Below are positions 1 to 64,000 of a DNA stretch of 64,000 bases, piece after piece. The notes beneath the pieces were generated by a model. That model made no database searches. It had not been told where the DNA came from and saw nothing but the letters and a program-made list of their open reading frames with translations. Both the position numbers and the translations under genes were made by a program. Source of the stretch: an uncultured Bacteroidia bacterium (GTDB taxonomy: Bacteria > Bacteroidota > Bacteroidia > Bacteroidales > UBA932); assembly GCA_902768665.1 (NCBI GenBank), contig CACXMA010000014.1:103265-167264 (forward strand), in the 5' to 3' direction. The number at the start of each line of letters is the position of its first letter. Position 1 is the first letter of the stretch.

Positions 1-1659
1 CAGGCTCTCGTGGGCATGGAGGGTATAGGACTTCTCGGCGAGCGTGATCACCGGCGGTTCCTTCTCTTCCGAAGTACTTTCGCCCTTGGTGTATCCGTGG
101 TCGAGGGCCCACTTGAACGATGCGAGGGCGTCGAGTTTCTTACCGACCGGGGAACTGCCGCCGACCGTATCGCCAAGGCCGCCGAAAAGGATATTCTTCG
201 CATCCTCGTTGGTGAAACCCTGCTGGCCGAAGTAGGAGATGATCAGCGCCGCGACGCCGCTGGCATGGGGGCAGGCCATGGAGGTGCCGGCCCATCCGGT
301 GCCGCCGTAATAATTCGTCGTGATGACATTGCCGGCGCCGTCGTTGACCTTGTCGGGGAGGGTGCTCCAGATGGAATTGCCGCTGCTGGTGCCGGAACCG
401 CCCGGGGCCGCAATCTCGATCCAGCTGCCGTAGTTGGAATAACTGGCCTTGGCGCCGGTCTGCTGCGTGGCGCCCACGGCGATGACCGGGGTATAGCTGC
501 AGATGACATCGTAGTCGATGTTCTCGTTGCCGGCGGCGAAAAGGACGAGTCCGCCCTTCATCGGGGAGTCGGGGGCCTGGTTGCCGCCGCTGTCGCAGCC
601 TGCGTTCTTGATGAAATAGTCGATGGCGGCCTTCATGGCGCTGGAAGCTGTCTCTTTCTTGTAGGAGGCGAGCTCGGAGGCGCTGACCTTGCCGTCGTCG
701 TTCATGTCCGCATAGTAGCCCCAGCTGTTCTGGGAGATGAGGGCGCCGTGGTCCGCACCCCACTTGATGGCGTTGCAGGTCTGGGCGTCGGAGGCGGATT
801 TCGAGCCGGAGAAGATGGCGCAGGACTGCAGGAGCACGCCCTGGATGTCCTTGGCCTTGTCGCCGCCGGCGATGCCGCAGAGGCCGATGCCGTTGTTGTT
901 GACGGCGGCGATGGTGCCCGCCACGTGGGTGCCGTGGCCGACATCGCCCGGGTCGGAATACGTGCCGGGACGGATCGTCAGGTCATAGTTGCCGCGGGCG
1001 AAGTTGTAGCCCGTGCGGCCGTTGCTGTCGGTCCAGAGATTGTCGATGAGGTCGGGGTGGGACGGGTCCACGGGCTCGTCGACAACCGAGACGACCACCT
1101 TGTTGCTGCCGGTCGTGTAGTCCTTCCAGACCTGCTCGACATTGATGTGGGCGCTCGCGTTGCTGCCGTTGTAGTGCCACTGCTGCGCGAGTTTCGGATC
1201 ATTGAAAACGGCGCGGCGGACAACCGGACGGACCGGGTCGGCTGAGACGATGCCGGGAAGGTCTGAGAGCTCTGTAACCGCCTTTGTCACAGGCGTTTCC
1301 TCACTAAAGGTGACGGTATAGAAGCGGTGCATGCCGGCGGCGCGGGAACGGGCCTCGAACTCGCCCGCATCGGGGAATACGCGCTCGAGGGAAGCGATGC
1401 CGAGATCCGCCAGGACGGCGTTCAGCGCCGGGGATTTGGTCTCCACGAGGCCTGCCTCGAGATCGCTCTCGATCAGGGCGATCATCTCGTCGTCGAACTC
1501 GACGACCGCCTGTCCGGCAAAGCAGCCGTCCACGATCTTCGGCTGGGGAGCCGTTTCCTCTTCGACGGGCAGCGCCGTTGTTTCCGGCTCACTTTCCTTG
1601 ACCGAGCAGGAGGCCAGAACGGCCAGCGCGACGGTCATATAGATGAATTGCTTTCTCAT
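1..1659 (-). CDS. Secreted subtilisin-like serine protease (S8), lipoprotein, 3' end outside window
   Basis: Reading the minus strand from the ATG at 1659 gives 553 codons with no stop to the window edge, so the C-terminus is missing. The N-terminus is a lipoprotein signal (lipobox LASC, residues 15-18). A prodomain-like stretch (about 45-150) precedes the peptidase S8 domain. The catalytic triad is visible: Asp194 in SVVDEPVDPSHPDL, His242 in GHGTHVAGT and Ser460 in GTSMACPHASG, with the oxyanion Asn in AAGNEN. A canonical EF-hand loop (DMNDDGKVSASE, 318-329) is inserted in the catalytic domain, suggesting calcium binding. It probably degrades extracellular protein at the cell surface. The gene is preceded by a perfect Bacteroidota promoter. 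The larger open frames on the plus strand here are shadows. Confidence 0.93.
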   Translation of the reverse strand, partial: MRKQFIYMTVALAVLASCSVKESEPETTALPVEEETAPQPKIVDGCFAGQAVVEFDDEMIALIESDLEAGLVETKSPALNAVLADLGIASLERVFPDAGEFEARSRAAGMHRFYTVTFSEETPVTKAVTELSDLPGIVSADPVRPVVRRAVFNDPKLAQQWHYNGSNASAHINVEQVWKDYTTGSNKVVVSVVDEPVDPSHPDLIDNLWTDSNGRTGYNFARGNYDLTIRPGTYSDPGDVGHGTHVAGTIAAVNNNGIGLCGIAGGDKAKDIQGVLLQSCAIFSGSKSASDAQTCNAIKWGADHGALISQNSWGYYADMNDDGKVSASELASYKKETASSAMKAAIDYFIKNAGCDSGGNQAPDSPMKGGLVLFAAGNENIDYDVICSYTPVIAVGATQQTGAKASYSNYGSWIEIAAPGGSGTSSGNSIWSTLPDKVNDGAGNVITTNYYGGTGWAGTSMACPHASGVAALIISYFGQQGFTNEDAKNILFGGLGDTVGGSSPVGKKLDALASFKWALDHGYTKGESTSEEKEPPVITLAEKSYTLHAHESL

Positions 1660-1679
1660 ATTCCTAAATATAAGGGTTG

Positions 1680-1710
1680 CAAAGTTAGCATAAATTAGCG
1701 ATTCCTCAAA
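1680..1710 (-). promoter_or_regulatory. Promoter of the subtilase gene
   Basis: On the minus strand, TTTG (1710-1707) lies 19 bases from TAACTTTG (1687-1680). This is an exact match to the Bacteroidota -33/-7 pattern, 20 bases upstream of the ATG at 1659. Confidence 0.75.
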
Positions 1711-1724
1711 ATGAGGGCCTGGAT

Positions 1725-1755
1725 TTGTAAATCCGGAATATTATTCCAATCTTTG
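1725..1755 (+). promoter_or_regulatory. Promoter of the PorV-like gene
   Basis: TTTG (1725-1728), a 19-base spacer and AATCTTTG (1748-1755, one mismatch to TAnnTTTG) end 19 bases before the ATG at 1775. The divergent subtilase promoter starts only 14 bases to the left. Confidence 0.6.
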
Positions 1756-1774
1756 TGTTTCAAACTGTAACGAA

Positions 1775-2707
1775 ATGAACCTGAAACTTACTTCCGCCGT
1801 CGCCGCAGCGCTGCTTTGCGTAAGCGCCGCCGCACAAGATGACAATGCCACCGCCCTCCCCTGGTCCCGCATCGACCACAACCCCGTCACCCTCGGCACC
1901 GCCACAGCCGGTTTCGCCGACCTCGACGCAGCCGCCTGGGCCTCGTTCCGCAACCCTGCCGTTCTCGGTCTTGCGCCCGTAACCCTTTCTGCCGCAGCTT
2001 CCTGGGCGAGCTGGATGCCCTCGGGCGATGAAGGCGCAATGAACCACTTCAACGCCGCCGCGGCCTACCGTTTCGGCAAGATGGGCGTCGCCATCGGCGC
2101 GAGCTACATGCCCGGGAAGGAATATGAAGTCTTCGACCTGACGGGCGCCGGCGACGGCAAGTTCACCCCGTCCGACATGCAGCTGAACGCCGGCTTCGGC
2201 ATCGAGCTCATGACCGACCTTTCCCTCGGCGCCAACGTCCGTTACCTCCGCCAGAGCCTCACCAAGGACAACGACTATACCTCCATCGCCGGTGACATCG
2301 CCGCCCTCTACCGGATCGGCCCCGTCACCACCGCCCTCGGCCTGTCCAACATCGGCACCTCCGTCGAGGCCGTCGACGGCACGAAATTCAGCATTCCGAC
2401 ATCCCTGACCATCGGCAGCACCTGGGACGCCGTCTTCGCCGAAGACCATGGCCTCAAGGCCTCCGTCGACGCCGACTACTTCTTCAGCGGCGACTTCACG
2501 GCCGCCATCGGCGCCCAGTACAGCTTCCGCAAGCTGGTCTTTGTCCGCGCCGGTTACCACATCGCCACGGACGACGCCGTCCTGCCGTCCTTCCTGACGC
2601 TCGGACTCGGCGTGAGCTACGCCGGCGTGTCCCTCGACGCCGCCTACATCACGGCCAACGACGTCCTCGGCAACACCCTCAGCGTCGGCCTCCGTTACAG
2701 TTTCTAA
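1775..2707 (+). CDS. PorV/PorQ-type outer-membrane beta-barrel protein
   Basis: A 310-residue protein with a Sec signal peptide (cleavage after about CVSAAA, residue 20). It has the pattern of the PorV/PorQ family (FadL-like barrel): an N-terminal GTATAGFADLDAAAWASFRNPA segment, where family members describe abundance and position of an initial plug, then alternating aromatic/small-residue strands ending in a C-terminal LSVGLRYSF with terminal Phe. Such proteins act in the outer membrane, some as partners of the type IX secretion system. No other T9SS gene is nearby, so this link is only family knowledge. The gene stands alone between the divergent protease and tRNA-Ser. Confidence 0.75.
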   Translation: MNLKLTSAVAAALLCVSAAAQDDNATALPWSRIDHNPVTLGTATAGFADLDAAAWASFRNPAVLGLAPVTLSAAASWASWMPSGDEGAMNHFNAAAAYRFGKMGVAIGASYMPGKEYEVFDLTGAGDGKFTPSDMQLNAGFGIELMTDLSLGANVRYLRQSLTKDNDYTSIAGDIAALYRIGPVTTALGLSNIGTSVEAVDGTKFSIPTSLTIGSTWDAVFAEDHGLKASVDADYFFSGDFTAAIGAQYSFRKLVFVRAGYHIATDDAVLPSFLTLGLGVSYAGVSLDAAYITANDVLGNTLSVGLRYSF

Positions 2708-2714
2708 AAGATTT

Positions 2715-2745
2715 TTTGCAGTTTACGAAAATTGTCGTACATTTG
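2715..2745 (+). promoter_or_regulatory. Promoter of tRNA-Ser
   Basis: TTTG (2715-2718), a 19-base spacer and TACATTTG (2738-2745) match the Bacteroidota promoter exactly. The tRNA starts 39 bases downstream. Confidence 0.75.
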
Positions 2746-2783
2746 CAGCCGCGTTTTTCCGCGGGACTGCATTTTTAAGTTCT

Positions 2784-2871
2784 GGAGAGATGCTCGAGTG
2801 GCTTAAGAGGCACGCCTGGAAAGCGTGTATACTCCAAAAGGGTATCCCGAGTTCGAATCTCGGTCTCTCCG
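2784..2871 (+). tRNA. tRNA-Ser (anticodon GGA)
   Basis: An 88-base class II tRNA. The acceptor stem ggagaga pairs with tctctcc (2864-2870), discriminator G at 2871. The anticodon stem cacgc/gcgtg encloses ctGGAaa. A long variable arm follows and the T-loop is gttcgaatc. The 3' CCA is not encoded. Confidence 0.96.
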
Positions 2872-3065
2872 CAGAAAGGAATGGCAGCCGGTCGCTTTTG
2901 CGACCGGCTGTTTTCGTTGCAGGGTGGCTGAAAGCTTGCTTTCAAGCCGCCCTGCGGCGAAAAAAGACGGAAGGCCACGCAGTGGCCGACGGCTGCCATT
3001 CTATGCTCTGCAGGACCCCTGCGGGCAGAAAGAGATAGCGGCGGCCGCAGGCCGACGGAATCTCG
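2872..3065. other. Intergenic stretch downstream of tRNA-Ser, no gene seen
   Basis: I see no credible coding frame here; the open frames overlapping it follow the repeat sequence. It contains cgaccggctg/cagccggtcg at 2887-2910 (a hairpin that may terminate the tRNA transcript, followed by ttttcg) and one copy of the word ctttcaagccgccctgcgg, which recurs in the two long repeats downstream. Confidence 0.5.
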
Positions 3066-3208
3066 CGAAGCGGAATCTCGGAGAGACCGCTTTCAAGCCG
3101 CCCTGCGGCCCCTCCCCCTGCGGAGATGTCCCCGCTTTTGGCCCATCTCCGCAGAAAAAGCCCGAAAAATGCGGAGATGTCCCCGTTTTTGGACCATCTC
3201 CGCAAACA
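3066..3208. repeat. Left copy of a ~143-bp direct repeat flanking an accessory cassette
   Basis: This 143-base stretch recurs in the same orientation at 8345-8488 with about four differences (one extra C and three or so substitutions). Inside are two tandem hairpin units, each with arms tgcggagatg/catctccgca (3119-3128 with 3144-3153; 3170-3179 with 3195-3204) around a 15-base loop. The hairpin resembles a REP-like palindrome. The two copies bracket a 5.1-kb AT-richer gene cassette, which could be deleted by recombination between them. Confidence 0.85.
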
Positions 3209-3218
3209 ATGGGCGGCG

Positions 3219-3500
3219 TTATGCGACAATCCAGCTTCCACCCTTGTCCGGGCCCTCTCTTCTGATGCGGCCCTCGGCTTTCAGTTTGGACAGTTGTTTC
3301 TCAATGGCCTTCTCGGTGACACCAATCTCTTCGGCCAGTTTTCTGGCGGAGTATTCTGGATGAACGCGGAGCAGGGTGAGGATTTTCTCCCTACTTTTGG
3401 ATTTTTTCTCCCTACCACTATCGGTTTTCTCCCCACTTTTCCAAATTTTCTCCCCACAATTACGCAGATCTCTCGCTCTCTCCGCAAAATATGTCTATGA
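3219..3500 (-). pseudogene. Remnant of an ATP-binding (AlbA_2/Schlafen-type) transcriptional regulator
   Basis: On the minus strand, 56 codons ending in TAA (3221-3219) read as a winged helix-turn-helix: EKILTLLRVHPEYSARKLAE, then GVTEKAIEKQLSKLKAEGRI and GPDKGGSWIVA. This is typical of the C-terminus of AlbA_2-domain ATP-binding proteins. Just upstream, in a shifted frame, is the repeated VGRK linker that usually precedes this domain. The main catalytic body is missing and the two pieces are out of frame, so I call it a decayed fragment. Confidence 0.6.
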
Positions 3501-3505
3501 ATAAA

Positions 3506-3642
3506 TAAATTTGTCATGTTTAACCGGACACTGCCAGGATTTTGCAGTCAAGTTCATTACATTTGCGACATTAAAAACAGATAACTATATTTGGATTTGC
3601 TACGAACTATCTGTCAGCCACGAAACTATATAGTATTTGAGT
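3506..3642 (+). promoter_or_regulatory. Leader region with two -7-like elements before the GHKL gene
   Basis: Two exact TAnnTTTG matches occur: TAAATTTG (3506-3513) and TACATTTG (3558-3565). The second is followed by about 77 bases to the ATG. Neither has a well-spaced TTTG, so strength is uncertain. Confidence 0.4.
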
Positions 3643-4206
3643 ATGGAATGGTACGAACACATACGCCTCAATGTCGAGAAGTATATCGGCAAAATCGGGG
3701 ACGGATCTAATCCGGAAGATGGTATTTATACCCTCCTCAAAGGTCTCATTGACTGCTCTGTCGATGAGTTTGAAATGGGATGGGCTAAGGAACTTGAAAT
3801 TGAGAACAACAGCCTAGTCGTGTATTTGAGAGAATACGGCCGGGGAATTCCACTCAAGTCTGTAGTAAATACAACCAGCGGCCTTTCTTTGGGAATCGGC
3901 GCCAAAAAGGATGTTGTCACCACGAACGGATACAAGGTGGCGAACGCGCTCGCAGAAGAGTTTCTTGTCAATTCATACCGAAATGCAGAGCGATCCTGGG
4001 CATTGTACTTCAAAGGTGTTCTCGATAACCAGGGCATTGAAGAAGATGAAGACCCTGAACCTATCGGCACCTGGGTGAAGTTTACCTTTGACAAAGAGCT
4101 ATTCCCCAATAGCTACTATCGGCAGGAGATAGTCAATGATATTGTCAAACAATACGCCGAGAAGTATAAGGGATTCTCGATTACCCTCAATGGGGTGAAG
4201 TTATAG
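3643..4206 (+). CDS. Stand-alone GHKL ATPase-like protein resembling the GyrB/ParE N-terminal domain
   Basis: I start at ATG 3643; an in-frame TTG lies 6 bases upstream. The 187 residues follow the type II topoisomerase B-subunit ATPase order: EKYIGKIG (compare GMYIG), then GIYTLLKGLIDCSVDEF (compare VDNSIDEA), REYGRGIPL (the DNGRGIP motif), and TTNGYKVANALAEEF (compare GLHGVGASVVNALSE), ending GTWVKFTFDKELF. The transducer, TOPRIM and later domains are absent. The Mg-binding Asn of the ExxDN motif is Cys, and DNGRG is EYGRG, so ATP hydrolysis may be lost. It could be a gyrase decoy, sensor or phage-defence component; function unknown. It is convergent with the UDG-like gene and lies in the repeat-flanked cassette. 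Confidence 0.7.
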   Translation: MEWYEHIRLNVEKYIGKIGDGSNPEDGIYTLLKGLIDCSVDEFEMGWAKELEIENNSLVVYLREYGRGIPLKSVVNTTSGLSLGIGAKKDVVTTNGYKVANALAEEFLVNSYRNAERSWALYFKGVLDNQGIEEDEDPEPIGTWVKFTFDKELFPNSYYRQEIVNDIVKQYAEKYKGFSITLNGVKL

Positions 4207-4223
4207 TTTTTCGGAACTCCTCG

Positions 4224-4258
4224 AAAAAAGACGCCGATACATCCCACGTGTATCGGCG
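4224..4258 (-). terminator. Rho-independent terminator of the UDG-like operon
   Basis: The stem cgccgataca/tgtatcggcg (4232-4241 with 4249-4258) has a 7-base loop. On the minus strand it is followed by TCTTTTTTCG. It lies 48 bases past the stop of the minus-strand gene and may also stop the convergent plus-strand gene. Confidence 0.75.
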
Positions 4259-4305
4259 AATACGATATGATTGTTATACTCAATTAGCATGATACCTCAC
4301 GGGTA

Positions 4306-4995
4306 TTATTCTATCTCTAACGCTTGTCTTAGATAGCCCATGAAAATATCAATGTCTTGATACCAATATCTGATAGATGAAGGATGATAACAATTTACAA
4401 CCGTAATTCTATGATTCACTTCAGGAATACCTTCAAGATGCCAGAGATAGCCGCCGGTATCTATCACTTCTCGTTTGTTAATAACGTAGGTACTGTCTCT
4501 GATTGGTTTGTTAATCACTGCCCCCCATACCACAACTACGTCGGGCTGAAGTTCTTTGACGGTCTCGATGAATGCCTCAAAGTCGCGATCACTTAAATAA
4601 CACTCGTAAGTATTCTGGGTCGGGACATAGAATTGAACATAGTTTGTAAATGCTACTCGTTCCCACGCATCAACTTTTATTTCTATCAACTGTTGTAAGC
4701 TTTTTATGAAAGTGCTATAAACCCGATTATTAGGAGTGTCCGTTGGCTGATTTCTTAATTCATCTCCATCTTTACAAGGACAATCGTAATTATGAGTACT
4801 AGAGTCTTTCTTAACGTAACTAGTGCATTCACGATAGAAATCGCAATCTTCCTTTAAGCAATAAAAGCTAGCACCGAGAACAAGGACTTTTTTTCCATTA
4901 ATCCCTGTTGAATACTCACTGCCAACAAAGGGAATAAAAAACCGTTTATTTTTAGTTGTCATACTACTCATTATTAGGGGTGCTTTTTGAAGCAT
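4306..4995 (-). CDS. Uracil-DNA-glycosylase-superfamily-like protein
   Basis: A 229-residue protein; alternative in-frame ATGs at 4971 and 4962 are possible, and an N-terminal MTTKNKRFFIPF would fit the family. The pattern matches the UDG-like fold: VLVLGASFYC (compare the LGESHYC motif of this family), AFTNYVQFYVP, a hydrophobic strand DVVVVWG, and C-terminal NCYHPSSIRYWY. A Cys-rich segment (CLKEDCDFYREC, later CPC) follows the first motif and could hold a metal. Members may act on damaged or modified bases, but no activity can be assigned. It is the second gene of an operon, 20 bases after its partner. Confidence 0.65.
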   Translation of the reverse strand: MLQKAPLIMSSMTTKNKRFFIPFVGSEYSTGINGKKVLVLGASFYCLKEDCDFYRECTSYVKKDSSTHNYDCPCKDGDELRNQPTDTPNNRVYSTFIKSLQQLIEIKVDAWERVAFTNYVQFYVPTQNTYECYLSDRDFEAFIETVKELQPDVVVVWGAVINKPIRDSTYVINKREVIDTGGYLWHLEGIPEVNHRITVVNCYHPSSIRYWYQDIDIFMGYLRQALEIE

Positions 4996-5015
4996 TCTTC
5001 TGAGTGTTCACAAAT

Positions 5016-5339
5016 TTAGTGTTTTTTCTGGGAAAGTTGATTGCAATAGTCCATAGCCTCCCTGTAGTTAGGGAATTCAATCTCGTTTTCACTCTGTTCG
5101 TATAAGACGTGTTCAAAGAAGTGATCTTCCGAACGCTTCCCTGCCAATTCATACGAGAGCTTCGTCTTGACGCCTTTCTCGTTTTCATATTCAAACTTCA
5201 TATCCGCAGTAAAGAAATCCGCCATGGGAGCGTATTCAAATTTGGTAACGGTAATACGGCTCTGCTCTTCCTTCGTCAATTCCCGGAATCCGTACAGGGA
5301 GTAGAGGAGGTACATTTCATCAAGGGGTATTCGATTCAT
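5016..5339 (-). CDS. Small hypothetical protein, first gene of the UDG-like operon
   Basis: A 107-residue acidic protein starting MNRIPLDEMYLLYSLYGF. I use the ATG at 5339 rather than the TTG at 5360, because the -7 element (TATCTTTG, 5365-5358) would put the transcription start near 5352. No signal peptide, membrane segment or known motif is visible. It precedes the UDG-like gene by 20 bases on the same strand, so the two probably work together. It is divergent from the WYL regulator across a shared control region. Confidence 0.6.
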   Translation of the reverse strand: MNRIPLDEMYLLYSLYGFRELTKEEQSRITVTKFEYAPMADFFTADMKFEYENEKGVKTKLSYELAGKRSEDHFFEHVLYEQSENEIEFPNYREAMDYCNQLSQKKH

Positions 5340-5357
5340 AGTGCTTTGATTTTTCGG

Positions 5358-5397
5358 CAAAGATATGGAGCGCCCCTGCTAAAATCCAGCAGCGCTC
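5358..5397. promoter_or_regulatory. Divergent control region: minus-strand promoter plus inverted repeat
   Basis: TATCTTTG on the minus strand (5365-5358) is the -7 element for the gene at 5339. Next to it, 5368-5397 forms an imperfect inverted repeat: gagcgc and ctgct on the left, agcag and cgctc on the right. Its place between divergent operons, one encoding a WYL regulator, suggests an operator, though that is inference. Confidence 0.5.
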
Positions 5398-5435
5398 ATT
5401 TTTCTGCTTCTTTTTAGCATCTTTTTTCTCGCTGC

Positions 5436-5466
5436 TTGTTTTTGGCAGTGAGATCGTTTACCTTTG
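5436..5466 (+). promoter_or_regulatory. Promoter of the WYL/macro-like operon
   Basis: TTG (5436-5438), a 20-base spacer and TACCTTTG (5459-5466) end 21 bases before the ATG at 5488. Confidence 0.65.
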
Positions 5467-5487
5467 CATCAGATCAAGAAACAGTAT

Positions 5488-6405
5488 ATGGCAAAGAACT
5501 ACTTCGAAAGGTATGTGTGGTTATTGAACGTGATTAATGACCACGGCCCCATTACCTTCAAAGAAATCAGCAATCGCTGGGCCCATAGCCAGGCAAATAC
5601 GCTTGGCGAGAGTTACCTGCCCGAAAGGACTTTCCATAATCATAGAGAGGCTATCCAGGAGACCTTCGGAATTGAAATCAAATGCGACCGCTCACTCGGA
5701 TACTACATAGCAGATAGTGACGAACTCAAGGGAAAAGGTGTGCGCCAATGGTTACTGGCATCACTTTCCTTGAACAATCTCCTCAACGAGAGCAGGGACA
5801 TGCGTGATCGGATTCTATTCGAAAAGATTCCCTCAAGCCAGCGCTGGCTCTCCATCATAGTGAATGCGATGCGGGCAGGCAAAGTCATTGAGATGACTTA
5901 TCAGAGCTTCAGGAGAGACGAGCCAAATACCTACAAGGCGAAGCCATATTGCCTCAAACTGTTCAAACAGCGCTGGTATATGTTGGCTAAGAGTGAAGGG
6001 AAGGATACGCCCAGAATCTATTCTCTTGATGAGAGGATGATTGACATCAAACCAACAGATGAAACCTATAAGCTTCCTGCCAAGTTCAGCGCAGAGGAGT
6101 ACTTCAACGACTATTTCGGCATCATCGTGGGAGCCGAGTGGGAGCCGCAGGAAATCAAAATCAAGGTCGTGAATGACCAAGTGAAATATTTCGATACGCT
6201 GCCATTGCATGATTCCCAAGTGAAGGTGGCCGCTGAATCCAATGAGGAGTTTACGGTCTACCGATATCACCTGGCCCCAACATTCGATTTCAAGCAAGAG
6301 CTACTTAGCCGGGGACCCGCCGTGGAAGTATTGAGCCCCGAGGCTTTCCGTTTTGAAATCAAGGAAGATATTGCCGCAATGGCCAAGCTATATGGAATAA
6401 GCTGA
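5488..6405 (+). CDS. WYL-domain transcriptional regulator
   Basis: Starting at ATG 5488 (305 residues), the protein opens with a winged helix-turn-helix (about 15-75, FKEISNRWAHS then LPERTFHNHREAIQ). A WYL domain (about 120-200, FKQRWYMLAKSEG then RIYSLDERM) and a WCX-like C-terminal domain follow. WYL proteins sense nucleic-acid or nucleotide ligands and are frequent repressors in phage-defence loci (BrxR/CapW type). It is followed after one base by the macro-like gene, so the two form an operon, and it is divergent from the UDG-like operon, which it may also control. Confidence 0.85.
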   Translation: MAKNYFERYVWLLNVINDHGPITFKEISNRWAHSQANTLGESYLPERTFHNHREAIQETFGIEIKCDRSLGYYIADSDELKGKGVRQWLLASLSLNNLLNESRDMRDRILFEKIPSSQRWLSIIVNAMRAGKVIEMTYQSFRRDEPNTYKAKPYCLKLFKQRWYMLAKSEGKDTPRIYSLDERMIDIKPTDETYKLPAKFSAEEYFNDYFGIIVGAEWEPQEIKIKVVNDQVKYFDTLPLHDSQVKVAAESNEEFTVYRYHLAPTFDFKQELLSRGPAVEVLSPEAFRFEIKEDIAAMAKLYGIS

Positions 6406-6406
6406 T

Positions 6407-7561
6407 ATGCAAAAGACTAACAAGAGAATTGCCCCCGATCATATCACAGAACTCTCTCAGTGTGAGATTTTCGTTTTCGGCAGCAATCTGGAAGGCCAGC
6501 ACATGGGCGGAGCTGCGCGCTATGCCTATGATCATTTTGGCGCAGAGTGGGGCAACGGAGTAGGCCCCCAGGGACAGTGCTATGCTATTCCAACGATGCA
6601 CGGGCCACTGTCCGAAATCAAGCCTTATGTGGACGATTTCATCGAGTATGCCCGGCAGCATCCGATGAACCGCTTCCTTCTCACCAGAATTGGCTGCGGC
6701 ATCGCCGGTTTCAAGGACGAAAAGATGGCGCCGCTGTTCCTGGAAGCGTTCAAACTTCCGAATGTGTCTTTCCCTGATGAATGGATTATCCAGCTCATCA
6801 ACTACAACCCCTTGCGGGATAGGGTGGATGAGGTTGCTCCGCCGGTCATCAATATGGAAGTCCTGCAGCGTCTTTGCAGAGAGCACGCATACACCATCGG
6901 TGCCGGTATCAACTGGACCGAGCCGAATGTCCTGATCCGTTATGTCATTGAAGAGAATAAGTTCGGCTACAAGGCCATGGGAAACTTTTTCTTCTTCGCC
7001 GACAGCCTCTATGTCTGGGATTATGATGATGTCTGGGCTCCGGAGCATAATCCAGATGTTGTGGAGGCTATCTTCCACGATGACTGCAACGGCAGAGGCT
7101 ATGCCCACCGAGTGCTTTTCGCCGGCGTCAAGACTCCGTACAAAGATTCAAAAGGCGAGAGTATCTTCACCGGCGATGTCTGCCACATCAAATTCCATGG
7201 CTCCGAATATGACTATCCGCTGAGCACACTGGGTTCCGAGGAGAATCCGGAATTCTTCCGCTATGCCTTCGTCCTGGACAATCACTGCATCCGCCCGGAA
7301 GAATGCGAAAGCATCACCCGTGTGGGAACAGTCTTCTATATGCTTCAGCCGAATGATGATGGAGAGCTGGTCGAAGAGAAGTGTGCCGAATTTACGGACA
7401 TCTACGGCCAGAATCCTAATTCCATCGAACGCCGACTGGAGATGGCCCAATTTACTCCGAGCTTCTACGGGAAAGACTGGGAATATGCTGCTCTGAAAGT
7501 GCTTGAGATAGAGTACGACTGGCGGTACTATCCTGGTCATCCGAAACCGGATGAGAATTAG
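6407..7561 (+). CDS. Macro-like (A1S_2505-type) N-terminus fused to a YopX-like C-terminus
   Basis: A 384-residue cytosolic protein. Residues about 15-115 match the phage A1S_2505-type, macrodomain-like family: CEIFVFGSNLEGQHMGGAA, GPQGQCYAIPT and FLLTRIGCGIAGFKDEKMAPLF. A linker follows. The C-terminal part (about 230-320) has the YopX-like pattern: YKDSKGESIFTGDVCHIKF and ITRVGTVFYML. Both modules are phage-associated, and macro-like folds bind ADP-ribose. The fusion and its coupling (one-base gap) to a WYL regulator suggest a nucleotide-signalling or anti-phage role, which is inference. Confidence 0.6.
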   Translation: MQKTNKRIAPDHITELSQCEIFVFGSNLEGQHMGGAARYAYDHFGAEWGNGVGPQGQCYAIPTMHGPLSEIKPYVDDFIEYARQHPMNRFLLTRIGCGIAGFKDEKMAPLFLEAFKLPNVSFPDEWIIQLINYNPLRDRVDEVAPPVINMEVLQRLCREHAYTIGAGINWTEPNVLIRYVIEENKFGYKAMGNFFFFADSLYVWDYDDVWAPEHNPDVVEAIFHDDCNGRGYAHRVLFAGVKTPYKDSKGESIFTGDVCHIKFHGSEYDYPLSTLGSEENPEFFRYAFVLDNHCIRPEECESITRVGTVFYMLQPNDDGELVEEKCAEFTDIYGQNPNSIERRLEMAQFTPSFYGKDWEYAALKVLEIEYDWRYYPGHPKPDEN

Positions 7562-7580
7562 AAAATTCTCGTAATATAGG

Positions 7581-7588
7581 TATATTTG
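7581..7588 (+). promoter_or_regulatory. -7 element before the nuclease-like gene
   Basis: TATATTTG matches TAnnTTTG exactly, 17 bases before the ATG at 7606. No clear TTTG at the right distance. Confidence 0.5.
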
Positions 7589-7605
7589 CAATTAATGTCT
7601 CAGCC

Positions 7606-8322
7606 ATGGCAACAAAGGACGACAATATCAAAGACCACATCAAGAAATCGTTGCTGTCTAGTTTAGAATCGATCGCCTCATTTTTTAAGCCCAACGAACT
7701 AGCCTATTACAGCGCCCAATGCAAAAACGAATTACAGATTCGCGACAAAATTGCTTGGGAACTACACCAAGACATCACTAAAGAGTATGGAGATAAGTTT
7801 GTTGTCCGAAGAGAATGGGCTCCTCCTATAAAACAGAATAAAAGAAGAGTTGATTTAGCCATATTAGAGATGGAAGAAAACGAGGAGGGAGTCAAGATAG
7901 GAGTCAAGAAGGTTATTGCCATGATTGAGTTTAAGTCTCATTCTATCGCAAGACCTGAGCCATCGTATTATGGCTTGGAATTCCAGAATGACGTGAAGAA
8001 GATGCGGGAGTTCAAGGAGAATAAGGAATTAGGAATTTGCAAAGACGCAGATTTGTACTTTGTCTTTTTAGAAAACGGACAGGACCGAAAAGCAGTAGAT
8101 TATGACACAGTCTTAGGCTTTTCACAGTATCAAACACCAAATTGCAAGTATTGTCCGAATGCTCAAGATGAGGATTATCTACGCGAAGTAGAGTCCCATT
8201 GGCAAGAGTTTAAGAAACGTGTACCAGGGATTGAAATACATACCCCAAAAGCGATAGTAATCGGTAAAGCATACGGGTATAAACAATATTTATCTCCGCT
8301 TCTAATAGGGCCTATAGAATGA
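7606..8322 (+). CDS. Putative PD-(D/E)XK-type nuclease
   Basis: A 238-residue soluble protein. A helical N-terminus (ELQIRDKIAWELHQDI) leads into KRRVDLAIL, an insertion of about 20 residues, and then KVIAMIEFKSHS. The D...ExK spacing on two predicted beta strands is the signature of PD-(D/E)XK nucleases. No DNA-recognition domain is obvious. Third-position base use is AT-rich compared with chromosomal neighbours. It has its own promoter and closes the repeat-flanked cassette; the right repeat starts 22 bases after its stop. It could be a restriction-type effector; the specific family is not recognised. Confidence 0.55.
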   Translation: MATKDDNIKDHIKKSLLSSLESIASFFKPNELAYYSAQCKNELQIRDKIAWELHQDITKEYGDKFVVRREWAPPIKQNKRRVDLAILEMEENEEGVKIGVKKVIAMIEFKSHSIARPEPSYYGLEFQNDVKKMREFKENKELGICKDADLYFVFLENGQDRKAVDYDTVLGFSQYQTPNCKYCPNAQDEDYLREVESHWQEFKKRVPGIEIHTPKAIVIGKAYGYKQYLSPLLIGPIE

Positions 8323-8344
8323 CGCCGGGGCTTGTCAGCGCGAA

Positions 8345-8488
8345 CGAAGCGGAATCTCGGAGAGACCGCTTTCAAGCCGCCCTGCGGCCCCTCCCCCCTG
8401 CGGAGATGTCCCCGCTTTTGGCCCATCTCCGCAGAATAAGCCCGAAAAATGCGGAGATGTCCCCGCTTTTGGCCCATCTCCGCAAACA
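8345..8488. repeat. Right copy of the ~143-bp direct repeat
   Basis: Nearly identical to 3066-3208 and in the same orientation. The two internal hairpins have arms at 8399-8408 with 8424-8433 and at 8450-8459 with 8475-8484. The end of the repeat adjoins the promoter of the next gene (TATCTTTG, 8494-8501). Confidence 0.85.
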
Positions 8489-8493
8489 TTTCG

Positions 8494-8501
8494 TATCTTT
8501 G
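8494..8501 (+). promoter_or_regulatory. -7 element before the gene at 8519
   Basis: TATCTTTG, an exact -7 match, 17 bases before the ATG. A TTTG lies in the repeat about 22 bases upstream. Confidence 0.45.
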
Positions 8502-8518
8502 CGGAAGCCCTTCCCGCC

Positions 8519-8827
8519 ATGAACCCGAAATTCATCCTCACCGCCGATCCCCGGACGCCCCTTGTCGGGACGTTCGTCTACGGGATGGTCGACCAGCACC
8601 GGGACCTTGTCCGCGGCTATGTCCGTGTCCATGGAGGCGGCTGGTACGACAAGGACGATGTCCGGAAGACGATGACCCTCTACGGCGGCTCGGGCGACTT
8701 CGGCCCCGCGAACCTGGCCTTTCTCAACCGCATCCCGCGCGAACTGCGCGACTATACCTTCATCTACCAGCCCGTCCCGGGGCTTCCCGGCAACGAGCTG
8801 GACCTCAGCGAAGTGGAGTGGTTCTGA
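8519..8827 (+). CDS. Small conserved hypothetical protein (102 aa)
   Basis: A soluble protein with no recognised domain. Its second half (KKTM/RKTM, LYGGSGDFG, AFLNRIPRELRDY, IYQP, LPGNELDL, VEWF) recurs in a frameshifted copy at 28986-29233, so this is a paralogous family in the genome. The conserved Gly-rich core and the terminal VEWF suggest a compact fold with a conserved C-terminus. It ends 7 bases before the convergent beta-helix gene. Function unknown. Confidence 0.75.
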   Translation: MNPKFILTADPRTPLVGTFVYGMVDQHRDLVRGYVRVHGGGWYDKDDVRKTMTLYGGSGDFGPANLAFLNRIPRELRDYTFIYQPVPGLPGNELDLSEVEWF

Positions 8828-8834
8828 CAGCGGC

Positions 8835-9686
8835 CTAACCGACGGCCAGATAGGGCTCTTCCAGGATGCAGTTGATAAATTCGACGAACTCCCATCCCTC
8901 GCCGAGACTGTCTTCCTCGTGGAGGATCACGCAGTTGTTGAACGTGACCGGGCTGTTGATGAAAAAGAGCGGCCCCTGGTTGTTGGCGAAGATGCAGTTG
9001 TAGAAACTGACGTCCTCGCTCTCGACGATATTGACCTGCGAATACTCCCGGTTACGGAAGAACTGGCAGCCGATGAAATACACCGAGCTGCTCTCGATCA
9101 CGTGCATGGTGTGGTAGGTGCAGTCGCGGATCTTGCTGTCCTCGAAGAGGAAACCCCGGCAGGACGAGACCGTGATGCCTTCCGTGCCGCAGCCGAAAAG
9201 GTCGCAGCCGCGGACGGTCACATCCTCACAGGCATCGAACCCGAGCACGCCCCGGTCGCAGTAGCCCTCCTCCGTATGGCCGAAGGTGATGTCCTTGATG
9301 AAAAGGCCGCTGCACATCTCGAAATGGATGACATAGGCATAGCGCGGATGGATGAGGATGACGGAAGCGCCCATGTCCTCGCCGAGCACGATGGTCAGGT
9401 TGTGGACATTGCTGACATGAAGCTCCGGGCCGTCGAACTGGTCGCAGTAGTAGACATGCTGATCGGGACCCGCCAGGTCGACATCCTCGACATAGAGGTC
9501 CGGCCGGGCGAGAAGCGCCTCCGTGAGGTCGAAGCCCTCGGCGTCCAGGACGATGGTCCGGTCGCTGCCGATGGCGTTCAGCAGTTCGTCAGCCGTGGTG
9601 ACATGGATCGTCTGCGGCGCGGTGCCGGCTAGCAGCAGCTGTCCCGTCAGGACAAGCATCGCAAGGAGAAGGATCGCTCTTTTCAT
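8835..9686 (-). CDS. Secreted right-handed parallel beta-helix protein
   Basis: I start at ATG 9686 (MKRAILLLAMLVLTGQLLLA), a clear signal peptide; the frame extends further upstream but overlaps the GNAT gene. The 283-residue protein has repeated short beta strands with a periodicity of about 22 residues (VTVRGCDLFGC, FLFEDSKIRDC, VYFIGCQFFRN, VSFYNCIFANN, VTFNNCVIL). This is the pattern of NosD/pectate-lyase-like parallel beta-helices. No catalytic residues of a known lyase can be assigned. It is probably extracellular. It follows the GNAT gene by 20 bases on the same strand. Confidence 0.8.
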   Translation of the reverse strand: MKRAILLLAMLVLTGQLLLAGTAPQTIHVTTADELLNAIGSDRTIVLDAEGFDLTEALLARPDLYVEDVDLAGPDQHVYYCDQFDGPELHVSNVHNLTIVLGEDMGASVILIHPRYAYVIHFEMCSGLFIKDITFGHTEEGYCDRGVLGFDACEDVTVRGCDLFGCGTEGITVSSCRGFLFEDSKIRDCTYHTMHVIESSSVYFIGCQFFRNREYSQVNIVESEDVSFYNCIFANNQGPLFFINSPVTFNNCVILHEEDSLGEGWEFVEFINCILEEPYLAVG

Positions 9687-9706
9687 GGTTATGGTGGATT
9701 GATGAT

Positions 9707-10183
9707 TCAGTCTTCGCGGCGGCAGATCAGCTCCATGGACGCATACTGCGGCTCCATCCCCAGGCGCTCGTAGAATGCCCTCGCGCCGGGATTGCACTCC
9801 CAGACGTGGAGGGTGATGTTGTAGAAGCCGCCCTCGCGGGCATAGGCCTTGACATGCTCGAACAGCGCACGGCCGATATGCCGGCCCCGGGCCTTCTCGT
9901 CCACGCACAGGTCATCGACATACAGCGTCCGAAGGGGCATCAGACTGCCGCTGCACTGCGCCTGCTCAATGCAGAAGGCATAGCCGAGAACGCCCTCCGT
10001 CTCGTCGTCATAGACAAACACAGGCGTCCGCGAATCGGCAAAAATCGCCAGCAGCTCCGCGTCGGTGTACTTTTTCCCCACGGCCCGGAAAAGGTCGGGC
10101 CTACCCTCGTGGTGGACGGCCAGCACCTGCTCCAGCAGGCCATTGACGGCGGCGAGATCCCCCGCCTCGGCTCTTCGGATCAT
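9707..10183 (-). CDS. GNAT-family N-acetyltransferase
   Basis: A 158-residue protein with the GNAT layout: MIRRAEAGDLAAVNGLL at the N-terminus, a central beta strand LRTLYVDDLCVDEKARGRHIG (motif A, with the R/Q-x-x-G-x-G/A-type pyrophosphate-binding loop as RGRHIG) and a C-terminal ECNPGARAFYERLGM (motif B). It transfers an acetyl group from acetyl-CoA to an amine; the substrate is unknown. It lies upstream of the beta-helix gene in an apparent two-gene unit. A near-consensus TATCTTTA sits about 30 bases before the start. Confidence 0.9.
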   Translation of the reverse strand: MIRRAEAGDLAAVNGLLEQVLAVHHEGRPDLFRAVGKKYTDAELLAIFADSRTPVFVYDDETEGVLGYAFCIEQAQCSGSLMPLRTLYVDDLCVDEKARGRHIGRALFEHVKAYAREGGFYNITLHVWECNPGARAFYERLGMEPQYASMELICRRED

Positions 10184-10255
10184 AACGCGCTACTTTTACG
10201 TGCCATAAAGATAGGAATTTTTCCGGAATTGCGGTATGCCCGGCGCCGATGTGGA

Positions 10256-10675
10256 CTATTCTTGAATAACGCCTGTACTCAACAGAATCAACAGCATCTC
10301 TGACGGCGTTACCACTCTTGGGGTTCCGGGGAAATGCCGCCTGTTGTTCGTAACCATGTATGCATCTTCTACGGATAATGAGACTTCAAAGAATATCCTG
10401 TCTGTTGGATCCGGGTGCTCCCATGGAGATGCCGTACGCCCCGGATCAATTCCATCCACCTTAAATTTATTAAGGATTGATAGTGCTTTGTCCGCCGGGA
10501 TTGATAAAACGGGAAGATTCAGAATCGCTTCATATTCATCCAATATCTCCTTACAAACCAACGGCTGGATGATGTCGCTGAAAACCAACGACAGAATTCT
10601 TGAAGCGGAAGAGTCTGGCTTATGTGATTTGGCGGCCGCAACTAAGACATTGGTGTCAATAACTGCATAGATCAT
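10256..10675 (-). CDS. PIN-domain toxin of a type II toxin-antitoxin system
   Basis: A 139-residue PIN-fold ribonuclease of the 'putative toxin, PIN family' group. Acidic metal-binding residues are at the expected places: Asp in VIDTNVLV (position 6), Glu in CKEILDEYEAIL, Asp in DRIFFEVSLSVEDAYMVTNN. It starts four bases after the antitoxin stop, so the pair is translationally coupled. It would cleave RNA when freed from the antitoxin. Confidence 0.88.
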   Translation of the reverse strand: MIYAVIDTNVLVAAAKSHKPDSSASRILSLVFSDIIQPLVCKEILDEYEAILNLPVLSIPADKALSILNKFKVDGIDPGRTASPWEHPDPTDRIFFEVSLSVEDAYMVTNNRRHFPGTPRVVTPSEMLLILLSTGVIQE

Positions 10676-10679
10676 TTTT

Positions 10680-10973
10680 TTATTCTATTCTTTGACGATG
10701 GGCGGCGATCAAATCGTCGATTTCATCGTCTGTCCATTCATGGCTCTCTTGTGATGACAGTTTCTGCACATCTTTGAGCGCACTCTGAGCGCGTAGAGAA
10801 CGCAGTTGCCTGTCATCTGCCACGATAGCAAATGGGATCGCCTTCTCTCTCACGACGGCTCGGGCGAAGATGTTGAAAGCGGCATTTGTGCTGATACCGA
10901 ATTCCTTGCAGAGTTTGTCGAATTGTTCTTTGATGTCCGAATCAAGCCGGACGGATATTGCAGTTGTTGACAT
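10680..10973 (-). CDS. RelB/DinJ-family antitoxin
   Basis: A 97-residue protein. The N-terminal ribbon-helix-helix has the RelB/DinJ signature TAISVRLDSDIKEQFDKLC then GISTNAAFNIFARAVVREK; an acidic C-terminal tail (EWTDDEIDDLIAAH) would bind the toxin. It precedes the PIN toxin. RelB-type antitoxins are usually paired with RelE/YafQ folds, but PIN partners of this kind are known. The antitoxin likely autoregulates the promoter just upstream. Confidence 0.9.
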   Translation of the reverse strand: MSTTAISVRLDSDIKEQFDKLCKEFGISTNAAFNIFARAVVREKAIPFAIVADDRQLRSLRAQSALKDVQKLSSQESHEWTDDEIDDLIAAHRQRIE

Positions 10974-10995
10974 GGCTTATGGATCTTTGTTTCCG

Positions 10996-11003
10996 CAAAT
11001 ATA
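10996..11003 (-). promoter_or_regulatory. -7 element of the toxin-antitoxin promoter
   Basis: On the minus strand, TATATTTG (11003-10996) is an exact match, 22 bases upstream of the antitoxin ATG. Confidence 0.6.
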
Positions 11004-11473
11004 GCATTTTAATTTCATAATAACATCGTTTTAACATTAAAAATCAAATAACTTCTCACAACAAGCACCTCCCCGCCACAACAATATGACGGGCACAAGA
11101 TAGGCATGGAAAAGGCAAAAGACAGATAAGAAACAGAAAAAGACGCCATTTTTTAAAGAAAAAGCCCCCGGCACCTGCGGCAGAGTGTCCGTCATTCCAC
11201 GGCTTGACCGGCGCCTGCGGCTATTAAACCGTCATTCCACGGCTTGTCCGTGGAATCTCCGCCCGAGGGAGTGGCAGGTCCGTTCAGGACGACGCATACC
11301 TGCCACCTTCCAGGCCGATCTCCACAAGTACGTGATTATCAACCATTTCCTAAACGCCGCTTGGAAGGTGCCTTGTTTTTTGCAGGGACCTTCCAGGCTG
11401 CTATTTGCAAGCGATTGATTACCAATCGCATAGAAACGTCCCCGCTGGAAGGTCCAAGGGGGCGGGCCTGCGG
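11004..11473. repeat. Gene-free stretch with palindromic repeat copies
   Basis: No credible gene is seen. A perfect palindromic unit attccacgg-cttgt-ccgtggaat lies at 11234-11256, with a partial copy at 11194-11208. It belongs to the same family as the cluster at 26.1-26.8 kb. The words 'ccttccaggc' and 'ctggaagg' recur around 11310-11455, possibly a second short repeat type. Confidence 0.6.
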
Positions 11474-11746
11474 CTAAATGTCGTCGAGGATGCGGACGGC
11501 GTGGGCCCGGCCCGTGATGTCAATCTGCTTAAAGCTTTTCTGGACGAGCTTCTGCGCAAACGCCTTATAGTTCCCGTCAATGGGGGTGCGGCGAGATAGA
11601 ACCTTTCCGTTAATTAAGGAAAGAATGTGTAATAATTTCCTGAAATTCAGGAAAGATAGCATGTCATAAACAAGCGTGTTTATTTGCTGCGCCGCGATGA
11701 TGGCGTGTACGTAGTCCCGCTTGGTTGCTTGAAAGATTAAGCTGTG
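11474..11746 (-). pseudogene. Remnant of an unidentified coding sequence
   Basis: From a TGA at about 11749 to the TAG at 11474-11476 the minus strand is open and reads as plausible protein (for example TKRDYVHAIIAAQQINTLVY, later KLVQKSFKQIDITGRAHAVR, end ILDDI). The only ATG is internal (11662), so the start of the gene is missing or uses another codon. No family is recognised. Base use resembles neighbouring accessory genes. Confidence 0.3.
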
Positions 11747-11780
11747 AACTCACCCTCATCCCCAGCCTGTCCGGGGATTT

Positions 11781-12683
11781 TTATATCTTCTGCACCCACT
11801 TCTTGTCGTACCGCCTCACGTACTCCACCAGTTTCTTCCCCTCCACCACCTTCACATCCGCAGCCAGGCCAATCACAAACCGTCCAACCCCTTCCAGGGC
11901 CTGCACAGTGGTCCGCAGCACCCAGTGACCGTCCTCGCGGTGCAAATCCCTTTCCGCCAGCGGATATTCCTCCACCAGGAGGCTCTTGGCGCGGGTGTTC
12001 AGCTGCAGAACAATTTTTTCGTTCAAAAAACCCGTCATCCGGAAAACGTCCGGCTTGGGCACCTTGTGCTTGGCCTGGAACTCCCAGGGCGTATCGGTTT
12101 CCTCAACGGAATGGATGCGCGTGACCTTGAACATCCGGGGCTCTGCATTCTCCACATCGTAGGCCCAGATGTCAATCATGTTGGCCGTGAATTCTATCGG
12201 CTCAACCCGGCGGTCCTTAGCCTCGTTGCTATGCGCGGATTCGTATTGCTTCAGGACCACCTGCTTCTTGTGCTTGATGGCATCGACAAGGGCCTCCACA
12301 TTGTCAGCGTTAGCAGCATTGCCAATATAGTTTGCGATGCTGGTGCTATCGTAAACGCTGGCCAGTTTCCGCTGCAGGTCACGCTTGAGCACATTGTTGT
12401 TGTCGATGCCCTCGATGAGCCTGGCGGTGATGTAGGCCTCCTCCTCTGTGAAATAGATCAGCTTGTTGAAGTCCGACAGCCCCCTGGCCACCTTCCCCAT
12501 CGCATACACGTTACCATAGAGTTTGTTCACCACGAAGCCGGCCTCGCGGATGGTGTCGATGTAGCGGTACACCGTCCTGGGCGTGATGCCGAGGTCGCCC
12601 GCCAGCGAGTCGATGGTGCGGCTCACGTTCCCGGTGAGGAGCTTCATCAGGCGGAGGAGTTTGGAGATTTTCGGGGTGTCCAT
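11781..12683 (-). CDS. WYL-domain transcriptional regulator
   Basis: A 300-residue protein: N-terminal HTH_11-type helix-turn-helix (about 18-60, SLAGDLGITPRTVYRYIDTI), a linker with FTEEEAYITARLIEGI, a WYL domain (about 135-200, YESAHSNEAKDRRVEPIEFT then DIWAYDVEN), and a WCX-like C-terminus (VGRFVIGLAADVKVVEG). It starts three bases after the stop of the deoxyribosyltransferase-like gene, making it the last gene of a three-gene operon with the GmrSD-like protein. By analogy with defence-linked WYL proteins it may repress or tune the operon. Confidence 0.85.
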   Translation of the reverse strand: MDTPKISKLLRLMKLLTGNVSRTIDSLAGDLGITPRTVYRYIDTIREAGFVVNKLYGNVYAMGKVARGLSDFNKLIYFTEEEAYITARLIEGIDNNNVLKRDLQRKLASVYDSTSIANYIGNAANADNVEALVDAIKHKKQVVLKQYESAHSNEAKDRRVEPIEFTANMIDIWAYDVENAEPRMFKVTRIHSVEETDTPWEFQAKHKVPKPDVFRMTGFLNEKIVLQLNTRAKSLLVEEYPLAERDLHREDGHWVLRTTVQALEGVGRFVIGLAADVKVVEGKKLVEYVRRYDKKWVQKI

Positions 12684-12686
12684 AGG

Positions 12687-13001
12687 CTATGCTTCCTCTA
12701 AGAATTCGACGGTCTTGCCCCGGCTGCGGGCGTACTCTATTTCGCTGCGCGTGCTTTGGCCGATGTACCCGCCCACGTTGATCACGTAGATGCCGTCGGC
12801 CATGTCAATCTTGCGCTTGTGCATGTCGTCCAGCATCTCCTTGGTGCCCTCGGTCCATACTTCATCATCACCGCTGTGGCCGAACAGGCCGACGCTGATG
12901 ACGATGTTGCCCGCGAGGGTGAGGCGCTTCTGCGCCTCCAGGAACTGCTCCTTGAAGCGGGTGCTGCCGCAGAGGGTTATGACGGGGTATTTGCCGACCA
13001 T
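12687..13001 (-). CDS. Nucleoside 2-deoxyribosyltransferase-like (DUF4406-type) protein
   Basis: I choose ATG 13001 (MVGKYPVITLCGSTRF), seven bases after the upstream stop; the longer open frame overlaps the previous gene. The 104 residues show the Rossmann-like pattern of the nucleoside 2-deoxyribosyltransferase superfamily: N-terminal ITLCGSTRFK, KIDMADGIYVINVGGYIGQSTRSE, and EYARSRGKTVEFL. Such proteins cleave or transfer N-glycosidic bonds of nucleosides or nucleotides. Its position between a modification-dependent-restriction-like gene and a WYL regulator suggests a defence or nucleotide-signal role rather than salvage. Confidence 0.75.
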   Translation of the reverse strand: MVGKYPVITLCGSTRFKEQFLEAQKRLTLAGNIVISVGLFGHSGDDEVWTEGTKEMLDDMHKRKIDMADGIYVINVGGYIGQSTRSEIEYARSRGKTVEFLEEA

Positions 13002-13008
13002 GGGGATC

Positions 13009-15555
13009 TTAAGCTTTGCCAGCGAACTCAAGAACCGTTCTGTGGAAAATTGAGTACATCTTATCGGCGGAGGAACGCATAAACTCGAAGACATCGGTCT
13101 TGTCGTCCATTTCGAATGTGTGACAAATGATTTCGTCCTTTATGCGGCAAGCCCGTTTATCACTCAACCTTTCCCAAATGAGAGCACTACCATATTCGGC
13201 TTCAATGGTTTCCTTTTGAGCAGATAAATAGTCGAAAAGTCTCTTATTGAAGTCCTTATCCTTGGTGTCGATATAGATTTCCACCCTATCGTAATCAAAT
13301 CCAACTACGGCGTTTATATTTATGCCATATGGTGTTTTAAGGCTCTTACTAATCCAATGGGCTGTAACTGGCGAAATCTTCACGAAAAGGCCATTGTTTT
13401 CCTCACAATACTGGATAAATTCGGCCCAGAACTGCTTCCGCATCTCATACCTTGCCGGAGTATCGCCACCTTCATTCGCGGTCGTTTCACCATTGTCTTC
13501 TTTCTTGGGCAGCAAGCCGAAGGAGAGGTCGTCTTCCTCGATTCCGTAAAGGCGGAAGAGATTCTTCAGAATGGACATTTTGTTCCAGGTGCTACTGCTT
13601 GTTGGGCAATAGTAGAGACCATCGGCCAGTTTGCGATAGTTCTTGGATACGGCGGTGGTAGCGAACCAAACGTTCTTGTTGCCTGCTGCTTCTTGGTACA
13701 GAATGGCCGGGTTCATCGCCAGGAACTTGTTGGCCATCTCCCACATCATATCGGCCCAGGTTGCAACATCCTGACGTTCCTCCCTAAAGATGAAGTATTG
13801 GATGTCACGGTTGGTGGCGATGCCATTGTCCTCGGACAGGGAGACGATGTCATCCTCCTTCTGCTCCGGCACAAAGGCAGTAACTGGATACTCCCAGATT
13901 TCAAGAGCCATTTCGGATAGCTTGGCCTTGCGGAGACCCAGTTCTTCCTCGTCCCACTTGTCGAATTGTGCAACGAAGTGGTTCAGTCGTATGCCGCTGT
14001 CAACGAAGCCATTTTTCATGGTCTTCTTCTCCTGGAAGGTCCTGTTGCTGTAGTTGGAGTTATATCCGGTGAGCGTCAGGTTGGAGATGGTGTGCAGCCA
14101 ACGTTCCTGAATTGCTTCCCAGTCCTCACCAAGCGCTTGTTTCCACGCTGTGGTCAAGGTTTGAGGCATAATGTGCTCGATGGTGAGAATGCCCTTCTCG
14201 ATATTGCCCACGACATCATTCTTCTCTTTGCTGGAGCCGTTCTCAAGACGCTCAAAGATGTACTCCTTGTTCTTGGCCCGCATGGAATAGATGTTCTTGG
14301 TGGTGAAGCCATTGATGAACTCCTCGTCCTTCGGGAAGGCGCTGGATAGTTTGCGGCTCTCAAGGAGATATATCATCACGGAAGAGTATGAATCCGCCTC
14401 CCGCTTGTTCTTTAGGACGGAGTTGTGCAGCGTTGCGAAAATCTTGTTGAGAGCGTTGGTCGGCAAGTCGCACATCAGACGGCGGAAGATGAAGGTTTCC
14501 ACGCAGGAGAATACTTTGTAGATTTCCTTGCCATCCAGACCCGTTTCCTTTGCATAGGCAACAAATGCCATCAAGAAAGGATATGCAACCGTCATATCCA
14601 GGAGATCCAGACGTTTCGCAACTTCATTGGCACCCTCGTCTCCTACATTGAATGTCACCACATCTTGATATGCGGCGGCATAGACCAGCATATCCTGCAG
14701 GATGGCCTCGATGTTACCCTGGGCTTTCGTATAGGCTTTGAAGGCCGGGTAGATTCCCTTTAGGTTAGGGATGACGCCTTGTTTGATGGTTAGGTAGTTT
14801 CGCACGAAACCATCCAGTTCGTCCCGGCTGCACCTCTCGATTTTGTTCCAGTACTTGTCGTAATAACTCTCTTGTACCACCGGCTCCAGATTCATCAGCA
14901 CAAAGTTTCTGATTTTGTCGGACTCCGTCAGGTCGAGGCCAGTTGAGTTCAGACTTTCGAAAATGAGCTGGGGATTATCGCCGTGCAGCGGCTCCAATTC
15001 GATGTCGATAATCTCAAGGCAGTTTACAGCATTGAACAATTCATCGACCGTAAGTTCCTTGTAGGTCACGATACGGTCGTAGAAATAACGATAGTTTATG
15101 GTGACTTTAGATTCGGAGATGTATTCTGATTCGTCCTTGTAGATGAGCCGGTCAAAGGCCACGCAATCATTGCGGAACGGCTTCAAGCGGACCTTGCGCT
15201 CAGTCTTGTCATACTTGTCCACCAGAAAGTCCTCAATACGAAGCACAAGCGTATCGTCATCGGTCTTCATGGTGCCACTTCTCAGTGCATTAAGAATGGC
15301 AATGAGGATGAGCGATACGGTAGTGATACGCTGCTGGCCATCAATCAGGACAACCTCATCCCTACTGTGAGCATAGGAGACGATGCTCCCGAAGAAGTGT
15401 GTTTCTTTCCCCTCCTTTATGACGCTGACCAGATCATCGAACAACTGCTTACAGTTCTCTTTCTTCCAGTCGTAGTTCCTTTGGTAAACAGGTATGATGA
15501 ATCGCTTCTGCGACCCATCAAGAAATTTCATCAAGTATGAGGCCGTTCCTTTCAT
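13009..15555 (-). CDS. GmrSD-like protein (DUF262 + DUF1524 HNH + C-terminal DUF4268-like)
   Basis: An 848-residue soluble protein. The N-terminal DUF262 (about 5-230) carries YQRNYDW and IDGQQRITT (near residue 70), the nucleotide-binding/hydrolysis signature of GmrS/DndB-like domains. DUF1524 (about 440-540) has the HNH-type TIEHIMPQTL (His near 461) and WLHTISNLTL. A C-terminal DUF4268-like domain (about 690-840) has FWAEFIQYCEENN and ALIWERLSDKRACRI. GmrSD-type fusions restrict DNA with modified cytosines from phages. It is the first gene of a tight operon (gaps of 7 and 3 bases) with the deoxyribosyltransferase-like and WYL genes. A -7 element TAAATTTG lies at 15600-15593. Confidence 0.88.
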   Translation of the reverse strand: MKGTASYLMKFLDGSQKRFIIPVYQRNYDWKKENCKQLFDDLVSVIKEGKETHFFGSIVSYAHSRDEVVLIDGQQRITTVSLILIAILNALRSGTMKTDDDTLVLRIEDFLVDKYDKTERKVRLKPFRNDCVAFDRLIYKDESEYISESKVTINYRYFYDRIVTYKELTVDELFNAVNCLEIIDIELEPLHGDNPQLIFESLNSTGLDLTESDKIRNFVLMNLEPVVQESYYDKYWNKIERCSRDELDGFVRNYLTIKQGVIPNLKGIYPAFKAYTKAQGNIEAILQDMLVYAAAYQDVVTFNVGDEGANEVAKRLDLLDMTVAYPFLMAFVAYAKETGLDGKEIYKVFSCVETFIFRRLMCDLPTNALNKIFATLHNSVLKNKREADSYSSVMIYLLESRKLSSAFPKDEEFINGFTTKNIYSMRAKNKEYIFERLENGSSKEKNDVVGNIEKGILTIEHIMPQTLTTAWKQALGEDWEAIQERWLHTISNLTLTGYNSNYSNRTFQEKKTMKNGFVDSGIRLNHFVAQFDKWDEEELGLRKAKLSEMALEIWEYPVTAFVPEQKEDDIVSLSEDNGIATNRDIQYFIFREERQDVATWADMMWEMANKFLAMNPAILYQEAAGNKNVWFATTAVSKNYRKLADGLYYCPTSSSTWNKMSILKNLFRLYGIEEDDLSFGLLPKKEDNGETTANEGGDTPARYEMRKQFWAEFIQYCEENNGLFVKISPVTAHWISKSLKTPYGININAVVGFDYDRVEIYIDTKDKDFNKRLFDYLSAQKETIEAEYGSALIWERLSDKRACRIKDEIICHTFEMDDKTDVFEFMRSSADKMYSIFHRTVLEFAGKA

Positions 15556-15592
15556 ATTTCAAGAAAGTTCTTCTGAGTATAAATGTTATCAA

Positions 15593-15600
15593 CAAATTTA
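15593..15600 (-). promoter_or_regulatory. -7 element of the GmrSD-like operon
   Basis: On the minus strand TAAATTTG (15600-15593) is an exact match, 37 bases before the ATG at 15555. Confidence 0.5.
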
Positions 15601-15630
15601 GAAAAAAATCGTTTGTTATCATAGTCTGGA

Positions 15631-16557
15631 TTATTTAAACATCTTTCCCATTGTATCAATGCACTTTTTCTTCTGCTCCAGATTAGGATGGACATAGAGG
15701 TTTAGCGTTGTGCTGATGTTCGAGTGGCCGAGCAGGACACTAACTGTCTTGTAATCGCATTTGCTTTCAATGCAGCGGGTGGCAAAGCTGTGGCGTAGGC
15801 CGTGGAAACGCATCTTCGGTAGGCCCAGTACCTTCTGGAGTTTGTTGAAGTAGCTTCGGTAAGTCCGGGGTTCGGTTGGATTGGCAGCATTGGTAAGGAC
15901 GTAGAAGTCTCCACGCACAATCTTTTTCAATGGCCGGACCAGCGCCTGAAGGTCGCGGGTCATGGGAATCTCCCGGAGTGAATTCTTGGTCTTGGGTTTG
16001 TCCACAATGAGCTCGGTGTATTTCTCCTCCCCATCCACCAGATAGATTCGCTGGATGGTTTTGTTCACGCGGATGACGCCTACGGTCACATCAATGTCGT
16101 CCCACTGCAGGGCGCACACTTCGCCGATACGCAGGCCGGCGTTCAGGCAGATGAATATGCCCAGGTTAAGGAAGGTGAAGTGCTCTTTCACGTAGGTCAT
16201 CAACTGGCGCTGATTGGTAATGGTCAGCACCTCTATATCCTGTCTCTCGCGTTCTGTGGGAAAGACAATATCAAACTGATGGAGTTCCATTAGACCATGC
16301 TTCGCGCCATAGCGGAGAATCATCTTCAAGACCACGAGAATGTCCCGGACGGTCTTCTGGCTAAGTCCTAAGGCTAACTTACGATTTACAAAGTCTTGAA
16401 CTATCCCTTCCCCAATATCATTCCTATTCCCAAATTCCGGAAGCAAATGACTCTGAATGAGAAGGCAGTAGGCTGCATAGGTAGATTTCTTGACATACTG
16501 TTTTTTGTCGGCTTTCCAAAGCTCGGCAACTTTGCTGAATGTTGTGTTCTTTTCCAT
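15631..16557 (-). CDS. Tyrosine recombinase (phase-variation integrase)
   Basis: I start at ATG 16557 (MEKNTTFSKVAELWKADKKQ), giving 308 residues. An N-terminal SAM-like core-binding domain (about 1-90) precedes a catalytic domain with Arg in AGLRIGEVCALQW (near 143), the box HGLRHSFATR (near 250), LLGHSNISTTLNLY with the nucleophile Tyr near 285. Its start lies 52 bases from the 5' inverted repeat of a silent hsdS cassette, and the gene faces away from it. This layout is typical of Bacteroidales recombinases that invert type I specificity genes. It may control its own neighbourhood. Confidence 0.92.
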   Translation of the reverse strand: MEKNTTFSKVAELWKADKKQYVKKSTYAAYCLLIQSHLLPEFGNRNDIGEGIVQDFVNRKLALGLSQKTVRDILVVLKMILRYGAKHGLMELHQFDIVFPTERERQDIEVLTITNQRQLMTYVKEHFTFLNLGIFICLNAGLRIGEVCALQWDDIDVTVGVIRVNKTIQRIYLVDGEEKYTELIVDKPKTKNSLREIPMTRDLQALVRPLKKIVRGDFYVLTNAANPTEPRTYRSYFNKLQKVLGLPKMRFHGLRHSFATRCIESKCDYKTVSVLLGHSNISTTLNLYVHPNLEQKKKCIDTMGKMFK

Positions 16558-16591
16558 AATGTAAACGGTTAAAAACACAAAGTTCCGGCTA

Positions 16592-17758
16592 TTGCCCGAT
16601 ACTATCCTTAATGTCCCGAATTTGAGATTCCCGGGGTTTAGTGGTGAGTGGGAGGAATACATAAATGAACATCTGTTCTCCATCTCAAAGGAGAAAAATA
16701 AATCTCTAGTATATCACACAGTCCTATCTGCAAGCCAGACTGAAGGAATGGTTGAGAGAGATAGTTTAGGGATTGATATCAAATATGAGGCAGAGAGTGT
16801 TTCAGGGTACAAAGTGGTGCGACCAGGGGAATACGTTATACATCTGCGTTCATTTCAAGGAGGTTTTGCCTTTTCTGACACAACAGGTATTTGTAGCCCA
16901 GCCTATACAATTCTTCATCCTAAAGAAGTCCTTTCTTATGGTTTTTTAAGGGAATACTTCATGTCTCAGAAATTCATAGATTCCTTACGCTTAGTTACTT
17001 ATGGAATTCGAGACGGCAAATCTATCTCTGTAGAAGAATGGATGAAACTGAAGACCTATATTCCAAAATCTCTTAAGGAGCAGGAAAGAATTAAGGAGTT
17101 TTTGGGCATGATTGATAAACGTCTCACTGTCCAAAACAAGGTGATTGAGGATTTGAAGAAACTAAAGGCTGCGATAGGAGAAAGGATTATTAAACTGGTT
17201 CAAGGCAAGCAAATAAGCCTTGGAGATATTCTCGATGAAAGAAATGAAAAGAGTACTGAAAATAACCAATATGAAGTACTTAGCTCAACCGTGACAGGTA
17301 TTTATAGCCAAAGAGAATACTTTAATAAGGATATCGCGAGCACGAATAACTCTGGCTATAAAATTGTGCATCGTGGGGATATTGTTTTGAGCCCGCAAAA
17401 CCTTTGGATGGGCAACATAAACTATAATGACTGCTTCGAGATTGGGATTGTTTCTCCGTCTTACAAAGTCTTTTCCATTCGAAAAGCTTTTGATGAGAGA
17501 TATGTTGCATACCTTTTAAAAACGAAGAAAGCTTTATGGGAGTACTCTCTTGTTTCGGAGCAGGGGGCCAGCATTGTTCGACGCAATCTGAATTATGAGA
17601 GTTTTCTGGAAATATCTTTTCAAATACCTTCGTACAACAAGCAGAAGGAAGTTGGAAAAGTGATTACTGCCGTGAATAGTAAACTGCTTCTCGAACAGAA
17701 GTTGTTGTTTTCCCTTATTAGACAGAAGAGCTATCTTCTCAAAAGTATGTTTATATAA
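16592..17758 (+). CDS. hsdS: Silent two-domain HsdS specificity cassette
   Basis: The 388-residue frame has the full type I specificity architecture: TRD1 (about 15-170), central coiled coil (IDKRLTVQNKVIEDLKKLKA), TRD2 (about 205-360) and C-terminal helix. It opens with NVPNLRFPGFSGEWE, the same start as the expressed hsdS at 21303, but only a TTG (16592) precedes it; there is no ATG or promoter. I therefore read it as a storage cassette that becomes the expressed gene after inversion. It ends tail-to-tail with the next half cassette, overlapping by 8 bases at the palindrome gtttatataaac. Confidence 0.85.
   Translation: MPDTILNVPNLRFPGFSGEWEEYINEHLFSISKEKNKSLVYHTVLSASQTEGMVERDSLGIDIKYEAESVSGYKVVRPGEYVIHLRSFQGGFAFSDTTGICSPAYTILHPKEVLSYGFLREYFMSQKFIDSLRLVTYGIRDGKSISVEEWMKLKTYIPKSLKEQERIKEFLGMIDKRLTVQNKVIEDLKKLKAAIGERIIKLVQGKQISLGDILDERNEKSTENNQYEVLSSTVTGIYSQREYFNKDIASTNNSGYKIVHRGDIVLSPQNLWMGNINYNDCFEIGIVSPSYKVFSIRKAFDERYVAYLLKTKKALWEYSLVSEQGASIVRRNLNYESFLEISFQIPSYNKQKEVGKVITAVNSKLLLEQKLLFSLIRQKSYLLKSMFI
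16610..16632 (+). repeat. Left 23-bp inverted repeat of the hsdS inversion system
   Basis: This 23-base sequence (begins aatgtcccgaatttgag) is found exactly, in reverse orientation, at 21251-21273 inside the start of the expressed hsdS. Inversion between them swaps whole specificity genes behind hsdM. Further imperfect homology continues to about 16650. Confidence 0.88.
17131..17149 (+). repeat. Central inverted repeat of hsdS genes (left copy)
   Basis: The 19 bases ccaaaacaaggtgattgag, encoding the conserved QNKVIE of the central helix, recur inverted at 20680-20698 in the expressed hsdS. Recombination here would exchange only the TRD2 halves. Confidence 0.75.
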
Positions 17759-18356
17759 ACAAATGAGAGAGAATGTATTGTTTTTGATTTGAGAGTACGG
17801 ACAAATAGTTTTCCTCTAGCTGAATCTTTCTAATTATAGCATTAATCTTCCCACTGATACTCTCCTGTTGTATTAGCGAAGGAATGGTTATCGGGATATT
17901 GCATAATCCTTCAAAGGACAGGCATAGTCTCACACTGCCTTCAAGCCTTTTTTCCACCGCCAGCGAGAAATACTTTGTACTAAAGAATTGTTCAAGATAT
18001 TCAGGAAGGGCCACTTCTCTGCATCGGAAACAAACATACATCGGGCTTACAATGCCCTTTTCAATATTCTTGAGCCGCGCAATTGAGCCAACATTGATTC
18101 TTGCAGGATTATAAGCAAAATCATTCAATGACACCACTTTGTAGTTCGTGGTGTCTTCGCTTGCAATGGAACGTTCTTCAAATTGTTCTGTTTGAGAAAT
18201 AAAGCCATATCGATTGCTGACAGACAACACATTCAGAATGTTGCCTTTATTTCTTATAGAAGACTGTTCAATGATATCCCCAATTCGACAGTTTGGGTGC
18301 GATTCATCGTATACACGGTCACAAAGCGCAGCCGTTTGGGAATAATAATCCTCAAT
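17751..18356 (-). pseudogene. Silent half cassette encoding an HsdS TRD2
   Basis: The minus-strand frame reads from a central-helix-like start (IEDYYSQTAALCDRVY) through RIGDIIEQSSIRNKGNILNV and LSVSNRYGFISQ to the C-terminal helix ending SHLFI. That is one target-recognition domain plus the end of an HsdS, without start codon or promoter. The 30-base stretch 18327-18356 has the same spacing and ends (attgaggat... ggctgcg) as the central helix of the cassette at 17141. It can supply a new TRD2 by inversion. Confidence 0.75.
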
Positions 18357-18441
18357 GCCTTATTAGGCAATCCGTTTCCTTAATTCAAACTATTGACAAA
18401 AATACTGAGAAGAGTATTACTCGCTATAAGAATAGAATCAA

Positions 18442-19437
18442 CTATCTCTTTGATTTTGACAACTCTTCAAGCTCCTTGATGTCGTCCTGGTCTGCTTGAA
18501 TGGCATCAAACTGCTTTCTGCGTGCATCGAAGCTCTCGTACTCTTCTCTGGCCTTGGTTTCTGCTTCATCATTTGAGACCGAACCTTTTCCAGAGAGGAT
18601 ATCCTTTCCTTGGAAACTCAGAAGGGCATTAACATTCTGTTTCCAGTAACCTATGGTCAAGTCCTTACGTTCCTTGACTCGAAGTTCCGCGTTCTCCAAG
18701 AAAATAGTTACCAGCCGGTTGAGCGTATCAATCTCGTCCTCGGACAGATAGTTCTTCGCAACTATGATGTCTCCCTTACGGACAATGGAACCTTTCCAGG
18801 TAGTTAATCCCATATTGGGTTTTTGCGCATCTGACCTGTTATACACAATCTCGGCTGCGGTGTTATGCGTCACAGCATAAAGGAGTTTGTTCTGTGTTTC
18901 TGCATAGAACATTTGCGTAGCCTTGTCAGTCTTGTCATAGTCACTGCTGAGCGCAAAGAGATCACGAAGTTTTTGATAGAATCTTTTCTCTGAAGCCCGT
19001 ATATCCCGAATACGTAGCAAGAGTTCATCAAAGTAGTCCGGGCGACCATCTGGATTCTTCAGACGATCATCATCCATCGTGAACCCTTTCACCAAATACT
19101 CCGAAAGATGCTCTGTGGCCCAGCGGCGGAACTGTATACCGCGGATTCCCTTGACCTTATATCCAATGGCAAGAATCATCGGAAGCGAATAGAACATCAC
19201 GTGATATGGCTTGCCATCAGCGGCAGTTGTTAAGTAATCCTTAATAACTGAATTTTTATCTAATTCTTTGTCTCTGAATATATTGGATATGTGCATAGAG
19301 ATATTGGGAACCGAGGTCCCAAAAAGTTCTGCGATGCTCTGTTGGTTCAACCATACCATTCCATCCCGAGCCATCAACGCCACCTTACTCCTCCCATCCG
19401 GAGTGTTATAGATAATCAGTCCCTGTTCGTTGTCCAT
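18442..19437 (-). CDS. rhuM: RhuM-family protein
   Basis: A 331-residue soluble protein matching the RhuM (virulence_RhuM) family: IIYNTPDGRSKVALMARDGM, WLNQQSIAELFGTSVPNISM (helix-turn-helix-like), HISNIFRDKELDKNSVIKDY, YSLPMILAIGYKVKGIRGIQF and QFRRWATEHL. A C-terminal charged helix (about 300-331) follows. RhuM genes are common passengers in type I restriction loci; their biochemical role is not settled. Here it lies within the invertible segment between two half cassettes, and has its own perfect promoter. It would change orientation with the segment. Confidence 0.88.
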   Translation of the reverse strand: MDNEQGLIIYNTPDGRSKVALMARDGMVWLNQQSIAELFGTSVPNISMHISNIFRDKELDKNSVIKDYLTTAADGKPYHVMFYSLPMILAIGYKVKGIRGIQFRRWATEHLSEYLVKGFTMDDDRLKNPDGRPDYFDELLLRIRDIRASEKRFYQKLRDLFALSSDYDKTDKATQMFYAETQNKLLYAVTHNTAAEIVYNRSDAQKPNMGLTTWKGSIVRKGDIIVAKNYLSEDEIDTLNRLVTIFLENAELRVKERKDLTIGYWKQNVNALLSFQGKDILSGKGSVSNDEAETKAREEYESFDARRKQFDAIQADQDDIKELEELSKSKR

Positions 19438-19457
19438 AACCTCAATTATTATAGAAC

Positions 19458-19488
19458 CAAAGGTAACATTTTTCGTTGAAGTGTCAAA
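19458..19488 (-). promoter_or_regulatory. Promoter of rhuM
   Basis: Minus strand TTTG (19488-19485), exactly 19 bases, TACCTTTG (19465-19458), ending 20 bases before the ATG. An exact match to the consensus. Confidence 0.75.
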
Positions 19489-19499
19489 GTCTTTGCAAT

Positions 19500-20072
19500 A
19501 TCAAGCCCCAAATCAGAGCGATTTACCACGAGGCTTTTAGCAATGCCTCAGGAACAATGATAAATCTCGGAAACCTAGTTCAGATTAAGAAAGGGGCACA
19601 ATTAAATGGCGAGAATCTTCTTACGATTGGGAGGTATTATGTCATGAACGGTGGCATAACTCCCTCTGGCTTCTATGATAGTTACAATACCCATGGGGAA
19701 GTTATTTCTATTAGCGAGGGTGGTAATTCGTGTGGTTACGTCCAATATAATGCCTCACCATTCTGGAGTGGAGGACATTGCTATAGCCTTCTACCCAAGT
19801 CCCAATATAAGGATGTGGCAAAGTATAAATATCTGTACCATTATCTGAAATATCATCAAAACGATATTATGGCCATGAGGATTGGCTCTGGACTCCCTAA
19901 TATCCAGAAGAAGGATCTTGAACGATTCCAGATAATACTGCCTGAACCCCAGAAACAAGAAAGGTATACGACCCTATTCGATGCTGTAGATCGTATTCTA
20001 GCGTTAGAAAAGGACCTATTGAACAAACTTTTAGAAAAAAAGACGTACCTGATTTCCCAGATGTTTATATGA
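19500..20072 (+). pseudogene. Second silent half cassette (HsdS TRD2)
   Basis: The plus-strand frame encodes a single target-recognition domain (INLGNLVQIKKGAQLNGENL, GGNSCGYVQYNASPFWSGGH, MRIGSGLPNIQKKDLERF) and the C-terminal helix ending SQMFI. It lacks a TRD1, start signal and promoter. A short stretch atcagagcgatt (about 19514-19525) matches the central helix of the expressed hsdS. Its stop overlaps the stop of the expressed gene by 8 bases, tail to tail, so inversion around the central repeat would swap it in. Confidence 0.78.
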
Positions 20073-21303
20073 ATAGTTTGGACAATAGAAAGGTCTTCTG
20101 TTTTGAATAAAAGGATAGTAATTTCCTCTCCAAGCTTACTTTCGCGCTAAGTATTTCAATTAAAGCCACAATTCTTTGAAGCGCATCATCCTCGGGTATA
20201 GAGATGAGGTTATCCAAGAAGTGCTGATTTGTGATATTGATTGTATTCTTTGCTCCCTTTTGAATAAGTTTATGGAGATAGTTTTTCGCATTCTGAGGAC
20301 TGCAAAAGAAATGATGAAGATATATACCTGTCAGATAGTCAATCGGTTTGTATACGCCATATAGTGGAGACACTGCGACCGGAGCATCTAAATAACTCTG
20401 TTTTATTATGCCATATGGGAATTCGCCAGTGGGACTCTTTGTATAAACAATATCCCCTTTGTGAACGACGTGATAATGAGCAGTTTCTTTCGCAGCAAAT
20501 GACCGACCTAGACACTCCACTTGGTTAACGACTCCTTTGCTGACTGATACGGAACAAATATCATATCCGTGCTCATTTAGTTCCTTCCTTTCATTAAGAA
20601 TCTCACGGAGATAAACTTTCCGAGAAAAGGAAGATGATTGACTTCTAAGAATAATCGCTCTGATAAGGGATTCATATTTCTCAATCACCTTGTTTTGGAT
20701 GGCTATGCGCTGGTCGATCAAGGAAAGCAAGCCCGCTATCCTTTTCTGTTCTTCTTTACTTGGAATACCGACACACACCTCGTCAAAACAACCCACGCTA
20801 ATTGAGAACACCTTTGTTCCCTGAGCTATGCGTTTTATCTGGTCATGAAATGCCTTTGAAGAAAAAGCGTACACTTTGAAGCCAAGTACTGTTATGTCGA
20901 GTTTATCACGGCCGTGAATTGTATGGAGCCCGCAAACTACATTTTTTCCAGCACAATCAACGAATTCTACCACTTTGCCGACGTCATTAGTATCTTCTGA
21001 TGCATCTGCAAAAGCGATGTCTCCCTCTTTACAAAGAGTGATTCTTCTAGGCTCATTCCCGGCTTTAATAGCAGGAAGCGAAGAATTGTTGATATCTATC
21101 TGGGAAGGAAGACCATTGTGGATAAGTCCGTAATGGAGATTAAGCAATCCTGTTCCTCCAAACTCTAGTTGCTCCCATGAAAGAGAATTGGTAGAGAAGA
21201 ATTCCAATAGGTCTGAGGCCTTCATCCTTTCCCACTCCCCGGAGAATCCAGGGAATCTCAAATTCGGGACATTGGGCTTTGTATGTTTTTGAGTATCACT
21301 CAT
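20065..21303 (-). CDS. hsdS: Expressed type I restriction specificity subunit HsdS
   Basis: A 412-residue protein with ATG start MSDTQKHTKPNVPNLRFPGF, 35 bases after hsdM stop on the same strand. TRD1 (about 28-190), central helix (LIDQRIAIQNKVIEKYESLI), TRD2 (about 230-390), final helix ending LSKLFI. It gives the DNA target of the HsdRMS complex. The first codons lie outside the 23-bp inverted repeat and stay fixed, while the rest can be replaced by inversion with the cassette at 16592. Residues 1-20 are thus the constant leader. Confidence 0.93.
   Translation of the reverse strand: MSDTQKHTKPNVPNLRFPGFSGEWERMKASDLLEFFSTNSLSWEQLEFGGTGLLNLHYGLIHNGLPSQIDINNSSLPAIKAGNEPRRITLCKEGDIAFADASEDTNDVGKVVEFVDCAGKNVVCGLHTIHGRDKLDITVLGFKVYAFSSKAFHDQIKRIAQGTKVFSISVGCFDEVCVGIPSKEEQKRIAGLLSLIDQRIAIQNKVIEKYESLIRAIILRSQSSSFSRKVYLREILNERKELNEHGYDICSVSVSKGVVNQVECLGRSFAAKETAHYHVVHKGDIVYTKSPTGEFPYGIIKQSYLDAPVAVSPLYGVYKPIDYLTGIYLHHFFCSPQNAKNYLHKLIQKGAKNTINITNQHFLDNLISIPEDDALQRIVALIEILSAKVSLERKLLSFYSKQKTFLLSKLFI
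20680..20698 (-). repeat. Central inverted repeat of hsdS genes (right copy)
   Basis: Reverse complement of 17131-17149, exact over 19 bases, located at the junction between TRD1 and TRD2 of the expressed gene. Confidence 0.75.
21251..21273 (-). repeat. Right 23-bp inverted repeat of the hsdS inversion system
   Basis: Exact reverse complement of 16610-16632, lying about 30 bases inside the expressed hsdS. It marks the right end of a ~4.66-kb invertible segment. Confidence 0.88.
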
Positions 21304-21338
21304 AACGATTGTCTGTCAGTCAAATAATTGATTAGGGA

Positions 21339-22880
21339 TTAGATGATGCCGAGTTCTTTGAGGTACACGTCAATCTGGGCATCCAGTTCGACACGCTTTG
21401 CTTCAAGCTCCTTAATCTCGGCCATTACGGCTTTGATGTCAATCTCCTCTTCCTCCTCAAAGGTGTCCACATAGCGCGGGATGTTGAGGTTGTAGTCATT
21501 GTCCTTTATCTCCTGCAGGGTGGCACAGTGACTGTACTTCTCAATCTCCTTACGTTCCCGGTAAGTGCTGACAATCTTATCAATATGCTCCTGACGCAGT
21601 TTGTTCTGCGTTTTCACCTTCTCGAATTCCTTGCTGGCGTCAATGAAAAGAATGTTGTCATCTTCCTTGCGGCATTTCTTCATCACCAGAATGCAGGTAG
21701 GGATGCTGGTGCCGTAGAAAATGTTGGCAGGCAGGCCGATAATGGCGTCAATGTAGTTCTTCTTCTCAATTAGGAACTGACGAATCTTTCCTTCGGCAGC
21801 GCCACGGAAAAGAACGCCGTGAGGCGCTACGCAGGCCATCGTGCCACCGTCGTTCAGGTGGTAAATCATGTGCAGGATAAAGGCGTAGTCGGCCTTGGAT
21901 TTTGGTGCCAGGACACCGGCCTTGCTGAAACGGTCGTCGTTGTTGAACTTGGCATCGGCCGACCATTCGGCTGAGAAGGGAGGGTTTGCTACCACAGCGT
22001 CAAACTGGCGGTCACCGAATTCATCCTTCTCCAGTGTATCGCCGTTCTGAATGTCGAAGTCGCGGTATTTCACGCCGTGCAGCAACATATTCATTCGTGC
22101 CAGGTTGAAGGTGGTAGGGTTCTTTTCCTGACCAAAGATTTCATCGGCGTTACCGTTACGGGCGGTACGGAGCAGCAGGGATCCGGACCCGCAAGTAGGG
22201 TCATACACGTTCTTGAGACGGGTCTTTCCGGTAATGACGATTTCGGAAAGAATCTGGCTCACTTCCTGAGGCGTATAGAACTCTCCGGCTTTCTTACCGG
22301 CGCCGGCGGCGAACTGGCCAATCATATACTCATAGGCATCTCCCAGGATATCGATATCCTGTGCCTCATTAAGACCGAAGTCAATGCCGTTGAGGGCCAC
22401 CAGTACGTCACTGATGAGCTTGTTTTTGTCATCGGCCGTCTTGCCCAACTTCGGAGAGGCAAGGTCAATGTCGGAAAACAGGCCGCCGAAGTCATCTACA
22501 CTCTCGTGGCCGATAGTGCTGTCCTCAATCTTTTTGAGGCTGCGCTCCAACTGAGGCAGGATGTTTTCCTTGTGGCCAATGGCTTCAATGATGGAGGAAT
22601 ACAGGTATTCAGGCTCAATGAAATAGCCCAAATCTTCCATACAGAGGCGCTTGATTTCCGCTTTGAGCTCTTCTTCATCGGAAGCCCAGGCCTGCTTGAA
22701 AGAAAGCTCATCCTCACTGAGCTGGTCGTTGATGTACAGCTCTATCTTCTCAGACAGGTATTTATAAAAAATGAAGCCCAGGGTAAAGTACATGAAGTCC
22801 CCGGCACTCATATTGCCTCTCAATTTGTTGGCCACGTCCCAGAGTTGGGTGCGCAGGCGCTGTTGCAGTTCTTCGCTCAT
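21339..22880 (-). CDS. hsdM: Type I restriction-modification methyltransferase HsdM
   Basis: A 513-residue N6-adenine methyltransferase. The HsdM N-terminal helical domain (about 5-160, LRTQLWDVANKLRGNMSAGD) is followed by the catalytic domain with SAM-binding VYDPTCGSGSLLLRTA (motif I, near 225) and catalytic VVANPPFSAEW (motif IV NPPF, near 288). A C-terminal coiled coil contacts HsdS. It starts 15 bases after hsdR and precedes hsdS, forming the hsdR-hsdM-hsdS operon. It methylates adenine at the site chosen by HsdS, protecting host DNA. Confidence 0.96.
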   Translation of the reverse strand: MSEELQQRLRTQLWDVANKLRGNMSAGDFMYFTLGFIFYKYLSEKIELYINDQLSEDELSFKQAWASDEEELKAEIKRLCMEDLGYFIEPEYLYSSIIEAIGHKENILPQLERSLKKIEDSTIGHESVDDFGGLFSDIDLASPKLGKTADDKNKLISDVLVALNGIDFGLNEAQDIDILGDAYEYMIGQFAAGAGKKAGEFYTPQEVSQILSEIVITGKTRLKNVYDPTCGSGSLLLRTARNGNADEIFGQEKNPTTFNLARMNMLLHGVKYRDFDIQNGDTLEKDEFGDRQFDAVVANPPFSAEWSADAKFNNDDRFSKAGVLAPKSKADYAFILHMIYHLNDGGTMACVAPHGVLFRGAAEGKIRQFLIEKKNYIDAIIGLPANIFYGTSIPTCILVMKKCRKEDDNILFIDASKEFEKVKTQNKLRQEHIDKIVSTYRERKEIEKYSHCATLQEIKDNDYNLNIPRYVDTFEEEEEIDIKAVMAEIKELEAKRVELDAQIDVYLKELGII

Positions 22881-22895
22881 ATCGTGTGTTTGTTT

Positions 22896-25718
22896 CTATT
22901 CCCAGCTAAATAGTTCTATGATTTCCCGCATCTTTTCAATGATACGGCGTACAGTGGCGCTGCGGGCAAGCAGCCCCATCTTCTTTTTACGGACAGCTTC
23001 CTGAATTATTTCAGGCTTCTCACGGCCCAGATAATCATATTCAGACATATACTTGCCGAGAGCCTCCGGGTCCACACCTTCGACCATCGCAAGGTCTTCA
23101 ACCGCTTCCGTTTTCTTTTCGATAATGTAATCCTTTAGGCGCGTTTCCAAGTCCATAGTGCCATCAGCCTTAGCCCTCTGGAATCCGGCCTTGTCGTAAT
23201 CAACGTTTCGTTTGATGAAATCATCGATGAGACGCGTCTTTTTGCGCATCGTGGCATCTTTGATCATCGTATCCAGAATCTCCTGACGCTTCTTTTCGTA
23301 GTCTTCATCAGAAGGATTCAGGTTGCTGATGAGGGACAGGATGTAAGCTACGTTTACGACGTCGCTATGGAGGAGCTCCAGGCAGAAGTCAATGTCCTCC
23401 AGCTTTCCGCCATCCCCATACTCTGCCTGCGGCTCTTCCAGAAGACCGGGCTCATCAACTTTTTCCTCCTTTATGAAGCCGACAGTCATATCCAGGTACT
23501 TGGAACGGTAGTCGTTGTAATCCTGCTCAGATAAGATAAGCCCCGGATCATCCGCATCGAAATCCTCATAAATCTGAATTTCTGCGCGCTTCTTGATGAT
23601 TTCGCGGAACGCCAGAAGGAATTTCTTCTTGTCGTATTCACTCTTGAGAGCGTCAACCGATTCCATTGTGGGATACTTCTGCAAAAAAGCCTCTGAGAGT
23701 TCGTTGAAGGCGCGTTTGACTTCTTGGAATGGTTTGCGGAGCACATCTTCAATGCCTCCTGCGCTGAAAAGTTTCAGCGACTCATCCACTTTATCCTTAA
23801 GGTCACGGAAACAGAGGATTTTGCCAAAGCGCTTTTTCTCATTGAGAATGCGGTTTGTGCGGCTGAAGGCCTGCAGAAGTCCGTGGTATTCCAGATTCTT
23901 ATCAACGTAAAGGGTGTTCAGTTTCTTGGCATCAAAGCCGGTGAGGAACATCCCAACGACCAGAAGCAGGTCGATAGGCTCCATACCGGTCTTGCGCTTT
24001 TTCATCCGCTCGTTGATATCATCGTAGTAGGCACCAAAATTGTCCGTCGTAAAGGCCGTCCCGAAACAGGCGTTGTAGTCATCCATGATGGCCTGCAATT
24101 CATCGGCCTGCACAGCGTCTGTCTCGAAGCCCTGATTCATGCCGGTCTTGGCATCGTCTTGACTGACATTGGGGGCGTATGTGAAAATAGCTGCAATTTT
24201 GATGTCTGGCTGAAGGTCCTTGAATATCTTGTAATACTTAAGGAGCATAGGGACTGACTGCACGGCGAAGAGTGCATTGAACTCTCCGTCAAAGGTGGAT
24301 TTGCGGAAATTATTCAGAATGAAAGACGCAATCTCTTTCATTCGGATGTCGCTATCCTGGCTGGCATCCAATTTCCCTTGGTAATACTCGACCAGGAAAC
24401 CAAGGACGTTTTCGTCAGCGATAGCGTCCTTGATCATGTACTTGTGCAGGCAGTCCCCGAAGACTTCCTTGGTGGTGATATCCTGCTTGGCGTTCTCAAC
24501 AAAGATGGGCGTGCCGGTAAATCCGAATATCTGGAGATTCCGGAAGAAATTGACGATGTTCTTGTGGCACTCGCCAAAGTGGCTGCGGTGGCACTCGTCG
24601 AAAATCATCACGAACTTCTTGTCTCTCAGTTCCTGAATCCGCTTGTTGTAGAAGTCCTTCTTGATGGCGGTATTCAGCTTCTGGATAGTTGTAAGGATGA
24701 TTTTCTTGTCGGAGTTCAGACGCTTTACCAGTTCGTAAGTGTCGTCAGTACCATCCACTGCGCCTGGTTCAAAGGCTTCATATTCGCTCTTGGTCTGGGT
24801 ATCCAGATCGTGACGGTCAACGACGAAGAGAACTTTGTCAATGCCGTCCAGTTCGGCCACCAACTGGGCGGCCTTGAATGACGTTAGCGTCTTGCCAGCG
24901 CCGGTTGTGTGCCAAATGTATCCGTTTTTGTTTGTATTCTGGACACGGTCAAGAATCTTCTCTACAGCATAATACTGATATGGACGAAGTACCATTAGGC
25001 ACTTGTCACCCTCATGCATGACGATGTACTTGCTGATTATCTTGCCCAATACACACTTGTCGAAGAAATGCGTAGCGAACTGGCTGAGATCGTTGACCGG
25101 TTCGTTATTCGGCAGCGTCCAATTGAAGGTAAACTTATATCCACAATTGGGATTATTAGCAAAATATCGTGTATTGACGCCATTGGAAATGACGAAAAGC
25201 TGGATATAATCGAAAAGGCCGCGGAAAGAGGTCTTCTGATAGCGCTGAACCTGATTGTATGCCTGTTTTAGCTCTACACCTCGCTTCTTGAGCTCAATCT
25301 GAACGAGAGGCAGACCATTAATAAGGATGGTGACATCGTAGCGACAAGTCTTACGGCCTTCAACAGTAATTTGATTGGATACTTGGAATTCGTTCTGGCA
25401 CCAATGATTCTTGTTGAGAAACTCTACCCAGATGCGATGCTGGCCATCTTCCGTCTCCATCGGGTAGAGGTCACGAAGTTTCTTGGATTTCTCAAACAGC
25501 GTTCCACCTTCCAGATAAATGCAAATCTTCTCGAACTCTTTGTCCGTGAAGGAAGTGCGGCCTATTTCCGCCAAGGCCTTAGCGTTATGCTTTTCCAACT
25601 GCTTCTTGAAGTTGCTGTAGAGGTTGGTTTCTTCTTTAATCTGGACATATTCATAGCTCATGTCCTGCAAAGTCGAAATCAGCCCGTTTTCAAGAGCCTG
25701 TTCACTTTGTGCTGTCAT
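22896..25718 (-). CDS. hsdR: Type I restriction endonuclease/translocase HsdR
   Basis: A 940-residue protein. The N-terminal nuclease domain has the PD-(D/E)XK core with LPLVQIELKKRGVELKQA (near 140-155). The SF2 motor has Walker A HTTGAGKTLTSFK (near 271), DEAD-like MIFDECHRSH (near 376), FGFTGTP (motif III) and motif VI-like QAFSRTNRI. A C-terminal helical region binds the methylase. It pumps DNA and cuts unmethylated targets at a distance. First gene of the operon; a -7 element (TAAATTTG) is 32 bases upstream. Confidence 0.96.
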   Translation of the reverse strand: MTAQSEQALENGLISTLQDMSYEYVQIKEETNLYSNFKKQLEKHNAKALAEIGRTSFTDKEFEKICIYLEGGTLFEKSKKLRDLYPMETEDGQHRIWVEFLNKNHWCQNEFQVSNQITVEGRKTCRYDVTILINGLPLVQIELKKRGVELKQAYNQVQRYQKTSFRGLFDYIQLFVISNGVNTRYFANNPNCGYKFTFNWTLPNNEPVNDLSQFATHFFDKCVLGKIISKYIVMHEGDKCLMVLRPYQYYAVEKILDRVQNTNKNGYIWHTTGAGKTLTSFKAAQLVAELDGIDKVLFVVDRHDLDTQTKSEYEAFEPGAVDGTDDTYELVKRLNSDKKIILTTIQKLNTAIKKDFYNKRIQELRDKKFVMIFDECHRSHFGECHKNIVNFFRNLQIFGFTGTPIFVENAKQDITTKEVFGDCLHKYMIKDAIADENVLGFLVEYYQGKLDASQDSDIRMKEIASFILNNFRKSTFDGEFNALFAVQSVPMLLKYYKIFKDLQPDIKIAAIFTYAPNVSQDDAKTGMNQGFETDAVQADELQAIMDDYNACFGTAFTTDNFGAYYDDINERMKKRKTGMEPIDLLLVVGMFLTGFDAKKLNTLYVDKNLEYHGLLQAFSRTNRILNEKKRFGKILCFRDLKDKVDESLKLFSAGGIEDVLRKPFQEVKRAFNELSEAFLQKYPTMESVDALKSEYDKKKFLLAFREIIKKRAEIQIYEDFDADDPGLILSEQDYNDYRSKYLDMTVGFIKEEKVDEPGLLEEPQAEYGDGGKLEDIDFCLELLHSDVVNVAYILSLISNLNPSDEDYEKKRQEILDTMIKDATMRKKTRLIDDFIKRNVDYDKAGFQRAKADGTMDLETRLKDYIIEKKTEAVEDLAMVEGVDPEALGKYMSEYDYLGREKPEIIQEAVRKKKMGLLARSATVRRIIEKMREIIELFSWE

Positions 25719-25749
25719 ACTTATTTAGGGATTCTAATTCCTTAAGTCG

Positions 25750-25757
25750 CAAATTTA
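25750..25757 (-). promoter_or_regulatory. -7 element of the hsdRMS operon
   Basis: Minus strand TAAATTTG (25757-25750), exact match, 32 bases before the hsdR ATG at 25718. Confidence 0.55.
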
Positions 25758-25791
25758 ATGATTTTTTATTAAGGGCGAACAGTTGTGAGCG

Positions 25792-25878
25792 ATGAAAAAA
25801 AGTAGTATGGATATAATTGACAGACAGTTGTCATTATTTGAACATATCAAACCCGAGTATTTCCTATCGCTTTGCTGA
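25792..25878 (+). pseudogene. Short frame, possible 5' end of a broken dinD
   Basis: ATG 25792 opens 28 codons (MKKSSMDIIDRQLSLFEHIK, then PEYFLSLC) that read like the start of a real protein: amphipathic, with a LFEHIK segment comparable to the FEKIK/FEEIK near the N-terminus of DinD proteins. It then runs into repeat sequence and stops. A clear dinD body in the same direction lies 517 bases downstream. The link is inference; it might instead be an unrelated leader peptide divergent from hsdR. Confidence 0.3.
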
Positions 25879-25933
25879 AATAACATACGTGGTATTAACC
25901 TTCCTATAACCTCTCACTCCCCCGCAGATGGAT

Positions 25934-26103
25934 CGGCGAGGTGGTGTCCGGGGGCGTGTCCACCCCCGGACACGTATAGGGGGAGGGGCCCGTTGGATAC
26001 GAGTTCCTGCTGAGGCCCAAAGGGCCGAGGAAGGGACGAAGTAGACAATGGGAGGGGCCGGAGCGAACGCAGTGAGCGGAGTCCCCCGGACACCACCTCG
26101 GCG
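25934..26103. repeat. 170-bp inverted-repeat element (MITE-like)
   Basis: The ends are 21-bp inverted repeats with one mismatch: cggcgaggtggtgtccgggg(g) at 25934-25954 and its complement at 26083-26103. A second copy of cccccggacac at 25963-25973 lets the left end also fold on itself. No coding frame inside is convincing. No target-site duplication is obvious. Confidence 0.6.
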
Positions 26104-26120
26104 AGGAATCGGAAGGGAAG

Positions 26121-26144
26121 ATTCCACGGACGGGGCCGTGGAAT
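26121..26144. repeat. Palindromic REP-like unit
   Basis: attccacgg-acgggg-ccgtggaat: perfect 9-bp arms. Family members also at 11234-11256, 26371-26393 and 26742-26765, with half copies ggggccgtggaatgac between 26775 and 26820 and a degenerate one near 27023. Confidence 0.75.
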
Positions 26145-26193
26145 GACGGCACCAGACAAGAAAGGACGAGCATGTCCTGTATTGCATAACGGC

Positions 26194-26291
26194 AAAAAAA
26201 TAAAGCCAGCCTGGGACGCTGACTTTAGGGCTCGAATCAAGTTACCTTGAGAGGGTTGTCATCCCTTCCTCGCGAATTCCCTGCGACGATT
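26194..26291 (-). ncRNA. Candidate small RNA (~98 nt) with perfect promoter and terminator
   Basis: On the minus strand the promoter is exact: TTTG (26328-26325), 19 bases, TACCTTTG (26305-26298). About 70 bases later come a terminator stem AAGTCAGC/GCTGGCTT (26225-26218 with 26210-26203) and TATTTTTTT. The transcript between has no coding frame of note and contains stem-forming stretches. No known RNA family is recognised; it is neither tRNA, 6S nor tmRNA by eye. Start and end are estimates. Confidence 0.5.
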
Positions 26292-26297
26292 CCAATG

Positions 26298-26328
26298 CAA
26301 AGGTAGTGCTTTTTTCTAAATCCGCAAA
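26298..26328 (-). promoter_or_regulatory. Promoter of the candidate small RNA
   Basis: TTTG-N19-TACCTTTG on the minus strand, no protein gene downstream before a strong terminator. Confidence 0.65.
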
Positions 26329-26370
26329 TATAATTGAGATTTCTCGACTTCGCTCGAAATGACAAAACAG

Positions 26371-26393
26371 ATTCCACGGACAGGCCGTGGAAT
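26371..26393. repeat. Palindromic REP-like unit abutting the dinD remnant
   Basis: attccacgg-acagg-ccgtggaat. It ends three bases before the first recognisable dinD codon, so it marks the break point. Confidence 0.75.
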
Positions 26394-26395
26394 GA

Positions 26396-26644
26396 TGGGA
26401 CGGAGTGGAATACTGGTCTGCAAGAGAGCTCTATCCTCACCTGGGATACGCAAAATGGCAGCGGTTTGAAGAAGCTGTCGCTAGAGCTAAAGAATCGTGA
26501 AAATCGGCCTCCCAGCGCGTTGAGGAACATTTTACCGACGCCGGTAAAATCGTAAAAGCCGGTATTGCGACAAAGCCAAAAGCAGACGTGCATATGACCC
26601 GCTATGCCTGTTATCTGGTCGCACAGAACCGGAGACCCACGTAA
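26396..26644 (+). pseudogene. dinD: dinD (DNA-damage-inducible protein D) fragment
   Basis: One frame reads DGVEYWSARELYPHLGYAKW, QRFEEAVARAKES, an in-frame TGA, then KSASQRVEEHFTDAGKIVKA and DVHMTRYACYLVAQN. These match the order of E. coli-type DinD (WSARQLGKLLGY, RAKEACENSG, DDHFEEILDMVKIG, LSRYACYLVVQNGDP). The TGA falls where family members have Cys (TGC to TGA). The 5' part is cut by a palindromic repeat and the 3' part ends early at TAA. No functional product is expected. Confidence 0.82.
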
Positions 26645-26699
26645 AACTGAAGGCTGACGAATAATCGTCAGCCCAGTATGCAGCGAATCCGTAGAATCG
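26643..26699 (-). ncRNA. Second candidate small RNA (~57 nt)
   Basis: Minus strand promoter TTTG (26737-26734), 20 bases, TACATTTG (26713-26706). The short transcript ends in a perfect 9-bp hairpin GGCTGACGA/TCGTCAGCC (26673-26665 with 26660-26652) followed by TTCAGTTTT. The hairpin could also serve as terminator of the broken dinD on the other strand. No family recognised. Confidence 0.4.
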
Positions 26700-26741
26700 C
26701 TGTTGCAAATGTAGTAACGATTTCTGTAAATACCAAAACAG

Positions 26742-27044
26742 ATTCCACGGACGGGGCCGTGGAATGACGAAAAAGGACGGGGCCGTGGAATGACGGGAAA
26801 GGGCGGGGCCGTGGAATGACGGTTTCACTGCCGCAGGTCAGGAGGTAAAACGCCGCAGGTCTGCGTTTTTCACACGACCTGCAACGCAAATAGGCCGTAC
26901 AGCAGCATCTAGCGTAGCAGGTCAAAGGATTTTTGCAGACCTGCTGCATTTCGCTGCCTGACCTGCGACGGAGCGGCATGACGAGAAACAGATGCCCTGC
27001 ATTCGCTGGGCATGACGGGAAAGGACGGGCCGTGAAATGACGGG
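26742..27044. repeat. Gene-free repeat region before the SDR gene
   Basis: Contains a palindromic unit at 26742-26765, two half units up to 26820, and then the heptamer gcaggtc or its complement gacctgc at least six times between about 26832 and 26970. No credible gene seen. Confidence 0.6.
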
Positions 27045-27878
27045 CTAAAGGATCTTCTTGCCGCCGCGGCGCATGAGGGCGTCCCACCAGCGGGCGGGAA
27101 GCAGGCTGTGGAGGAAGACGGCGGTGTGGGCGCCGAAGCCGGTGCGGTAGCGGACCTTGGGCCGGCGGCTGGAGGCGGCGCGGCAGATGGCGCGCGCGAT
27201 GACGGTCGGCTTCGACAGAAGGCGCATGGAGTAGGCCTTCCGCATTGTCGACGCCTCGTTCAGCGCCTCGGCCTCGTAGGGCGTGCCGGCGGAAGACTCG
27301 GCGAGATGGTCCGCGGCGATGATGCCCCAGTCGGTCTTGATGCCGCCCGGCTCGATCAGCGCGACGCGGATGCCGAAAGGCTTCACCTCCATCCGCAGGG
27401 CATCGGACAGGGCCTCCACGGCGAACTTCGAGACGTGGTACCAGCCGCCGAAGTAGAGGACGATCTTGCCGGCGATGGAGGAGACGTTGACGACGGTCCC
27501 GCTCCCCTGCGCCCGCATGTGCGGCAACACGAGCTGCGTCAGCCGGGCAAGGCCGAAGACATTGACCTCCAGCTGCCTGCGGGCCTCCTCCAGCGGCACG
27601 TTCTCGATGGCGCCGAAAGAGCCGTAACCGGCGTTGTTGACCAGCACATCGATGCGTCCCTCGGCCTCCATGACCGCGGCGACACAGGCCGCCATCGAAG
27701 CCTCGTCGGTCACGTCAAGACGCACCGGGACGACACCGAACTCCCGCAGCGGTTCCATCCGCTCGACCCGGCGGGCGGCGCCGTAGACGCGGTGGCCTTT
27801 GCGGGCCAGGAGCACGGCGGTCTCATACCCGATGCCGCTGCTCGCGCCGGTGAGAAGGATTACTTTCTGCTTTTTCAT
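27045..27878 (-). CDS. Short-chain dehydrogenase/reductase
   Basis: A 277-residue classical SDR. Residues show the cofactor loop LTGASSGIGYETA (near 9-21), NNAG (about 86-89), catalytic Ser in VVNVSSIAG and YHVSK (Tyr and Lys of the triad). Arg in GAARRVER after beta 2 suggests NADPH. The long C-terminal tail (AICRAASSRRPKVRYRTG) is typical of the SDRs that act on large hydrophobic substrates or steroids, but the substrate is unknown. It follows the TonB-C gene by 6 bases, so the two are probably cotranscribed. Confidence 0.92.
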   Translation of the reverse strand: MKKQKVILLTGASSGIGYETAVLLARKGHRVYGAARRVERMEPLREFGVVPVRLDVTDEASMAACVAAVMEAEGRIDVLVNNAGYGSFGAIENVPLEEARRQLEVNVFGLARLTQLVLPHMRAQGSGTVVNVSSIAGKIVLYFGGWYHVSKFAVEALSDALRMEVKPFGIRVALIEPGGIKTDWGIIAADHLAESSAGTPYEAEALNEASTMRKAYSMRLLSKPTVIARAICRAASSRRPKVRYRTGFGAHTAVFLHSLLPARWWDALMRRGGKKIL

Positions 27879-27884
27879 AACTGC

Positions 27885-28913
27885 TTACCAGGAAAAGGAA
27901 ACGGGAATCGTATAGCTGACCCGGACGGGCTCGCCCTCCTTTCGGGCCGGGCGCCAGCGGGGCGATTTCCCGACGATACGCACGGCCTCGTCATCCAGCC
28001 GCTGCTCGACGCCCTGGATGACCTTGACATCGGTGAGACGGCCGTCCTTGCCGACGACGAAGCTGACATATACGGTACCGCGGATCCCCTCAGAAAGGGC
28101 GCTCTTAGGGTATTTCATACGCTTTGCGACCCACTCGGAAAAGGTCGCGGGGTCATTGCCGCGGAAGGTCGGGGGCGTAAAACCGTTCCCATCGGTCCCG
28201 TCCGGCACCATCGTGAAGGTCGGGCCGTCGATCCGGCCGCCCTCGGGATTGATAAGGGAGATGGTGACGCCTTTCTTGCCGAGATAGGCCGCCAGGTGCT
28301 CGAGGTACTGCCTGTACTCCAGATAGTTCTCGACGCCGAGCTCCCCGATGAAATAGGCCTCCACATCGGCAGCGCTCCCGGCGTACATCGTGTCGAAGCA
28401 GTAGAGGTAATCCTCGCCGACGGAAATGGTCTCGATGCCGTAGGCCTCCAGATGCACGTTATAGAGGGCCACGCGCCAGGAATCCGTCATCCCGTCCGGC
28501 AGCAGCTTCTCCCGAATATCCTCCGGAGAAAAACTGAACTGCAGCGGCTTCATCGGCGGATTCTCGAACACGACGCAGGCGCCCCAGCCCGACTCGGCGA
28601 GCAGCAGCGGCAGCCAGCGCGTCTCGCTGCCGAAGCACAGGATCTCTTCCGCCAGGGCCTCGCCGGAAAGGAAACGCTCATAGATGTCGTCGGCAAAGAG
28701 CTCGAACTCGAAGACGACCTGGTCCTCGTCGAAATGGATGTCGGTGAGGTTCCGGAAGCCGTCGACCTCGGCGGGAAGGCCGGAAGCGAGCGCTTCAAGA
28801 TGGTACTCAAGCAGATAATCCGCCAGACCCTGCTTGTCGGAAGACTGGGCGTTCGCCCCAAGGGCGGCGAAAAGGAACGCGACCGCGGCCGCGAGGTTCA
28901 GCATCTTAGTCAT
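27885..28913 (-). CDS. Secreted protein with C-terminal TonB domain
   Basis: I start at ATG 28913 (MTKMLNLAAAVAFLFAALGA), a clear signal peptide; the open frame extends upstream without support. The 342-residue protein has an unrecognised N-terminal part (about 25-240) and a TonB C-terminal domain (about 255-342: VAKRMKYPKSALSEGIRGTV, SFVVGKDGRLTDVKVIQGVE, SPRWRPARKEGEPVRVSYTI). Such stand-alone TonB-C proteins are common in Bacteroidota envelopes. A -7 element TACATTTG (28925-28918) ends only four bases before the ATG, so the mRNA may be leaderless or start at Met4. Confidence 0.85.
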   Translation of the reverse strand: MTKMLNLAAAVAFLFAALGANAQSSDKQGLADYLLEYHLEALASGLPAEVDGFRNLTDIHFDEDQVVFEFELFADDIYERFLSGEALAEEILCFGSETRWLPLLLAESGWGACVVFENPPMKPLQFSFSPEDIREKLLPDGMTDSWRVALYNVHLEAYGIETISVGEDYLYCFDTMYAGSAADVEAYFIGELGVENYLEYRQYLEHLAAYLGKKGVTISLINPEGGRIDGPTFTMVPDGTDGNGFTPPTFRGNDPATFSEWVAKRMKYPKSALSEGIRGTVYVSFVVGKDGRLTDVKVIQGVEQRLDDEAVRIVGKSPRWRPARKEGEPVRVSYTIPVSFSW

Positions 28914-28917
28914 GGCA

Positions 28918-28925
28918 CAAATGTA
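28918..28925 (-). promoter_or_regulatory. -7 element right before the TonB-C gene
   Basis: TACATTTG on the minus strand, exact match, ending four bases upstream of the ATG at 28913, which implies a very short or absent leader. Confidence 0.5.
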
Positions 28926-28985
28926 CCAAAAATTTTGCACGGTACGGGATTTTTTTGTAAATTGTACGGCAGTAACGCGACGACC

Positions 28986-29233
28986 ATGAAAGCGGACCCC
29001 ACAATTCTCCACCGGAAACTCAAGGATTTTTTCGGTTATGATGCCGCTGGTATTTCAAGGACGACGAGAAGAAAACCATGATCCTCTACGGCGGTTCGGG
29101 CGATTTCGGCAGGGCCGACCTCGCCTTCCTCAACCGCATTCCCCGGGAGCTTCGCGACTACGCCTTTATCTATCAGCCCAGCCTGGGCCTCCCCGGCAAC
29201 GAGCTGGACCTGACGGATGTCGAGTGGTTCTGA
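28986..29233 (+). pseudogene. Frameshifted paralogue of the 102-aa protein at 8519
   Basis: ATG 28986 opens MKADPTILHRKLKDFFGYDA and then goes off frame. After a shift the frame reads WYFKDDEKKTMILYGGSGDF, LAFLNRIPRELRDYAFIYQP, LPGNELDLTDVEWF, closely matching the protein at 8519. The shift is at ccgctggtat, which would be restored by one extra ctgg (GCTGGCTGGTAT), as expected for a 4-base slippage deletion. A shorter product from the internal ATG (about 29078) is possible. Confidence 0.75.
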
Positions 29234-29311
29234 TTTTTCTCCCCATTTTCCTATTTATTTGATTATTCGGCTTTTTTTCCGAAATTCGCAGACCCGATAT
29301 TTCCAAACGGA

Positions 29312-29869
29312 ATGGACGAAAAGGAGAAAAAACTCATCGAAGGTCTGAAAGCAGGCCGGGACAGTGCCTACGAGGAACTGTTCCGGGTCCATTATCCGAT
29401 CCTCAAAGAGCTGGCCCTCCACATGGTCCGCGACGAATTTGTGGCCAAGACCATCGTGAGCGATTTCTTCTTCCATATCTGGGAGATCCGTACTGAACTC
29501 TGCATCGGCAGTTCCCTCCGGGGATATCTCGCCCGGGGCGTGTACAACCGCTGCCTCAACCATCTCCGCTCCGCCCAGTCCGGTTTGGGCAAGAGTCAGC
29601 CTCTTTCCCCCGAAACCGATCTTGCCGCCGACGAGACCCCGCTCGGACGGCTGATGGCGAAGGAATTGGAGCAGGAAATGGAAGAAGCCATCGCCAGCCT
29701 CCCCGACGCGACGAAAAAAGTGTTCCTGATGCATCGTTCGGACGGATTGAAATACGAAGAGATTGCAAAGGAGACCGGCATCTCGGTCAATACGGTGAAG
29801 TACCATATCAAACGGGCCCTCGCCTTCTTGCGGCAACGCTTTGGAAAGGACGGACCGCCGCTACCCTAA
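29312..29869 (+). CDS. ECF sigma factor (FecI/RpoE-like) of a polysaccharide-utilisation locus
   Basis: A 185-residue ECF sigma. Region 2 (about 10-80): AYEELFRVHYPILKELALHM, FVAKTIVSDFFFHIWE, SLRGYLARGVYNRCLNHLRS. Region 4 (about 120-175): LPDATKKVFLMHRSDGLKYE then EEIAKETGISVNTVKYHIKR. It would direct RNA polymerase to the downstream SusC/SusD genes when released by the FecR partner. The FecR gene follows after 38 bases, then SusC and SusD in the same direction. Confidence 0.95.
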   Translation: MDEKEKKLIEGLKAGRDSAYEELFRVHYPILKELALHMVRDEFVAKTIVSDFFFHIWEIRTELCIGSSLRGYLARGVYNRCLNHLRSAQSGLGKSQPLSPETDLAADETPLGRLMAKELEQEMEEAIASLPDATKKVFLMHRSDGLKYEEIAKETGISVNTVKYHIKRALAFLRQRFGKDGPPLP

Positions 29870-29907
29870 AATGTCGTCAGATTGTCACTATATAGAAAAG
29901 AAAACTG

Positions 29908-30783
29908 ATGTCCGAAAAAATAGAAGACATACTTGAACAATACCTGAAAGGCGAAGACGTCCTCCCCGCCGGGAAAGGCACGGAAGAGGCCATGGCGGCT
30001 TTCCGCCAGTTCCAAGGCCGTCGCGATGCCGCCCTGAAGAGAAGGAAGCGCATCTGGCTATGGACAGCCGCAGTGAGTGCGGCCGCCTGCATCGCCATCG
30101 TCGCCGGTATCGCTTTCCGTTCGCAAACGCCTGCTCCGGAAGAAGTCTTCATCGCTTCCGCCCCGGTCGGCGAAATCGTGAACGTCACCCTGCCGGACGG
30201 AACGGCGGTGTGGCTGAACGGCTCTTCCCGGATCAGCTGTTCCAAGGAATTCGGCGTAAAGGACAGGGCCGTCAGCCTCGAAGGCGAAGGCTATTTCGAA
30301 GTGGTCAGGAACGAATCTCTCCCGATGGTGATCAGCACGGCTTCCGCCAGCGTCACCGTGCTGGGAACGACCTTCGATTTCCGGGAGTACCCGGAAGATG
30401 CTGACGCCTCCGTGGTGCTCTATGAGGGTCACGTCAACTTCACCGATGCCGCCGGGAAAGGGCTGGACCTTCTCCCCGGTCAGGCCGCCATGCTGAACAA
30501 GGCCAGCGGAGAACTCGCCTACGTAACAACTGACACCAGCCATCCCGCCGCCTGGAGAAACGGCCTCCTCATCTTTGAGGACTGCACGCTCGAAAGGATC
30601 TGCCGGGATCTCTCCAACGCCTACGGCACGGCGATCAAAATCAGCGATCCTGCCCTGCTGCAGTTGCGTTTCACCGCCGAGTTCAATGTCCGCACCCAGA
30701 CCCTTTCCGACGTTCTGGAAGTGCTCTCCCTGACCCGTCACATCAGTTTCCGCCTCTCGGAAACCGGCGCGGAAATTTTCTAA
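29908..30783 (+). CDS. FecR-family anti-sigma factor
   Basis: A 291-residue protein with one transmembrane segment (about 51-68, IWLWTAAVSAAACIAIVAGI). The cytosolic N-terminus would hold the sigma factor. The periplasmic FecR domain (about 85-180: GEIVNVTLPDGTAVWLNGSS, VSLEGEGYFEVV, VTVLGTTFDFREYP) and the C-terminal DUF4974-like domain (about 210-290: LIFEDCTLERICRDLSNAYG) receive a signal from the STN domain of the SusC. It stops five bases before the SusC gene. Confidence 0.95.
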   Translation: MSEKIEDILEQYLKGEDVLPAGKGTEEAMAAFRQFQGRRDAALKRRKRIWLWTAAVSAAACIAIVAGIAFRSQTPAPEEVFIASAPVGEIVNVTLPDGTAVWLNGSSRISCSKEFGVKDRAVSLEGEGYFEVVRNESLPMVISTASASVTVLGTTFDFREYPEDADASVVLYEGHVNFTDAAGKGLDLLPGQAAMLNKASGELAYVTTDTSHPAAWRNGLLIFEDCTLERICRDLSNAYGTAIKISDPALLQLRFTAEFNVRTQTLSDVLEVLSLTRHISFRLSETGAEIF

Positions 30784-30787
30784 CGTC

Positions 30788-33700
30788 ATGAGGACCTGGC
30801 TCGCCGCTGTCCTCCTGTTTCTCTGTACCGTGCTGGGAGCCCAAACTCCTCCGCTGGTACTGGAGAATGTCAGCGTGCGCGAAGCCATCCGGGAAATCCA
30901 CCTGTGGAGCGACTGCACTTTCGTCTGGGAGAGCGACGACATGGACACCGACAGGACGGTAAGCATCCATGCCGACAGCCTGGACGAAGCCCTTCAGCAG
31001 GTGTTTGCCGGACAGGACATCTCGTGGACGGTCAAGGACAAGACCATCATCGTTTCCAGGCTAGCAGGGCCCCTCTCCGGCGAGGCCGAATTCATTTCCG
31101 GAACCGTCCGGGATCAGGCCGGCGTCCCCATCGAAGGGGTCGTGGTCTTGAATCTCTTCACATCCAAGGGCGTATTCACCCAGCAGGACGGCTCCTGGAG
31201 TATGGAACTGGCCTCCGGCGTCCCACTGTCCTTCACTTGCCTGGGATACATCAGCGAAAGGCATCCGGCCGTACAAGGCATGGAAATCACCCTGAGAGAA
31301 GACCTCCTTCCCCTCAGCGAGACCGTCGTGATCGGCTATGGATCCATTGCCCGGACGAACGTGACCGGGGCCGTATCCTCGCTACATGCGAACGATTTCG
31401 CGCACCGTACGATGCAGACCGTCGGCCATATCCTCCAGGGCAATGTCGCCGGCATGTTCGTCCAGAACTTCTCCGGCAATCCGACCGACGTCCCGTCCAT
31501 CACCGTCCGCGGCGTGCCGTCCCTCAACGGGGGCGAACCGCTGGTCCTTATCGACGGAGTGGAAGGAGACATGGCGAAAGTCAATCCGGCGGACGTCGAA
31601 TCCGTCTCCGTCATCAAGGATGCCTCCTCGTCCGCCATCTATGGCGCCAAGGCTTCTTTCGGCGTGATCCTGATCACGACGAAATCCGGTTCATCCTCCG
31701 CCTTGCGACCGACCATGAATTATTCGGCCCGCTTCGGGTTCGCCACCCCCACGACCCGGACGGACTTTGAGACCCGGGGCTACGATGCCGTCTACATCAG
31801 CGACCTGTTCATGAAAGAGACGACGGGCCGCAACTACACCTTCTATACCCGTGAAGACATGGCCCAGCTGCTGGCCAGGCGGAACGACAGGACAGAGCAG
31901 CCCGAACGCCCTTGGGTGCTCACGGGAATGCGCAACGGCCGGGAATCCTACATCTACTATGGCAACTACGACTGGTACCATAGCATGTACCGCGACTTCA
32001 ACCCGATCCAGAGCCACAATCTGTCGGTCTCCGGCGGCAACGGTCCTGCCCGCTACTACCTGTCCGGCGGATTCGAGCACAAGGAAGGCACCTTCCGGGA
32101 AAGGGCGGAGAACTACAACCGGTTCACGATTCTCGCCAAGATCGACCTGGACCTGACGCCGGACCTGACCTTGTCCAACAAGATAGATTTCTTCAAGTCC
32201 CTCTACAAATACCCCGGCAACCGCAATCCGGACAACACTTTCGGATTCAGTTCCGTCCATGGACTGGCCTCCTTCCCGCTGAAGAACCCGGACGGGACAT
32301 GGGTCTACAGGACCATTTTCAATGACTTCAACCTGGCCAACGGCTGCCACATCGAGCTCGGCGACGACGCCAAGCGCAACCAGGTAGACAACTACCAGTT
32401 CTCCAATACGGCCTCGCTGGTCTGGAAGCCGCTTTCCGGCCTGGCGCTCCATAGCGACATCACCTATTCCCTGGAAGCCCAAAAAGACTGCTTCCGCTGG
32501 GCGGGAATGGACTATTCCCTCTATCCCGGCCAGATCACCCATGAAGAGACCGGCCGGTTCATGAACCGTCTGGAGGACTTTGCCATCACCAGTCAGCTGA
32601 TAGAAACCAGTCTGTGGGGACAGTATTCCACCACGCTGAAAGGGCGTCATCACCTCCGCCTGACCGCCGGTTTCAACGCCAAGGGTTTCACATTCAAGCA
32701 TCTCTACACCTACGCCGACAACATCGGATCCGATACCGTCAGCGACTACAACCTCAAGGAAGCCGACGCCCAGGGCAATTTCCGCATGGACATCCTCGGA
32801 GGCCAGCTGGACCATACCACGGCCGGTTTCTTCGGCAGGGTCAACTACGACTTCATGGGCCGGTACCTTCTGGAAATAAGCGGACGTTACGACGGTTCCT
32901 CTTCCTTCCGGGAGGGGGCCCGCTGGGGCTTCTTCCCGTCCGCGTCGGCGGGCTGGCTTTTCACGGAAGAGCCGTTTGCCGCAAAGTTGAAACAGTTCAT
33001 GGATTCCGGCAAGCTCCGCTTCTCCGTCGGCAGCCTGGGCAACCAGCAGGTGTCTGATTTCCAGTATCTGCAGACAGTGACCACCGCTTCCATCCAATAC
33101 CTGTTCGACAACGAGGGCAGCCTGCCCGTCGGAGCCACCCTCAGCGCCCCGAACGCGGCGGACCTGACATGGGAGACCATCCGCCATTACGACTGGGGCC
33201 TCGATCTGACCCTCCTGCAGGGACGGCTCACGGCGACCGCCGACCTCTTCGTCCGGAATACCCTGAACATGCTGACGGAAGGCGAAGACCTGCCTTCCGT
33301 CTATGGCGCCCCCTCCCCGCTGGAGAACCGGGCCTACCTCCGTTCTTCCGGCTTCGAACTCGCGGTCGGATGGCAGGACAGGTTCCCCCTGGGCAGCAAG
33401 ACATTCCGCTACGGCATTTCCGCCGTGCTGAGCGACTACACCACGAAAATCACCCGGTTCGGCAATGCCTCCAAGGTCCTCGGGTCCCACTATGTCGGCG
33501 AGACGCTCGGCGAGATCTGGGGATTCCGTGTCGCCGGTCTCTTCAAGGATGACCAGGAGGCCCGGTCCTATACCGATTACGCTTCCGGCGGGATCGACCA
33601 GTCCTACCTGGCCGGCGGCCTGAACGGCGGATGGCGCGGCGGCGACCTCAAATTTGAAGACCTCGACGGAGACCGCATCATCTCCAAGGGCGGTTTCACC

Positions 33701-34264
33701 GTGGACAATCCCGGTGACCTCCGTATCATCGGCAACCGACTCCCCCGCTACCAGTTCGGCATCACCCTCACGGCAGCTTGGGGAGGATGGGATATCACCG
33801 CCTTCATCCAGGGCGTTGGCCGGATGAACTGGTACCCCGGAGCGGACAACACCGCCTTCTGGGGGCCGTACAGCCGTCCGTACGGCACCTTCTATCAAAA
33901 GGACTTCCTGAAGAAATGCTGGAGCCCGGACAACACGGACGCCTATTTCCCCCGGACCCGCGGCATGATCGCCATGGAAGGGACGACCCAGCTCACCGAG
34001 CCCAACGACCGCTACCTCCAGAACCTGGGATATGCCCGTCTCAAGAATGTGACCGTCGGATGGTCCCTGCCGTCCCCGGCCGCACGAAAAATCCATCTCT
34101 CCGCCCTCCGCATCTATTTCACGGCCGAGAATCTGGCATACATTTCCCCGCTTCGGAAAGTGACCCGCTATGTCGACCCGGAAATGATGTACGCCGACGG
34201 CGACTACGGATGGACATACCCCCTGCAGAGACTCACGACCCTTGGCATCGACATAACCTTCTAA
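30788..34264 (+). CDS. SusC/RagA TonB-linked outer-membrane protein with STN domain
   Basis: A 1158-residue TonB-dependent transporter. In order: signal peptide (1-18), secretin/TonB N-terminal (STN) signalling domain (about 25-85, NVSVREAIREIHLWSDCTFV), carboxypeptidase-D-like domain (about 97-180, SGTVRDQAGVPIEGVVVLNL), TonB-box/plug (SETVVIGYGS, then GNVAGMFVQNFSGNPTDVPS and VLIDGVEGDM), and a barrel ending LGIDITF. The STN domain links substrate uptake to the FecR/ECF pair upstream, as in host-glycan PULs. It imports oligosaccharides with the SusD encoded 4 bases downstream. Confidence 0.97.
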   Translation: MRTWLAAVLLFLCTVLGAQTPPLVLENVSVREAIREIHLWSDCTFVWESDDMDTDRTVSIHADSLDEALQQVFAGQDISWTVKDKTIIVSRLAGPLSGEAEFISGTVRDQAGVPIEGVVVLNLFTSKGVFTQQDGSWSMELASGVPLSFTCLGYISERHPAVQGMEITLREDLLPLSETVVIGYGSIARTNVTGAVSSLHANDFAHRTMQTVGHILQGNVAGMFVQNFSGNPTDVPSITVRGVPSLNGGEPLVLIDGVEGDMAKVNPADVESVSVIKDASSSAIYGAKASFGVILITTKSGSSSALRPTMNYSARFGFATPTTRTDFETRGYDAVYISDLFMKETTGRNYTFYTREDMAQLLARRNDRTEQPERPWVLTGMRNGRESYIYYGNYDWYHSMYRDFNPIQSHNLSVSGGNGPARYYLSGGFEHKEGTFRERAENYNRFTILAKIDLDLTPDLTLSNKIDFFKSLYKYPGNRNPDNTFGFSSVHGLASFPLKNPDGTWVYRTIFNDFNLANGCHIELGDDAKRNQVDNYQFSNTASLVWKPLSGLALHSDITYSLEAQKDCFRWAGMDYSLYPGQITHEETGRFMNRLEDFAITSQLIETSLWGQYSTTLKGRHHLRLTAGFNAKGFTFKHLYTYADNIGSDTVSDYNLKEADAQGNFRMDILGGQLDHTTAGFFGRVNYDFMGRYLLEISGRYDGSSSFREGARWGFFPSASAGWLFTEEPFAAKLKQFMDSGKLRFSVGSLGNQQVSDFQYLQTVTTASIQYLFDNEGSLPVGATLSAPNAADLTWETIRHYDWGLDLTLLQGRLTATADLFVRNTLNMLTEGEDLPSVYGAPSPLENRAYLRSSGFELAVGWQDRFPLGSKTFRYGISAVLSDYTTKITRFGNASKVLGSHYVGETLGEIWGFRVAGLFKDDQEARSYTDYASGGIDQSYLAGGLNGGWRGGDLKFEDLDGDRIISKGGFTVDNPGDLRIIGNRLPRYQFGITLTAAWGGWDITAFIQGVGRMNWYPGADNTAFWGPYSRPYGTFYQKDFLKKCWSPDNTDAYFPRTRGMIAMEGTTQLTEPNDRYLQNLGYARLKNVTVGWSLPSPAARKIHLSALRIYFTAENLAYISPLRKVTRYVDPEMMYADGDYGWTYPLQRLTTLGIDITF

Positions 34265-34268
34265 ACCC

Positions 34269-36089
34269 ATGAAAACGCGCCTCTTCCTGTTCCTTCTCCT
34301 TCTTGCCGCCCTGCCGGGCTGCGAGGGGTTCCTGGATACGACGCCGAAGGACCGTCTTTCCGCCGACGAATTCTTCCGGACGGCGACCCAGCTGGAAGAG
34401 TATTCCTGCACCTTCTATGAAGATCTTTTCACGGGACCGTTCTACGACGCCGAGAACGACATCTGCTTCCGGACAACGCTCTCCCCCCTCGTCCAGGGCG
34501 GGAACATGCGCAGCGTACCTTCTTCCGGCGGCGGATGGACCTGGACGACGCTCCGGGAGATCAACATCATGCTGGACAGGCTGGACCGCTGCGAGGATGC
34601 CGACGTCCGGACCCGGTACGAGGCCCTCGCCCGCTTCTTCCGCGCATATTTCTATTGGCTGAAGGTTCGCGATTTCGGCGACGTCCCGTGGTATGACACC
34701 GAACTCTCCTACGATTCCACGGACCTGTACCGCCCGCGGGACAGCCGTGAGACCGTCATGCAGCACATGCTGGCCGACATCGACTTCGCCATCGAGAACC
34801 TGCCTTCCGAGCCCAGCCTCTACCGCATCACCCGCTGGACCGCTCTCGCGCAAAAATCCCGTTTCTGCCTGTTCGAAGGCACCTGGCGGAAGTATCATGG
34901 TTCCGAAGACCCGGCCGACGCCGACCGCTACCTGGCCCTGGCGGCCGAAGCCTCCCGGCGCTTCATCGAAGAGAGCCCCTACCGGATCTACAGCACCGGC
35001 CATCCCGAGAGCGACTACCTCATGCTGTTCGCCACCCAGACCGCCAACCGGGAGGAAGTCATCCTGGCCAGAAACTACAATATCGCCTTCTTCCTGTCCC
35101 ACGAAGCCACTTACACCACCTTCGGCCCCAACCAGAAGGCCGTCTCGAAGAAATTCGTCGACGCCTTCCTCATGGCGGACGGCAGCCGATACACCGACCG
35201 TCCCGGCTGGCAGACAGAAGAGTATTTCGAGCAGACGAAGGACCGCGATCCCCGCCTGGCGCAGATCATCCGCCTTCCCGGCTACAAACGGATTGGCGAC
35301 CATCAGGTCCGCATTCCCGATTTCACCAATACCTGCACCGGCTACCAGATTGTCAAGTTCGCCCAGAGCTATGACGTCCTCGGCGACAACTGGGGGCCCA
35401 CCGATGCCGACCTGCCGATCTTCCGCGCCGCCGAAGTGTACCTCAACTATGCCGAAGCCATGGCGGAACGAACGGATGTCGCCATCACCCAGGACGACCT
35501 GGACCTCTCCGTCACGCCGATCCGTGCCCGTGCCGGCATGCCGCCGCTCCTCCTGGCTGATGCCAACGCCCATCCGGACGACGCCTACATGGGCTCCGAG
35601 ACCTGGGGCTACCGGAATGTCACCGGTCCCAATCGCGGCGTCATCCTGGAAATCCGCCGCGAACGCATGATCGAGCTCGCCGTCGAAGGGGACTTCCGCT
35701 GGTATGACCTGATGCGCTGGAAAGAAGGGAAATGCCTCGAACAGCCCATGCACGGCATGTTTTTCAAGGGTCCGGGGGACAGTGTCCAGGAAGAATACGA
35801 CTTCGACGGCAACGGCACCATGGACATCAGCCTCTACAACCCGACCCGCTGTGCCCGTGACGGCCAGGGAAAGGTCATCCCTCCCGAAACGACGGCGCCC
35901 TATCAGTTCAGTCTCTCTACGGAAATGCAACTCACCAAGGTCACCAGCGGCAATGTGGACCCTGTCCGGCTCATCACCCGTTCCTTCGACGAGAACCGCG
36001 ATTACCTCTTCCCCATCCCTACGTCAGACCTGGCCCTCAACCGCTCCCTCGTCCAAAACCCCGGCTGGACGGACGGCATCTCGAAATAA
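34269..36089 (+). CDS. SusD/RagB surface glycan-binding lipoprotein
   Basis: A 606-residue lipoprotein (lipobox LPGC, Cys18, start GCEGFLDTTPKDRLSADEFF typical of SusD). The helical TPR-like scaffold (RTRYEALARFFRAYFYWLKV) and C-terminal ILEIRRERMIELAVEGDFRW and YLFPIPTSDLALNRSLVQNP are family hallmarks. It caps the SusC transporter at the cell surface. It is the last gene of the sigma/FecR/SusC/SusD operon and converges on the CotH gene with a 3-base gap. Confidence 0.97.
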   Translation: MKTRLFLFLLLLAALPGCEGFLDTTPKDRLSADEFFRTATQLEEYSCTFYEDLFTGPFYDAENDICFRTTLSPLVQGGNMRSVPSSGGGWTWTTLREINIMLDRLDRCEDADVRTRYEALARFFRAYFYWLKVRDFGDVPWYDTELSYDSTDLYRPRDSRETVMQHMLADIDFAIENLPSEPSLYRITRWTALAQKSRFCLFEGTWRKYHGSEDPADADRYLALAAEASRRFIEESPYRIYSTGHPESDYLMLFATQTANREEVILARNYNIAFFLSHEATYTTFGPNQKAVSKKFVDAFLMADGSRYTDRPGWQTEEYFEQTKDRDPRLAQIIRLPGYKRIGDHQVRIPDFTNTCTGYQIVKFAQSYDVLGDNWGPTDADLPIFRAAEVYLNYAEAMAERTDVAITQDDLDLSVTPIRARAGMPPLLLADANAHPDDAYMGSETWGYRNVTGPNRGVILEIRRERMIELAVEGDFRWYDLMRWKEGKCLEQPMHGMFFKGPGDSVQEEYDFDGNGTMDISLYNPTRCARDGQGKVIPPETTAPYQFSLSTEMQLTKVTSGNVDPVRLITRSFDENRDYLFPIPTSDLALNRSLVQNPGWTDGISK

Positions 36090-36092
36090 TCC

Positions 36093-37595
36093 CTATTGAG
36101 CCGTCCAGTAGAGAAGGGAGGCGGTTTTGACGCGGAAGAAATTCTTCTCTCCATCCTCTACCACACGGTATTCGGGATGATTGCCCCAGGAAGCCGGGAC
36201 ATCAATCAGTTTCATGTCTTCGCCGGTATCATTGGCGATATAAACTGCGACCATTTCCTGCCACTTGCCGATCCGCTGCATGCTGCTCTCGTAGGTAAGC
36301 AGGCCACCCTCCGAAGCCAGTTCAAGCAGGTATTTCGTATAGATGGCGCGATAATCGTCGAAAGCCAGGATCTTGTTTACGAGCGGGGACTGCGTTACGT
36401 CCGTCGGGCCCCATTCGTAAGGGTTGTGGGTGACGGCGTCGGTCTGGGCGCCGACGGCGGAGGTGGTGCCGAGTGTGTTGTCGTAGTCGTGCGGCAGCAG
36501 ATAGACATGATAGTCGGTTGCGGACTGGCTGTTGAAGTAGAGGAAGGTGTTGTTGCCGGCATTGTTCCAATAGTCGTCCCACATGCCGACACCGACGTTG
36601 ACGGCATAGGTCTTCAGGAACAGGTCGACATCCATATGGCTGCCGATCCAGTCATGGAACTGACTGCCTTCCAGAGCATTGAGGTTCGTGATAAAGTCCG
36701 TGAACTGGGCTTTCGCCTTGTCGAAGCCGCCGGTTGTGACATTGAGTTCGTACAGGGCACCGGCTTCGTCGATATGCTTGATGCCGGGGAGGGTCTCCGG
36801 GGTCAGTTTACCGCCATACCGGCACTCCCACAGATTGCCGTCCGCCGCGCCGAACCGGTCTGTCCGGCGGTCGAGATAGGCCTGATCGTACGGCTCGTAC
36901 ATTTGATAAATGCCGAAATATGCCGGCTCGAGATCCTTCCCGACCTGGATATATACCTTCGCATAGACATCCTCCGGTCCGGTCCAGACGCCGAAACGGC
37001 GGAACAGGTCGTAGCTGTACATCTCGCGGACATAGTTGCCGTCGTCCTTAAACCATTTCAGGACGAGTTTCCGCACGCCGCCGATGGCATTGCCCTCCAC
37101 GTACTTGTTGAGCGACAGACCGAAGTGGGCATGGTGCCAGTTGGGGTTCTCAGACTGATGCAGCGATCCGGAGGACCCTTCCGGGCGGCGGCGGGAGGTA
37201 TTGCCCTTGATGGAAAGGGCCACATCCCGCACCACCGTAGCCTCCTCACCCTTCACGAAGGACATGTCGGCATGGACGGTCTCGTTGGTCCGGTTGTTCT
37301 TGTCATATGCCAGCAGGAGTTTATTCCACTGCTCCGCACTCACCTTGATGTACACGGAGGGAATGCCGGCCGTCCCGTTGTCGAACAGATAGGCGGCGCC
37401 GTCCGTGACCACGGGATTCGCATGTCCTTCTTCGAAACCCGGAGCCACGAAGGGAGAAAGGACCTGGTCCTCGGGATTGTCCACATGGATCTGGCGGGTT
37501 TCATAGACGACTTCCGTCTCAATGATGGGGTCCTTCTGGCAACCCGTGATGAGAACGGCTGCCAGGATCATCGGGAATGATGCTATCATTTTCAT
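36093..37595 (-). CDS. CotH-family (protein kinase-like) lipoprotein
   Basis: A 500-residue lipoprotein (LITGC, Cys19). The CotH domain spans about 80-420: VYIKVSAEQWNKLLLAYDKN, LSIKGNTSRRRPEG, HFGLSLNKYVEGNAIGGVRK, and the catalytic-like block GVGMWDDYWNNAGNNTFLYF plus YLLPHDYDNTLGTT. CotH proteins are atypical secreted kinases known from spore coats and from cellulosome/polysaccharide loci; the surface role here is unknown. A clear paralogue lies at 60960. It is the second gene of a unit headed by the CBM26-like lipoprotein (gap 16 bases). Confidence 0.88.
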   Translation of the reverse strand: MKMIASFPMILAAVLITGCQKDPIIETEVVYETRQIHVDNPEDQVLSPFVAPGFEEGHANPVVTDGAAYLFDNGTAGIPSVYIKVSAEQWNKLLLAYDKNNRTNETVHADMSFVKGEEATVVRDVALSIKGNTSRRRPEGSSGSLHQSENPNWHHAHFGLSLNKYVEGNAIGGVRKLVLKWFKDDGNYVREMYSYDLFRRFGVWTGPEDVYAKVYIQVGKDLEPAYFGIYQMYEPYDQAYLDRRTDRFGAADGNLWECRYGGKLTPETLPGIKHIDEAGALYELNVTTGGFDKAKAQFTDFITNLNALEGSQFHDWIGSHMDVDLFLKTYAVNVGVGMWDDYWNNAGNNTFLYFNSQSATDYHVYLLPHDYDNTLGTTSAVGAQTDAVTHNPYEWGPTDVTQSPLVNKILAFDDYRAIYTKYLLELASEGGLLTYESSMQRIGKWQEMVAVYIANDTGEDMKLIDVPASWGNHPEYRVVEDGEKNFFRVKTASLLYWTAQ

Positions 37596-37611
37596 GCTGC
37601 GGGTGTTTCAA

Positions 37612-39087
37612 TTATTCTTCGGGATCAATCTCCTTTACGCTCGTGGCGGTCAGCAGCACGTACTTGTCGCTGTCCAGGGTAAAGAAATCATTGGCGCGGA
37701 CGCGGGTGTCCTTGGGCAGGTCCGGGTCGTAGAAGAAGTAGAAAGTGAACAGTTTGCCGGTGTCGGCCTGGAGGAAGTCGAACTTATACCAGATCTTGCC
37801 GTATTTCTCGACCTTATCCTCCTCCGAAAGCAGCGTTCCAGGCCATCCACGCGGCACATAGCCCGTCGCCCAGTAATGGATATACAACTTGTTCCAGCCG
37901 GTCTGGTCGAGGATATACATGCTGTATTGCGGGGTGTCCGGATTGGGCTCCGGATCGGGCTCGGGCTCGACGGCGATCTCCGTGCCGGTACGCTGTTCCG
38001 GATCCACGGCCGCCGTTCCCATCGGGGTGATCATATAGAAGTAATCCGGTTTGTCCTTCGAGAACGTGACGGGGACCTTCTCCAGCTGCGTACCCATGCC
38101 GTTGTTGTTGAAGATGATCTGCTCGTTCAGGCCGAACGCGGTGGAATGGACCGTGAACATCGTATAGTCATAGCCCTTATAGGACAGTTTCCCGCCCGGA
38201 CGGATGCCGGGCCAGAGGCCGCCGAAGTCGTTCACGTCGCCGAACAGATACATCGCTGTCGCCGTCCACCCGGTGCGGTCGTCCACCCAGACGCGGATGC
38301 CGGCATGCTCCGGGAAAGCGCTGGTCTCGACAGCCTCCGTCGCCGTGAGGTTGAAATAGTAGCAGTAGTCCAGCTTCACATGGACGGCGGCGAGACTGGC
38401 TGAGCCGTTGCCGAACACAAGATCGGCTTCCTTCCCTTCCGCTGCAGCGCCGAGATCGAACCACGTCCACTTGCCGCCAAGCAGGTTGGACCTGCCGCCG
38501 GGTTCCAGCCGGGCCGCTCCCGCCTCACCGGACACATCCAGCATGAGGAGGTCCCATCCCGTATTGTCCTTTACGTAGACGACGGGACCGTCATGGGCAA
38601 TCGTCTCGTCCCGCGGGACGAAACGGGTCTCCCAGGATGCCACGCTTACCACGGTCCGTCCGGCGACCTCGACGGCATCCCTGTGAATGACTTCCTCCCC
38701 TTCCGCATCGACTTCCCGGCCCTCTTTCCGGGAGACGAACCAATAGCCGTCGGCGAGGGTCTTGCCGTCCAGGAAAGCATCTGGATCCACATAGACGCCA
38801 TAGCGAACCTGCATTCGGGATGATTTCCGGAGCCGGAAGTTGTTGTCACCGACAGCTTCCTCCCCGCCGTTGAAAGGGCCGGCGACATAGACGTCATCAT
38901 CCTGAAGCGTTTTCTCCGGGAGTTCGACTTCCAGAAGGGCCATGTCGCTTCGGCGATAGAATCCGAAGTCGTCGTACGACTCTTCGTCGATGTATTCGAC
39001 GACCTTTTCATGGATGATTTCCTGCTCACAGCCTCCTGCAAGGAAGACAGAGACGACAGAAAGAAGAAGGGCAGAAGATTTTTTCAT
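37612..39087 (-). CDS. Surface lipoprotein with CBM26-like starch-binding modules
   Basis: A 491-residue lipoprotein (lipobox LAGGC, Cys20). The N-terminal domain (about 48-150, YVAGPFNGGEEA, DGKTLADGYWFVSRKEGREV) is shared with the lipoprotein at 58106. Three aromatic-rich beta modules follow: VVYVKDNTGWDLLMLDVSGE, IRVWVDDRTGWTATAMYLFG with GGLWPGIRPGG, and MYILDQTGWNKLYIHYW with PRGWPGTLLS, the pattern of family 26 starch-binding modules. A Pro/Glu/Asp linker precedes the last. It likely binds alpha-glucan at the surface. It is divergent from the GH31 gene across a palindromic operator. Confidence 0.8.
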   Translation of the reverse strand: MKKSSALLLSVVSVFLAGGCEQEIIHEKVVEYIDEESYDDFGFYRRSDMALLEVELPEKTLQDDDVYVAGPFNGGEEAVGDNNFRLRKSSRMQVRYGVYVDPDAFLDGKTLADGYWFVSRKEGREVDAEGEEVIHRDAVEVAGRTVVSVASWETRFVPRDETIAHDGPVVYVKDNTGWDLLMLDVSGEAGAARLEPGGRSNLLGGKWTWFDLGAAAEGKEADLVFGNGSASLAAVHVKLDYCYYFNLTATEAVETSAFPEHAGIRVWVDDRTGWTATAMYLFGDVNDFGGLWPGIRPGGKLSYKGYDYTMFTVHSTAFGLNEQIIFNNNGMGTQLEKVPVTFSKDKPDYFYMITPMGTAAVDPEQRTGTEIAVEPEPDPEPNPDTPQYSMYILDQTGWNKLYIHYWATGYVPRGWPGTLLSEEDKVEKYGKIWYKFDFLQADTGKLFTFYFFYDPDLPKDTRVRANDFFTLDSDKYVLLTATSVKEIDPEE

Positions 39088-39138
39088 GGTTCTGCGAAAT
39101 GGTTTTCAACACAAAAAAGACAAACCCGCACCGGAATC

Positions 39139-39165
39139 GGGTAGTCCTGCATTTTTTCACTACCC
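39139..39165. promoter_or_regulatory. Candidate operator: inverted GGGTAGT / ACTACCC, 13-bp spacer
   Basis: gggtagt (39139-39145) and actaccc (39159-39165) are perfect inverted half-sites in the middle of the 128-base divergent region (52 bases to the minus gene start, 51 to the plus gene start). The same half-sites occur at 58044-58059. Each site is followed on the plus side, after 11-12 bases, by tggattgtct(t)atgta (39177-39191 and 58072-58087). Confidence 0.6.
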
Positions 39166-39215
39166 TTTTTCTCCATTGGATTGTCTATGTAAAGAAGTAT
39201 TGAAAAACCACTATC

Positions 39216-41564
39216 GTGAGAAGGTTTTTTCTTTATTTGTTTTTATCCCTTATCCTCGCCGGGTGCAGCGGGAACGGATCCGTATCCGAGCTCCACTTCT
39301 CCCCGGCGGGAGACGGGACTTTGCACCCGGATCCGGAATCCATGGATGCCTTCATCGGCCGTCTGACGCAAGCAACGCCGGAGGAGGCAGCTGTGCTGCT
39401 TGACCAGGGCTTCTCGCTGGCCGACAGCCTGTCCTGCGCGGACCCGCAGTCGATGGCGCTCTATTGGTTCGCCGACGAACTGGCCAGTCGCCTCGACGGT
39501 GTGGGTTCCCCGACCCGGGACGCCCGGCTTTTCAGCATGGCGCTGGACCGTCAGCAGCAGTGCGCCTCCCTCGAACCGGACGACTGGCGCAGGATAACGT
39601 TCTTCCGCGAACGCCTTGCCCTCAACTCTCCCGGTTTCGCCGTTTCCGATATTCCCCTGCTCGGTATGGCCGGGGATACGCTGTCCCTTCGCACCCTCTG
39701 CCGCGCCGCTTACGGGAAGACCCTGCTGTTCCTCTACGGAAGCGCCTGCAAGGCCTGCAGCGACATAGCCAATGAACTCAGCCACAGCTCAGCCCTTGCC
39801 AAACAGGTCGATGAAGGAAACATTGTCCCGATTACCCTCTACGTAGGAGATGACAAGACCGAGCAAGAGCGGATCGCCGCCACGCTTCCCGCATGGAAAC
39901 ACTACGCCGACGGCGGTGCCATCTCTTTCGGCGGTGCCTTCGATACCCGCGAGATTCCTTCCCTTTACCTCGTTTCGCAGAACGGCATCGTCCGCGTCCG
40001 GGGCGCCAGGAATGTATCGGACATTCTCTCCGCAGCGGCCGAAGACCGGACCTCCACGGCGCGGATTGCCCTGGAAGAGGGAGAAGAGATCTGGGGCGGC
40101 CGCGTGGCCGACGGCAAGAGCATGCCTTTCCCGGACGGTTTCTCCACGACCCTATATGAGAACAACGGCAACCAGGTCACGCCGCTCCTCCTTACCAGCA
40201 AGGGCCGTTATGTCTGGAGCGCCCAGCCGTTCACGTTCCGCAAGGAAGGGAACGTCCTCGTGCTGGATGACCTCAACGATGACTATGAGACAGCGGTCGT
40301 CGCCCGGAACCTTCCCGGCGCCTATCGTTTCGCCATGCGCGCATTTTTCCCGCCGACCGGCACGATTCCTCCCGAAGATTTCTTCCAGGTTCCGCAGTAC
40401 AACACCTGGATTGAACTCCAATACAACCAAAACCAAACCGATATCCTGAAGTACGCCGAGGGCATCCTGGCCCACGGCCTTCCGCCGGGCATCCTGATGA
40501 TCGACGACACCTGGATGGAAGTCTACGGCAAGTGGGAGTTCCATCCCGGCCGCTTCCCCAACCCCAAAGCGATGTGCGACAAGCTCCACGCGATGGGGTT
40601 CAAGATTATGCTCTGGGTAACGCCCTTCGTCAGCATGGACCAGTTTGGCCTGTGGTCGGAGATCAACAGTTTCAACGGCTTCCTCCACAAGCCCTCAGGC
40701 GAGGTCTATCCCGTGCCCTGGTGGAACGGCGTATCCGCCGAGCTCGACCTCACCAACCCCCAGTCCGTCGCCTGGCTGGACGGCCGGCTCCGTTACCTCT
40801 GCGACACCTATGGCGTCGACGGCTTCAAGTTCGACGCGGGGGACTTCAACCTCTTCCCTGCCGATGCCGTCACGGCGGAGCCTTCATCGCCATGGGAGCA
40901 GAGCGCGCTGTTCATGCAGTTCGCCGACCGGTACCCCTACAACGAGTTCCGCGCCAGCTGGAACGGAGGCGGCAAGCCGGTCGTGCAGCGCCTTCACGAC
41001 AAAGCCCATTCATGGGATGCGCTGGGAGCCCTTATTCCGGAGATGGTGGCCGCAAACCTGCTGGGCTACTGGTACTCCTGCCCGGATATGATTGGCGGCG
41101 GCTCCTTCGCTTCCTTCCTTCCGGATTCCCCGGCGCCGGACCAGGACCTCGTCGTCCGTTCGGCCCAGACGCATGCGCTCATGCCCATGATGCAGTTCTC
41201 GGTGGCCCCCTGGCGGATCCTGGACAAGGAACACCTGGACGCACTTCTGGAATCAGTCCGGATCCGGCAGAGCCAAATAGACTATATTATGAAGCTTGTT
41301 CAGCAGGCTTCAGAAACAGGCGAGCCCGTGGTTGCTCCCATGGAATACCGCTTCCCCAATAAAGGCTATGCAAGAATCACGGACCAGTTCATGCTGGGCC
41401 CGGACGTAATGGTTTCCCCCATGGTCTCGCCCGGACGCTCCCGCACGGTGGTTCTCCCGGAAGGCAAGTGGGAAAGCGACGACGGCCGCATCCTCCAGGG
41501 CCCCTGCACCATTACGGAAAACGTCCCGCTTGAGCGCCTTCCGTATTACCGGCTTGTAAAATGA
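39216..41564 (+). CDS. GH31 glycosidase fused to an N-terminal thioredoxin-like domain
   Basis: Starts at GTG 39216 (no ATG in frame), giving a lipoprotein signal VRRFFLYLFLSLILAGC (Cys17 or so). Residues about 30-280 resemble a DUF5106/TlpA thioredoxin-like module with a CxxC active site CKAC (Cys178/Cys181, LLFLYGSACKACSD). Residues about 290-782 are glycoside hydrolase family 31: HGLPPGILMIDDTWMEVYGK, FKIMLWVTPFVS, nucleophile Asp540 in DGFKFDAGDF, and acid/base region after QRLHDKAHSWDALGALIPEM, with a GH31 C-terminal beta domain. Likely an alpha-glucosidase-type enzyme anchored outside. The fusion is unusual. Confidence 0.88.
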   Translation: MRRFFLYLFLSLILAGCSGNGSVSELHFSPAGDGTLHPDPESMDAFIGRLTQATPEEAAVLLDQGFSLADSLSCADPQSMALYWFADELASRLDGVGSPTRDARLFSMALDRQQQCASLEPDDWRRITFFRERLALNSPGFAVSDIPLLGMAGDTLSLRTLCRAAYGKTLLFLYGSACKACSDIANELSHSSALAKQVDEGNIVPITLYVGDDKTEQERIAATLPAWKHYADGGAISFGGAFDTREIPSLYLVSQNGIVRVRGARNVSDILSAAAEDRTSTARIALEEGEEIWGGRVADGKSMPFPDGFSTTLYENNGNQVTPLLLTSKGRYVWSAQPFTFRKEGNVLVLDDLNDDYETAVVARNLPGAYRFAMRAFFPPTGTIPPEDFFQVPQYNTWIELQYNQNQTDILKYAEGILAHGLPPGILMIDDTWMEVYGKWEFHPGRFPNPKAMCDKLHAMGFKIMLWVTPFVSMDQFGLWSEINSFNGFLHKPSGEVYPVPWWNGVSAELDLTNPQSVAWLDGRLRYLCDTYGVDGFKFDAGDFNLFPADAVTAEPSSPWEQSALFMQFADRYPYNEFRASWNGGGKPVVQRLHDKAHSWDALGALIPEMVAANLLGYWYSCPDMIGGGSFASFLPDSPAPDQDLVVRSAQTHALMPMMQFSVAPWRILDKEHLDALLESVRIRQSQIDYIMKLVQQASETGEPVVAPMEYRFPNKGYARITDQFMLGPDVMVSPMVSPGRSRTVVLPEGKWESDDGRILQGPCTITENVPLERLPYYRLVK

Positions 41565-41594
41565 AATCATATATTAACACTAAATGACAATAAA

Positions 41595-41744
41595 ATGAAG
41601 AAAACAAAACTTTATCTGCCACCCAAATGCGAGGTGGTGAAAGTCAGGACGGAACAGCAGTTCCTGGCATCAACGGAAAAACAATATCAGGCGGGCCTTG
41701 GTATCTATGATATGGATTTTGACGGCTCGGAGTTGGACTGGTAA
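41595..41744 (+). CDS. 49-residue peptide with conserved-looking ends
   Basis: ATG 41595 to TAA 41744 encodes MKKTKLYLPPKCEVVKVRTE, QQFLASTEK and a C-terminal acidic stretch ending DFDGSELDW. Short proteins of this form (basic start, PxxEVV, leucine/alanine-rich 'LLxxS' centre, acidic tail ending in Trp) often precede fimbrillin-like and surface lipoprotein genes in Bacteroidales. There is no signal peptide. It sits 30 bases after the GH31 stop and 12 bases before the fimbrillin-like gene, so it is cotranscribed. Function unknown. Confidence 0.72.
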   Translation: MKKTKLYLPPKCEVVKVRTEQQFLASTEKQYQAGLGIYDMDFDGSELDW

Positions 41745-41756
41745 AAATGTGAAGCT

Positions 41757-43628
41757 ATGAAAAAGAAATCACTCTATCTTGCGATCGCGGCGCTTGCAAT
41801 CGCCGCATGTACGAAAGAAGCGGTCCAGGTCATTCCTCAGGACGAGGTCATTAACGGAAGAGAATTCACTCTTACTGCAACATTTGAGAGCACCAAGGCC
41901 ACTGTCGCCGATCCTTCCGATCCTACAGTGCCGGAAAGCCTTGCTACAACATGGGATGCAGGTGACCAGATTGCAGTTTTTTCAAAAAATGGTGATATCA
42001 TCACCCTTACCACAACAGGCTCCGGCGCTACGGCAACCTTTAAGGGAACCATCCCTGCAGGTGACGAAATCGAAGATGGCGCCGTAGCATATTATCCTGC
42101 TTCAATCGCAGTAGCCGGGAATTCATCACAGGTTACTCTTCCTACAAGCTATGCCTCTACAGCTACCGCCAAGAAGGGTATTGCCCTCAGAGGAGAAGTC
42201 AAAGCCGATGGTTCATCAGTTACCTTCAGCCATCTCGGTGCTGTTCTGGCATTTCAGGTAAAAGAAATCCCTATCGCAGCAACTATTGCTACATTCACCG
42301 CCAAAGGATGCGCCGGTACATATTCGGTATCCGGAGGAAGAATTGTGAATGGCACGGCCGATGCGAGCGTCGAAATCACATTGAGCGACGTGACCAAGTC
42401 CAGCGCCTTGATTGCGATTCCTATTCCTACAGGCACATATGACGGTTTCTCCCTTGCATTCAATGACGGTTCTTCCGTTGCAAAGGCAACGACAAAATCC
42501 GTCACATTCGCCCCTGCCGAATACAAGATGATGAAATCATTCACAGTTAGCGGCGCAGAGCACTCATATCTTGGACTGGTTGGTGAATTCCAGGGCTGGG
42601 ATCCCGCAACAAGGGTTAAGCTTACTGCCGTCCCTGGTTATGCAGACTGGTGGGTTGCAAAGGGTATTTCCGTTACCGGCGGTACCGGAACAGACAACGG
42701 TTTCCAGTTCTGTGAAGGAGATAGCTGGAGCGACAACCACTATGGTACAAGCGCTAGCGGTGGACAGTCCTTGTATACATTCATTTCTACAGGAACTGCA
42801 GGCAATGTACAGATGACAGATACCGGAACTTATGATATCTACCTGAACCCCACGAGCGGCAAGATTCTTGTCATGGCGGCAGGCGCCCCCATCGTAAAGA
42901 CAATTTATGTGTTACCCGAGTATGTCCCAGGAACCGATCTTGGCACAGATCCCTGTCTTCATGTATGGGGTGCAAATGGTCAGGGGAATGTAACTGATTG
43001 GGATAGTGATGTATTCATTCACCAGAATGGGACTACTACTATTAGCGGAATCACTTTCCGTGATTTCCCGGTCTCCATTCTTAATGGTGTTACAAACTCA
43101 AATTTCCTCAATTTCTGGAAGGGAGGTAATTATAGGCTTCAGTATTATCTGACACCTAAAGGAACCCGGTTCTTCGAACTTAGAGAAGATAAGACGAGTA
43201 TGGGTACGCATAATATGCCCATGGATGTTCAGCAATCCAGCGTATTTGTCAGGGCTGGCAAGTATGCAAACGAAATTGAATCGTTTGCATCGGCTGACAT
43301 TATTACAAGCATTATCCATATTACCGGAACGATGAATAGCTGGCCGGGCAGTGCAATGGGTATAAGAGGCAAATGGGTTAATAATGGAATTCTTTGGGAG
43401 AATGTCGCTTTCGCTGCAGGAGTTAATAAGTGGAAATTCCGTGAATATCCAGACTGGGATCATCAGAATATCTGTGTTTCGAACAATGAAGTTGTCACAG
43501 TCGGTGAAGAGCTTCAGTTGATGCTCGGTGGCGCGCAGAACATCAGTTGCACAGTTACAGATGCAGGGAATTACAATATCTTCCTAGATATGACAACCCT
43601 GAAGCTACTGGTTACAAAGGCAGATTAA
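41757..43628 (+). CDS. Fimbrillin-like lipoprotein with SusE/F-like C-terminal modules
   Basis: A 623-residue lipoprotein (lipobox AIAAC, Cys18). The N-terminal half (about 30-265) has the fimbrillin-family form (FTLTATFESTKA, WDAGDQIAVF, AYYPASI, SFSHLGAVLAFQV-type core, PAEYKMMKSFTV). The second half holds SusE/F-like beta modules: YLGLVGEFQGWDPATRVKL ending TYDIYLNPTSGKILVM, and a last module ending NYNIFLDMTTLKLLVT. It is probably a surface glycan-binding or adhesive protein. Base use is clearly more AT-rich than the upstream GH31. Confidence 0.75.
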   Translation: MKKKSLYLAIAALAIAACTKEAVQVIPQDEVINGREFTLTATFESTKATVADPSDPTVPESLATTWDAGDQIAVFSKNGDIITLTTTGSGATATFKGTIPAGDEIEDGAVAYYPASIAVAGNSSQVTLPTSYASTATAKKGIALRGEVKADGSSVTFSHLGAVLAFQVKEIPIAATIATFTAKGCAGTYSVSGGRIVNGTADASVEITLSDVTKSSALIAIPIPTGTYDGFSLAFNDGSSVAKATTKSVTFAPAEYKMMKSFTVSGAEHSYLGLVGEFQGWDPATRVKLTAVPGYADWWVAKGISVTGGTGTDNGFQFCEGDSWSDNHYGTSASGGQSLYTFISTGTAGNVQMTDTGTYDIYLNPTSGKILVMAAGAPIVKTIYVLPEYVPGTDLGTDPCLHVWGANGQGNVTDWDSDVFIHQNGTTTISGITFRDFPVSILNGVTNSNFLNFWKGGNYRLQYYLTPKGTRFFELREDKTSMGTHNMPMDVQQSSVFVRAGKYANEIESFASADIITSIIHITGTMNSWPGSAMGIRGKWVNNGILWENVAFAAGVNKWKFREYPDWDHQNICVSNNEVVTVGEELQLMLGGAQNISCTVTDAGNYNIFLDMTTLKLLVTKAD

Positions 43629-43643
43629 TATATCATCAATCAG

Positions 43644-44921
43644 ATGATGAAGAAATTGTTTTATATCATTACGGCGCTGGTGCTGGCTACGGCCCTTGCT
43701 TTCGTGTCCTGCAAGAAGGTTGAGAATGAAAAGGAAAAAGAAGAGCAGCAGGACCCTCAGGGGCCGGAGGAGCCCGAAGTGGATCCTACGGTGGGCAGCG
43801 GATTACGCGTGGTGGGCGGTTTCAACGAGTGGAATCCCACGGGAGGGTGCATTGCCCTGTCTCAGGTTGAGGGGCATGAAGGCTGGTATAAGGCCGGCGG
43901 AGTTACGATTGGAACCGAAAGGGGAGAAGGCGTAAAGATACTCACTGCCGATACAGAAGGCGACAACTGGTATGGCAACGTGGGAAGCAAGGATGACGCG
44001 AAGCAGGAGAGCAATCTCCTGCTCCCCGTCGCCGAGCCGGGTGTTGACAATCCTTTCTACGTGAAGACGGCAGGCTCCTACGATGTTTATTACTGCCCCA
44101 GAAGGGAGGACGGACTCCAGCTTGTTATTGCTCCCGCCGGAACGCCTATGGTGAAGAACATCCACGTGATCCTTGAATATCTGGACAACGCAAAATGCGA
44201 TCCTTCGGAGATTTCTGTATGGATATGGGGGAATGCCGGTCAGGGAACGGCCTGGTCCGATGCAGACGGCGTCTATTATGATAATCCGCCGCTTCCGACT
44301 GCGACAAAGACCGTCGGGACGGTTACTTATCAGACCATCGAATTTCCGCTGTGGGAAGCTGGCTGCGCCAATCTCTGGAAAGGCGGAGAGTTTACGATGC
44401 GTGACAGGAGAAAGCATGATGACCGCTGGTGGGAAAAGATCAGCGGAGATGACCATACGATATCGATCGGCTCTTCCGACGATTATTATTTCCACATCGG
44501 CCGCGGCCAATTCAAGCAAGTCGCCGATCCGACCGAAGCCCTGACCAGTTTCATCACCGCCGTGGGCTTCTTCAACGATGAGAATCCGCAGGGAGTCAAG
44601 GGTACCGTTGAAGGCAACTATGTCGTATTCCGGAATCTCCATAGCGTCAGCGGCAAACAGCTGTTCGTCATCCAGGACAAGCCCGGTCTGGCCGGCCAGG
44701 TCCTGGGCTATTCCGACGACTCCGGAAGCGCCAGCATCGGTGCGGTGTACGCCAAACCCTATTGCCGTTGGCAGAATGACAATGGTAAAGAGTGGAAAGA
44801 CGGCAATGCCATCTATGTGTCCGATCTGGACACAACAGGCGCCACGAATTACGACATTTATGTCGATCCCTCCACGAATCACACTTTCGTGATGCCGGCC
44901 GGCGAAACGCCCGCCGAGTAA
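43644..44921 (+). CDS. SusE/F-like surface lipoprotein
   Basis: A 425-residue lipoprotein (FVSC, Cys23; a Met at position 2 is an alternative start). After a Glu/Pro-rich linker, SGLRVVGGFNEWNPTGG opens a SusE/F-like module ending YDVYYCPRREDGLQLVI. A middle module (VKNIHVILEYLDNAKC, WIWGNAGQGTAW, ANLWKGGEFTMRD) parallels the middle of the preceding fimbrillin-like protein. The last module ends NYDIYVDPSTNHTFVM. It probably binds glycan at the surface. Same operon as the GH31, 15 bases after the previous gene, followed by a terminator. Confidence 0.75.
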   Translation: MMKKLFYIITALVLATALAFVSCKKVENEKEKEEQQDPQGPEEPEVDPTVGSGLRVVGGFNEWNPTGGCIALSQVEGHEGWYKAGGVTIGTERGEGVKILTADTEGDNWYGNVGSKDDAKQESNLLLPVAEPGVDNPFYVKTAGSYDVYYCPRREDGLQLVIAPAGTPMVKNIHVILEYLDNAKCDPSEISVWIWGNAGQGTAWSDADGVYYDNPPLPTATKTVGTVTYQTIEFPLWEAGCANLWKGGEFTMRDRRKHDDRWWEKISGDDHTISIGSSDDYYFHIGRGQFKQVADPTEALTSFITAVGFFNDENPQGVKGTVEGNYVVFRNLHSVSGKQLFVIQDKPGLAGQVLGYSDDSGSASIGAVYAKPYCRWQNDNGKEWKDGNAIYVSDLDTTGATNYDIYVDPSTNHTFVMPAGETPAE

Positions 44922-44939
44922 TCCGAAGCACGGATAAGA

Positions 44940-44968
44940 CAAGGCCGGAGGCGAAAGCTTCCGGCCTT
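44940..44968 (+). terminator. Terminator of the GH31 operon
   Basis: Stem aaggccgga/tccggcctt with inner gc pairs around gaaa, followed by tattgtgtt. It lies 19 bases after the stop of the last lipoprotein gene and next to the convergent hydrolase stop. Confidence 0.7.
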
Positions 44969-44975
44969 TATTGTG

Positions 44976-45833
44976 TTACCGCGAGGCGCGGGCGATGAAG
45001 TCGGCGGCGAGGCGGGCAGGGGTGGCGAGGTCTTCGGGGAAACAGTGGGTCAAGCCCGGGAGTTCGATGTATTCAGCCTGGGGAAGGCAATCCCGGTAGC
45101 GCTCGACGACGCGCATCAGGACAGGGTTGTCGTTCATGGCCTGCAGGACCAGGACGGGACCGGTGTAGCGGGCGGTTTGTTCGAAAGGATGGCACGCCAG
45201 TGCGGATTCCAGATAGGCCTTGCCGAGATAGCGACCGCCCCAGAAGGCCAGCGAGTCGGGGAATCCGCCGCTGAGGTCGAATCCGAACAGGTCCCCGCTT
45301 TCGACCATGGCAGGGATGCACGCCGCCGGAGCCATCAGCACGGCGCTGCGGATCTTACCGCTGCCGAGTTCCCCGGCCAGCAAGCCCGCTTCCAGTCCGC
45401 CCTGGGAGTGTCCTGCCACGGAAATCCGCGTGGTATCGACCCAGGAAAGGGATTCGACATAATGGAAAATCGCCCGGGCGTCTTCCATTTCATTGGCCAG
45501 GGTCATTCCCGAGAAACAGCCGTCCGATTCGCCATGCCCGTTGAAATCGAAACGGACGGTGGCGATCCCCCTTGCCAGGAGGGAATCGTTCAGGGCCATC
45601 AGATGGTCCTCCGTTCGATATCCAGTCAGTCCATGGAAAATGATGGCGACAGGCTTGCGCCCCTCCCCTTCCGGAACCTGGACGGTTCCGGCCAGCCGGC
45701 CGCGGGATCCATGGATATGGACCTCGCCGCCGACCGGCCCGGCATGGCTACAGGAAACCAAAGCCACCAGACCGGACACTAACCCAATAAAACCCCTTCT
45801 CCGAAGAAGAACACTATGATGGTCTGGTGGCAA
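44976..45833 (-). CDS. Alpha/beta hydrolase (esterase-like), last gene of the HexNAc PUL operon
   Basis: The frame opens at TTG 45833 with no ATG; the signal-like GFIGLVSGLVALVSC (lipobox, Cys28 from the TTG) argues for a start near there. The alpha/beta-hydrolase fold is clear: AIIFHGLTGYRTEDH, VRFDFNGHGESDG, nucleophile Ser in ISVAGHSQGGLEAG, Asp in LVLQAMNDNPVLM, His in LPGLTHCFPED. It probably removes ester groups from glycans or small molecules; substrate unknown. It follows SusD by 9 bases. A TACCTTTG (45838-45831) overlaps the start and could be an internal promoter. Confidence 0.85.
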   Translation of the reverse strand: MPPDHHSVLLRRRGFIGLVSGLVALVSCSHAGPVGGEVHIHGSRGRLAGTVQVPEGEGRKPVAIIFHGLTGYRTEDHLMALNDSLLARGIATVRFDFNGHGESDGCFSGMTLANEMEDARAIFHYVESLSWVDTTRISVAGHSQGGLEAGLLAGELGSGKIRSAVLMAPAACIPAMVESGDLFGFDLSGGFPDSLAFWGGRYLGKAYLESALACHPFEQTARYTGPVLVLQAMNDNPVLMRVVERYRDCLPQAEYIELPGLTHCFPEDLATPARLAADFIARASR

Positions 45834-45842
45834 AGGTAACCT

Positions 45843-47684
45843 TTATTTCCGTTTGATATCTTTCCAGCCCGGATTCTGCAGCAGGGCCTGGTTGAGGCGG
45901 AGCTCGGATGTCGGGATGGGATAGAGATAGTCACGCTCCTCGTTGAAACCGTTGAAGCGGATGCTGTTGTAAGGATTGACATAGCCGGAAGTGCCGTCCG
46001 TCAGGAACAGCGGCGCCTCGCCGACATGGAATACAGGAACACCGGCGGGACCGTTGTTCTTGTCGGCCGCATCCTTGTAGATGTAGATGTCATCATGGGG
46101 GTTCCCATCCATCCCGGTCACATGGTCGAAATCATAGGAACCAAGACCCGGGAAATACATTCCATAGAGCTTCTGGTCGACACAGCGGCCCTGTTTCCAG
46201 CGCATCAGGTCGTACCAGCGGAAGTCGCCCTCCATGGCCAGCTCGACCATGCGCTCGCGGCGGATTTCCAGGATGACGCCCTTGTCGGGACCGGTGACGT
46301 TGTCATACCCATAGGCGGAAGAGCCCATGTAGTTGTCGTCCGGGTTCGCGTTGGCATCCGCCAGGGACAGGGCGGGCATGCCGGCACGGTCCCGCAGCGG
46401 CTTGATGGACTTGTCGAGGTCGGCCTGCGAGATATGGACGTCGGAACGCTCGGCCATGGCCTCGGCATAGTTCAGATACACCTCGGCAGCACGGTAAATG
46501 GGCATATCGTTGTCCTGCGGGCCCCAGCCCCAGGAGGGATAATCCTTCCAGGACAAAGCATATTTCACGGGCTGGTAACCGGTGAATCCATGATTGAAGT
46601 CCGCACAGAGCAGGGAATCCACGCCTTCGCGCTTGTAGCCGGGCACGCGGATGATCTGGCCGAGACGGGGATCGCGGCCGGTGGTCTCATCGTAGTACTC
46701 CATCGTCTCCCAGCCGGCCCGGTCTGTAAAGCGAGAACCGTCGGCCATCAGGAAAGCGTCCACGAACTTCTTGCTGAAGGAGTTGGACGAAGCCGTACCG
46801 AAGGTGTCATACGTCGCGAAATGGGATACCTGCAGGGTGATGGAATAGCTCTTGGCCAGGATCACCTCCGTCTCGTTCGACGTCGGCTGATTGAAGACAT
46901 GGGTGTAGTCAATCTCCGGATGACCGGTGGTGTAGATCGAATAGGGGGCGTTGTCAATGAAGTCAGACGACACGTCAGCAGCCAGCTTGAGGTAGTAGTC
47001 GGCGTCATGCCCGTAGACCTCGCCGGAAGAGGGGCTGGTGTTGCCGTGATACTTTCTCCAGGTGCCCTCAAACAGGCAGAAACGGGACTTGAAGGCCATG
47101 GCAGTCCATTTGGTCACATGGTAAAGGTCCTTTCCGGAAGGAAGGTTCGCGATGGCGAAATCGACGTCTTCCAGCATCTTTCCCATGATATAGTCGCGGC
47201 TGTCGCGCGCCTTGTACAGTTCGTTGTATTCGGATACGCCGAGCTCATGGTCATAGAACGGGACATCACCGAAATCACGGACCTTGTAGTAATAGAAATA
47301 GGCCCTGAAAAAGCGTCCGTACGCCTCATAGAGCGTGCGCGTCGCCTCATCCGGGCAATTGCCGAGATGGTCGAGGAGCGCATTGATCCGGGCGAGGTTG
47401 TTCCATTCCCAACCGCCGCCGGAAGACGGCGTCGTACGAAGGGCACCTCCACGCATGAGCGTACTCGGGCTTTTGGCCAGCAGCAGGTCGTTGGTCGCCG
47501 AGCAGAACGGACCGAAGAACGTGATCTGGTAGAGGTAGTTGGTATACGCCTCCATCTGTGAGGCATCCTTGAAATAGGTGCTTTCCGATTCCTTGTCCAG
47601 CGGAGACTGGTCAAGTCCTTCCAATTTGGCGACACAGGAGGCCGTCAAGACCGAAACGAGAGCGATTATTGCGATTCTTTTCAT
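45843..47684 (-). CDS. SusD/RagB surface glycan-binding lipoprotein (second pair)
   Basis: A 613-residue lipoprotein (LTASC, Cys17, then VAKLEGLDQSPLDKESESTY). The SusD hallmarks are present: LYEAYGRFFRAYFYYYKVRD, ILEIRRERMVELAMEGDFRW, and YLYPIPTSELRLNQALLQNP. It shares its layout with the SusD at 34269 (for example FLMADGSR and YLNYAEAMAERSDV) but differs widely in the binding regions. It partners the SusC encoded 7 bases upstream. Confidence 0.97.
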   Translation of the reverse strand: MKRIAIIALVSVLTASCVAKLEGLDQSPLDKESESTYFKDASQMEAYTNYLYQITFFGPFCSATNDLLLAKSPSTLMRGGALRTTPSSGGGWEWNNLARINALLDHLGNCPDEATRTLYEAYGRFFRAYFYYYKVRDFGDVPFYDHELGVSEYNELYKARDSRDYIMGKMLEDVDFAIANLPSGKDLYHVTKWTAMAFKSRFCLFEGTWRKYHGNTSPSSGEVYGHDADYYLKLAADVSSDFIDNAPYSIYTTGHPEIDYTHVFNQPTSNETEVILAKSYSITLQVSHFATYDTFGTASSNSFSKKFVDAFLMADGSRFTDRAGWETMEYYDETTGRDPRLGQIIRVPGYKREGVDSLLCADFNHGFTGYQPVKYALSWKDYPSWGWGPQDNDMPIYRAAEVYLNYAEAMAERSDVHISQADLDKSIKPLRDRAGMPALSLADANANPDDNYMGSSAYGYDNVTGPDKGVILEIRRERMVELAMEGDFRWYDLMRWKQGRCVDQKLYGMYFPGLGSYDFDHVTGMDGNPHDDIYIYKDAADKNNGPAGVPVFHVGEAPLFLTDGTSGYVNPYNSIRFNGFNEERDYLYPIPTSELRLNQALLQNPGWKDIKRK

Positions 47685-47691
47685 AGCTCAA

Positions 47692-50600
47692 TCAGAATTT
47701 GATATCCACGCCGAAGACATAGGTCGCCTGCCAGGGATAGGTAAAGCCCAGCACGATCGAACCCGTGGCCATCTGCTCGGGATCGATATAGGGATTGATC
47801 TTCTTCAGCTGCGACAGATACAGGAGGTTCTCGCCCGTTGCATAGATGCGGACGTTGTCCAGACCGATCCGGCTGGTGAGTTTGTTGGGGAGAGTATAGC
47901 CGAGGGTGACATTCTTCAGACGGAAGTATGCCATGTTCAGCAGGAACTTGTCATTCACGATGGTGACGTAGCTGTTGTTGTGGGCCATCTCGCCACGGGG
48001 ACGCGGGTAATACGCATCGGGGTTCGATTCGCTCCAGCACTTGTCCAGGAAGTCCCGCTGGATGTAGGTGGCGGCACGGTTGTACGGGCCCCAGAAAGCG
48101 GTATTGTCAGCCTGCGGGTAGCGGTGCATGCGTCCGATTCCCTGTCCGAAGACGGAGAAATCGATCCCGTTCCACTGGAGCGTCAGCGTGAGACCATATT
48201 GCCAGCGCGGACGGGAATTGCCGATGATCTGATAATCGCCGGAGTCGCCCACCTCGATGGAACCTTTATTGATCTCTCCGTCACCGTCCAGATCGCGGAA
48301 CTTGACGTCACCGGCCTTCCATCCGCCGTGGAGGAATCCGCCGACCTGGCTGCAATCCACACGGGAAGTATATTCCTGCGCCTCCTGGTCGGTCTGGAAA
48401 TAACCATCCGTCTTGAAGCCCCAGATCTCGCCGAAGGTCATGCCCGGATAGAAACTGCCCGGCATCTTGAGCGACACGTCGTATTCCACCAGTTTGGCCA
48501 CGTCGTCGCCAAGGGTAGCAACAGCGCTGTAAGTCAACGGCTTCCCGCGGAAGTTGAACGTATCCTTCCAGCCCAGGGAGAGTTCATAGCCCTGGGAGCG
48601 CAGCATACCGGCGTTCTTCTGCGGAACGCTGTTGCCGTAGACAGCCGGGAGGATGTCCCCGTCCACGATCATGCCGCGGGTCTCGCGGATGAAGAAGTCA
48701 CCCGTAAAGGTCAGACGGTCGTTCAGGAAGCCCCAGTCGAGGCCGAGGTTGTAGTGGCGGGTGTTCTCCCAGGTCAGTTCATCGGATTCCGGGCTCTCGA
48801 GCCAGGCCCCTTTGACAGGGCTGTCCCCACCGAACAGGTAGGACTGTTTTTCCATCTTCACGGAACGGATGAACATGTAGTAGTCACCGACGGCCTGGTT
48901 GCCCAGCTGGCCGATGGAGAAGCGGATCTTGCTGGTGGACCAGACGGGCGCGAGCGCGCTCCAGAAAGGCTCGTCGGACATCTTCCAACCGGCGGAAACC
49001 GACGGGAAGAAACCCCACTGATTGCCCGGCAGGAACTTGGAAGAGCCGTCGGCACGGAAACTCAGTTCGAACAGGTAACGTTCCTTCCAGTCATAGTTCA
49101 GACGGCCGAAGAAGCCCTCCAGCACATAACGGCCCTGCCCGCCGTTCACGTAATTGGTGCCGGTCGCGGTCTTGAAGTCGTTGATGTAGGTGGAGGAAAG
49201 GTCGTCGGCATAGGCATAATGGTTCTTGTAGTAGAACGTCTCATAGTTGCCGCCCAGCACGACCTTGAGGTTGTGGCTGTCGGCAAAAGTCTTCTGCCAG
49301 GTGGCGAAGAGGTTGGCCGCATTGTAGGTGGTATAGTTGTTCCACTCTTCGAGCCGGTTCATGAATCGGCCGCTGCGGTCCCATTCGATCTTGCCCGGAT
49401 ACTTGGAGTAGGATGCGTTGGTCCAGCGCGCCGAACCGTTCTCCTCGTTCTTGGTATAGGTATAGTTTCCCCGGATGTCCAGCCCCTCGAGGGGATGCAG
49501 CGAGAACTCGATCGTATTCGAGAAACTCTGCTTCTGGCGACGGTTCCTCTTGGTGTCATCGCCCAGCTCGATATGGCAGCCGTTCGTGACGTTGGAATCG
49601 GAGAAGATCGTCTTGTAGACCCAGGTCCCGTCCGGATTCTTCGCCGGCAGGGAGGCAAGGGCATGGACGCTGGAATAGCCGAAGGTATAGTCCACGGAGG
49701 CGTTGCCCGGGTAGTCATAGTCCTGGTTGTAGAAACTCATGTTGTTGCTGACGGACAGCCAGGAAGTGACGTTGAAATCCAGCTTGGAGCGGAGGTTGTA
49801 CTTGTTGAACTGCTCCGGACGCACCTGGAAGGTACCCTGCTTGTGCTCATAACCGCCGGAGAAGTAATACTTCACGGTCTTGTCACCGCCGCTCACCGAG
49901 ATATTGTGGTGGGTGAACGGGTTGAAGTCGGTATAGAGGGTATGGTACCAGTCGGTGTTGCAATAATAGATATAGGACTCCTTGCCGTTGCGCGTCTCGG
50001 TCAGGATCCATGGACGGTCGGGATTCTCGGTCTTGTCCCCCCGGCGGGCATTGAGCTGCTCCATGTCCGCGGCGGTGTAATGGGAATAGGGCACGCCGTA
50101 GCTTTCCCGCCAGAAGGAATCCAGGATGTTCACCGTATCGTAACCGCGGGTCTCATAATCCGTCCGGGTCGTCGGCGTCGTGAAACCGACATGCCCGTTG
50201 TAATGGACGACCGGTCCGCGTCCCGTCGCCGACCCCGACTTCGTCGTGACCAGAATGACGCCGTAAGCGGCCCTCGCACCGTAAATAGCGGAAGAGGAGG
50301 CGTCCTTGATGATGGAAATGGATTCCACGTCGGCAGGATTGACCTTGGCGAGGTCGCCGTTGACGCCGTCGACAATCACCAGCGGAGAACCGCCGTTGAT
50401 GGATGTATAGCCGCGGATGTTGATGGAGGCCTCGTTGGACGGATTACCGGAAGAGGTGGTCACGTACAGACCCGGCACGGTACCCTGCAGCATGTGCGTC
50501 AGGGAAGGCGACGTACGCTTCTCCAGTTCCTTGGAGGAGACCGCCGTGACGGCACCCGTCAGGTTCACTTTCTTGGTGGTACCATAACCGATGACCACCG

Positions 50601-50904
50601 TCTCTTCCAGCACCATGCTGTCCTCTTCCATCACCACTTCGACGACGCCCTGCGTGGGAGGGACTTCCAGCTGGACCGGGATATAGCCGAGATAGCTGAA
50701 TTCCAGCGTAACCGTCTCGTTGTCAGGGACCGGAATAGAGAAAGAGCCGTCAGCGCCCGTCATGGTTCCGTTGTCCGGGCCGCACATGACCACGACACCG
50801 ATCAAGGGGATCCGGTCTTTGTCGTAAACATAGCCCTTGACGGTCCTTGCCTGCAGGGCGACTGCCGAGAGCAGGGCAAGCGCAAGTATCAACAGTTTTT
50901 TCAT
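47692..50904 (-). CDS. SusC/RagA TonB-linked outer-membrane protein (second pair)
   Basis: I start at ATG 50904 (MKKLLILALALLSAVALQAR, signal peptide), giving 1070 residues; the open frame upstream overlaps the previous gene. No STN domain. The carboxypeptidase-D-like domain (about 22-95, VKGYVYDKDRIPLIGVVVMC) is followed by the TonB box and plug (ETVVIGYGTTKKVNLTGAVT, SINIRGYTSINGGSPLVIVD) and a barrel ending VFGVDIKF. The lack of STN means it is not tied to the ECF/FecR pair; regulation is more likely through the operator at 58044. It imports oligosaccharides with the SusD downstream. Confidence 0.97.
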   Translation of the reverse strand: MKKLLILALALLSAVALQARTVKGYVYDKDRIPLIGVVVMCGPDNGTMTGADGSFSIPVPDNETVTLEFSYLGYIPVQLEVPPTQGVVEVVMEEDSMVLEETVVIGYGTTKKVNLTGAVTAVSSKELEKRTSPSLTHMLQGTVPGLYVTTSSGNPSNEASINIRGYTSINGGSPLVIVDGVNGDLAKVNPADVESISIIKDASSSAIYGARAAYGVILVTTKSGSATGRGPVVHYNGHVGFTTPTTRTDYETRGYDTVNILDSFWRESYGVPYSHYTAADMEQLNARRGDKTENPDRPWILTETRNGKESYIYYCNTDWYHTLYTDFNPFTHHNISVSGGDKTVKYYFSGGYEHKQGTFQVRPEQFNKYNLRSKLDFNVTSWLSVSNNMSFYNQDYDYPGNASVDYTFGYSSVHALASLPAKNPDGTWVYKTIFSDSNVTNGCHIELGDDTKRNRRQKQSFSNTIEFSLHPLEGLDIRGNYTYTKNEENGSARWTNASYSKYPGKIEWDRSGRFMNRLEEWNNYTTYNAANLFATWQKTFADSHNLKVVLGGNYETFYYKNHYAYADDLSSTYINDFKTATGTNYVNGGQGRYVLEGFFGRLNYDWKERYLFELSFRADGSSKFLPGNQWGFFPSVSAGWKMSDEPFWSALAPVWSTSKIRFSIGQLGNQAVGDYYMFIRSVKMEKQSYLFGGDSPVKGAWLESPESDELTWENTRHYNLGLDWGFLNDRLTFTGDFFIRETRGMIVDGDILPAVYGNSVPQKNAGMLRSQGYELSLGWKDTFNFRGKPLTYSAVATLGDDVAKLVEYDVSLKMPGSFYPGMTFGEIWGFKTDGYFQTDQEAQEYTSRVDCSQVGGFLHGGWKAGDVKFRDLDGDGEINKGSIEVGDSGDYQIIGNSRPRWQYGLTLTLQWNGIDFSVFGQGIGRMHRYPQADNTAFWGPYNRAATYIQRDFLDKCWSESNPDAYYPRPRGEMAHNNSYVTIVNDKFLLNMAYFRLKNVTLGYTLPNKLTSRIGLDNVRIYATGENLLYLSQLKKINPYIDPEQMATGSIVLGFTYPWQATYVFGVDIKF

Positions 50905-50912
50905 AGATGTGA

Positions 50913-52430
50913 TTATTTTGCGGTGAAGGTTCCCAGGCGGTTGCAGCCCGTATTGGCATCCCACACGTTCTTGTTGGCGAAACGCACGCTATACTCGGGA
51001 CGGTCGTGCAGGTTGGGTTCGGCATCCGCGATACGGATGGAGAGCGTATATTTCTCACCCGCCTTCAGTCCGTCGGGAAGGACAAGGTTCTCCGTATGGA
51101 CATAATAGTGACTGCCCTGCCAATAGCGGGGATCGGTCGCGGATTTGATGACATACTGCTCGGAAGGATCGCTCTCGCTGCCGATCACGAATTCGAGGTC
51201 GTGGGGATTGATGAGCGAGGCAAAGCCGTAGTTGCCGAGGCAGAGTTTGACCTCGAACTTGCCGCCGGCTGTAAAGAGGCCGCTGAATACAGCTCCGTTC
51301 AGGACGAAACGGTAACCGACACGGGCCGAAGCGTCGTCATAGCAACCCTTCGCCTGCCAGATCTTGATGATGTCGTGGTGGTTGCTCAGATACGACCAGT
51401 GGAAGGTCCGCAGGTTCTTGTAGGAAGGGATGCACTGGCAGTACTTGTCATCGCCGACAAAGCAGGACTCTCCGCCCAGAGCGACATAGTTGGAGGAAGA
51501 GCTCCACAGGAGCCGGTCCGCCTCGTCTGCATAGGTACCGCCGTCATTGTAGTTGACGAAGGCGCAGTCGTTGAAGCAGGCGATGCGGGAAACATAAGAC
51601 CCGTCGAAGGCGGTGGCGACCGTGACGGAATCCCTCAGCTTGAAGGACTTGCCGGTAATGTCGGAGAGAGTCATCCTCATATGGGACGGGGTCCGGAGTG
51701 CGACCTGGCGACGGGCGGGAAGGGCGTCCAATACGGCTTTTACAATCTGGGAACGGTCCGAACGCTTGGTCACGTTGGTCGTGTACGCCCATTCGCCATA
51801 GGTCCCCACGAATCCCATCTGGACGACATAGATGATGTCCGCGAACTCCTCGAAAATGGGTTTCAGCTGGGCGATCTGCGCCAGGATAATCTCGGTATCG
51901 GGCTCCTGCTGGGTCTTGTCGCCGGCATCCCAATACCAGCTGTAGGCGAAACGGACAATCGTCTTGCAACCAGCCTCGCGCACCCGGGAGAAATGGGTCC
52001 GGATATGGGCCAGGACCTCATCAGAAATGACCGAATTCAAGAAATCGCACAGGTAGAAGTGGGAGAACATCAGCGAGCAGCCGCTTTCCCTCGTGCGGGT
52101 CATATCGGAGACGGACGCCAGTTTCGGGATGTTGCCGTTGATATAACTGTATGAGATGGGATTGTACGGACCACGCTCCGGGTTGGGGAAATTGGTCGGA
52201 TCGTATTCGAAGGTCTTGTCATATTCGAACGGCGCCTCCGGAACGATATAGGTCTGTACGACCTCGTCCGACTGCTCGGGCATGGCCCAGGCGCCGCTTT
52301 CTCCCGCCAGGACGACATCCTTCGAACCGGGATCGGGGTCGTCGTCAACCTTTTCCTCCGTCTTGTCGCAGGAAGAAGGTACGGCAATCATTACGGCCAG
52401 ACAGGCCCAGTAAAACAGTTTTCTTGACAT
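50913..52430 (-). CDS. DUF4832/DUF4874 lipoprotein (TIM-barrel-like)
   Basis: A 505-residue lipoprotein (SSC, Cys21) with acidic linker. DUF4874 region (about 75-260): FPNPERGPYNPISYSYI, FSHFYLCDFLNSVISDEVLA, GCKTIVRFAYSWYW, DIIYVVQMGFVGTYGEWAYT. DUF4832 region (about 270-500): TPSHMRMTLSD, GGESCFVGDDKYCQC, and a C-terminal beta domain ending RPEYSVRFANKNVWD. Family members occur in carbohydrate loci and look like glycosidases, but no activity is established to my knowledge. It is followed by SusC after 8 bases and preceded by a paralogue. Confidence 0.85.
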   Translation of the reverse strand: MSRKLFYWACLAVMIAVPSSCDKTEEKVDDDPDPGSKDVVLAGESGAWAMPEQSDEVVQTYIVPEAPFEYDKTFEYDPTNFPNPERGPYNPISYSYINGNIPKLASVSDMTRTRESGCSLMFSHFYLCDFLNSVISDEVLAHIRTHFSRVREAGCKTIVRFAYSWYWDAGDKTQQEPDTEIILAQIAQLKPIFEEFADIIYVVQMGFVGTYGEWAYTTNVTKRSDRSQIVKAVLDALPARRQVALRTPSHMRMTLSDITGKSFKLRDSVTVATAFDGSYVSRIACFNDCAFVNYNDGGTYADEADRLLWSSSSNYVALGGESCFVGDDKYCQCIPSYKNLRTFHWSYLSNHHDIIKIWQAKGCYDDASARVGYRFVLNGAVFSGLFTAGGKFEVKLCLGNYGFASLINPHDLEFVIGSESDPSEQYVIKSATDPRYWQGSHYYVHTENLVLPDGLKAGEKYTLSIRIADAEPNLHDRPEYSVRFANKNVWDANTGCNRLGTFTAK

Positions 52431-52445
52431 ATCGCAATGGTATTA

Positions 52446-53849
52446 TTATTCAGCCGTAAAAGAGTATATGAGGTTGTATCCTTTTTCCGCATCCCACATG
52501 TCCTTGTTGGCAAGGCGCACGCTGAATTCCGGATTGTCATGCAGCGTAGGAGCCGGATCGGGAAGATTCAGGTACAAACGGTAGGAAGTGCCGGCAACCA
52601 GCGTTTCCGGCAGGTCGATCCGGGTGTCCCAGAGGGTGGTGGTGCCCGCCTGCCAATACCGGGGATCCTTGTCGGTCGGGATGATCACCCGCTCCGACCC
52701 GTCTTCCCTTTCTATCACGAATTCCACCAGACGCGGGTTCATCAGCGAAGCGAACCCGTTATTTTTCACAGCCAGACGGACATGCATCGATCCGCCGGCT
52801 TCCCACTTGCCGTCGAAGGCCGCCTTTTCCAGGGACAGACGATACCCGAGACGCTTGTATACGTCCTCCAGGCATCCCTCATCCTCCAACAGGGCAAGTG
52901 CCTTTACATTGTACGCCGAATTGAGGTAAGACCAGTGATAGTCTTCCATGTTGCGGATCCCGCCGGTACAGTTGCAGTACTTGGCATCCGGGATGCAGGT
53001 TTCGCCACCCATGATGGTATAGCGGGTGTCGTTCTGCCACAGGATGCGGTCGACTTCCGATCCATAGGTCCCGGCATCCGAACCATTGGCCAGGAAACAG
53101 TCATTGTGACCGCCCACCCTTGACAGCGGCGATCCGTCAAAGGCCGTGGCGAGCGTGATCGTGTCCCGGAGTTTCGTCCCGAAGACACGGGTCTTGAAAG
53201 CGGGGGTTCGCAGCTGGATCTGCCGGGAAAGAGGCAGGGCATCCAGCAAGGCGTCCACCACCTTGCGCCGGTCGGAGTCCTTGCGGAAATGCGTACTGAT
53301 GGACCACTCTCCCCAGGAACCGATGAAACCGGCCTGCATGACATAAATGATGTCGGCATATTCACGGAGCAGCGGCTTCACCTGCTCGATATGCCGCAGC
53401 ACTCTGTCGACTTCCGGTTCCTTCGGCGAATCGCTTTCGGTGCCGGTATAGTTATAACAGAACCGTACGATGGTCTTGAGACCGGCCGCTCGGTGACGCT
53501 CAAAATCTTCCTTGATGGTGTTCAGGACTGCCGGTGACAGCTCTTCCTCCAGGAAATCACACAGATAGAACTGGGAGAACGACAGGCTCATATTCCTGTC
53601 GCGGATCGAGCGCATCTTCTCCACCGACACCGCCGGAGGGACATCCCCGTCCCGAAAATAGTACACGTTGGTCAGGTACATTCCTTTTTCGGGATTGATG
53701 AAATAACTGTCGTCGTATTCATAGACAGCGTCCGCCTCGAAACCGAACGGATCCGGGTCGGGGGTATCGGAAGAATCCTTCCGGCAGGAACCTGCTGCGG
53801 CGACAAGGCCGCAGCAGATTACTGCAGAAAGTATGCGCTTTTCCAGCAT
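52446..53849 (-). CDS. Second DUF4832/DUF4874 lipoprotein
   Basis: A 467-residue lipoprotein (AGSC, Cys22) aligned with its neighbour along its length: SYFINPEKGMYLTNVYYFRD, FSQFYLCDFLEEELSPAVLN, LKTIVRFCYNYTG, DIIYVMQAGFIGSWGEWSIS, GGETCIPDAKYCNCTGGIRN, and NPEFSVRLANKDMWDAEKGY. The Glu in GSWGEW and the aromatic residues around it are kept in both copies, consistent with a shared active or binding site. Tandem copies suggest division of labour on related ligands. It starts 6 bases after the CBM9-like gene. Confidence 0.85.
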   Translation of the reverse strand: MLEKRILSAVICCGLVAAAGSCRKDSSDTPDPDPFGFEADAVYEYDDSYFINPEKGMYLTNVYYFRDGDVPPAVSVEKMRSIRDRNMSLSFSQFYLCDFLEEELSPAVLNTIKEDFERHRAAGLKTIVRFCYNYTGTESDSPKEPEVDRVLRHIEQVKPLLREYADIIYVMQAGFIGSWGEWSISTHFRKDSDRRKVVDALLDALPLSRQIQLRTPAFKTRVFGTKLRDTITLATAFDGSPLSRVGGHNDCFLANGSDAGTYGSEVDRILWQNDTRYTIMGGETCIPDAKYCNCTGGIRNMEDYHWSYLNSAYNVKALALLEDEGCLEDVYKRLGYRLSLEKAAFDGKWEAGGSMHVRLAVKNNGFASLMNPRLVEFVIEREDGSERVIIPTDKDPRYWQAGTTTLWDTRIDLPETLVAGTSYRLYLNLPDPAPTLHDNPEFSVRLANKDMWDAEKGYNLIYSFTAE

Positions 53850-53855
53850 GACCGT

Positions 53856-54743
53856 TTACTTGAGGTTCAGGGTAAGCGGACCGACAACGCCGGTGTACTG
53901 ACCCCAGGAAGCAGACTCGTCGCCGTTCGCCATGGCAACGCCGAAAGCGACCTTGTTGCCGGAGATGGAGATCGGGAGGACATCCTTCTGGACAGCGAAT
54001 TCGATTTTCGCTACGCCGCTGGAGATGGCGGAAGCAATGTTCTCGAAGGAAGGAGCGATATTGTCGAGATTGGGATCCCAACCGCCTTCCGGATCCTTGA
54101 GGGACCACCAGTCACCCTGCTGATAGAAGTCGCCGTCGCAATTGTATGCATTGCCTTCGGCATCCTTAGTCGGAGCGATGACGACCTGGGACCAGCCAAG
54201 CTGGGCACCGCTGTCCGGATCCTTGGTGGAGATGAACAGATAGAGTTCAAAGCCCATTTCCAGGCCCAGACCCTCAACGTAAGGCTTCTTGGTTTCACCG
54301 TTCAGGTGCGGCAGGAAGCCGGTCTCGGCATTGGCGTCCGCGTCAAAATAGACATACAGAGGACCGGGCGTGCTATCGCCGTGACCATCGTTGGAGTTGC
54401 CGCCCGTATGGGCCGTCTCGGAGTGCTGGATCACATCCACGGAAACCTCCGTGTAGAAATAAATAAAGGTATCGTCGGAAGTGGCCTTCACGATTCTCAC
54501 CTTCTTCATGTCACCGGCAGGAGTGCCAACGACACTGTTCGACGTCTCGGCCGTGATGCTTTTCCAATCCTCGAAGTCACCGTCGATCACGATGCTCGCC
54601 TCTTCCTGATTATCGTCGCCACCGTCATCGGGGCCATTATTATTGTTGTTGTTCTCCTTGGAGTTGTCATCCTTGCCGCAGGAGAAAGCGGCCATCGCAC
54701 CGATCACCAGAAGGGTTGCGAAACGAAATAGATTCTTTTTCAT
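53856..54743 (-). CDS. Lipoprotein with CBM9/DOMON-like domain
   Basis: A 295-residue lipoprotein (FSC, Cys22) with an Asn/Asp/Gly-rich linker (residues about 25-48). The globular part opens with IVIDGDFEDWKSITAE, the typical start of CBM9-like (DOMON-fold) domains, with later FIYFYTEVSVDVIQ, YVYFDADANAETGF and EFAVQKDVLPISISGNKVAF. It probably binds glycan at the cell surface. It lies between the GH109 gene (23 bases) and the DUF4832 pair in the eight-gene operon. Confidence 0.75.
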   Translation of the reverse strand: MKKNLFRFATLLVIGAMAAFSCGKDDNSKENNNNNNGPDDGGDDNQEEASIVIDGDFEDWKSITAETSNSVVGTPAGDMKKVRIVKATSDDTFIYFYTEVSVDVIQHSETAHTGGNSNDGHGDSTPGPLYVYFDADANAETGFLPHLNGETKKPYVEGLGLEMGFELYLFISTKDPDSGAQLGWSQVVIAPTKDAEGNAYNCDGDFYQQGDWWSLKDPEGGWDPNLDNIAPSFENIASAISSGVAKIEFAVQKDVLPISISGNKVAFGVAMANGDESASWGQYTGVVGPLTLNLK

Positions 54744-54766
54744 GTTGGTATAAGGGTTATTATTGA

Positions 54767-56209
54767 TTATTTCATTGAACCGTCTGCGAACGCATACTTG
54801 AATCCGTCAGCGTCCTTCCAGGCACCACGGGTGAAATCCGGCACCTCAACCGGTGCGCAGCCATTGTCCATGGAGATTTCTCCCAAAGGGCCGAGGCAGC
54901 ACCATTCCGCGAGGTCGTACACGTCCATGTCAAGCGGCAGACCATAGTGAAGGCAGTAGATGAGGCGGTAGTCCATCAGGAAATCCATGCCGCCGTGGCC
55001 ACCCACCTTTTTGGCCTTCTCCTCCAACTCGTCGTCAAGGATCGGACTCGGGAACATCCCGTGGAGCTTCGCGACCACCTCTTCGGGAAGCGGAGCGTGC
55101 TGATTGTCGATATGGTAGTCGATTCCCAGCGAATCGAGACCGTCCTGGCGGAGGGAATACATCTCAACCGGATACTTGGCGGCATATCCTTTCGTACCCA
55201 CCAGCTGATACATGCGGTCATAGGGACGCGGCGTCAGCACGTCGTGCTCGATCAGCAGGGACTTGCCGTTCACGGTACGGATCAGGGTGCAGGTGAGGTC
55301 ACCGTTGCGGAATGCCTCCGCCTCCTCGCCTTCGAAATAGTCGCTGCGCTCCTTCTTGGCGTTGAAAGAGGCCTGTCCGTTCACGGAACGGGTGTCCATG
55401 GCGACAAGCGTCTCGAAACGGTCGCCACGGTGGATGTTCAGGGCCTGGGCGACAGGACCGAGGCCATGGGTCGGATAGACGTCGCCGCGATGGCGATAAT
55501 TGAAGTCCAGGCGCCAGTTCTCCCAGTAGTCATCCCAGTAGTCCGACAGGTTGTGCAGATAGGAACCTTCGGCATGGAGAATCTCGCCGAATACGCCTTG
55601 ACGGGCCATTTCCAGCGTCGTCAGCTCGAAGAAATCATAGCAGCAGTTCTCCAGCATCATGCAGTGCAGGCGCGTCTTTTCGGCCATATTCACCAGCGCC
55701 CAGCATTCCTCCAGGGAAGTGGCCGCCGGAACCTCGATGGCGACATGCTTGCCGTGTTCCATCGCATACAGTGCGATCGGCGTATGATGGGCCCAGTCGG
55801 TGCAGATGTATACGAGGTCGATGTCGTCGCGCTCGCACAGCTCCTTATAGCCTTCCAGTCCGGTATAACCTGCCGGAGCCTCGAACCCCTGTTCCACGAG
55901 GAAATTCGTCGAATTATCGACCTTCTCGGGCAGCACGTCGCAGAGGGCGACGACCTTCGTCCAGGGAACATTCGTATAGCGATAGACGGCAAACGCGCCT
56001 CGGGCCCCCAGGCCGACGAAGCCGATCCGGACCGTATCGATGGGGTCCGTCCGAAGACCGATCACATTCTCCTGCCCATCCGGCCGGGCGGGGACATCCG
56101 TCTTGATGACGGAAACGGTACTGCCGGTATCTTTGTTGCCGCAGCAGGCGGCAAGAAGGGCGGCTGCACTGAGGAGGCAGGCAAGCCTGCCGATGACTGT
56201 TTTCTTCAT
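54767..56209 (-). CDS. GH109-type Gfo/Idh/MocA glycosidase (alpha-N-acetylgalactosaminidase-like)
   Basis: A 480-residue lipoprotein (LLAAC). The Rossmann fold begins IDTVRIGFVGLGARGAFAVY; CTDWAHHTPIALYAMEHGKH and VAIEVPAATSLEECW are the GFO/IDH pattern. The GH109 block follows: MMLENCCYDFFELTTLEMAR, ILHAEGSYLHNL, FNYRHRGDVYPTHGLGPVAQ, and HGGMDFLMDYRLIYCL. GH109 enzymes use bound NAD+ to remove alpha-linked GalNAc with a transient oxidation. Here it acts after or beside GH20, one base downstream of it. Substrate is inferred from the family. Confidence 0.9.
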   Translation of the reverse strand: MKKTVIGRLACLLSAAALLAACCGNKDTGSTVSVIKTDVPARPDGQENVIGLRTDPIDTVRIGFVGLGARGAFAVYRYTNVPWTKVVALCDVLPEKVDNSTNFLVEQGFEAPAGYTGLEGYKELCERDDIDLVYICTDWAHHTPIALYAMEHGKHVAIEVPAATSLEECWALVNMAEKTRLHCMMLENCCYDFFELTTLEMARQGVFGEILHAEGSYLHNLSDYWDDYWENWRLDFNYRHRGDVYPTHGLGPVAQALNIHRGDRFETLVAMDTRSVNGQASFNAKKERSDYFEGEEAEAFRNGDLTCTLIRTVNGKSLLIEHDVLTPRPYDRMYQLVGTKGYAAKYPVEMYSLRQDGLDSLGIDYHIDNQHAPLPEEVVAKLHGMFPSPILDDELEEKAKKVGGHGGMDFLMDYRLIYCLHYGLPLDMDVYDLAEWCCLGPLGEISMDNGCAPVEVPDFTRGAWKDADGFKYAFADGSMK

Positions 56210-56210
56210 T

Positions 56211-57998
56211 CTATTTGATAATTAAATCTTTGCCTTCTTCGTAAGACATTTCCCACGGGCCCTTGCGGGTTTGCAGGAATTCTTCCAGTTCTTCCGGCGT
56301 TCGGGCGGGCTGCTCATAACCGGGCATGCCGACCGTCCCCCAGGTATATTTACAATAGGTATAGCCCATGGCCTCATATATGGCGGCCGAGTGGTCCAGC
56401 GCCGCGCGGAAACGGTCCCAGTCACGGGCTCCGGGAGCTTCCCACTGCACTTCGCAGAGCGCGGCGAGACGGGGCAGCAGCATATACTCGAGATACTCGT
56501 CGCTGCCGATGAACTCGGTCCAGAGGTTGGCCTGCACACCGATGATATGGGATTCGGCGTCTTCCGCCACACCCTCGCAGGGTTCATAGGTGTACATCAT
56601 TTCCGTCGTCAGGCAGGCACCGATCGAGACCGGCTCGCGGTCCCATTCCTCGCTGTTGTACCGGTCGATATACATGTAATAGCCCGGTGCCATGATGGCG
56701 TCGAAACCTTTCGCGGCCGCCCGGATGCCCGGTTCGATGCCGCGCCAGGACATGATGGTCGCTCCGGCATCCAGGTCTCCCTCGAGGATTTCCTCCCAGC
56801 CGATGATTTTCCGACCCTTGGAGGCAAGGAACTTCTGGATCCGGTTCGTGACATAGCTCTGGAGATACTGCTCCGCCGTGTGGCCGTTCCGGTCCCGTAG
56901 GCCCAGTTCGCGGATGCGGGCCTGGCAGCGGGGGCATTCCTCCCAGCGGACCTTGGGGCATTCGTCACCGCCGATGTTGATGTATTCGGACGGGAAGAGG
57001 TCCAGCACTTCGGTGAGGACGTCTTCCAGGAATTCGAAGGTCTTCTCGTTGCCCACGCACAGCACATCCGGCTTGACACCCCAGGTAGTCGCCACCTCAT
57101 ACGGTCCGCCGGTACATCCCAGTTCGGGATAGGCGGCAAGGGCCGACATCATGTGGCCCGGAAGATCGATCTCGGGAATGACCGTGATGCCGCGTTCGGC
57201 GGCATAAGCGACCACGTCACGGATTTCATCCTGCGTATAGTAGCCGCTGTAGGGCTGGTGGTCGAGGCTGTCCCGCCAGTGGGCCACCTGGGTCTCCTTG
57301 CGGACGGAACCGACTTCGGTAAGGCGGGGATATTTCTTGATTTCGATGCGCCAGCCCTGGTCCTCGGTAAGATGCCAGTGAAAGCGGTTTACCTTGTAGA
57401 GCGCCATCACGTCAAGGCAGCGCTTGATTTCTTCCGCGGAGAAGAAATGCCGGCCGGCATCGATGAGCACGCCGCGGTAGGAAAAACGGGGGCTGTCCTG
57501 GATCTCGGCGAACTGTACGCGATATCGCGTTCCGCGGGTGTCGGGATTGAAATAAGAGGCCGGCAGCATCTGGGCGAGGGTATGCACGGCATTCAGCAGG
57601 CCGCTTTTGCAGGAAGCCGTCACGGTGACGCCGTCTTCATCAATTTTCAGCAGATAGGCATCCGGGGACGGACCCGCCTCCCCTTTCACCAGACGGATGC
57701 CCCTGCCGAAAGAAGACGGGGCTCCCGTCGTCATTTTCCCGTTCATTCCGGACAGTTCGGCAAGGCGGGCGGAGAATGATCCGGCCACGTCGGTCCCTTC
57801 GGCGCCCAGGGCCTCGTCCACATAGAAATCGGCACCGGTCAGTTCGAAGAAACCCTCTCCAAGGGTTACCGACTGGGGATACGGGATAACGCTGAAAGGA
57901 ACGTCCTCAAAGGCGTAATCGCCCGGGGTCTTGTTGCCGCACGATGCCAGGGTGGCAAGCAGGGAAATGGCGGCTGTCAGTATGGTGGCCTTTTTCAT
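56211..57998 (-). CDS. GH20 beta-N-acetylhexosaminidase lipoprotein
   Basis: A 595-residue lipoprotein (LASC, Cys20). An N-terminal GH20b domain (about 35-155) is followed by the catalytic barrel: YRGVLIDAGRHFFSAEEIKR, LTEDQGWRIEIKKYPRLTEV, VIPEIDLPGHMMSALAAYPE, and the catalytic pair Asp345-Glu346 in INIGGDECPKVRW. Also KIIGWEEILEGDL and TIMSWRG of the substrate site. It releases terminal GlcNAc/GalNAc from host or bacterial glycans. It heads the eight-gene minus-strand operon and its start is 46 bases from the palindromic operator. Confidence 0.95.
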   Translation of the reverse strand: MKKATILTAAISLLATLASCGNKTPGDYAFEDVPFSVIPYPQSVTLGEGFFELTGADFYVDEALGAEGTDVAGSFSARLAELSGMNGKMTTGAPSSFGRGIRLVKGEAGPSPDAYLLKIDEDGVTVTASCKSGLLNAVHTLAQMLPASYFNPDTRGTRYRVQFAEIQDSPRFSYRGVLIDAGRHFFSAEEIKRCLDVMALYKVNRFHWHLTEDQGWRIEIKKYPRLTEVGSVRKETQVAHWRDSLDHQPYSGYYTQDEIRDVVAYAAERGITVIPEIDLPGHMMSALAAYPELGCTGGPYEVATTWGVKPDVLCVGNEKTFEFLEDVLTEVLDLFPSEYINIGGDECPKVRWEECPRCQARIRELGLRDRNGHTAEQYLQSYVTNRIQKFLASKGRKIIGWEEILEGDLDAGATIMSWRGIEPGIRAAAKGFDAIMAPGYYMYIDRYNSEEWDREPVSIGACLTTEMMYTYEPCEGVAEDAESHIIGVQANLWTEFIGSDEYLEYMLLPRLAALCEVQWEAPGARDWDRFRAALDHSAAIYEAMGYTYCKYTWGTVGMPGYEQPARTPEELEEFLQTRKGPWEMSYEEGKDLIIK

Positions 57999-58043
57999 AG
58001 GAGGGTCAAGTGTCTTTTACAAAGACAAGGAAATAACGTCCGA

Positions 58044-58059
58044 GGGTAGTCCACTACCC
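58044..58059. promoter_or_regulatory. Candidate operator: gggtagt-cc-actaccc palindrome
   Basis: A perfect inverted repeat with a 2-bp spacer, centred between the GH20 operon start (46 bases) and the lipoprotein start at 58106 (47 bases). Same half-sites as 39139-39165, where the spacer is 11 bp longer, about one helical turn. tggattgtcttatgta follows at 58072-58087; on the minus side TGTCTTTG (58028-58021) resembles a -7 box with one mismatch. Confidence 0.65.
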
Positions 58060-58105
58060 AAAAACAAGGCATGGATTGTCTTATGTACGATTAACTATGC
58101 CGATA

Positions 58106-59536
58106 ATGAAAAAACAGTATCTGTTCATCCTGATCCTGGCTCTTCTCGCCATCGGATGCTCCAAAGAGAATTCCGATGCACTGGCCGATTCCTTCACCCT
58201 CGAAGTGACGATTCCGGAAGGGACCGCAGCTTCCGACGAAGTGTCCATCGCCGGACCCTGCTTCGCCGAGAATCTGATCCTTTCCCCGAAGTACGCCCGG
58301 GTTCGCACCATCGAAATCAATCCCGGGGACTTTGTCTCCGGCAAGTCGCTCGAAGACGGCTTCTGGTTCGAATCCGCCGAGCTGGGACGGGAACTTGACG
58401 CCGACGGCTCCCCCGTCACCCATACGATGAAGGGCGCGGCCGGGTATACCTACCAGGTCTCAGTCGCCCGTTGGACGAAAGAAAGGGTCGAGGATCTTAC
58501 GGAACAGAGGGTCAGCAGCTCCTGGTCGCTTGTCGGAACGATGAATGAATGGAGGCTTTCCCTGGGCCTTCCGCTGACAGGAACCGGAGACAGCCGTGTC
58601 CTCAAGGATGTAAACTGCAATGGAACAGATGCCTTCAAACTGGTCCTGGACAATTCCTGGATCATCAATTACGGCATTGGTGAACCCAACACCGTCACCC
58701 GGGTAGACAAATCGTCCGTCACCCTGACGAGGGACGGCGGCAGCATCCAGCCCGCCCCCGGCGTCTATACGCTCAACTTCAACCCCAGAACCTGCGTCCT
58801 GGCGCTGGACAAGACCGGCGAGTACATTCCCGATCCAGAGCCGGACAGCTGGGCAGTAACCGGTGCCTTCAACGGATGGGCGATGGATACGGCCATCCCG
58901 CTCTCCTTACAGAAAAACGGCCTCTACACCGCCTCTTATGTCGGCCTGACCCAGGCCACGGAAGCGGACGGCGAGGAAGCCGGATTCCTGCTCGTCAAGA
59001 ACGGTTCCATGGAGGGATTCCTCGGACGGGCTGGCGGCAGGGGCACGGTCTCCGTCGGCAGCGCCACGGCATTGGAGGAAGGGGGCGGAAAGATGCTGGT
59101 CCCCGCCAATGGCTACTACGAATTTAGCCTGGATCCGAAGAATCTGACGGTTACGGTCAGCGACAGCCCGGCAGCAACTCAATCCTCCTGGTCCATCGTC
59201 GGAAAGTTTAACGGATGGGACCAGACTGCCGGTATTCCCTTCTATACTTACGGCACCTGGCATGTCGCCAAGAACGTAGAACTGACGATGGTCAACGGCG
59301 CGAATGACATGGGATTCAAGTTCGTCAAGGACAAATCCTGGGACAACAACCGCGGCATCACCGGCATGAGCGGCGGCGACGGCGGGTACAAGGTCGTCGA
59401 CCTGGATACCGAAATCTCCCTTGCCCAGGGCGGCGGAAACATCCAGCTCCCGGAAGAAGGATTCTACGATGTGTATATGAATGCCGCAACGGACAAGGCC
59501 TACATCCTCAAAGCCGGCAGCGCCTTCCTGCACTAG
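58106..59536 (+). CDS. SusE/F-like starch-binding lipoprotein
   Basis: I start at ATG 58106 (MKKQYLFILILALLAIGC, lipobox Cys18); an in-frame ATG 9 bases upstream is possible. Its 476 residues hold the same N-terminal domain as the lipoprotein at 37612 (VSIAGPCFAENL, DFVSGKSLEDGFWFESAELG) and three SusE/F-like beta modules, starting SSWSLVGTMNEW, DSWAVTGAFNGW and SSWSIVGKFNGW, the last ending FYDVYMNAATDKAYIL. Conserved Trp residues would stack on glucose rings. It is divergent from the GH20 operon over the operator. Confidence 0.82.
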   Translation: MKKQYLFILILALLAIGCSKENSDALADSFTLEVTIPEGTAASDEVSIAGPCFAENLILSPKYARVRTIEINPGDFVSGKSLEDGFWFESAELGRELDADGSPVTHTMKGAAGYTYQVSVARWTKERVEDLTEQRVSSSWSLVGTMNEWRLSLGLPLTGTGDSRVLKDVNCNGTDAFKLVLDNSWIINYGIGEPNTVTRVDKSSVTLTRDGGSIQPAPGVYTLNFNPRTCVLALDKTGEYIPDPEPDSWAVTGAFNGWAMDTAIPLSLQKNGLYTASYVGLTQATEADGEEAGFLLVKNGSMEGFLGRAGGRGTVSVGSATALEEGGGKMLVPANGYYEFSLDPKNLTVTVSDSPAATQSSWSIVGKFNGWDQTAGIPFYTYGTWHVAKNVELTMVNGANDMGFKFVKDKSWDNNRGITGMSGGDGGYKVVDLDTEISLAQGGGNIQLPEEGFYDVYMNAATDKAYILKAGSAFLH

Positions 59537-59557
59537 GAAGGTTCGAACTGATCGGGA

Positions 59558-60550
59558 ATGACGGTTACAGGATCTTCCGGCCGTGGTAAAACTACCATGG
59601 ACATCGCTGGGAAGAAGAATTTCAACGATATGCTCTTCTGGGTCGATGTCAACAAAGAAGGCGCAGAACAGTGGATCAAAGGCTATTTCAAGAGCCTTGG
59701 CGTGAGTTATCTCAGGATTGACTTCCTTGAGAACTATGAACGCAACTATGGAACTGCTGCATATGACAAAGCCCTCAAATGGATTGCGGAGGAAGCCGGT
59801 GACGATCTTTTCCTCAGCCTGGTGATGCCGAACTGCTATCACCATGGCAAGACGGAGCTGAAATACGGCGATATGATCCGTGTGGACGATGATTGCTTCA
59901 AGGGTGGCTGGGACTTCGCCAGTTCCCGCCGCCGCGGACAGCATAAATCTTCCTGGCCGCAGTATGGAAACGCTTTCGACGGCATGGTTGCCTTCTCAGA
60001 TGTAGCAGCCAAAGGACAGATGATTCTTGATGGTGACTTCATGCGTTTGAATACGATGGCTACCAAAGAGGAAAAGCAGTTCCTATACTCATTAATGGTC
60101 ATGGGCGGCTCTGCACTGACAATAGCTGACCAGTATGACACCATCGGCAATGCCGTAGAAATTTATCAGAATCGGGAAATGATTGAACTGAATGACCTGG
60201 GATTCGTCGGCCGTCCTTTGAGCCGCAGACTCTCGAGTGGGAACAGTTCCCGCTGGGTTGGACAGCTTCCCGATGGCGACTATATAGTCGGCCTGTTTAA
60301 TCGAGAAGAAGATACGATTCAAAGTGGGATCGACTTCTTCAAAGAACTAGGAATCAAAGAGGGCGCCGTAGAGAATGTGAGAGATTTATGGCAACATCAA
60401 GACCTTGGGGAAATGTGTGAGAAATACACTACCGCACTTGCTCCCCACAGTTGCAAAATCTTGAGGATTCGCCCTAAAGGGAGTAAACGCTACCAAGCGG
60501 AGTTTGCTTCACCCAAAGGCGGCGTCACCACAAACATAGCAAATGAGTAG
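59558..60550 (+). pseudogene. 5'-truncated clan-D (GH27/GH36-like) glycosidase
   Basis: The 330-residue frame starts abruptly: MTVTGSSGRGKTTMDIAGKK has no signal peptide and then NFNDMLFWVDVNKEGAEQWI enters the middle of a barrel. Catalytic-like residues are Asp in SYLRIDFLENYERNYG and in GDMIRVDDDCFKGGWDF; DGDFMRLNTMATKEEKQFLY and GGSALTIADQYDTIG match the clan-D end of barrel. An N-terminal part is missing, and base use changes at about 59.6 kb, so I read it as a deletion or recombination junction. It may still be translated with the overlapping next gene. Confidence 0.65.
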
Positions 60551-60959
60551 TTGGTTGAAAGGGTTAATGGTTATTTTGGTTGGGTGTTCCGCAGCTTTTT
60601 TCTGCTCCTGCAAAAAAAGCTGCGGGATGTCTTATGTGCCGGAAGTATTAACCGAGGAGCAGTTCAGCGGAGCTGGATATGCCCAGGGATTTGACTCCCA
60701 GGAAGGAAAGCTGGTATTCACTGTTTCCAGTCAATCTGCGTCTACGGTTTACTTGACAGTACGCGGACGCGGTGAGGCGGAGGCCGATATTGACGTAAAT
60801 GGAGAGTGCGCTTCCGTCGTTTTTGATGACGGCGAAAAGTGGCAGGAAGTAACGGTATCCGTCCATCTGCAGCCAGGCGAGAATACAATTACCCTCAAGC
60901 AATCAAATTCAGGTTCATCTCCCCTGATGGTTGACTACATTGAGTTTCAAAATGAATAG
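60543..60959 (+). CDS. Small CBM6/CBM35-like lipoprotein
   Basis: A 138-residue lipoprotein (FFCSC, lipidated Cys near 23). The mature part is a beta-sandwich typical of carbohydrate-binding families 6/35: EGKLVFTVSSQSASTVYLTV, ADIDVNGECASVVF, and LQPGENTITLKQSNSGSSPL followed by MVDYIEF. It overlaps the end of the glycosidase frame by 8 bases, and the CotH gene starts right after its stop, so the three are translationally coupled. It may present glycan to the enzymes. Confidence 0.7.
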   Translation: MSSWLKGLMVILVGCSAAFFCSCKKSCGMSYVPEVLTEEQFSGAGYAQGFDSQEGKLVFTVSSQSASTVYLTVRGRGEAEADIDVNGECASVVFDDGEKWQEVTVSVHLQPGENTITLKQSNSGSSPLMVDYIEFQNE

Positions 60960-62354
60960 ATGAAGATAGTACCACATCACATCGGTTTAGCTTTGTTCCT
61001 GCTGCTGGCACTCACCGGCTGCAAGAAAGATGTTATCTCCGATAATGGAGAAAACACTCCAAAGACCGGATATGATATGGTATTTGATTCAGAGGACGTT
61101 CCTGTTCTATCTCTCAAGGTGTCCCAGAACGAGTGGAACCGGCTTCTGGAGGCGTATGATGCCGACCATAATACCAGGGAATACGTCCATTGTGATGTGG
61201 TTTTCGATAAGCAGGGCAAACAGTATGCGGTTTCGGATGCGGGTCTCAGGCTTCGTGGGCAAACCTCACGACGCAGACCAGAGGGCGAAGAAGGCCAGAA
61301 ACATGGCGTCGGGAAATGGCATAGATGCCACTTCGGCCTGAATTTCAGGAAATTCCACAAAGGAGATGATAATTATGACCTTGACGGAGTCCACAGGATT
61401 AATTTGAAATATGCCAAAGAGGATCCTTCCTATATCCGGGAAAAGTATTGCTTTGACCTGCTGCAACGGATGGGTATTTGGACCGCAGAAAGAGCGTCTT
61501 GGTGCCGACTCTACATCCAGGTGGAAGGTTATGCCGTTCCAGTATATATGGGCGTCTATTTGATGATGGAGGCTATTGAGGACGAGTTTATCGAAGAGAG
61601 GAAAGAGTTCCAAGGTGATGATGGCTTCCTATGGAAATGCGGTTGGGGTGCTAATCTCAGGGATACGGATGACTGGCGCTTTGGCGTGGATGAGAACCTG
61701 GGGACAGCCTATGCCTATGAGCTGAAGACGCATAAGAAGAAGTTTGACAAGGGAAAGGAACAGCTCTGCAGGTTCATTCGCGCAGTCAAAAGTCTCTCCG
61801 GAGCAGAATTTCAAGTATGGATAGAAAAACATTGTGATGTGGATCTATTGCTCCGGACATATGCAGTCTTCATCGCTGTTGGCCACTGGGATGATTACTG
61901 GAATGACATGAATAACTTCTACCTGTATTTTAACAGTGACGATCCGGATAACTATCGGATTTATATGATTCCCTATGACATGTATAACACGCTGGGAACG
62001 ACGCATAATTGTGGCGTCCAGAGTGATGCCGGAAGGCATGATCCATTCAACTGGGGACTTGATGAATGCATTTTCATCTCCAAAATCTTGAGTATTGAAG
62101 AATATCGTTCCAGGTATAGGGATTATTTGAAGGCTATCGCTGCACCCGGGAGCGAGTTTACATACGAGAAAAGCATCGTCAGGATTAGAGGATGGCAGGA
62201 TCTGATACGCCCGTATTTGGCCAACGCAACAGGAGAAGACCAGGAAATACAGGATTTGCCGGCTTCCTGGTCAAACAATCGTTGGTACCGGATAATGGAG
62301 GATGGCTCCAACAACTGGTTCAGAATCAAATGTAGTGTCCTATCTGCACTTTGA
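60960..62354 (+). CDS. CotH-family lipoprotein (second copy)
   Basis: A 464-residue lipoprotein (LTGC, Cys21). It aligns with the CotH at 36093: LSLKVSQNEWNRLLEAYDAD, LRLRGQTSRRRPEG, CHFGLNFRKFHKGD, IAVGHWDDYWNDMNNFYLYF, IYMIPYDMYNTLGTTHNCGV, and a C-terminal LPASWSNNRWYRIMEDGSNN. The catalytic-like WDDYWN...NN block is kept. It begins immediately after the preceding stop. Role at the surface unknown; its pairing with a SusE/F-like lipoprotein mirrors the first locus. Confidence 0.88.
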   Translation: MKIVPHHIGLALFLLLALTGCKKDVISDNGENTPKTGYDMVFDSEDVPVLSLKVSQNEWNRLLEAYDADHNTREYVHCDVVFDKQGKQYAVSDAGLRLRGQTSRRRPEGEEGQKHGVGKWHRCHFGLNFRKFHKGDDNYDLDGVHRINLKYAKEDPSYIREKYCFDLLQRMGIWTAERASWCRLYIQVEGYAVPVYMGVYLMMEAIEDEFIEERKEFQGDDGFLWKCGWGANLRDTDDWRFGVDENLGTAYAYELKTHKKKFDKGKEQLCRFIRAVKSLSGAEFQVWIEKHCDVDLLLRTYAVFIAVGHWDDYWNDMNNFYLYFNSDDPDNYRIYMIPYDMYNTLGTTHNCGVQSDAGRHDPFNWGLDECIFISKILSIEEYRSRYRDYLKAIAAPGSEFTYEKSIVRIRGWQDLIRPYLANATGEDQEIQDLPASWSNNRWYRIMEDGSNNWFRIKCSVLSAL

Positions 62355-62368
62355 ATGATTATTTCTAA

Positions 62369-64000
<1,632 letters not shown>

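Follow-up and report, generated by a model that had tools for sequence, protein, structure and literature searches.

A palindrome between divergent glycan operons of an uncultured Bacteroidales bacterium very probably arises where the -35 elements of two ECF sigma factor promoters abut

Introduction

A perfect inverted repeat, GGGTAGT-CC-ACTACCC, is present between two divergently oriented gene units of a glycan cluster in the draft genome of an uncultured Bacteroidales bacterium, and the question raised by this locus is which regulator, if any, recognizes it. The initial annotation of the window (the entire 64,000-nucleotide stretch of DNA analysed here) suggested a regulator encoded elsewhere in the genome, acting besides the ECF/FecR pair. 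According to the available excerpts of PMC11501099, pairs of ECF and anti-sigma factors, alongside HTCS, are the most common PUL regulators in Bacteroides, and the prediction of ECF promoters is termed challenging in those of PMC3878776. The accessible part of PMC7366714 indicates that an ECF motif was not then known for B. thetaiotaomicron and that one was known for EcfO of B. fragilis, and a significant motif was not found for SigW-1 (PMC12596196, partial text). For an ECF-controlled PUL, the 5' ends were mapped, and the ACTACCC motif is not given in the excerpted text (PMC11501099). Among the matches listed for published titles and abstracts, none described an ACTACCC or CTACCC motif for ECF factors, although such a motif may be in print elsewhere. 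Rewiring of ECF specificity was reportedly addressed by Todor et al. in 2020.

Results and discussion

Palindrome and gene organization of the cluster

The palindrome was confirmed at positions 58044-58059 within the intergenic stretch 58020-58106; its distances to the flanking start codons are 45 nt (ATG at 57998, minus strand) and 46 nt (ATG at 58106, plus strand). The same half-sites were also confirmed between a second divergent gene pair at 39.1 kb (39139-39145 and 39159-39165), where they are 13 bp apart. Both regions are located in a glycan cluster with the following genes and predicted gene units:

29312-29869, plus strand: ECF sigma factor of 185 aa that is predicted to read five promoters
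29908-30783, plus strand: FecR anti-sigma factor (PF04773, 56 bits; PF16344, 57 bits)
30788-34264, plus strand: SusC-type TonB-dependent transporter with an STN signalling domain (STN 1.8e-7, residues 49-91; Plug 2.1e-15)
34269-36089, plus strand: SusD-type protein
36093-39087, minus strand: unit of the 39119 promoter, comprising 37612-39087 (CBM26 match below cut-off) and 36093-37595 (CotH)
39216-45782, plus strand: unit of the 39159 promoter, GH31 with a thioredoxin-like domain followed by three ORFs with no Pfam match over cut-off
45843-57998, minus strand: unit of the 58024 promoter, GH20, GH109-type, an ORF, two DUF4874/DUF4832 proteins, SusC and SusD
58106-62354, plus strand: unit of the 58053 promoter, SusE/F, a Melibiase_C protein, a CBM35-like protein (below cut-off) and CotH

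The ECF, FecR, STN-bearing SusC and SusD genes (29312-36089) make up the sensor unit. The ECF protein matched Sigma70_r4_2 with 66.1 bits (cut-off 25.7) and Sigma70_r2 with 22.2 bits, just under the cut-off of 24 (Pfam), and its family profile matches solved ECFs over nearly the full length. The FecR protein, with one strong hydrophobic stretch at residues 51-69, is the only FecR found in the draft genome. For the second SusC (47692-50964), an STN match was not listed by Pfam, and a single sensor would therefore serve both SusCD pairs. Two details of the initial annotation had to be revised: the minus-strand unit at 45843-57998 counts seven genes instead of eight, and the GH97 label was not confirmed, Melibiase_C being the sole Pfam match of 59558-60550. 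Within the GH20/GH109 unit, two neighbouring proteins (50913-53849) each carry a DUF4874-DUF4832 pair. A small ORF at 41595-41744 (start MKKTKLYLPPK) resembles by eye another one (start MKKNYLPPV) at about 297-431 of the related locus L090, the latter being placed directly 3' of an ECF-type promoter. Beside the cluster, region 11781-25718 encodes a phage-type integrase, GmrSD-type and type I restriction-modification proteins, a RhuM-type protein and a WYL regulator.

The symmetry by itself was dropped as evidence because inverted repeats of the same geometry (7-bp arms, 2-bp loop) occur nine times in the 64-kb window, the one at 58044-58059 being the sole intergenic case. Likewise, ACTACCC alone showed no enrichment in the window, with 5 observed versus 3.72 expected. 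The genome search for inverted half-sites proposed in the initial annotation, run as GGGTAGT-N0-30-ACTACCC on the 2.03-Mb draft (about 88% complete), returned two places only, both inside the glycan cluster. The arrangement is far from chance.

Predicted promoters in the window and in the genome

In all four half-sites of the two divergent regions, TTGTC is located 15-16 bp downstream of ACTACCC, and the combined pattern ACTACCC-N14-17-TTGTC was observed four times in the window versus 0.01 expected. A relaxed scan detected a fifth copy, GCTACCC-N15-TTGTC, between the ECF and FecR genes. The sites have an ECF-type layout, consisting of a -35 element and a GTC-type -10 element at a rigid spacing of 15-16 bp, upstream of the target genes:

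29860-29886, plus strand: GCTACCC-N15-TTGTC, predicted to be the ECF promoter of fecR-susC-susD (+1 predicted near 29895)
39119-39145, minus strand: ACTACCC-N15-TTGTC, predicted to be the ECF promoter of the CBM26-like/CotH unit (+1 predicted near 39110)
39159-39185, plus strand: ACTACCC-N15-TTGTC, predicted to be the ECF promoter of the GH31 unit (+1 predicted near 39194)
58024-58050, minus strand: ACTACCC-N15-TTGTC, predicted to be the ECF promoter of the GH20/GH109/SusCD unit (+1 predicted near 58015)
58044-58059, no strand: the palindrome, read as a back-to-back pair of -35 boxes separated by 2 bp
58053-58080, plus strand: ACTACCC-N16-TTGTC, predicted to be the ECF promoter of the SusE/F-type unit (+1 predicted near 58089)

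For the +1 predictions, GTC was numbered -11/-10/-9 after the accessible part of PMC6411747, and the five predicted starts would result in leaders of 13-23 nt. The predicted promoter at 29860-29886 begins within the last codons of the ECF gene, and this placement, after the ECF gene and before fecR, is kept in relatives. In the whole draft genome, CTACCC-N15/16-TTGTC matched five times, all in the cluster and one ahead of each of the five gene units, compared to zero matches for the reversed-pattern control. The form ACTACCC-N14-17-TTGTC had a single further match in the genome, within a coding ORF on another contig. The motif is absent upstream of the ECF gene in the window, and the model needs basal expression of the ECF from another promoter.

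Conservation in relatives

In eight ortholog neighbourhoods analysed together with the window, intergenic VCTACCC-Nk-NNGTC was found 14 times with k=15, once with k=16 and three times with all other k from 4 to 31. Seven genus orthologs had sequence downstream of the ECF gene up to fecR, and the FecR-like frame was confirmed in all of them. Five of the seven had the standard form of the site, and the remaining two had GTTACCC-N15-GTGTC and ACTACCC-N15-TCATC.

A wider scan of named genomes (Bacteroides, Prevotella, Segatella, Parabacteroides, Phocaeicola, Tannerella and others) covered the best 80 of 160 loci, from which 8 loci with >90% identity were removed to give 72 non-redundant ones; the relatives were picked via one sigma-4 peptide, and this helix is common to all of them by selection. 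In the non-redundant set, CTACCC-Nk-NNGTC followed the ECF gene with k=15 in 48 cases and k=16 in three, the other spacings from k=3 to 31 adding up to five. ACTACCC was the commonest 7-mer after the ECF gene (52/72 loci), and its inverse GGGTAGT was found there in 0/72, i.e., the half-site stands alone and in a single orientation. With a loosened -10, a site was present within 400 bp after the ECF gene in 66 of the best 80 of 160 loci and was still missing in 14. A FecR-like frame was present after the ECF gene in 68 of the same 80 loci. It was the next frame downstream in 59 of 60 loci with the site (the contig ends there in the remaining one) versus 9 of 20 loci without it, and the sites and the FecR partners therefore go together. 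L143 also had a second match, AGTACCC-N15-CGATC, which was left aside as surplus.

Distances between half-sites were variable (0, 2, 13 and 67 bp), while the distance from -35 to -10 was constant at 15-16 bp. The values of 0 and 67 bp between the -35 boxes belong to two relatives, G098 and G065, respectively, which also have back-to-back pairs. The pair in G065 (L085, 10609-10729) is located upstream of the ECF gene itself, and this ECF may be autoregulated, unlike the one in the window.

The genome-wide counts in relatives did not exceed the controls: ACTACCC-N15-NNGTC gave 60 matches in 12 named genomes versus 101 for the reversed control, and, among 199 genomes of the genus, the exact motif never had more than two matches in any other genome, as in the control. 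The regulon is therefore local and cannot be mined by the pattern alone, the signal being visible only at the cognate positions. At the junctions of weaker ECF paralogs, TACCC was found in 0 of 21 (two of them cut short) and CTACCC in 0 of 39, a set overlapping with the 21.

Covariation of the -10 element with ECF residue 83

The base directly 5' of GTC in the -10 element is either T or C, and it tracks position 83 of the ECF: N occurs with T, and D, S or E occur with C. In the window, residue 83 is N (codon 29558-29560). All 55 rows compared fit this rule (N-T 22, D-C 29, S-C 2, E-C 2), with a mutual information between position 83 and the base of 0.97 bits and a z of 26.9, compared to 6.3 for the next-best ECF column. 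When variant -10 tails were included, agreement extended to 59 of 59 rows with a site, i.e., 58 plus the window, with 14 of the 72 loci left out because they lacked a site of an accepted form. A quick ECF tree made with column 83 excluded requires at least 12 changes of the residue and at least 11 of the base. The best tree gave 11 independent pairs, but only three of these, which all agree, lie on branches with strong support (sign test, p 0.25). Thus, the covariation, which may reflect specificity set by the cognate ECF, is strong, yet the independence of the residue-base match is only partly established, since just these three independent pairs are on well-supported branches.

The rule was also followed in a held-out set of 13 loci. 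All seven counted cases with a post-ECF site obeyed it (L207, L209, L232, L235, L238, L239 and L240). Their ECFs share no more than 64% identity with those of the first set, and six of the seven are distinct and at most 52% alike, L235 and L238 being 98% alike. Four further loci, L231, L233, L236 and L237, were 97-100% like earlier rows and were not counted. The site was absent after the ECF gene in L234 and in L056, the latter having a paired site elsewhere (L090), and it was not found in L236 (same as L157). The junction site was missing in L237 (G755, same as L150), as in L234 (G684), and both genomes bear one elsewhere in the stretch compared. Across 18 neighbourhoods (the window included, some being near copies), 24 intergenic sites had the expected base and none had the swapped one; 22 of the 24 were already in the earlier sets, and the two new ones, in G684 and G755, are away from the junction. 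Extra intergenic sites with the own code were present in three of the 49 named neighbourhoods with a post-ECF site (four sites in total, none with the swapped base), and the cluster-wide spread of the promoter, as in the window, looks unusual within the stretches compared.

Among 25 loci of order-level ECF relatives, five had the VKYH sigma-4 helix. Three of these five had sites, namely L207 (TTTACCC), L208 (identical to L168) and L209, and L206 and L212 were without a site. In the other 20 order-level loci, TACCC matches in L218, L227 and L228 had odd -35 letters and were taken as chance; of these, L218 and L227 do not follow the residue rule. Another ECF clade, characterized by the sigma-4 helix NTVRNQ, was encountered in other genomes of the genus, where TAGTACT and then CGTC follow the ECF gene in 8 of 19 paralogs examined (L058, L062, L064, L065, L069, L073, L075 and L076). 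This clade has D at the position of residue 83, in agreement with the D-C rule.

In E. coli sigma-E, the counterpart of residue 83 in the alignment is the N of KNYL (N84). By a constant offset, residue 83 corresponds to N92 of M. tuberculosis sigma-H, and the latter contacts the -11 base pair according to the excerpted text of PMC6411747. The -11 base pair is adjacent to the varying base, and the alignment thus puts residue 83 at a place where it could plausibly make a direct contact. In the loci with E at this position (L166, L168 and L208, the last identical to L168), the -10 is TCATC, i.e., its G becomes A as well, which hints that the residue might read two neighbouring base pairs. We consider a one-residue code in the PUL sigma factors of Bacteroidales fairly probable: residue 83 in region 2.4 would read the -12/-11 step (N with TG, D/S with CG, E with CA), and the sigma-4 helix would set the -35 (TVKYH with ACTACCC, TVRNQ with TAGTACT).

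Interpretation of the palindrome

With high probability, judging from the sequence comparisons, the palindrome consists of the adjoining -35 elements of two promoters that point away from each other and are read by the ECF encoded at 29312-29869. The cluster's own ECF is the predicted regulator, and an outside one is not needed. The statement of the initial annotation that the window encodes no suitable regulator set aside exactly this protein, the likeliest one. Its view of a functional-looking site, common to 58 and 39.1 kb and implying joint control, still holds. The half-sites are better read as directional -35 boxes, with a TTGTC -10 at a constant distance, than as a dimer operator for an outside regulator, and in place of a regulator beyond the ECF/FecR pair, we predict the ECF of that same pair. 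Of the two outcomes named there as speaking against its reading, neither occurrence at random genome positions nor lack of conservation was observed, the motif being confined to the cluster and kept in relatives.

An operator for a dimeric regulator encoded elsewhere (LacI, AraC/HTCS, SusR or similar) that coordinates both regions would explain the perfect dyad at 58044-58059 and the repetition of its half-sites at 39.1 kb, and the spacings of 2 and 13 bp differ by about one helical turn. However, the half-site spacing varies further in G098 and G065, whereas the distance to NNGTC is fixed at 15-16 bp, and this combination of free half-site spacing with rigid -35/-10 spacing is the opposite of what characterizes a dimer operator. 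Furthermore, the half-site at the ECF-FecR junctions is lone and one-way, and the -10 base covaries with the ECF. This reading was rejected on account of the variable spacing and the lone half-sites, and we regard it as very unlikely. A combination of sigma promoters with an extra regulator recognizing the palindrome of the abutting -35 boxes is also unlikely, albeit less so. Such additional layers exist in Bacteroides, where BT4338 is also needed for activated transcription of an ECF-controlled PUL (PMC11501099, partial text), but apart from the two promoters, no sequence feature found requires one, and the palindrome spacing varies between relatives.

Promoters of the housekeeping sigma factor, sharing their sequence by accident, would fit the location of the regions directly upstream of start codons. 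Yet ACTACCC/TTGTC differ from the Bacteroidetes consensus with TTTG at -33 and TAnnTTTG at -7 (as quoted in the accessible part of PMC7366714), and neither the restriction of the motif to a single cluster nor its covariation with the ECF would be explained, which makes this origin highly improbable. A palindrome arisen by chance and without function, as the count of nine such inverted repeats in the window might suggest, has hardly any probability in view of a motif that is confined to the cluster and conserved at the matching place in relatives.

For the promoters of the cluster's own ECF, we infer transcription, sigma binding, FecR release and an inducing glycan as parts of a single chain of events. 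A glycan bound by the STN-bearing SusC (30788-34264) and SusD would cause a signal to pass via the STN domain to the periplasmic part of FecR, which would then release the ECF. The released ECF would bind core RNA polymerase and direct transcription from (A/G)CTACCC-N15/16-TTGTC, starting fecR-susC-susD (29860) and the four units served by the back-to-back pairs at 39.1 and 58.0 kb, so that one sensor should switch the entire cluster. Back-to-back pairs with -35 boxes only 0-2 bp apart might be mutually exclusive, with the divergent operons competing for the same sigma factor.

The rigid spacing, the constant position downstream of the ECF gene and ahead of fecR, and the base that follows one sigma residue together provide a testable promoter prediction. 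The motif would show which operons belong to which sensor and could yield orthogonal promoter-sigma pairs for gut Bacteroidales. If the residue code is true, one could read from sequence which promoters and regulons belong to many glycan-sensing ECFs that are so far uncharacterised. The back-to-back pair also shows how a palindrome can arise without a dimeric regulator.

Comparison with known systems

The kind of system, i.e., ECF/FecR/SusC control, is already known. In E. coli, FecI/FecR/FecA responds to iron citrate and has one target operon. It shares with the cluster trans-envelope signalling via a TonB-dependent transporter, FecR and an ECF; it is not known to have back-to-back paired promoters. 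The PULs of Bacteroides controlled by ECF, FecR-type anti-sigma factor and SusC are closer: according to the excerpts of PMC3878776 and PMC11501099, they have the same sensor unit of ECF, anti-sigma factor and SusC, with one sensor per glycan cluster and a predicted sigma release. In contrast to those, the predicted promoters themselves were identified here, five in the cluster and four of them as back-to-back pairs. With M. tuberculosis sigma-H and E. coli sigma-E (PMC6411747, accessible part), the promoters share a GTT/GTC-type -10 read by sigma-2 and a rigid -35/-10 spacing, and the sigma-H residue equivalent to position 83 makes contact with the -11 base pair. The -35 differs, being ACTACCC instead of the GGAACA of sigma-H, and in the clade described here residue 83 tracks the adjacent base. 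Within the same phylum, the excerpted texts assign a CGT -10 to SM6, an ECF motif of F. psychrophilum in Flavobacterium (PMC9723704), and print for SigP of P. gingivalis a motif unlike ACTACCC-N15/16-TTGTC (PMC4800418), and both SM6 and SigP serve secretion-system genes. Compared with the motifs of SM6, SigP and sigma-H/sigma-E, the promoter class and the residue-base match of the glycan cluster appear to be new.
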